From NCBI GenBank assembly GCA_031264475.1, contig JAISEA010000095.1, positions 1 through 16,159 of the forward strand: a stretch of 16,159 nt of DNA, read 5' to 3'. Both the position numbers and the translations under genes were made by a program. Origin of the DNA: Treponema sp. GTDB taxonomy: Bacteria > Spirochaetota > Spirochaetia > Treponematales > Breznakiellaceae. A model generated the notes under the pieces. The model made no database searches. It saw only the letters and a list, made by a program, of their open reading frames with translations, and was not told where the DNA came from. Shown here one piece after another: positions 1 to 16,159 of this stretch. How positions within the stretch are numbered: the stretch's first letter is position 1; every line of letters starts with the position of its first letter.

Positions 1-10
1 TCGTCGTCAT
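1..10 (-). CDS. 5' end of an unidentified leftward gene (first three codons only)
   Basis: Reading leftward, a perfect AGGAGGG Shine-Dalgarno (24 to 18) is followed after seven bases by ATG at 10-8 and then ACG ACG, giving Met-Thr-Thr before the window ends. The product cannot be identified from three codons. The start call rests on the strength and spacing of the ribosome binding site and on the fact that all genes up to 5666 point the same way. The nearest convincing promoter is at 751-780, so the mRNA may carry a leader of about 730 nt that includes the 21-bp repeat array. Confidence 0.6.
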
Positions 11-36
11 GATAAAGCCCTCCTAAATATTTATTC

Positions 37-52
37 CCGACCCTACGGTCGG
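37..52. other. Perfect hairpin CCGACC/GGTCGG
   Basis: CCGACC (37-42), loop CTAC, GGTCGG (47-52): a perfect 6-bp stem ending 13 bases upstream of the leftward gene's Shine-Dalgarno. It could modulate translation of that gene or be a protein-binding dyad. No function is established. Confidence 0.4.
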
Positions 53-97
53 TCCAAGAGAACAAAGTGAACGCGGCTTGAAGCCTTGGGTCTGCGC

Positions 98-580
98 CTC
101 TCCCCCGATAGTGTCTGACTCTCCCACGACAGGGTGAGACTCTCCCACGACAGGGTGAGACTCTCCCACGACAGAATCCGACTCTCCCACGACAGGGTGA
201 GACTCTCCCACGATAGGGCGAGACTCTCCCACGACAGGGTGAGACTCTCCCACGACAGGGTGAGACTCTCCCACGACAGAATCCGACTCTCCCACGATAG
301 AATCCGACTCTCCCACGACAGGGTGAGACTCTCCCACGACAGGGCGAGACTCTCCCACGACAGGGTGAGACTCTCCCACGACAGGGTGAGACTCTCCCAC
401 GACAGGGTGAGACTCTCCCACGACAGGGCGAGACTCTCCCACGACAGGGCGAGACTCTCCCCCGATAGTGTCTGACTCTCCCACGACAGGGCGAGACTCT
501 CCCACGACAGGGCGAGACTCTCCCACGACAGGGCGAGACTCTCCCACGACAGGGCGAGACTCTCCCACGATCGGAAATAA
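98..580. repeat. Tandem array of 23 units of exactly 21 bp
   Basis: Twenty-three head-to-tail units start at 98 and every 21 bp thereafter. The first is variant and the last is degenerate after its first 11 bases. The common unit reads CTCTCCCACGACAG plus a 7-base tail. Tails are GGTGAGA (mostly left half), GGCGAGA (mostly right half), AATCCGA (units 4, 9, 10) and TGTCTGA (units 1 and 18, which also share CCCCCGATAG). Each common unit is an interrupted dyad, CTCnCCC then six bases then GGGnGAG, with a mismatch at the centre of each arm. No unit contains a stop, so several frames stay open. Leftward this gives a heptapeptide repeat of the VGESRPV type and rightward RLSHDRV or SPTTGRD. There are no spacers, so this is not CRISPR. 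Confidence 0.95.
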
Positions 581-633
581 TCCAGACAATAGAGAATGTG
601 GAATATTTATTTTGTTTAGACTTAGTAGGAAGT

Positions 634-644
634 GGGGGGGGGGG
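634..644. repeat. G11 homopolymer tract
   Basis: Eleven consecutive G residues (C11 in a leftward transcript) lie between the promoter at 751-780 and the 21-bp array. Tracts of this length are prone to slippage. Poly-G tracts near promoters are known phase-variation sites in pathogenic Treponema. Here no promoter element overlaps the tract convincingly. Confidence 0.8.
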
Positions 645-750
645 CCATATTCATGGGGACACTTGCGCGGGGCGCGCAATTTCTTTGAGAACGATTAGTT
701 GTCCTTAAAGTCCTTTTTGATTCCATTTATTTTAATAGCCTCTGTCATTT

Positions 751-780
751 ATTTTATGCTATATCTTTAAGAATTGTCAA
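751..780 (-). promoter_or_regulatory. Strong sigma-70-type promoter reading leftward
   Basis: On the minus strand, perfect TTGACA (780-775), an 18-base spacer and TAAAAT (756-751), with predicted +1 near 744. The region is AT-rich. It lies downstream of the TPR gene and upstream of the G11 tract, the 21-bp array and the gene starting at 10. No other leftward gene lies between, so its transcript would be a leader of about 730 nt for that gene, or a free-standing repeat RNA. Confidence 0.65.
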
Positions 781-805
781 GTGATTTTTTATTTTTGAAT
801 AAGGC

Positions 806-821
806 GCCGCGCGTCCGCGGC
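806..821 (-). terminator. GC-rich hairpin, possible terminator of the rpsA/TPR side
   Basis: GCCGCG, 4-base loop, CGCGGC: a perfect 6-bp GC stem about 90 bases past the TPR gene stop and just before the promoter at 751-780. On the minus strand it is followed by GCCTTATTC and an A-rich stretch, with no clean U tract, so the terminator call is tentative. Confidence 0.35.
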
Positions 822-854
822 ATTGGAACGATGTAACGCAAAGCTGGACGGGAA

Positions 855-904
855 GCCGATGGACTGGAAGAGGCTCTGCCGAGCCTCCTCTGGATTGCAT
901 CGGC
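855..904 (-). other. 50-base imperfect stem-loop just past the TPR gene stop
   Basis: Outer arms GCCGATG (855-861) and CATCGGC (898-904) pair perfectly. Inner arms GAGGCTC (870-876) and GAGCCTC (881-887) pair perfectly around loop TGCC. The joining segments pair partly, with G-U pairs. The structure begins five bases beyond the TPR gene stop codon and lacks a U tract. It may protect the mRNA 3' end or be a palindromic repeat element. Confidence 0.6.
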
Positions 905-909
905 GTTCA

Positions 910-1626
910 TTATTTCACGGATAGACTTATGATGCGGGATTGGGCGAGGTTGGACCACACTTGGTCGGTTGCCCATTTACTCAAGACCACGCGGTAAGCT
1001 TCAAGCGCGGCTTCTTTGTTGTTCTGAGCCTCGTTGAGCCGCCCTATGGCGAATTGGGCGCGGGACGCTCCGGGGAAGTCAAAATTTGCGGCTTTGGCGT
1101 AAAACTCTATGGCGCGGGCAAGGTCCCCTTGCTCCTCAACCGCGACCGCCGTGTTGTAGAGCGCGACAGGCTCAATGTAAGCGCCCGCGCCCGCAACCGC
1201 CGCGTTGCTCCACGCTTCTTCAGCCTCCGCCCAGTTGTCCTTTCCCGCGTAGATATTCGCCATGATGGTGAAAGCCCGCGCCCCAGCATAGCCCTTGTGC
1301 TTCGGAGCGAAAGCCGCCAACTCGTCCAAAAGCGCCTGCACGTCCGCGGCTTTTGCCTCGTTGTTTATATCAATCTGCAAAGTATCAAAACGGCTTGAAA
1401 AATCCTCTACCTGCGCGATGGCTTTCGTGTTAAGCACTCTGACAACGCCATTGGTAACGCTGAAAGCTATTATGCCCACAATCACAACAATAAAACCAAT
1501 GAGAAACCCCACGCGGTTCTTCTGGATGAAATCATTCAATCTTTGGGCGAATTTTGTTTTGCCTTCCTGTGTCGCGGGTTCCACAACTTCTAACTTTTCT
1601 ATTTTTTCCAATTTTTCTTTAGCCAT
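910..1626 (-). CDS. Membrane-anchored tetratricopeptide-repeat protein (YfgM-like layout)
   Basis: The protein has 238 residues. A charged N-terminal tail (1-38) precedes one strongly hydrophobic segment at about 40-57, followed by a long soluble region containing degenerate TPR helices (about 115-235, rich in A/Y/W/N-A-E motifs such as YNTAVAVEEQGDLARAIEFY). This is a cytoplasmic tail, one membrane span and an extracytoplasmic TPR domain, the layout of YfgM-type periplasmic chaperones. The start at 1626 is chosen because AAGGAG stands eight bases upstream; an upstream ATG at 1647 overlaps the previous stop and lacks a ribosome binding site. It lies 21 bp downstream of the GAF/sigma-54 activator, so the two are probably co-transcribed. 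The partner is unknown; assignment to YfgM specifically is uncertain. Confidence 0.8.
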   Translation of the reverse strand: MAKEKLEKIEKLEVVEPATQEGKTKFAQRLNDFIQKNRVGFLIGFIVVIVGIIAFSVTNGVVRVLNTKAIAQVEDFSSRFDTLQIDINNEAKAADVQALLDELAAFAPKHKGYAGARAFTIMANIYAGKDNWAEAEEAWSNAAVAGAGAYIEPVALYNTAVAVEEQGDLARAIEFYAKAANFDFPGASRAQFAIGRLNEAQNNKEAALEAYRVVLSKWATDQVWSNLAQSRIISLSVK

Positions 1627-1647
1627 ATATATCTCCTTATTTAACAA

Positions 1648-3165
1648 TTACTCCTTTATTCCCAATTCTTGAATCAGTTTGGACAGGTACGTCCGTTGAA
1701 TATCCAGGGCTTTCGCCGTCTCTGTCTGGTTCCAACCGTTTTCATCCAACGCCTTCTTGATAAAACGAGTCTTAAAAGCGGTAGTCGCGGTTTTGAGGCT
1801 GTAAGTTTCTTCTTTATTTTGGCTGGACGTTATGAAAAGGTCGCTTTCGCGCAAGAAGCGGGGACCGTCATCAGGCATGGTCGCCAGCACACACGCCCGC
1901 TCAATGCAGTTCTCCAATTCCCGAATGTTGCCGGGCCACGGATACGCAAGCATCGCCTCAATAGCGTCTGTTGAGAAACCAGCGAATATCTTCTTCGTTT
2001 CCATCATGAACTTCTTTAAAAAGAAATCCGCTAGTTCCGCAATGTCCTCCAATCGCTGGCGCAGGGGTGGAATGAGCAAAGGAAAAACGCTAATCCGATA
2101 GTAGAGATCGCTCCGAAATTCACCCTTCTTTATCATAACTTCAATATCGCGGTTCGTTGCGGCTAAGACGCGGACGTCCACCGTTATGGGAGTCGAGTCT
2201 CCTACCCTTTCAAAGGTTTTGTCTTGTAGCACGCGCAGGAGTTTAGCCTGCATGGACAGGGATAACTCTCCAATTTCGTCAAGAAACACGGTGCCGCCGT
2301 TAGCCGTCTCAAAGCGTCCTTTCCGATCTGCAAATGCGCCGGTAAACGCGCCCTTCTTATGTCCGAAAAGTTCGCTCTCAAAGAGGTTGTCAGGCAGAGC
2401 CGCGCAGTTCACCCGCATAAGCGGGGCGTTCTTACGCGGACTGCGAAGATGTATCTGCTCCGCGAAAAGCTCCTTGCCTACGCCGCTTTCTCCCAAGATC
2501 AACACCGACGAGTTTGCCTGCGCGATGCGATCAATCGACTCTAGCTTCTCCAAAATGGCTGGGCTTTTCGCAATAAACGTATGATAGCCGTCCGCTGGTT
2601 TCTGTTCGCCGATCATCGCAATTTGTAGTTGCCAGATTTCGTCCCGCGCCTTCTTGATGTTCTGCGCGTTGATGATGGCAAGCGCGGCTTGGTTCGCAAG
2701 TATCGAGAGCCAATCCAAGTCGTCTTCGGAAAAAAACTGCTCGTTTTTCTTGTTGATGATTTCAATAACCCCGATACATTCGTCCTTGACCCGCATAGGA
2801 ACGGCAAGCATGGTTTTGCAGAAGTAACCAATCTCATCGGAAATGGAAGCGATATGTCGCTCGTCATTCTCCGCGTCAGCCAGCACCACAGCCTCGTTGT
2901 GTTTGACAACCCAGCCCGCGATGCCTTCGTCTTTGGTAATCTGAAACCGCTTCACCGCCGTTCCTTTAGGTCCAAGGGCGACTTCAAAGTAGAGTAAATT
3001 GGTTTTCCTGTCGAGAAGAAGAAGACTAGCCGCTTCCGCATCGCAGAGCTTCGCCGCTGAGTCGATGATTTCAGTCAACAGACCGGTAAGATCCTGAATA
3101 CTCGAATTAATACGGGTGTTAATGTCAACGAGTGTGTTAAATTTTTGAATATCAACGGTCTGCAT
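1648..3165 (-). CDS. GAF-domain sigma-54-dependent transcriptional activator (NtrC/NifA type)
   Basis: 505 residues in three parts. Residues about 18-170 form a GAF sensor domain with no receiver or phospho-acceptor, so it senses a ligand or partner. Residues about 195-430 form the AAA+ domain: Walker A GESGVGKE (225-232), the sigma-54 contact loop GAFTGA (272-277), Walker B VFLDE (293-297) and the arginine-finger region around FRSDLYYR (350-357). Residues about 455-503 are a Fis-type helix-turn-helix. This is a complete bacterial enhancer-binding protein that remodels sigma-54 RNA polymerase using ATP. The layout resembles NifA/NorR more than two-component NtrC. It starts 85 bp after rpsA and is followed by the TPR gene after 21 bp. 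The ribosome binding site is weak (AAAAAGAA). The target genes cannot be inferred here; no convincing sigma-54 promoter was found in the window. Confidence 0.92.
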   Translation of the reverse strand: MQTVDIQKFNTLVDINTRINSSIQDLTGLLTEIIDSAAKLCDAEAASLLLLDRKTNLLYFEVALGPKGTAVKRFQITKDEGIAGWVVKHNEAVVLADAENDERHIASISDEIGYFCKTMLAVPMRVKDECIGVIEIINKKNEQFFSEDDLDWLSILANQAALAIINAQNIKKARDEIWQLQIAMIGEQKPADGYHTFIAKSPAILEKLESIDRIAQANSSVLILGESGVGKELFAEQIHLRSPRKNAPLMRVNCAALPDNLFESELFGHKKGAFTGAFADRKGRFETANGGTVFLDEIGELSLSMQAKLLRVLQDKTFERVGDSTPITVDVRVLAATNRDIEVMIKKGEFRSDLYYRISVFPLLIPPLRQRLEDIAELADFFLKKFMMETKKIFAGFSTDAIEAMLAYPWPGNIRELENCIERACVLATMPDDGPRFLRESDLFITSSQNKEETYSLKTATTAFKTRFIKKALDENGWNQTETAKALDIQRTYLSKLIQELGIKE

Positions 3166-3250
3166 TTCTTTTTAGGAGTAGGGATGAGATTCTTGTTAAT
3201 AAACGGAATCCATTTGTTTCAAGCAATGCCCTATAACAAAAACCCTCTCT
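3166..3250. other. Short gap between rpsA and the sigma-54 activator
   Basis: No strong terminator or promoter was seen. A weak leftward TTGAAA/TATTAA pair has only a 15-base spacer. Read-through from rpsA into the activator gene is plausible. Confidence 0.3.
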
Positions 3251-4996
3251 CTATTCCCCCTTCTGTCTCAAAAGCTCGCCAAAGGGATTGTAAGTTGAAC
3301 CGTCTCCCCCGTCGGTAGCCATATATTGCGAGACCTCATCGCGCTGGAGTTTGCGCTGGTAATCGCGGATGGAGAACGCGGCTTTCTGTCTGTCAGGTTG
3401 CAGCTCAATGACAATAGCCTTGATCTTGTCGCCAATCTTGTACCGTCTTAGAGCTTCGTCCGGTGTTTCGTTTGAATTTTCAGAAAGATTTGACTTGTGA
3501 ATCAGTCCTTCAATGCCGCCGGGCACCCTGACGAAAATACCAAAATCAGTAACAGAGGAAACTTCGCCCTCTACGAGCGAGCCTTGCCGATAAGCAGACG
3601 CAAAACTCCGCCACGGGTCATCGGTGAGCTGTTTGATACCGAGCCTGATGTTCCGCTTATCCTTTTCCACGCCGATGATCATAACTTCGACTTCCTGCCC
3701 CACCTGCAATTCACTTGCCGGACGTTTCACCTTCTTGGTCCATGAAATGTCGTCCGCATGGAGGAACCCGTCAATGCCTTCTTCTAGCTCGATAAACGCT
3801 CCCGCGTTGGTGATCTTCACCACTTTGCGCGCAAACTGCGTTCCAACAGGGTACCGCTCCTCTATCGTTGTCCATGGATTTGCCGTTACCTGCTTCAAAC
3901 CTAGTGAAACCCTGCCAGCCTGAAGGTCATAGCCCAGAATCATACACTCAACTTCAGTCCCTATGGTTACCATGTCTTCCGGCTTCTGCACTTTTTTCAA
4001 CCACGAAAACTCTGAGATGTGGGCAAGTCCTTCAATACCTTCTTCAAGCTCGATGAACGCGCCAAAATCAGTAAGCTTTGTTACCTTGCCTTTCACAATA
4101 TCGTTGACGTGAAATTTCTCCTCGAAGTGTACCCACGGATCGTCTGTGAAGTGTTTTATAGAAAGATTGATACGTTTCTCAACAGGGTCAAGACGAATAA
4201 CTTTGAGCTTGATTTCCAGCCCTCGTTTCACAAAATCCTTGGGACGGTTTACATGACCCCAGCTCATGTCATTAAGATGCAGGAGTCCATCGAACCCACC
4301 TAAGTCTATGAAAGCGCCGAAAGAAGTAAAGCTTTTGACGATCCCAACCACGTCCCCGCCTATAGGGGTTTCCGCAAAAAAGGCGTCTCGTTTTCTCTCT
4401 ATTTCTTCTTCAAGCCATTTACGACGGTTTACAACGATGTTTTGTTTACCCTCGGAATGGAGGCGTTCCACATAGACATGAGTCTTTAAGCCGAGGAGTT
4501 TTTCCGGATTATCAACTTTCTGTATATCGGATTGGCTAATGGGGAGGAAAGCATGGGCGTCTTGTCCCATGTAAACCTCAAAACCTCCTTTGACGGACTT
4601 TTCAATTACCGCTTCAACAGGTAGATGCTTTTGAACCGCCTGTCGCAGATTCTTCCAAAAGAGCTTCACGTCAGCCTTCTGTTTTGAAATGACGACTTCC
4701 CCGTGCCTATCTTCTTTCATCACGAGAATGACCATTACCTTATCCCCTATCTGAGGCGGGGCGGTAAACTCCGATACAGGTATCTTGCCCTCGGACTTGA
4801 GGTTCACGTCAACGAAAACATGATCATTCGCTATCTGAATGACTTCGCCTTCGACGAGTTGCCCCTCCTCAGCCAAATCGAGAGATTTGAGATACTCTTC
4901 TTGTAACTGCATCTGGTCGGCTTTTTGTTCAACCGCCAGAGTCCCCTGATTGGTGTCCTGCGGTTTCAAGCCCGCTTCCACTTCCATCTTATCCAT
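3251..4996 (-). CDS. rpsA: 30S ribosomal protein S1
   Basis: 581 residues with six S1/OB-fold RNA-binding repeats at roughly 46-105, 125-190, 212-282, 297-369, 384-456 and 471-543. The last four carry the usual signatures, for example FGAFIDL and FGAFIELEEGIEGLAHISE, and several are joined by DDPW linkers. The six-domain layout matches proteobacterial and spirochaetal S1, which docks on the 30S subunit and unfolds mRNA leaders for initiation. The extra 45-residue N-terminal extension is charged and Q-rich. AAAGGA upstream of the ATG supports the start. It lies 28 bp downstream of cmk, the classical cmk-rpsA arrangement, as separate genes rather than a fusion. S1 is relevant to this genome because two neighbouring genes may be leaderless. 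Confidence 0.97.
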   Translation of the reverse strand: MDKMEVEAGLKPQDTNQGTLAVEQKADQMQLQEEYLKSLDLAEEGQLVEGEVIQIANDHVFVDVNLKSEGKIPVSEFTAPPQIGDKVMVILVMKEDRHGEVVISKQKADVKLFWKNLRQAVQKHLPVEAVIEKSVKGGFEVYMGQDAHAFLPISQSDIQKVDNPEKLLGLKTHVYVERLHSEGKQNIVVNRRKWLEEEIERKRDAFFAETPIGGDVVGIVKSFTSFGAFIDLGGFDGLLHLNDMSWGHVNRPKDFVKRGLEIKLKVIRLDPVEKRINLSIKHFTDDPWVHFEEKFHVNDIVKGKVTKLTDFGAFIELEEGIEGLAHISEFSWLKKVQKPEDMVTIGTEVECMILGYDLQAGRVSLGLKQVTANPWTTIEERYPVGTQFARKVVKITNAGAFIELEEGIDGFLHADDISWTKKVKRPASELQVGQEVEVMIIGVEKDKRNIRLGIKQLTDDPWRSFASAYRQGSLVEGEVSSVTDFGIFVRVPGGIEGLIHKSNLSENSNETPDEALRRYKIGDKIKAIVIELQPDRQKAAFSIRDYQRKLQRDEVSQYMATDGGDGSTYNPFGELLRQKGE

Positions 4997-5024
4997 AATT
5001 GATTCCTTTTTTAAAGACCGTTCT

Positions 5025-5666
5025 TTATTTTACAGCCTTAATAATATACGTTAATAATTTGTCATAAGTTTGCTCAATAGTCAAGCCCGCTGTATCCAAA
5101 ATCGTTACCCCGTCCACGATTTTTAGGCTACCTTCAGTCTTGTTGCGGTCGAATTCGTCTCGTTTCTGTATGGCAACGGCGATTTCTGCAAGAGAAAGCT
5201 CTGAAACGCTCTGCTCAAACCGACGCTTTGCCCGTGTTTCAACCGAAGCGTTAAGATAAAAACGATGTTCCGCATCAGGAAAGACCACACTCGTCATGTC
5301 CCGTCCTTCAACAACGACGTCTATATCCCTTGATATTCTACGGATGAGTTCATTAACTATGTGCCGAATCGGAACAATAGCCGACAGTAAAGGAGAGTTT
5401 TTATCAATTTCGTCGGAGTGGAGTAGGGCTTCGACATTTTCCCGGTCAAGAAATATTTCTCCCTCGCGGTATGCTATGTCTGCCTGTTGTGCGAACATGA
5501 CAACCGCGTCGGGGTTCTTTAAGTCTATGCCTTTTTTCAAACAGCCAAGCGTGAAGGCGCGATAGATGTTTCCGGAATTGATATAGGTCAAATGAAGCCG
5601 CTCTGCGAGAAGTCGCGCAATGGTGCTTTTTCCCGCTCCGGCGGGTCCATCAATGGCAATTACCAT
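5025..5666 (-). CDS. cmk: Cytidylate kinase
   Basis: 213 residues. It phosphorylates CMP and dCMP with ATP to the diphosphates, in pyrimidine salvage and nucleotide recycling. The P-loop GPAGAGKS is at 7-14, NSGNIYRAFTLG corresponds to the family's substrate-binding D-S/T-G-x-x-Y-R-x-x-T segment with N in place of D, and GRDMTSVVFPDA matches the conserved GRDIGTVVFPDA block. The length is typical. The start MVIAIDGPAG is fixed by homology because the beta-strand and P-loop begin immediately. There is no Shine-Dalgarno, and a promoter at 5673-5701 puts the predicted +1 on the A of this ATG, suggesting a leaderless mRNA. It heads the cmk-rpsA pair. Confidence 0.95.
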   Translation of the reverse strand: MVIAIDGPAGAGKSTIARLLAERLHLTYINSGNIYRAFTLGCLKKGIDLKNPDAVVMFAQQADIAYREGEIFLDRENVEALLHSDEIDKNSPLLSAIVPIRHIVNELIRRISRDIDVVVEGRDMTSVVFPDAEHRFYLNASVETRAKRRFEQSVSELSLAEIAVAIQKRDEFDRNKTEGSLKIVDGVTILDTAGLTIEQTYDKLLTYIIKAVK

Positions 5667-5672
5667 GCGAAT

Positions 5673-5701
5673 ATGGTATACTGCTTTTGAAAAATAGTCA
5701 A
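5673..5701 (-). promoter_or_regulatory. cmk promoter, predicted leaderless
   Basis: Minus strand: TTGACT (5701-5696), 17-base spacer, TACCAT (5678-5673). Seven bases beyond the last -10 base is 5666, the A of the cmk ATG. No ribosome binding site would be transcribed. The -10 matches consensus at 4 of 6 positions. A better-looking TATACC lies four bases upstream but would have a 13-base spacer. Confidence 0.5.
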
Positions 5702-5772
5702 GTAGGGGGAAATATCATGGTAAAACACGAAAACAACCGCTTGTTCCGGTAATCTCAACTTTGCAAGCCCTC

Positions 5773-5801
5773 TTGAAACAAAATTGATTGCGTAGTATAC
5801 T
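5773..5801 (+). promoter_or_regulatory. Promoter of the DRTGG / folate cyclo-ligase pair
   Basis: TTGAAA (5773-5778), 17-base spacer, TATACT (5796-5801); predicted +1 at A5808. Good consensus and correct spacing, 82 bases upstream of the ATG at 5883. It contains the second copy of a 13-base sequence also found in the cmk promoter region. Confidence 0.65.
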
Positions 5802-5807
5802 GCTTTT

Positions 5808-5861
5808 ACAAAAAACAAGCGCCTATTCGTGGCGTTCTGATTATAAATCAGGAAATTTTGT
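5808..5861 (+). promoter_or_regulatory. Predicted structured 5' leader (three-way-junction-like)
   Basis: Starting at the predicted +1, ACAAAA (5808-5813) can pair with TTTTGT (5856-5861), enclosing two hairpins: CGCC/GGCG near 5820-5834, and the perfect CTGATT-ATA-AATCAG (5837-5851). The Shine-Dalgarno-like GGGGGG (5872-5877) lies just outside. It matches no riboswitch class I recognise. The AT-rich closing stem is weak. Confidence 0.35.
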
Positions 5862-5882
5862 TTTGAAATATGGGGGGAAAAT

Positions 5883-6239
5883 ATGACGATAAACGATGCG
5901 GTAACAATACTTGAAGGACAGTTTTTTTCCGGCGAATCAAACGCCTCTATGGAAATAGTTTCTGCCTGCGGCGCGGATCTAATGAGCGATGTGATGGCTT
6001 TTGTAAAAGACCGGGTGGCGCTTCTCACGGGCTTGGTGAATCCACAGGTCATCAGGACCGCCGAACTTTTAGACATTCATTGTATCATATTTGTCCGCGG
6101 GAAGGTTCCAAGCCGCGACATGATAGATATGGCTCAAGATTCGGACATCATCTTGGTAGGCACAAAACTGTCCATGTTCATAGCGTGTGGAAAACTCTAT
6201 GAAGCAGGTCTCAAAACCGGAGGAACACGCTGTATTTAA
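5883..6239 (+). CDS. DRTGG-domain protein
   Basis: 118 residues, consistent with a single stand-alone DRTGG domain. The layout is an N-terminal MTINDAVTILEG helix, a central GADLMSDVMAFVKDRVALLTGL segment, NPQVIRTAELLDIHCIIFVRGKVP, and a C-terminal ILVGTKLSMFIACGKLYEAGL. DRTGG domains are found in HPr kinase/phosphatase-like and phosphotransacetylase proteins and as small proteins near hydrogenase or redox gene clusters in anaerobes; the biochemical role is not settled. No signal peptide or membrane span. A run of six G residues five bases upstream of ATG serves as ribosome binding site. Its last 10 bases overlap the proposed start of the folate cyclo-ligase, indicating translational coupling. 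Family assignment is from memory of the family pattern. Confidence 0.65.
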   Translation: MTINDAVTILEGQFFSGESNASMEIVSACGADLMSDVMAFVKDRVALLTGLVNPQVIRTAELLDIHCIIFVRGKVPSRDMIDMAQDSDIILVGTKLSMFIACGKLYEAGLKTGGTRCI

Positions 6240-6799
6240 ATATAAAAGAAGAAAAGAACCTGTTAAGGCAAAGAATGAAACTATTGCCGTTGCCTGCGCC
6301 GAACACGGCGGCTCAAGAGAACAGGGCGTATACAGCGATGCGGAAGCAGTGGACGTGTTACAAAACAGTTCTCCTTTTCCTTTCAATGAGGGATGAGGTT
6401 GATACGGAACCGCTTATCAAGGCGGCTTTTGAAGATAAGAAAGCTGTTTTTGTCCCAAAGATCATTGAAAACAATCTACATTTTGTTAGAATCGCTGATT
6501 TCAATGAATTTGAAATCGGCGCTTTTAATATCAGAGAGCCAAGGGGCGGTGTTGAGCTAACAGGTTTAGATTTTCCCGCGTATATTGTTACGCCGGGGCT
6601 TGCCTTTGATAGAAATGGTTGGCGTTTGGGGAGAGGCAAGGGGTATTATGACCGTTTTTTTGCGGAAATCGACGGGAAAGGTTTGACTTACTTGTCTATT
6701 GGTCTTTGTTCCGCGGAACATATTGTTGATGAAGTGCCGTCAACGGCTTTTGATAAAAGAATGGATGCCGTTATTGTCGTAGGCTCTTCGGTATTTTGA
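6230..6799 (+). CDS. 5-formyltetrahydrofolate cyclo-ligase (CTG start proposed)
   Basis: It converts 5-formyl-THF to 5,10-methenyl-THF with ATP, returning the stored folate to the one-carbon pool. The diagnostic C-terminal block GLAFDRNGWRLGRGKGYYDR is present, as is FLSMRDEVDT near the N-terminus. From the first ATG (6275) the protein has 174 residues and lacks the usual first helix. The frame is open upstream and encodes IKEEKNLLRQRM, matching the family's K-x-x-LR N-terminal pattern. The only plausible upstream initiator is CTG at 6230, six bases after GGAGG (6219-6223), giving 189 residues, a normal length. The ATG at 6275 has its own weaker AAGG. The true start is therefore uncertain; enzyme identity is firm. 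Confidence 0.85.
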   Translation: MYLNIKEEKNLLRQRMKLLPLPAPNTAAQENRAYTAMRKQWTCYKTVLLFLSMRDEVDTEPLIKAAFEDKKAVFVPKIIENNLHFVRIADFNEFEIGAFNIREPRGGVELTGLDFPAYIVTPGLAFDRNGWRLGRGKGYYDRFFAEIDGKGLTYLSIGLCSAEHIVDEVPSTAFDKRMDAVIVVGSSVF

Positions 6800-6878
6800 G
6801 AATTACCCCAAAATTCGGTTTGTTTTTGGCGTGTTTGCTGAATTATCCAGAATTACAAAACATGGCGGATTGCCGCAT

Positions 6879-6906
6879 TTGCGGTAAAACGTCAGAAATT
6901 TATAAA
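6879..6906 (+). promoter_or_regulatory. Possible promoter of the PII-like gene
   Basis: TTGCGG (6879-6884), 16-base spacer, TATAAA (6901-6906), predicted +1 near 6913. The -35 is weak. It overlaps two mutually exclusive hairpins, GCGG/CCGC (6865-6876) and CCGCA-TT-TGCGG (6873-6884). Confidence 0.35.
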
Positions 6907-6925
6907 GAATAGAGGCGGGATTGCT

Positions 6926-6981
6926 GACAGAGGAGAATCTGTCTTCACCCCGGGCTCTTAATCCCTTGATTAATAAGGAGG
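6926..6981 (+). promoter_or_regulatory. Leader hairpins and ribosome binding site of the PII-like gene
   Basis: Two perfect 6-bp stems: GACAGA/TCTGTC (6926-6931 and 6938-6943) and TTAATC/GATTAA (6958-6963 and 6968-6973). The second abuts a full AAGGAGG (6975-6981), four bases before the ATG at 6986. The structure may influence ribosome access; this is inference. Confidence 0.4.
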
Positions 6982-6985
6982 TTTT

Positions 6986-7660
6986 ATGCAAAAACCGTTT
7001 TTGAAGCTTTTGTTTTTCATCATAGATTGGGACAAGGCAAAGGCGGTCTCGGATGTGTTTGGAGAGCGGCGCTTTGTGTTTATGAACAAAGGGTTGGGAA
7101 CCGCGAGTTCGGAGATACTTGACCTTTTAGGGTTGGGCAATTCGGACAAGGCGGTAATTCTCTGCCTGAAGGAAGGGAAGTTCACGGAGTTGGTAGACGC
7201 GGTGCGGGCAAAACTTGGGGCGCGGAGCGCGGGCGCGGGCATCGCGTTCACCATACCGCTTTCCAGTATCAACGCGCCGGTCATGCAACTCTTTCTCGAA
7301 TCAATCACTGTTGAAGAAAAGGATGAAACAATGGAAGGAACAGTAGAAATCAAGAACGATCTGATTATGGCGATCTTGAATCACGGATATAGCGATGACT
7401 TTATGGCGACCGCCCGTAGCGTTGGGGCGCGGGGCGGCACAGTTATCAGCGCGCGCGGTATCTCCCAGCAAAAAGTCAAGAAGTTTCTGGGAATATCCGT
7501 GCAGGATGAAAAGGAAATCATCATCATTTTAGCGGATAGGGAAAAGAAAGTCTCCATAATGCAAGCTGTGAGCGGCGCTTTTGGTGCCTCGTCAAAGGCC
7601 GAAGGCATCGTATTTTCTCTGCCGGTTGATCAGGTAATGAGTCTTAACCAGCAATTTTAA
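6986..7660 (+). CDS. Tandem PII-like (GlnB-superfamily) regulatory protein
   Basis: 224 residues in two halves of about 105. The C-terminal half (about 122-220) is clearly PII-like: GYSDDFMATARSVGARGGTV, the KFLGISVQDEKEIIIILAD strand, and a final EGIVFSLPVDQVMSL strand. The N-terminal half (about 5-100) has a weaker copy with MNKGLGTASSEILDLLGLG and AGIAFTIPLSSI. PII proteins are trimeric sensors of nucleotides and small ligands that bind transporters or enzymes. The uridylylation-type T-loop tyrosine is not evident, so control by modification is unlikely. Cytosolic, with no membrane span. The next gene downstream is an NhaC-family antiporter, after a 569-bp regulatory gap with its own promoter. 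The start is set by AAGGAGG. Ligand and partner are unknown; it should not be called glnB. Confidence 0.8.
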   Translation: MQKPFLKLLFFIIDWDKAKAVSDVFGERRFVFMNKGLGTASSEILDLLGLGNSDKAVILCLKEGKFTELVDAVRAKLGARSAGAGIAFTIPLSSINAPVMQLFLESITVEEKDETMEGTVEIKNDLIMAILNHGYSDDFMATARSVGARGGTVISARGISQQKVKKFLGISVQDEKEIIIILADREKKVSIMQAVSGAFGASSKAEGIVFSLPVDQVMSLNQQF

Positions 7661-7700
7661 TATCATTTTAATAAATTTAATCTTATCATAAATACAACAA

Positions 7701-7721
7701 GGCGGTATGTCGCATACCGCC
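7701..7721 (+). terminator. 9-bp perfect hairpin after the PII-like gene
   Basis: GGCGGTATG, loop TCG, CATACCGCC: a perfect 9-bp GC-rich stem 40 bases past the stop codon. It is followed by GCAAAACACC rather than a T run, so it is either a non-canonical terminator or an mRNA-stabilising 3' end. Confidence 0.55.
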
Positions 7722-7765
7722 GCAAAACACCTATACATAACTTTCAATAATCTCTCTTTTGCCCT

Positions 7766-7933
7766 TTAAACTGTGGCAGGGCGAGTTGAAACTGTGGCGG
7801 GCAGACTTAAAACGCCAGCGGGGGGACTTCAAACTCTACAGGATGGAGTTCAAACGCTAGAGATCATAGTATGATCTTTAAAGATCGAAGTCTAAACGCT
7901 AGGGATTTGAATTCAAACTCTGGAGGGATCAAG
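7766..7933. repeat. Degenerate tandem array, eight units of exactly 21 bp
   Basis: Units start at 7766, 7787, 7808, 7829, 7850, 7871, 7892 and 7913. Seven of eight have AAAC or a one-base variant at positions 3-6, and most end in AGT or ACT. A rough consensus is TNAAACKCTAGMGGGNNNAGT. Unit 6 is the most diverged. Spacing is exact with no indels, though units share only about half their bases. The period equals that of the array at 98-580. It lies between the PII-like gene and the nhaC promoter. Confidence 0.75.
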
Positions 7934-8014
7934 TCGGCGTCAAATATTAAAGCAATTTTCGTGATAATCCTGAATAATCGTCTTACGGGTACGGAGTACC
8001 TAGTGGAGAATTCA

Positions 8015-8109
8015 GTCACGGCAGGGCTGTGATATGGTGTCAGACATCAAAGTATTCTATTCACGAATAAGCGCCGTGACGGACTAAGCAGGGTTTGATG
8101 TCAGACATC
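8015..8109. promoter_or_regulatory. Two palindromic operator-like sites upstream of nhaC
   Basis: GGTGTCAGACATC (8036-8048) and GATGTCAGACATC (8097-8109) lie exactly 61 bp apart. The second is a perfect 6-1-6 palindrome; the first differs by one base. Each is the right end of a 34-bp direct repeat beginning GTNACGG (8015 and 8076). GTCACGGC (8015-8022) and GCCGTGAC (8073-8080) also form an inverted pair. About six helical turns separate the sites, which precede the promoter at 8163-8191. This looks like paired binding sites for a dimeric regulator, which is inference. Confidence 0.55.
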
Positions 8110-8162
8110 TCTGCTTGAAGGCGTCATTAAGAAGGTATTAACGCGCTTTGCCTGCTTCCATA

Positions 8163-8191
8163 TAGACAAACCGATTTTCAGGCTATATACT
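8163..8191 (+). promoter_or_regulatory. nhaC promoter
   Basis: TAGACA (8163-8168), 17-base spacer, TATACT (8186-8191), each 5 of 6 to consensus. Predicted +1 near 8198 gives a leader of about 32 nt containing AAGGAG ahead of the ATG at 8230. Confidence 0.65.
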
Positions 8192-8229
8192 CTATGGGTA
8201 TATGAATTTCCATGAGAAAAGGAGTAAAT

Positions 8230-9807
8230 ATGGAAAGTGTAGATGTTGGAATTTGGTCGGTTTTGCCGCCCGTCATCGCCATCGCGTTGGCGCTTATCAC
8301 TAAGGAAGTGATATTCTCATTGATTTTTGGCGTTATCTCTGGAGCGGTCATCTATAGCGCGGCTTTGGGGCTTGGCGTTATTGGCGTTTTTACGACGACC
8401 ATCGACCTTATGATACATAAAATTGCGGACAGCGACAATGCGGCGATGATAATCTTTCTCGCCCTATTAGGCGCTTTGGTTGCGCTCATTACGCGGGCGG
8501 GCGGCTCGCGGGCTTATGGCGTATGGGCATCGCGGAAAATCAAAACCCAACGGAGCGCAGGATTGGTAACCGCGCTTCTCGGCGTGTTGATCTTTATTGA
8601 CGATTATTTTAACTGCCTCACCGTCGGCACGGTCATGCGCCCGATAACGGATAGGCAGAAAATGTCCCGCGAAAAGTTGGCGTACTTTATAGACGCCACC
8701 GCCGCGCCTATCTGCGTCATAGCGCCGATTTCCTCTTGGTCAGCGTCCGTCATATCTTATTATCCTACGGAAACCGGCGTTACCGGAATGGAGGCGTTCA
8801 TCAGTTCCATTCCCATGAATCTTTACGCGATACTCACCATCTTCATGGTCGTCTACCTCGCGTTGCGGAAGAACAGCGACTTTGGTCCCATGGTTGTAGC
8901 TCAACGCCGCGCGCTCGAATCGGAAGTCGCCGACGACCAGCTCGCGTCCGCAGACGACGAACTTAGCAAGCTCAATGTATCCGAAAAAGGCAAGGTATTA
9001 GACCTTCTCACGCCCGTCATCTTTCTCGTCATCTTCTCGGTGCTTGCAATGCTCTGGTACGGCGGCTATTGGCACATAGGCGAGGACGGCGCCCGCAAGA
9101 CGCTGTTTCAAGCTTTTGGAGACACTTCCGCTGGCTTCGCCTTAGCGCTCGGCGGGTTCGGCGCTCTTTTCGTCGCGTTCTTCCTCTTCGTGCCACGGAA
9201 GCTCTTCTCTTTCTCCGAATTCTTCGTCTGCATAATCCAAGGCGCAAAATCCATGTTCGTAGCGATTGTGATTTTGACCCTTGCGTGGACCATAAGCGGC
9301 GTATGTCGAGACCTTCTTGAAACCGGAAAATACGTGGCAGGCGTTGTGCAGGCTTCGTCGTTGCCCGTCGCCTTGATACCAGCGATCATGTTCGCAACCG
9401 CGGCCGCGCTCTCCTTCGCCACCGGCACGGCATGGGGAACCTTCGGCATCCTCATACCCATCACTATCAGTATCTGCGACATCGTGGCGCCGTATCTTTC
9501 CATAACCGCGCTCTCCTCGGTGCTCGCAGGCTCGGTCTTCGGCGATCATTGCTCCCCGATCTCTGACACCACGATACTTTCGTCAACAGGCGCGCATTGC
9601 AACCACATCGCCCATGTGTCAACCCAGATACCTTACGCGGTTACGGTGGCGTGCGTCTGCTTCGTCGGCTACATCATCGCGGGTTTCACCGCGTCGTTGG
9701 GCTTCGGGGTAAGCGTGCTGATAACGCTTCTCTCGTCTCTGCTCATATTGAGCGTGGTTCTCTTCATTTTACCGAGAATCTTTCAGACACAGCCGAAGCC
9801 TGTTTAA
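8230..9807 (+). CDS. nhaC: NhaC-family Na+/H+ antiporter
   Basis: 525 residues, inner membrane, at least ten hydrophobic segments (for example about 11-50, 73-90, 110-125, 195-212, 259-277, 303-321, 340-358, 378-395, 470-515). The family hallmark GDHCSPISDTT is at 438-448; other conserved stretches are IDDYFNCLTVGTVMRP (123-138) and APICVIAPISSW (159-170). The family exchanges Na+ for H+, or malate-H+ for lactate-Na+ in MleN members; the substrate cannot be settled here. A charged cytoplasmic loop lies at about 224-256. The start at 8230 has AAGGAG five bases upstream; an in-frame ATG at 8212 precedes that site and is unlikely. The last five residues and stop lie within an 18-base sequence that recurs, with one mismatch, in the element after lptG. 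Confidence 0.9.
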   Translation: MESVDVGIWSVLPPVIAIALALITKEVIFSLIFGVISGAVIYSAALGLGVIGVFTTTIDLMIHKIADSDNAAMIIFLALLGALVALITRAGGSRAYGVWASRKIKTQRSAGLVTALLGVLIFIDDYFNCLTVGTVMRPITDRQKMSREKLAYFIDATAAPICVIAPISSWSASVISYYPTETGVTGMEAFISSIPMNLYAILTIFMVVYLALRKNSDFGPMVVAQRRALESEVADDQLASADDELSKLNVSEKGKVLDLLTPVIFLVIFSVLAMLWYGGYWHIGEDGARKTLFQAFGDTSAGFALALGGFGALFVAFFLFVPRKLFSFSEFFVCIIQGAKSMFVAIVILTLAWTISGVCRDLLETGKYVAGVVQASSLPVALIPAIMFATAAALSFATGTAWGTFGILIPITISICDIVAPYLSITALSSVLAGSVFGDHCSPISDTTILSSTGAHCNHIAHVSTQIPYAVTVACVCFVGYIIAGFTASLGFGVSVLITLLSSLLILSVVLFILPRIFQTQPKPV

Positions 9808-9932
9808 CGACTTTGCACAGGCACAGCACGCGAGGCGTGTTTAATAGCTTCTTAACGGCTATTGTCCGAAAGGCGGACCCGCTGACCCCGACGTGACGGA
9901 ACCACGCTTGCACGCAAGCGTAGCCTGTTTAA
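9790..9932 (+). repeat. 3'-end element copy 1, with a short partial copy at the nhaC stop
   Basis: The partial copy CAGCCGAAGCCTGTTTAA (9790-9807) ends at the nhaC stop codon. The full copy runs from hairpin CACGC-GAG-GCGTG (9827-9839) through GTTTAATAGCTTCTTAACGG, TTGTCCGAAAGGCGGACCCG and CTGACCCCGACGTGACGG to hairpin ACGCTTGC-AC-GCAAGCGT (9904-9921). The core frame from 9838 is open and reads VFNSFLTAIVRKADPLTPT then stop. GCCTGTTTAA recurs at 9923-9932. It shares the core and both hairpins with copies at 12406-12504 and 12840-12932. Confidence 0.85.
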
Positions 9933-9986
9933 TATTAAAGGGAAGGCGGATCGTCAAGTGACACCACCTCCGATTTTTATGAACTT

Positions 9987-10012
9987 GTCAGACGACTTTC
10001 TGGGTGTCTGAC
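9987..10012. promoter_or_regulatory. GTCAGAC/GTCTGAC inverted repeat upstream of lptF
   Basis: GTCAGAC (9987-9993) and GTCTGAC (10006-10012) are a perfect 7-bp inverted pair with 12 bases between, ending 18 bases before the lptF -35 box. The same heptamer is the core of the nhaC-upstream palindromes. It may be an operator or the terminator-like stem of upstream transcripts. Confidence 0.45.
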
Positions 10013-10030
10013 CCCCGTGTCCCTTAGGAC

Positions 10031-10059
10031 TTGAATACCCCACCATCTTTTATTATACT
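10031..10059 (+). promoter_or_regulatory. lptF promoter, predicted leaderless
   Basis: TTGAAT (10031-10036), 17-base spacer, TATACT (10054-10059). Counting seven bases from the end of the -10 gives 10066, the A of an in-frame ATG. No Shine-Dalgarno is present upstream of either this ATG or the one at 10060. Confidence 0.6.
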
Positions 10060-10065
10060 ATGATA

Positions 10066-11334
10066 ATGATTATACGCCGTTCCTTGTCGGGAACTATTTT
10101 GAGATACATCATTGCGGAAACTCTTTTCTCTTTCTTGGTTGCTTTTCTCTTTTTCTTTGTCATTTTTTTTATCAATCAGCTTTTACTTTTGGCGCAAACC
10201 ATACTTACTAAGAAGGTACCGTTTTATCAAGTGGGGCTTTTGGTGCTTTACGCTATACCGTCCCTTATCTCCTTGTCCGCGCCTTTCGCCGCGCTTGTGG
10301 GAGTCTTGATGACTGCGGGGCGTTTGTCTTCGGATAACGAGGTGCTGGTTATGCTCTCGTCAGGACTTTCTTACTATAATATATTCGTCCCGACTATCGG
10401 GGTCGGAGTCGTCATAGCGCTCCTCTCGTTTTTGGCAAACGATGTGCTTTTACCAGCCGGGACCTTGCAGTTCAATAAACTCTACCGCCGTATTCTCGTC
10501 TCAACGCCAGCATTGGAACTTGGCGCTAATTCGGTTAAACGGTACCGCGATACGGTGATTGTTACCGGCGACGTCGCTGGTAATTCTATCAATAACATTT
10601 TCATCATGGATAGGACAGGCGAAGGCGAGCGCAGGCTCATCATGGCGAAAGAAGCGCGTCTGCGGGATGCGGGCAAGGAAGGCTTGAGTCTTGATCTGAC
10701 TAACGCCTTTGTCCAGTCGTCGAAAGAGATCGCCCGCCTTGATTACGACTATGCGTCGAGCGGATTTCTGCGTTATTGGGTGCCGCAGGAAGACATGATA
10801 CAGGCGGCCGCGTCTATAGGTCCGCGGGAGATGAGTTCTGTGGACGTTGCCAAGGATATTAAAGGGCAAGAAATGGAGTTACAGGAACGGCTTGATGAAC
10901 AGTATAATATGCTCTTAAAACAAGCCTTTTCTCTTGAAACATCTTTGAGGGAAGGTCCTCATGATGCTTCTTGGAATCGACGTGGTTCCGTCCTTGCCGA
11001 AGTGAAGAGAAACATGGAATCAGCAAGAGTCGCCAAGAAAGATCGTAATCTTTCTATATACCGTCTTGAGTATTACAAGAAATTTTCCTTGCCGGCAGGC
11101 GCGCTTGCCTTTGTATTCCTCGCGACGCCTCTGGGCTTGCTCGCCAAGCATAGTGGGCAAACCGTGGGCTTCTTGTTAGGAGTTATCATATCGGTCGTCT
11201 ACTGGGTACTTCTCTTTGGGGGACAGACGCTTGGTTTACGCGCGGGTTTCTCGCCATTCTGGACCATGTGGCTTCCTGATATACTTACCTTCAGTATAGG
11301 AATGATTCTATGCGGCTTTAGGATTAGAAAATAA
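10066..11334 (+). CDS. lptF: Lipid/LPS export permease subunit LptF (YjgP/YjgQ family)
   Basis: 422 residues from 10066. The family layout is clear: three N-terminal spans (about 15-45, 57-80, 104-125), a large periplasmic beta-jellyroll-type domain (about 130-320) and three C-terminal spans (about 340-420). Near the end of the periplasmic region is a charged helical stretch (about 260-325), longer than in many homologues. With LptG it forms the membrane part of the LptB2FG ABC exporter that extracts lipopolysaccharide, or an equivalent outer-membrane lipid, from the inner membrane. The ATPase LptB is not in the window. The promoter geometry favours ATG 10066 as a leaderless start; ATG 10060 would fall partly upstream of the predicted +1. 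lptG follows after eight bases. Confidence 0.88.
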   Translation: MIIRRSLSGTILRYIIAETLFSFLVAFLFFFVIFFINQLLLLAQTILTKKVPFYQVGLLVLYAIPSLISLSAPFAALVGVLMTAGRLSSDNEVLVMLSSGLSYYNIFVPTIGVGVVIALLSFLANDVLLPAGTLQFNKLYRRILVSTPALELGANSVKRYRDTVIVTGDVAGNSINNIFIMDRTGEGERRLIMAKEARLRDAGKEGLSLDLTNAFVQSSKEIARLDYDYASSGFLRYWVPQEDMIQAAASIGPREMSSVDVAKDIKGQEMELQERLDEQYNMLLKQAFSLETSLREGPHDASWNRRGSVLAEVKRNMESARVAKKDRNLSIYRLEYYKKFSLPAGALAFVFLATPLGLLAKHSGQTVGFLLGVIISVVYWVLLFGGQTLGLRAGFSPFWTMWLPDILTFSIGMILCGFRIRK

Positions 11335-11342
11335 CGGAAGTT

Positions 11343-12407
11343 ATGATACTAGATCGTTACCTTGTGAGACAGTTTTTACCGATTTTCATCATAGCCTCCT
11401 TCATGTTCGTGATGATAATCGTTCTTCTCGACCTTTTCACTAATCTCTGGCGCTATTTGAACAATCAGGTATCAATCAAGGAAATTCTCGCCGTTTCTTA
11501 CTATTATATACCCAAGAGCTTCTCCTACGCGCTACCCGTATCCCTTCTTTTCGCGTCCGCCTACACGCTGGGCGATCTCTATGGTAGGAATGAATTGACC
11601 GCCATTTTTTCGTCAGGCATCCCCTTCTTACGGTTCTCTCTTCCATTAGTGATCATTGGGCTTGGCGCTTCATTTTTCGCCTTCAACTTTGACGACAAGG
11701 TTGTTATTCCTACATTGAAGACGAAAAACGACATGGCACGTAGGCTATTGCATCAATCCACTACGGAAAACAATTCGGATATTGTCATTAAGGCGAAGGG
11801 CGGAGACCTCATCTATCTCGTTGATTATTATGATTACAAGCAATTCGTTTTAAACGGCTTGACCATTGTGGAGCAGAATGAGGATGGTACATTCGCGTCT
11901 CTGGCACGTGCTCCGAAAGCCAAATGGAACGGCGAGTACTGGGAGCTTACCGATGCGGTTGTCTACAAATGGGACAGGGAATTTCTACGGGCGTCCGCAT
12001 TGGAGGACAGTACCGCATACGACGAAGACCCTGAAACATTCCGCCGAAACGCGGTAAAACCCGAAGAACTCCCGTCAAGAGAGATAGGTTTCTTGGTTAA
12101 TGACCTCAAGAACGCGGGGCTTCCTTTCATTTCGGCGCAGGCTGATTACTACCACCGCTATTCTTTTTCCGCTGTTTCTTTCATTGTGATGATACTCTCA
12201 ATTTCAATGGGTGGACGATTCCGCAAGAACATCCTCCTGATGACCTTGCTATCGAGTTTGATGTCCGCGGTGGTCTTTTACGTCATGGATATGGTTACGA
12301 TGATGATGGCGCGGCTTGACTACATCCCAACCTTTGTGGGCGCGTGGCTTCCAGTGCTTACATTCTTGATTATAGGCACCCTACTGTTACAGAGCGCAAA
12401 AACCTAA
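11343..12407 (+). CDS. lptG: Lipid/LPS export permease subunit LptG (YjgP/YjgQ family)
   Basis: 354 residues, three N-terminal spans (about 11-37, 58-78, 96-115), a periplasmic domain (about 120-265) and three C-terminal spans (about 272-292, 295-318, 330-350). The N-terminal MILDRYLVRQFLPIF pattern and FGRNELTAIFSSG-like coupling region (GRNELTAIFSSG at 81-92) are typical; the latter contacts the LptB ATPase in known transporters. It pairs with LptF. GGAAG four bases upstream of ATG serves as ribosome binding site, and co-transcription with lptF is near certain. The stop TAA overlaps the first base pairs of the 3'-end element (copy 2). LptF/G order is assigned by position and length and could be reversed. 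Confidence 0.87.
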   Translation: MILDRYLVRQFLPIFIIASFMFVMIIVLLDLFTNLWRYLNNQVSIKEILAVSYYYIPKSFSYALPVSLLFASAYTLGDLYGRNELTAIFSSGIPFLRFSLPLVIIGLGASFFAFNFDDKVVIPTLKTKNDMARRLLHQSTTENNSDIVIKAKGGDLIYLVDYYDYKQFVLNGLTIVEQNEDGTFASLARAPKAKWNGEYWELTDAVVYKWDREFLRASALEDSTAYDEDPETFRRNAVKPEELPSREIGFLVNDLKNAGLPFISAQADYYHRYSFSAVSFIVMILSISMGGRFRKNILLMTLLSSLMSAVVFYVMDMVTMMMARLDYIPTFVGAWLPVLTFLIIGTLLLQSAKT

Positions 12408-12504
12408 CAGCCGAAGGCTGTTTAAATACTTCCTAACGGGTGTTGTTTGAAAGGTAGTACCGCTGACCCCGACATGACGGTTCCGCTTGCACGCAAGCGG
12501 AACC
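12406..12504 (+). repeat. 3'-end element copy 2, starting inside the lptG stop codon
   Basis: Hairpin AACAGCC-GAA-GGCTGTT (12406-12422), then core TTAAATACTTCCTAACGG, GTGTTGTTTGAAAGG and ACCGCTGACCCCGACATGAC, then a 12-bp perfect hairpin with arms at 12479-12490 and 12493-12504 (GGTTCCGCTTGC and its complement). The core reads LFKYFLTGVV, stop, KVVPLTPT, stop, so this copy is disrupted as a peptide. Same orientation as lptG. The hairpin has no T run, but its stability suggests a transcript 3' end. Confidence 0.85.
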
Positions 12505-12553
12505 TACTCGTTGTTAGGGCGCCGCTGTTGTCAACCTTTTTCAGGACTTGACA

Positions 12554-12655
12554 GTCAAGCACGCGGACGGTGTCAGAGGCGCGGACGGTGTCAGGCACGG
12601 GCGGTGTCAGAGGCGCGGCGGAGTCAGACACGGACGGTGTCAAGCACGGGGTTGT
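12554..12655. repeat. Degenerate tandem array of 16-18 bp units
   Basis: GTCA recurs at 12554, 12572, 12590, 12606, 12623 and 12639. Two forms roughly alternate: GTCARGCACGG(G/A)CGGT and GTCAGAGGCGCGG. Unlike the two 21-bp arrays, spacing varies (18, 18, 16, 17, 16). It contains GAGTCAGACAC (12621-12631), the reverse complement of an 11-mer found twice in the array at 98-580. Confidence 0.7.
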
Positions 12656-12707
12656 ACGGGTTTTTTGGGGGAGTGGCGGAAGACCGCGCTTGCGGGGAAC
12701 CGGAGAC

Positions 12708-12770
12708 AGGGGGGCGCACCACAAGGGCGTCTGTTTGCCCCCCTCCGTTTAGGGAAAGACGCGCCCCCCT
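12708..12770. terminator. Convergent terminator region with two competing hairpins
   Basis: AGGGGGGCGC (12708-12717) pairs perfectly with GCGCCCCCCT (12761-12770), a 10-bp stem followed by TCTTATT, as expected for a terminator of rightward transcripts from lptG. The same left arm can instead pair with GCCCCCCT (12737-12744), 8 bp. The two are mutually exclusive. Confidence 0.5.
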
Positions 12771-12790
12771 TCTTATTATGCCTGTACGAC

Positions 12791-12832
12791 TTCGCTTCGC
12801 TTGTCGGGGTCAGCGGAGACTCCTTCTAAATA
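12791..12832 (-). repeat. 3'-end element copy 4, degenerate and partial
   Basis: On the minus strand, TTATTTAGAAGGAGT is followed by CCGCTGACCCCGACA (12816-12802), identical over 15 bases to the core of copy 2, then by AAGCGAAGCG. The middle of the core and the first hairpin are missing. It follows copy 3 in the same orientation. Confidence 0.6.
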
Positions 12833-12839
12833 ACGCGTA

Positions 12840-12932
12840 GGCTCCGCTGTAAGCGTAGCCGTCATGTCAGTGGAAGCGGGTCATCCCTTCGGACAACGCC
12901 CGTTGTGAAGTATTCTAACAGGCTGTGCCTGA
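12840..12932 (-). repeat. 3'-end element copy 3, forming the 3' end of thiI
   Basis: On the minus strand: hairpin CAGGC-ACA-GCCTG (12931-12919), core TGTTAGAATACTTCACAACG, GGCGTTGTCCGAAGGGATGA and CCCGCTTCCACTGACATGAC, then a 9-bp stem with one mismatch (GGCTACGCT, 3-base loop, AGCGGAGCC; 12860-12852 and 12848-12840). The thiI reading frame runs through the core and stops at its conserved TGA (12864-12862). Confidence 0.85.
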
Positions 12933-14016
12933 AGAGTTCTAAAGCTTCTTTAATATTGCCTCGCAAGACCGGGTGTTTCGGAGAGAAAAGCGTACAACAG
13001 TCTTCGTAAGGCAGAATAGACGTTTTATACGTGCCAATCTCCTCCGCAATGCGCGTGATGGCTTCCTTATCCATTCCAATAAGCGGACGGAAAACAGGCA
13101 AAGTAACAACACTCTGAGCGCAAGCTATGTTTTCCACCGTTTGACTCGCCACCTGCGAAAGACTCTCCCCTGTTATAAGACACTTCGCCCCACATTCAAC
13201 CGCAATCTCTTCAGCCGCCTTCATCATCGCCATCCGCAAAAGAACCGTTGCCCACGGATGCGGGGCGCGATCCTTGATACGCATCTCAACCTCCGTAAAC
13301 CTAACCACGTGCAAACGGACGCCCATCGCGTAACGACCAAGTATCTCCGCTAATTCAGCGACCTTTTTCTGCGCCTCCTCAGACGTGAAAGGATACGCAT
13401 GAAAATGCACCGCATCAATACTCATACCCCGCCCAGCCATGAGAAACCCCGCCACCGGCGAATCAATGCCCCCTGACAAAAGCAATAAACCACGCCCCGC
13501 AACACCCACAGGCAGTCCACGCAAACCCTTGACGCTGGCACTGTAAATATAGGCTTGCTCCCGAATCTCCACCGTAATAACCGCCTGCGGCGTCTTGACA
13601 TTGACCTTTAAGGAAGGAGCGTTTTCCAACACAACACCGCCCGCCTCCGCCATGATACCGTAACTGTCCAAAGGAAAACTCTTATCGGTTCTGCGGGCTT
13701 CAATCTTGAAAGTCTTTATACCCTTGCGTTCAAGGACACGGGCTTCCTCTACGCAACCAGCAAGCACAGCATCAACCGTCTTTTCATAAACCCGCGTCAA
13801 CGCCCAGCCACTTATACCAAAGAGCCGAGAAAAGGCGCTCTCCGCTTGTTCCGCATATTCTTCCGGAACATCCACAAAATAACGCCCGTTTGTAACGCTT
13901 ATCTTTGACGGGACGCCTTTCAAAAGCGCCTTGAGATTACGCTTCAGAATCTTTTCAAATCCGCCGCGGTTCTCGCCCTTGAGGGTAAGCTCGCCTAACT
14001 TTAGAAGATATACCAT
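12862..14016 (-). CDS. thiI: tRNA 4-thiouridine synthase / thiamine biosynthesis sulfurtransferase ThiI
   Basis: 384 residues. It adenylates U8 of tRNA and transfers sulfur to make 4-thiouridine; many homologues also serve thiazole synthesis. Order: N-terminal ferredoxin-like domain with LKLGELTLKGENR (5-17), THUMP domain (about 60-165), PP-loop SGGIDSP (181-187), then TGESLSQVASQT (282-293) and YEDCCTLFSPKHP (337-349). The C-terminal rhodanese domain of E. coli ThiI is absent, as in the short Bacillus-type form, so sulfur must come from a separate carrier or desulfurase. The last 20 residues (365-384) are encoded by a repeat element and replace the usual helical C-terminus. It begins six bases after the aspS stop with AGGAAG upstream, so it is co-transcribed with aspS. 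Confidence 0.93.
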   Translation of the reverse strand: MVYLLKLGELTLKGENRGGFEKILKRNLKALLKGVPSKISVTNGRYFVDVPEEYAEQAESAFSRLFGISGWALTRVYEKTVDAVLAGCVEEARVLERKGIKTFKIEARRTDKSFPLDSYGIMAEAGGVVLENAPSLKVNVKTPQAVITVEIREQAYIYSASVKGLRGLPVGVAGRGLLLLSGGIDSPVAGFLMAGRGMSIDAVHFHAYPFTSEEAQKKVAELAEILGRYAMGVRLHVVRFTEVEMRIKDRAPHPWATVLLRMAMMKAAEEIAVECGAKCLITGESLSQVASQTVENIACAQSVVTLPVFRPLIGMDKEAITRIAEEIGTYKTSILPYEDCCTLFSPKHPVLRGNIKEALELFRHSLLEYFTTGVVRRDDPLPLT

Positions 14017-14022
14017 GTCTTC

Positions 14023-15321
14023 CTACGGTTCCACCCGCTTTCTGTCTCTGGGAAAGAGACTCGCTTCTTTCACATTGGCAATGCCGAGGATGCGGGCGGT
14101 CAGACGTTCACAACCGATGGCAAAACCGCCGTGTGGGGGACAGCCGTATTTAAGCAAGGAAAGGTAGTTGCCGAAGCCCTCCGCCTTCAGCCCGAACTTC
14201 GGCAGTACGTCTAAAAAAGCGCGGTAATCGTGTTGCCGCCTGCCACCTGTGGTGATTTCCAAGCCGCGAAAGAGTGCGTCAAAACTCATGGTTCGGCTTG
14301 CGTCTAGCGGATAAGTGTAGAAGGGACGGTAACGGCGGGGAAATTCATTGACGAACACAAGCTCCAAGTCGTATTCACGTTTGGACCATTCGCACAAGTA
14401 ACGTTCAGCTTCCGGCGTAATGTCGAAAATACGCGCGCCGCCGACTCTTGCGGACTCCGCGGACGCTATTTTCACGGCTTCCTCGTAACCTATGGTCGGC
14501 GATTTCGCTGTCGAGTCCGCGTTTGGAACAACAGCGTCCCACAGTTTCAACTCTGCGGCGTTCTTGCGTGCGACCTGATCGAAAATGTACGCCAAAAGCC
14601 CCTTCTCAAGCTCTATCAAATCCTTTTCCGACTCGATAAAGCCCATTTCCACATCCATAGACACGTATTCATTCAAATGTCGCGGGGTATCGTGTTTTTC
14701 GGCGCGGTATGCGGGCGCAACCTCGAAAACCCGTTCCATGCCGCTTGCTACCATTACTTCCTTGTAGAACTGCGGCGATTGGGCAAGGTAGACCTTACGA
14801 TCAAAGTAATCAACCTCGAACAGTTCCGTACCGCCTTCGGTACCACTACCGACGATTTTACTCGTTTTGATCTCGGTAAAGTCCTGAGAACGCAGGTATG
14901 CGGCAAACGCTTCAATAATAGTCGATTGAATATGGAAGATCGCCCGTATTTTAGGATTGCGTACCGACAAGATGCGGTTGTCCAAGGTGGCTTCAATACC
15001 GATTTTGTTTATGTCGCCGTTCACCTGATAAGGCAGTTCTGGTTCCGAGCGCGATAAGCAGGTCAGTTCCGTAACGCGCAACTCCGCATTACCCGGCGCT
15101 TTCTCGTTAAGCGCGGGTTTTCCCTTGGCTGAAACAACCGATTCCAACGTTATATCCGGCTTGTTTTCCAATACGAGCTGAACGATCCCTGACCTATCCC
15201 GCACAATGACGAAGGTAACGCCGCCCATATCCCGAATTCGGTGAACCCAACCTAAGACTTCGACGGCTTCATCTGGTCTCTCTCGCGCTGCCCGCGCTAT
15301 ATCCTTTGCTAAAATACGCAT
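14023..15321 (-). CDS. aspS: Aspartyl-tRNA synthetase, archaeal type, probably non-discriminating
   Basis: 432 residues, class II. It lacks the large GAD insertion of bacterial AspRS (about 590 residues), so it is the archaeal-type enzyme. It has an N-terminal OB-fold anticodon domain (1-100), AQSPQFYKEVM, motif 2 around YRAEKHDTPRHLNEY, GLEITTGGRRQHDY and motif 3 GCPPHGGFAIGCERL. His27 in GWVHRIRDMGG and Pro76 in KAPGNAEL match the His/Pro pair linked to relaxed tRNA recognition in Deinococcus AspRS2; discriminating archaeal enzymes have Trp in place of that His. The start at 15321 is chosen because AAAGGAG stands just upstream; an earlier in-frame ATG at 15360 overlaps the NUDIX gene and is unlikely. 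Ten bases separate it from the NUDIX stop. Confidence 0.94.
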   Translation of the reverse strand: MRILAKDIARAARERPDEAVEVLGWVHRIRDMGGVTFVIVRDRSGIVQLVLENKPDITLESVVSAKGKPALNEKAPGNAELRVTELTCLSRSEPELPYQVNGDINKIGIEATLDNRILSVRNPKIRAIFHIQSTIIEAFAAYLRSQDFTEIKTSKIVGSGTEGGTELFEVDYFDRKVYLAQSPQFYKEVMVASGMERVFEVAPAYRAEKHDTPRHLNEYVSMDVEMGFIESEKDLIELEKGLLAYIFDQVARKNAAELKLWDAVVPNADSTAKSPTIGYEEAVKIASAESARVGGARIFDITPEAERYLCEWSKREYDLELVFVNEFPRRYRPFYTYPLDASRTMSFDALFRGLEITTGGRRQHDYRAFLDVLPKFGLKAEGFGNYLSLLKYGCPPHGGFAIGCERLTARILGIANVKEASLFPRDRKRVEP

Positions 15322-15331
15322 TTTTTCTCCT

Positions 15332-15913
15332 TTATACCGTGTTTTTCTGTTCTTCTGCAAGAGTATTCTTTTGCATGAAGAGTGCGACCGCCGTTCCCAT
15401 GAGCGCGTGTATATAGGGTGGCTTTCCCATATTACTTAACACTTCGTTAATCGGCGTTATTTCCACGTCCACATATTCGTCTTTATCGAGATGCTGTGCT
15501 GGCAGCTTCTCCAAATCTTCCGCCAAGAAGAAATGTGTATGGTTCGACATGATCGCTGGATTCGGGCTCATTTTTCCTAGATACGTGATTTTTCTTGCGG
15601 TGTAGGCGGTTTCCTCTTCTAGTTCCCGCAATGCGGCGGAGGTTGGCGATTCGCCTGTTTCAAAGACTCCGCCGGGAAATTCGAGACTCATTTCCTGCGC
15701 CCCGTGCCGCCACTGTCGAACCATAACGAACGCCTTGCCTTGTTCTGTTTCCAGAACGGGCAGGATGATTGCCCAATCTGCGGAGTCGATAACGACGAAG
15801 ATGCTTGTATCTTTATTATTTGGCGATTGGCACTGGCTTTCGTGTATTGAAAACACGCGGCACTTGAATACGTCTCGGCGTGATTCTTCTTCCCATTTCA
15901 ACTGATTTTCCAT
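15332..15913 (-). CDS. NUDIX hydrolase, ADP-ribose pyrophosphatase-like
   Basis: 193 residues. The NUDIX box is GVFETGESPTSAALREL followed by EEETAY, fitting GX5EX7REUXEEXGU except that the final Gly is Ala. It is preceded by VRQWRHGAQEMSLEFPGG, typical of ADP-sugar pyrophosphatases, where the upstream Arg and the EFPGG contact substrate. The probable role is cytosolic hydrolysis of ADP-ribose or a related nucleotide sugar, with Mg2+ held by the box glutamates; substrate is not proven. The start has GAGAGG upstream. It sits 33 bp after hisG and 10 bp before aspS, likely in one operon. Confidence 0.85.
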   Translation of the reverse strand: MENQLKWEEESRRDVFKCRVFSIHESQCQSPNNKDTSIFVVIDSADWAIILPVLETEQGKAFVMVRQWRHGAQEMSLEFPGGVFETGESPTSAALRELEEETAYTARKITYLGKMSPNPAIMSNHTHFFLAEDLEKLPAQHLDKDEYVDVEITPINEVLSNMGKPPYIHALMGTAVALFMQKNTLAEEQKNTV

Positions 15914-15946
15914 GTTTTACCTCTCTATAAGCGGGATTGTTTAGTT

Positions 15947-16159
15947 TCAAGCCACCACTTTTCGCAAGTCAAATTCTAGTATATCGGTTGCGCCGAGTCT
16001 TTTTAAGAGGGGGAGGAGTTCTGGCACTTCGTCTTTTTTGACTGCGACTCTGACTGCGAACCCGCCTTTTTCGCCGTAGAGGGGGGAAACGGTGGGGCTT
16101 CGCATACAGGGAATCGCCGCGACTAGTTCGTCAAAGAGGGATTCCGCGACGTTCATTTC
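15947..16159 (-). CDS. hisG: ATP phosphoribosyltransferase, C-terminal regulatory domain (partial at window edge)
   Basis: The last 70 or so codons of a gene running off the right edge. An in-frame ATG at 16156 is internal: the frame stays open through the last base, and the sequence starts inside a known domain. MRSPTVSPLYGEKGGFAVRV and LLKRLGATDILEFDLRKV match the HisG C-terminal ACT-like domain that binds histidine for feedback inhibition, so this is the long-form HisG catalysing the first step of histidine synthesis. No other his gene is in the window. Confidence 0.8.
   Translation of the reverse strand, partial: EMNVAESLFDELVAAIPCMRSPTVSPLYGEKGGFAVRVAVKKDEVPELLPLLKRLGATDILEFDLRKVVA

Follow-up and report, generated by a model that had tools for sequence, protein, structure and literature searches.

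The window analysed here is a 16,159-nt stretch of DNA from Treponema sp. (GCA_031264475.1, contig JAISEA010000095.1, positions 1-16,159, forward strand). It carries copies of a repeated element at the 3' ends of nhaC, lptG and thiI. They were located with an element profile built from 112 copies of a close relative (genome G001), which had themselves been found using window copy 2. HP1 denotes the 5' hairpin of the element and HP4 its 3' hairpin. The features are as follows.

9789-9821, plus strand: HP1 stub, a partial copy comprising the hairpin and the start of the core (profile positions 2-34, E 0.0095)
9825-9937, plus strand: element copy 1, after nhaC (profile match 9826-9937, E 2.4e-24; repeat finder)
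9827-9839, plus strand: HP1 of copy 1, CACGC-GAG-GCGTG (sequence; pair counts)
9904-9921, plus strand: HP4 of copy 1 (sequence; alignment)
12406-12518, plus strand: element copy 2, immediately following the stop codon of lptG (profile match 12407-12518, E 2e-33)
12408-12420, plus strand: HP1 of copy 2, CAGCC-GAA-GGCTG (sequence; alignment)
12479-12504, plus strand: HP4 of copy 2, 11 bp (sequence)
12661-12781, plus strand: R2, a second dispersed repeat located beyond the tail of copy 3 and in the orientation opposite to it (blastn and profile in G001)
12802-12831, minus strand: element copy 4, a weak internal fragment (profile positions 40-69, E 0.014)
12827-12931, minus strand: element copy 3, encoding the last ThiI residues (profile E 2.1e-22; comparison of ThiI tails)
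12840-12860, minus strand: HP4 of copy 3, GGCT.A.CGCT / AGCG.G.AGCC, with the A.G mismatch present (sequence; alignment)
12919-12931, minus strand: HP1 of copy 3, CAGGC-ACA-GCCTG (sequence; alignment)

A preliminary description of this DNA had placed three copies at these gene ends, and the profile recovered all of them. The fourth, deleted copy that it proposed corresponds to the match at 12831-12802, which is present but weak. The HP1 stub at 9789-9821 had been overlooked. The nhaC stop codon (TAA, 9805-9807) lies within the GTTTAA of this stub, the lptG stop codon (TAA, 12405-12407) is immediately 5' of HP1 of copy 2, and thiI reads through HP1 and stops at a TGA (12864-12862) inside copy 3. 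In HP4 of copy 2 a C-G pair takes the place of the usual A.G mismatch, and on the opposite strand GTAG directly precedes the hairpin.

The repeat finder paired copies 1 and 2 (77%); copies 2 and 3 came out as inverted repeats over 84 nt with 73% complementarity. A 21-base end motif, allowing up to 3 mismatches, matched at 9879 and 12460, while none of 200 shuffles matched. Three further weak profile matches are on the minus strand. One, at 9993-9903 (E 0.0011), extends over the end of copy 1; another, at 12507-12472 (E 5.5e-5), results from reading the palindromic hairpin of copy 2 in reverse; the third is at 12781-12751 (E 1.1). The element had not been recognised as a named family. Rfam 15 gave no match in the whole window at the gathering threshold and none at E<=1 in 9700-13000. 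The repeat R2 is likewise abundant, with 100 blastn matches (E 1e-12) and 127 profile matches in 1.33 Mb of G001. We considered it as a follower of terminator T-runs and rejected this, as only 13 of 81 cases have a run of at least four T ahead of the G-run.

The element is about 108-115 bp long and consists of HP1, a core of about 55-60 nt, HP4 and a tail. HP1 has a stem of 5-6 bp that occurs in a few discrete versions, and the core is composed of alternative short blocks. The stems had been described as differing in sequence yet keeping their pairing; both HP1 and HP4 indeed covary, with one of the five measures of the covariation test (further pair types) being reached by 102 of 500 shuffles as well. 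The HP4 stem shows an A.G mismatch in 36 of 46 copies and a non-standard pair in 38 of 46. Since HP1 and HP4 do not resemble one another, there are no obvious inverted termini of the MITE kind within one element. A further hairpin in the middle of the core was considered and rejected: the top 60 column pairs showed no long-range covariation, and a stem scan gave no strong covarying stem. A coding role of the core as a protein tail was also rejected: by eye, the varying bases seem to fall mostly on codon positions 1 and 2 of the thiI frame, and many copies have an in-frame TGA in it. Upstream of HP1 there is no fixed tetranucleotide. A target-site motif was rejected, the sole signal being a purine at -1; this purine could form a pair with the T that follows HP1 and so may be part of the element.

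G001 is the Treponema MAG Gx481_bin55, whose LptG is 99% identical to that of the window. A profile scan of 1.327 Mb of its sequence found 309 non-overlapping whole or partial copies, which bears out the earlier proposal of a dispersed module. Of the two ends, that with HP1 varies less, and the other is frequently absent: 165 matches have both ends, 99 the HP1 end only, 33 the tail end only and 12 neither. G001 is a fragmented MAG, and the statistics given here refer to its contigs 1-100, of at most 20 kb each, with hexamer-based gene calls that agree with the main open reading frames when applied to the window. In a sample of the family, with 26 candidates scored in each genome listed, 5 of 145 genomes matched, all from one genus. 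Among 12 congeners a DNA search revealed a patchy distribution, with 0-4 element matches in eight; the count of this search in G001, with 40 of 282 candidates scored, is a lower bound, as is that of a separate search in which 40 of 229 were scored. Even G005, which served as the empty comparator, carries one copy. Plasmid records gave no match to window positions 9780-12960, and viral contigs none to a 19-base motif. A motif search of a genome collection returned 15 loci, five of them in one Treponema MAG. Nine in unrelated taxa were set aside as presumed chance matches, and at one other spirochaete locus no element surrounded the motif. Among the titles listed by literature searches, none concerned a repeat of this kind in Treponema. 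On the sequence data, the element is best read as a new, non-autonomous repeat that is interspersed at high copy number in one Treponema genus.

The rule governing its placement is polarity: the HP1 end faces the nearest gene and often abuts it. In the G001 intergenic regions whose elements all point in one direction, HP1 is on the side closer to a gene in 105 of 112. It lies within 20 nt of a gene in 68 of these regions, compared with a mean of 12.7 and a maximum of 22 in 2000 random placements, and the tail side does so in 4. Where HP1 faces a gene 3' end in the sense direction, the distance is at most 20 nt in 57 of 67 regions. In the remaining 45 of the 112 it faces a gene 5' end in antisense, within 60 nt in 27, and by eye several of these elements are situated immediately 5' of sequence resembling a Shine-Dalgarno site or a promoter. 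The claim that the element always follows the orientation of the gene therefore holds for the three window copies but not for the family, and the proposed association with transcript 3' ends stands as a concentration at sense 3' ends, not as a property specific to them. Considering all 128 regions, 112 contain elements of one direction only, 16 are tail-to-tail and none is head-to-head; multi-copy clusters lie on a single strand in 85 of 85 cases. The tandem and convergent tallies leave out 60 of the 309 matches at contig edges and 7 inside genes. In relatives, HP1 was the closer side for 8 of 8 scorable copies in G008, 6 of 7 in G007 and 2 of 2 in G002, and for only 2 of 4 in G003 and 0 of 1 in G005. 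For this count, matches that began beyond profile position 20 were dropped, as were repeat entries for a locus; a gene was missing on the HP1 side in three rows and on the tail side in five.

At gene ends the element sometimes changes the encoded protein. We counted 86 clusters with HP1 inside, or at most 60 nt from, the 3' end of a sense gene. The stop codon directly precedes HP1 in 21 of them, the gene reads into the element in 44, and 2-52 nt are left in between in 21. Compared with relatives that have no element at the site, the stop codon is kept, with HP1 directly after it, in LptG, in a 915-aa gene of G001 (C16) and in an acyl-CoA ligase of G007. By contrast, three residues of NhaC are replaced (C-terminus TQPKPV* versus TNKA* in G003, where no element is present at this site), as are 21 of ThiI (versus G003 and G007) and 22 native residues of a C7 gene (versus G005). 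Homology to G005 at the DNA level stops at the stop codon or at HP1 in all five loci tested (seven had a G005 match), and at four syntenic loci the ancestral DNA beside HP1 has been replaced. Gene order is kept for 59 of 77 scored neighbours without an element versus 6 of 18 with one (p 0.0012), in a score where one boundary can count from both sides and a neighbour lacking a 60%-identical match is a break. In G005, lptG is adjacent to a 74-aa gene, which we take to be infA, with 26 bp between their stops, whereas in G001 the two are on different contigs, each with an element at its 3' end.

One explanation is that selection keeps the element as a functional transcript-end module, with HP1 stabilising, ending or processing mRNA at gene boundaries. 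The covarying, pairing stems, the tight placement after stop codons and the position of several 5' cases upstream of Shine-Dalgarno-like or promoter-like sequence would fit this. However, the antisense placement at 5' ends, the patchy presence among congeners and the replacement of native C-termini argue against it. In addition, the consensus lacks the U-tract of an intrinsic terminator: HP1 is followed by three T at most, and HP4 by no T-run. Terminator-like signals occur at 13 of 69 element-flush ends versus 47 of 380 element-free ends with a gap of at least 80 nt (Fisher p 0.18); at element-free ends with a gap below 40 nt they number 26 of 281. Without significant enrichment, we dropped the terminator role, and we regard the earlier idea of a transcript-end function in general as quite unlikely.

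We tentatively prefer, at a little under an even chance, that the repeat joins DNA by its HP1 end and that flanking DNA is then lost until selection stops the loss. In such a one-ended event it would be the HP1 end that is joined to the target, probably in the form of a single-stranded hairpin, with the other end variable. DNA on the HP1 side would be lost in the same or in repeated events, so that the junction ratchets toward the gene. Purifying selection would halt it at a stop codon, a Shine-Dalgarno or promoter region, or within a dispensable C-terminus, where HP1 would supply an in-frame stop (GTTTAA). Recombination among the hundreds of copies would then break gene order at element sites. 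The directional loss is inferred from the final positions, and insertion targeted to gene boundaries would leave a similar picture; part of the stop-codon bias could be due to selection alone. The weaker polarity counts of G003 and G005, the single copy in the comparator G005 and the GTGTCNGACAC-like repeat that HP1 often follows in G002 and G003 also weigh against this reading. The wider view, that this is an active, one-ended 'hairpin-first' mobile family that erodes flanks to gene boundaries, rewrites C-termini and sets the gene-order breaks of the genus, is possible but doubtful.

A further possibility is that some transposase inserts the element precisely at gene boundaries without erosion, for example where stop codons and promoters offer DNA that is structured or single-stranded. 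The tail-to-tail pairs of two elements would then represent the original unit, whose inverted ends the elements form, which suits the occurrence of tail-to-tail and the lack of head-to-head regions. Compact gene-element-gene cases in G007 and the separated lptG and 74-aa genes with an element at each 3' end also agree with it. We consider it improbable, since no target motif is present, the gene reads into the element in about half of the close sense 3' cases and in most regions all elements point the same way.

The enzyme may be an HUH (RAYT) transposase, a candidate suggested by co-occurrence and by the resemblance of HP4 to a REP hairpin. The E. coli REP design is GTAG plus a mismatched stem, and for one RAYT the last two letters of this tag matter most (PMC3733652, PMC8266576). 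On the opposite strand, the tetranucleotide before HP4 in 159 aligned copies is GTAG in 59, GGAG in 48, ATAG in 16, GCAG in 11, GAAG in 10, ACAG in 9 and another in 6, with NNAG in 157. Together with the mismatched stem, this GTAG-like tag favours a RAYT-driven, REP/BIME-like family that is a composite around HP4 and a substrate of the IS200-like tyrosine transposases, which abound in these genomes, although the exact GTAG is a minority. G001, G003, G007 and G008, with 22-41 RAYT matches, are the four genomes with at least 10 element matches, while eight genomes with 1-9 RAYT matches have 0-4; as three of the four are close by LptG identity, this co-occurrence may reflect shared history. In G002 and G003 a GTGTCNGACAC-like repeat directly precedes HP1 at 8 of 10 loci, a loose comparison by eye that is partly non-independent. 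However, the element lies within about 500 nt of only 7 of 17 RAYT loci, and on both sides of one (L053). The GTGTCNGACAC-type palindromes (strict pattern) accompany RAYT genes more regularly, upstream in 11 of the 14 loci that have enough upstream sequence (L051, L052 and L054, cut by a contig end, were left out) and downstream in 11 of 17, so that RAYT ends were rejected as the source of the whole element. Nor does a RAYT origin alone explain the polarity of HP1 toward genes, and we rate it as somewhat improbable.

Short palindromic repeats are common, and how most of them spread is poorly understood. The strict polarity, the one more constant end, the close genomes with and without the element and its rapid change between close relatives make the insertion chemistry testable. 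The element is also a concrete case of repeats that replace native C-termini and mark synteny breaks. In such genomes, DNA just after stops or upstream of starts needs checking before it is read as native regulatory sequence.

The element can be compared with several known systems. MIRU of mycobacteria is a short repeat placed at stop codons and set between operon genes with overlapping start and stop codons, whereas the element also occurs in antisense next to 5' ends, and it sits at synteny breaks. As for integron attC sites, the elements occur in both orientations and next to housekeeping genes, lptG and thiI among them. Like REP/BIME sequences, which are described as high-copy, palindromic, mostly extragenic and downstream of genes, with CGTC repeats reported from Spirochaetes among others (PMC3733652, PMC8266576), it has a mismatched stem (HP4, as in the E. 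coli type) with a GTAG-like neighbour, in genomes with RAYT genes. A REP, however, measures 20-50 bp with one palindrome, while the element has 108-115 bp and two unlike, covarying hairpins and does not regularly flank RAYT genes as GTAG-type REPs do. It forms head-to-tail arrays and tail-to-tail pairs (HP1 being the head), whereas in those accounts head-to-head REP dimers, the head being the tagged end, predominate and head-to-tail ones are rare (PMC3733652, PMC8266576). BOX of Streptococcus pneumoniae, compared by description only, is similarly a structured repeat of composite, modular build, in which internal modules occur in tandem; its authors judged it parasitic, and the portion of their account at hand mentions no such gene polarity (PMC3049150). 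Finally, ERIC (RU-1) of enterobacteria is a structured repeat of 127 bp that can replace a native stop and extend a C-terminus, but in the accessible sections such fusions are single examples (PMC2759123) as opposed to 44 of 86 close sense 3' cases here, and the orientation of our element is near-fixed.

The repeat recognised in the window is real and wider than the preliminary description could see. All three copies described there (after nhaC, after lptG and, on the minus strand, at the end of thiI) were recovered in the sequence itself, by a repeat finder and by a profile. The end motif matched in the first two, and none of 200 shuffles of the window gave a match to it, which excludes chance for this motif. 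The claimed fourth copy is present as a weak fragment only, and a stub of the 5' hairpin (HP1) at 9789-9821 had been overlooked. A search of the window against Rfam gave no family matching the element. Scanning the genome collection for an exact 19-base motif gave 15 loci, five of them in a single MAG, Treponema sp. isolate Gx481_bin55 (G001); it is closely related to the window, with an LptG 99% identical and with DNA that is collinear over long stretches and 94-95% identical there. Using a profile built from 112 G001 copies, we found 311 matches at E 1e-5 (309 non-overlapping, 181 clusters) in a G001 sample of 1,326,897 bases, comprising contigs 1-100 with at most 20 kb from each. The proposed dispersed module extends beyond the three window copies.

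Within the genus, a DNA search of 12 genomes gave at least 72 matches in G001, a count that rests on 40 of 282 candidates scored, 22 in G003, 17 in G007, 10 in G008, four in G002 and none in the other seven. In a family sample of 145 genomes, searched with stricter filters than those applied within the genus, five had a match, all of this genus (G001, G002, G005, G007 and G008). G005 is nearly free of the element (none by DNA search, one by covariance model). The habitat may be a termite gut.

From 5' to 3', the element consists of HP1, a core of about 55-60 nt, a second hairpin (HP4) and a tail like CTCGTTGTTAG. HP1 pairs over 5 bp and has a short loop; its stem was CACCC in 179 of the 233 hairpins found, CACGC in 22, CAGGC in 17, CAGCC in nine and another sequence in six, its commonest loop occurred in both orientations (TTC 126, GAA 34), and 30 copies had no perfect HP1 hairpin. 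HP4 measures about 11 bp and carries an A.G mismatch in 36 of the 46 copies of one alignment (A1) and in 136/159 of a larger one; directly before it, on the opposite strand, stands GTAG in 59/159 and NNAG in 157/159. The expectation that the stems covary was borne out for both HP1 and HP4 in the 46 copies, taken from the window, G001, G003, G007 and G008. Cells changed on both sides numbered 51 against a shuffled mean of 15.5, and pairing stood at 92.2%, compared with at most 49.4% for slid partners. Four of five covariation measures were reached in 0/500 shuffles and the fifth, further pair types, in 102/500, frequencies that are not probabilities because the copies are related sequences. Covariation scans of the core gave no outstanding stem; constant letters alternate there with short blocks, each in few versions. 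Adjoining core letters in G001 co-vary as blocks of two to three (columns 20-21, 30-31, 41-42 and 52-53), with little coupling between distant blocks.

One end of the element is more constant, and that end faces genes. Among the 309 G001 copies, 165 kept both ends, 99 only HP1, 33 only the tail and 12 neither, so that the HP1 end is retained more often. All members share one strand in 85/85 multi-copy clusters, where the commonest order (24 clusters) is a copy truncated at the 3' side and then a complete one. With genes called by hexamer score, 112 of the 128 element-holding intergenic regions of G001 contained one direction and 16 two; the latter were all tail-to-tail, with no head-to-head case. 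HP1 was the side closer to a gene in 105 of the 112 one-direction regions. It lay within 20 nt of a gene in 68 of them, whereas 2000 random placements in these regions gave 12.7 on average and never more than 22; the tail came that close in four. Among scorable copies elsewhere, HP1 was the closer side in 8/8 (G008), 6/7 (G007), 2/2 (G002), 2/4 (G003) and 0/1 (G005).

The rule that the element always follows a gene's 3' end and shares its orientation is half right. In 67 regions HP1 points to a 3' end, at up to 20 nt in 57 and up to 60 nt in another three. In 45 it points to a 5' end, at up to 20 nt in 11, up to 60 nt in another 16 and farther away in 18; the rule therefore describes the larger of two classes, and the smaller contradicts its "always". 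A terminator role found no support, and the presence of antisense copies at 5' ends speaks against a function at transcript ends.

Where HP1 lies inside or within 60 nt of a sense gene's 3' end (86 G001 clusters), the stop stands directly before it in 21, the gene reads into the element in 44, 24 of these with their stop codon, the TAA of GTTTAA, at model position 20, and a gap of 2-52 nt intervenes in 21. Orthologues illustrate both kinds of end. LptG ends in AKT* in the window, G001, G003, G005 and G007, with HP1 directly after it in the window and G001 only; the stop codon of a 915-aa gene at C16 of G001 is likewise kept, and a G007 acyl-CoA ligase ends like eight orthologues, with HP1 directly after its TAA. 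Other proteins have a replaced C-terminus. ThiI of the window is without the 21-residue tail seen in G003 and G007, its last 22 residues being element-encoded, and a G001 protein of 384 aa has the end RSRHPSGV*, while in G005 the sequence runs 22 residues past RSR. AraD ends YYGQASPV* in G007 versus YYGQKKG* in G006 and G008. The NhaC ends TQPKPV* (window), THPKPV* (G001) and TQAKPV* (G007), versus TNKA* in G003, place the element at the same site in the window, G001 and G007. The elements after nhaC and lptG occupy the same sites in the window and in G001; judged by eye, divergence is far greater in their interior and distal sequence than in the genes, which suggests that turnover is fast.

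Several other repeats lie nearby. A second dispersed repeat (R2, about 110-170 bp, window 12661-12781, possible long-range GGGGGGCGC/GCGCCCCCC pairing) has 127 profile matches in the 1.33-Mb G001 sample; 88 are near an element, 83 of them towards its tail, and 72 of the 83 are oppositely oriented. Heptad-like repeats (TAACTGC, TAATCAC) stand between tail and R2 in several of 16 G001 regions inspected, e.g. L085 and L099. Window 9-659 holds a tandem array of more than 20 21-bp units (minus-strand reading VVGESRP-like), also found at the matching place in G001; a degenerate 21-bp-period repeat before nhaC (7768-7926) is about 75% identical to G001, more diverged than the genes. Palindromes of the GTGTCNGACAC type, arrayed and degenerate at window 12570-12645, occur upstream of 11/14 and downstream of 11/17 loci of REP-associated (Y1_Tnp) transposases, RAYTs, in several species (L046-L055, L234-L240).

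The loci compared lack flanking DNA on the HP1 side, and breaks in gene order are more frequent there. In 5/5 tested loci (seven had a G005 match), either HP1 or the stop codon marks the limit of DNA homology to G005, and the next 0.8-4 kb gave no match to the same G005 locus. Scoring each gene's neighbour against 250 kb of G005, order was kept in 59/77 cases without and 6/18 with an element (Fisher p 0.0012, approximate because one boundary may be counted from both sides). Ancestral DNA beside HP1 was replaced in four syntenic loci, in one of them upstream of a promoter-like TTGCAA-TATACT. We tentatively favour a reading, which could well be right, in which the HP1 end was joined to a target with the other end free, and HP1-side DNA would then be lost until selection stopped the loss.

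The main alternative, RAYT-driven spread of a REP-like composite, seems to us rather unlikely. The REP-like design of HP4 speaks for it, as does the coincidence of the four RAYT-rich genomes (22, 27, 31 and 41 matches) with the four element-rich ones, but RAYT genes are accompanied more regularly by another palindrome than by the element. The matches in G001, G003, G007 and G008, 22-41 each to one RAYT-type transposase per genome, include many fragments; such copy numbers are high for a RAYT-type gene family.

Among the open-licence papers listed, none was seen to describe the element in Treponema. MIRU is another repeat for comparison. Related kinds include the REP superfamilies with TnpA-REP (PMC3733652, PMC8266576), BOX (PMC3049150) and ERIC/RU-1 (PMC2759123), and the passages considered hold no description of such a polarity toward genes. 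Judged against the same passages, the element resembles REPs in its stem mismatch and is borderline by the REP tag, but differs in size, does not regularly flank RAYT genes, and forms head-to-tail arrays and tail-to-tail pairs with none head-to-head. It is a new family among the short interspersed structured repeats, a known kind.
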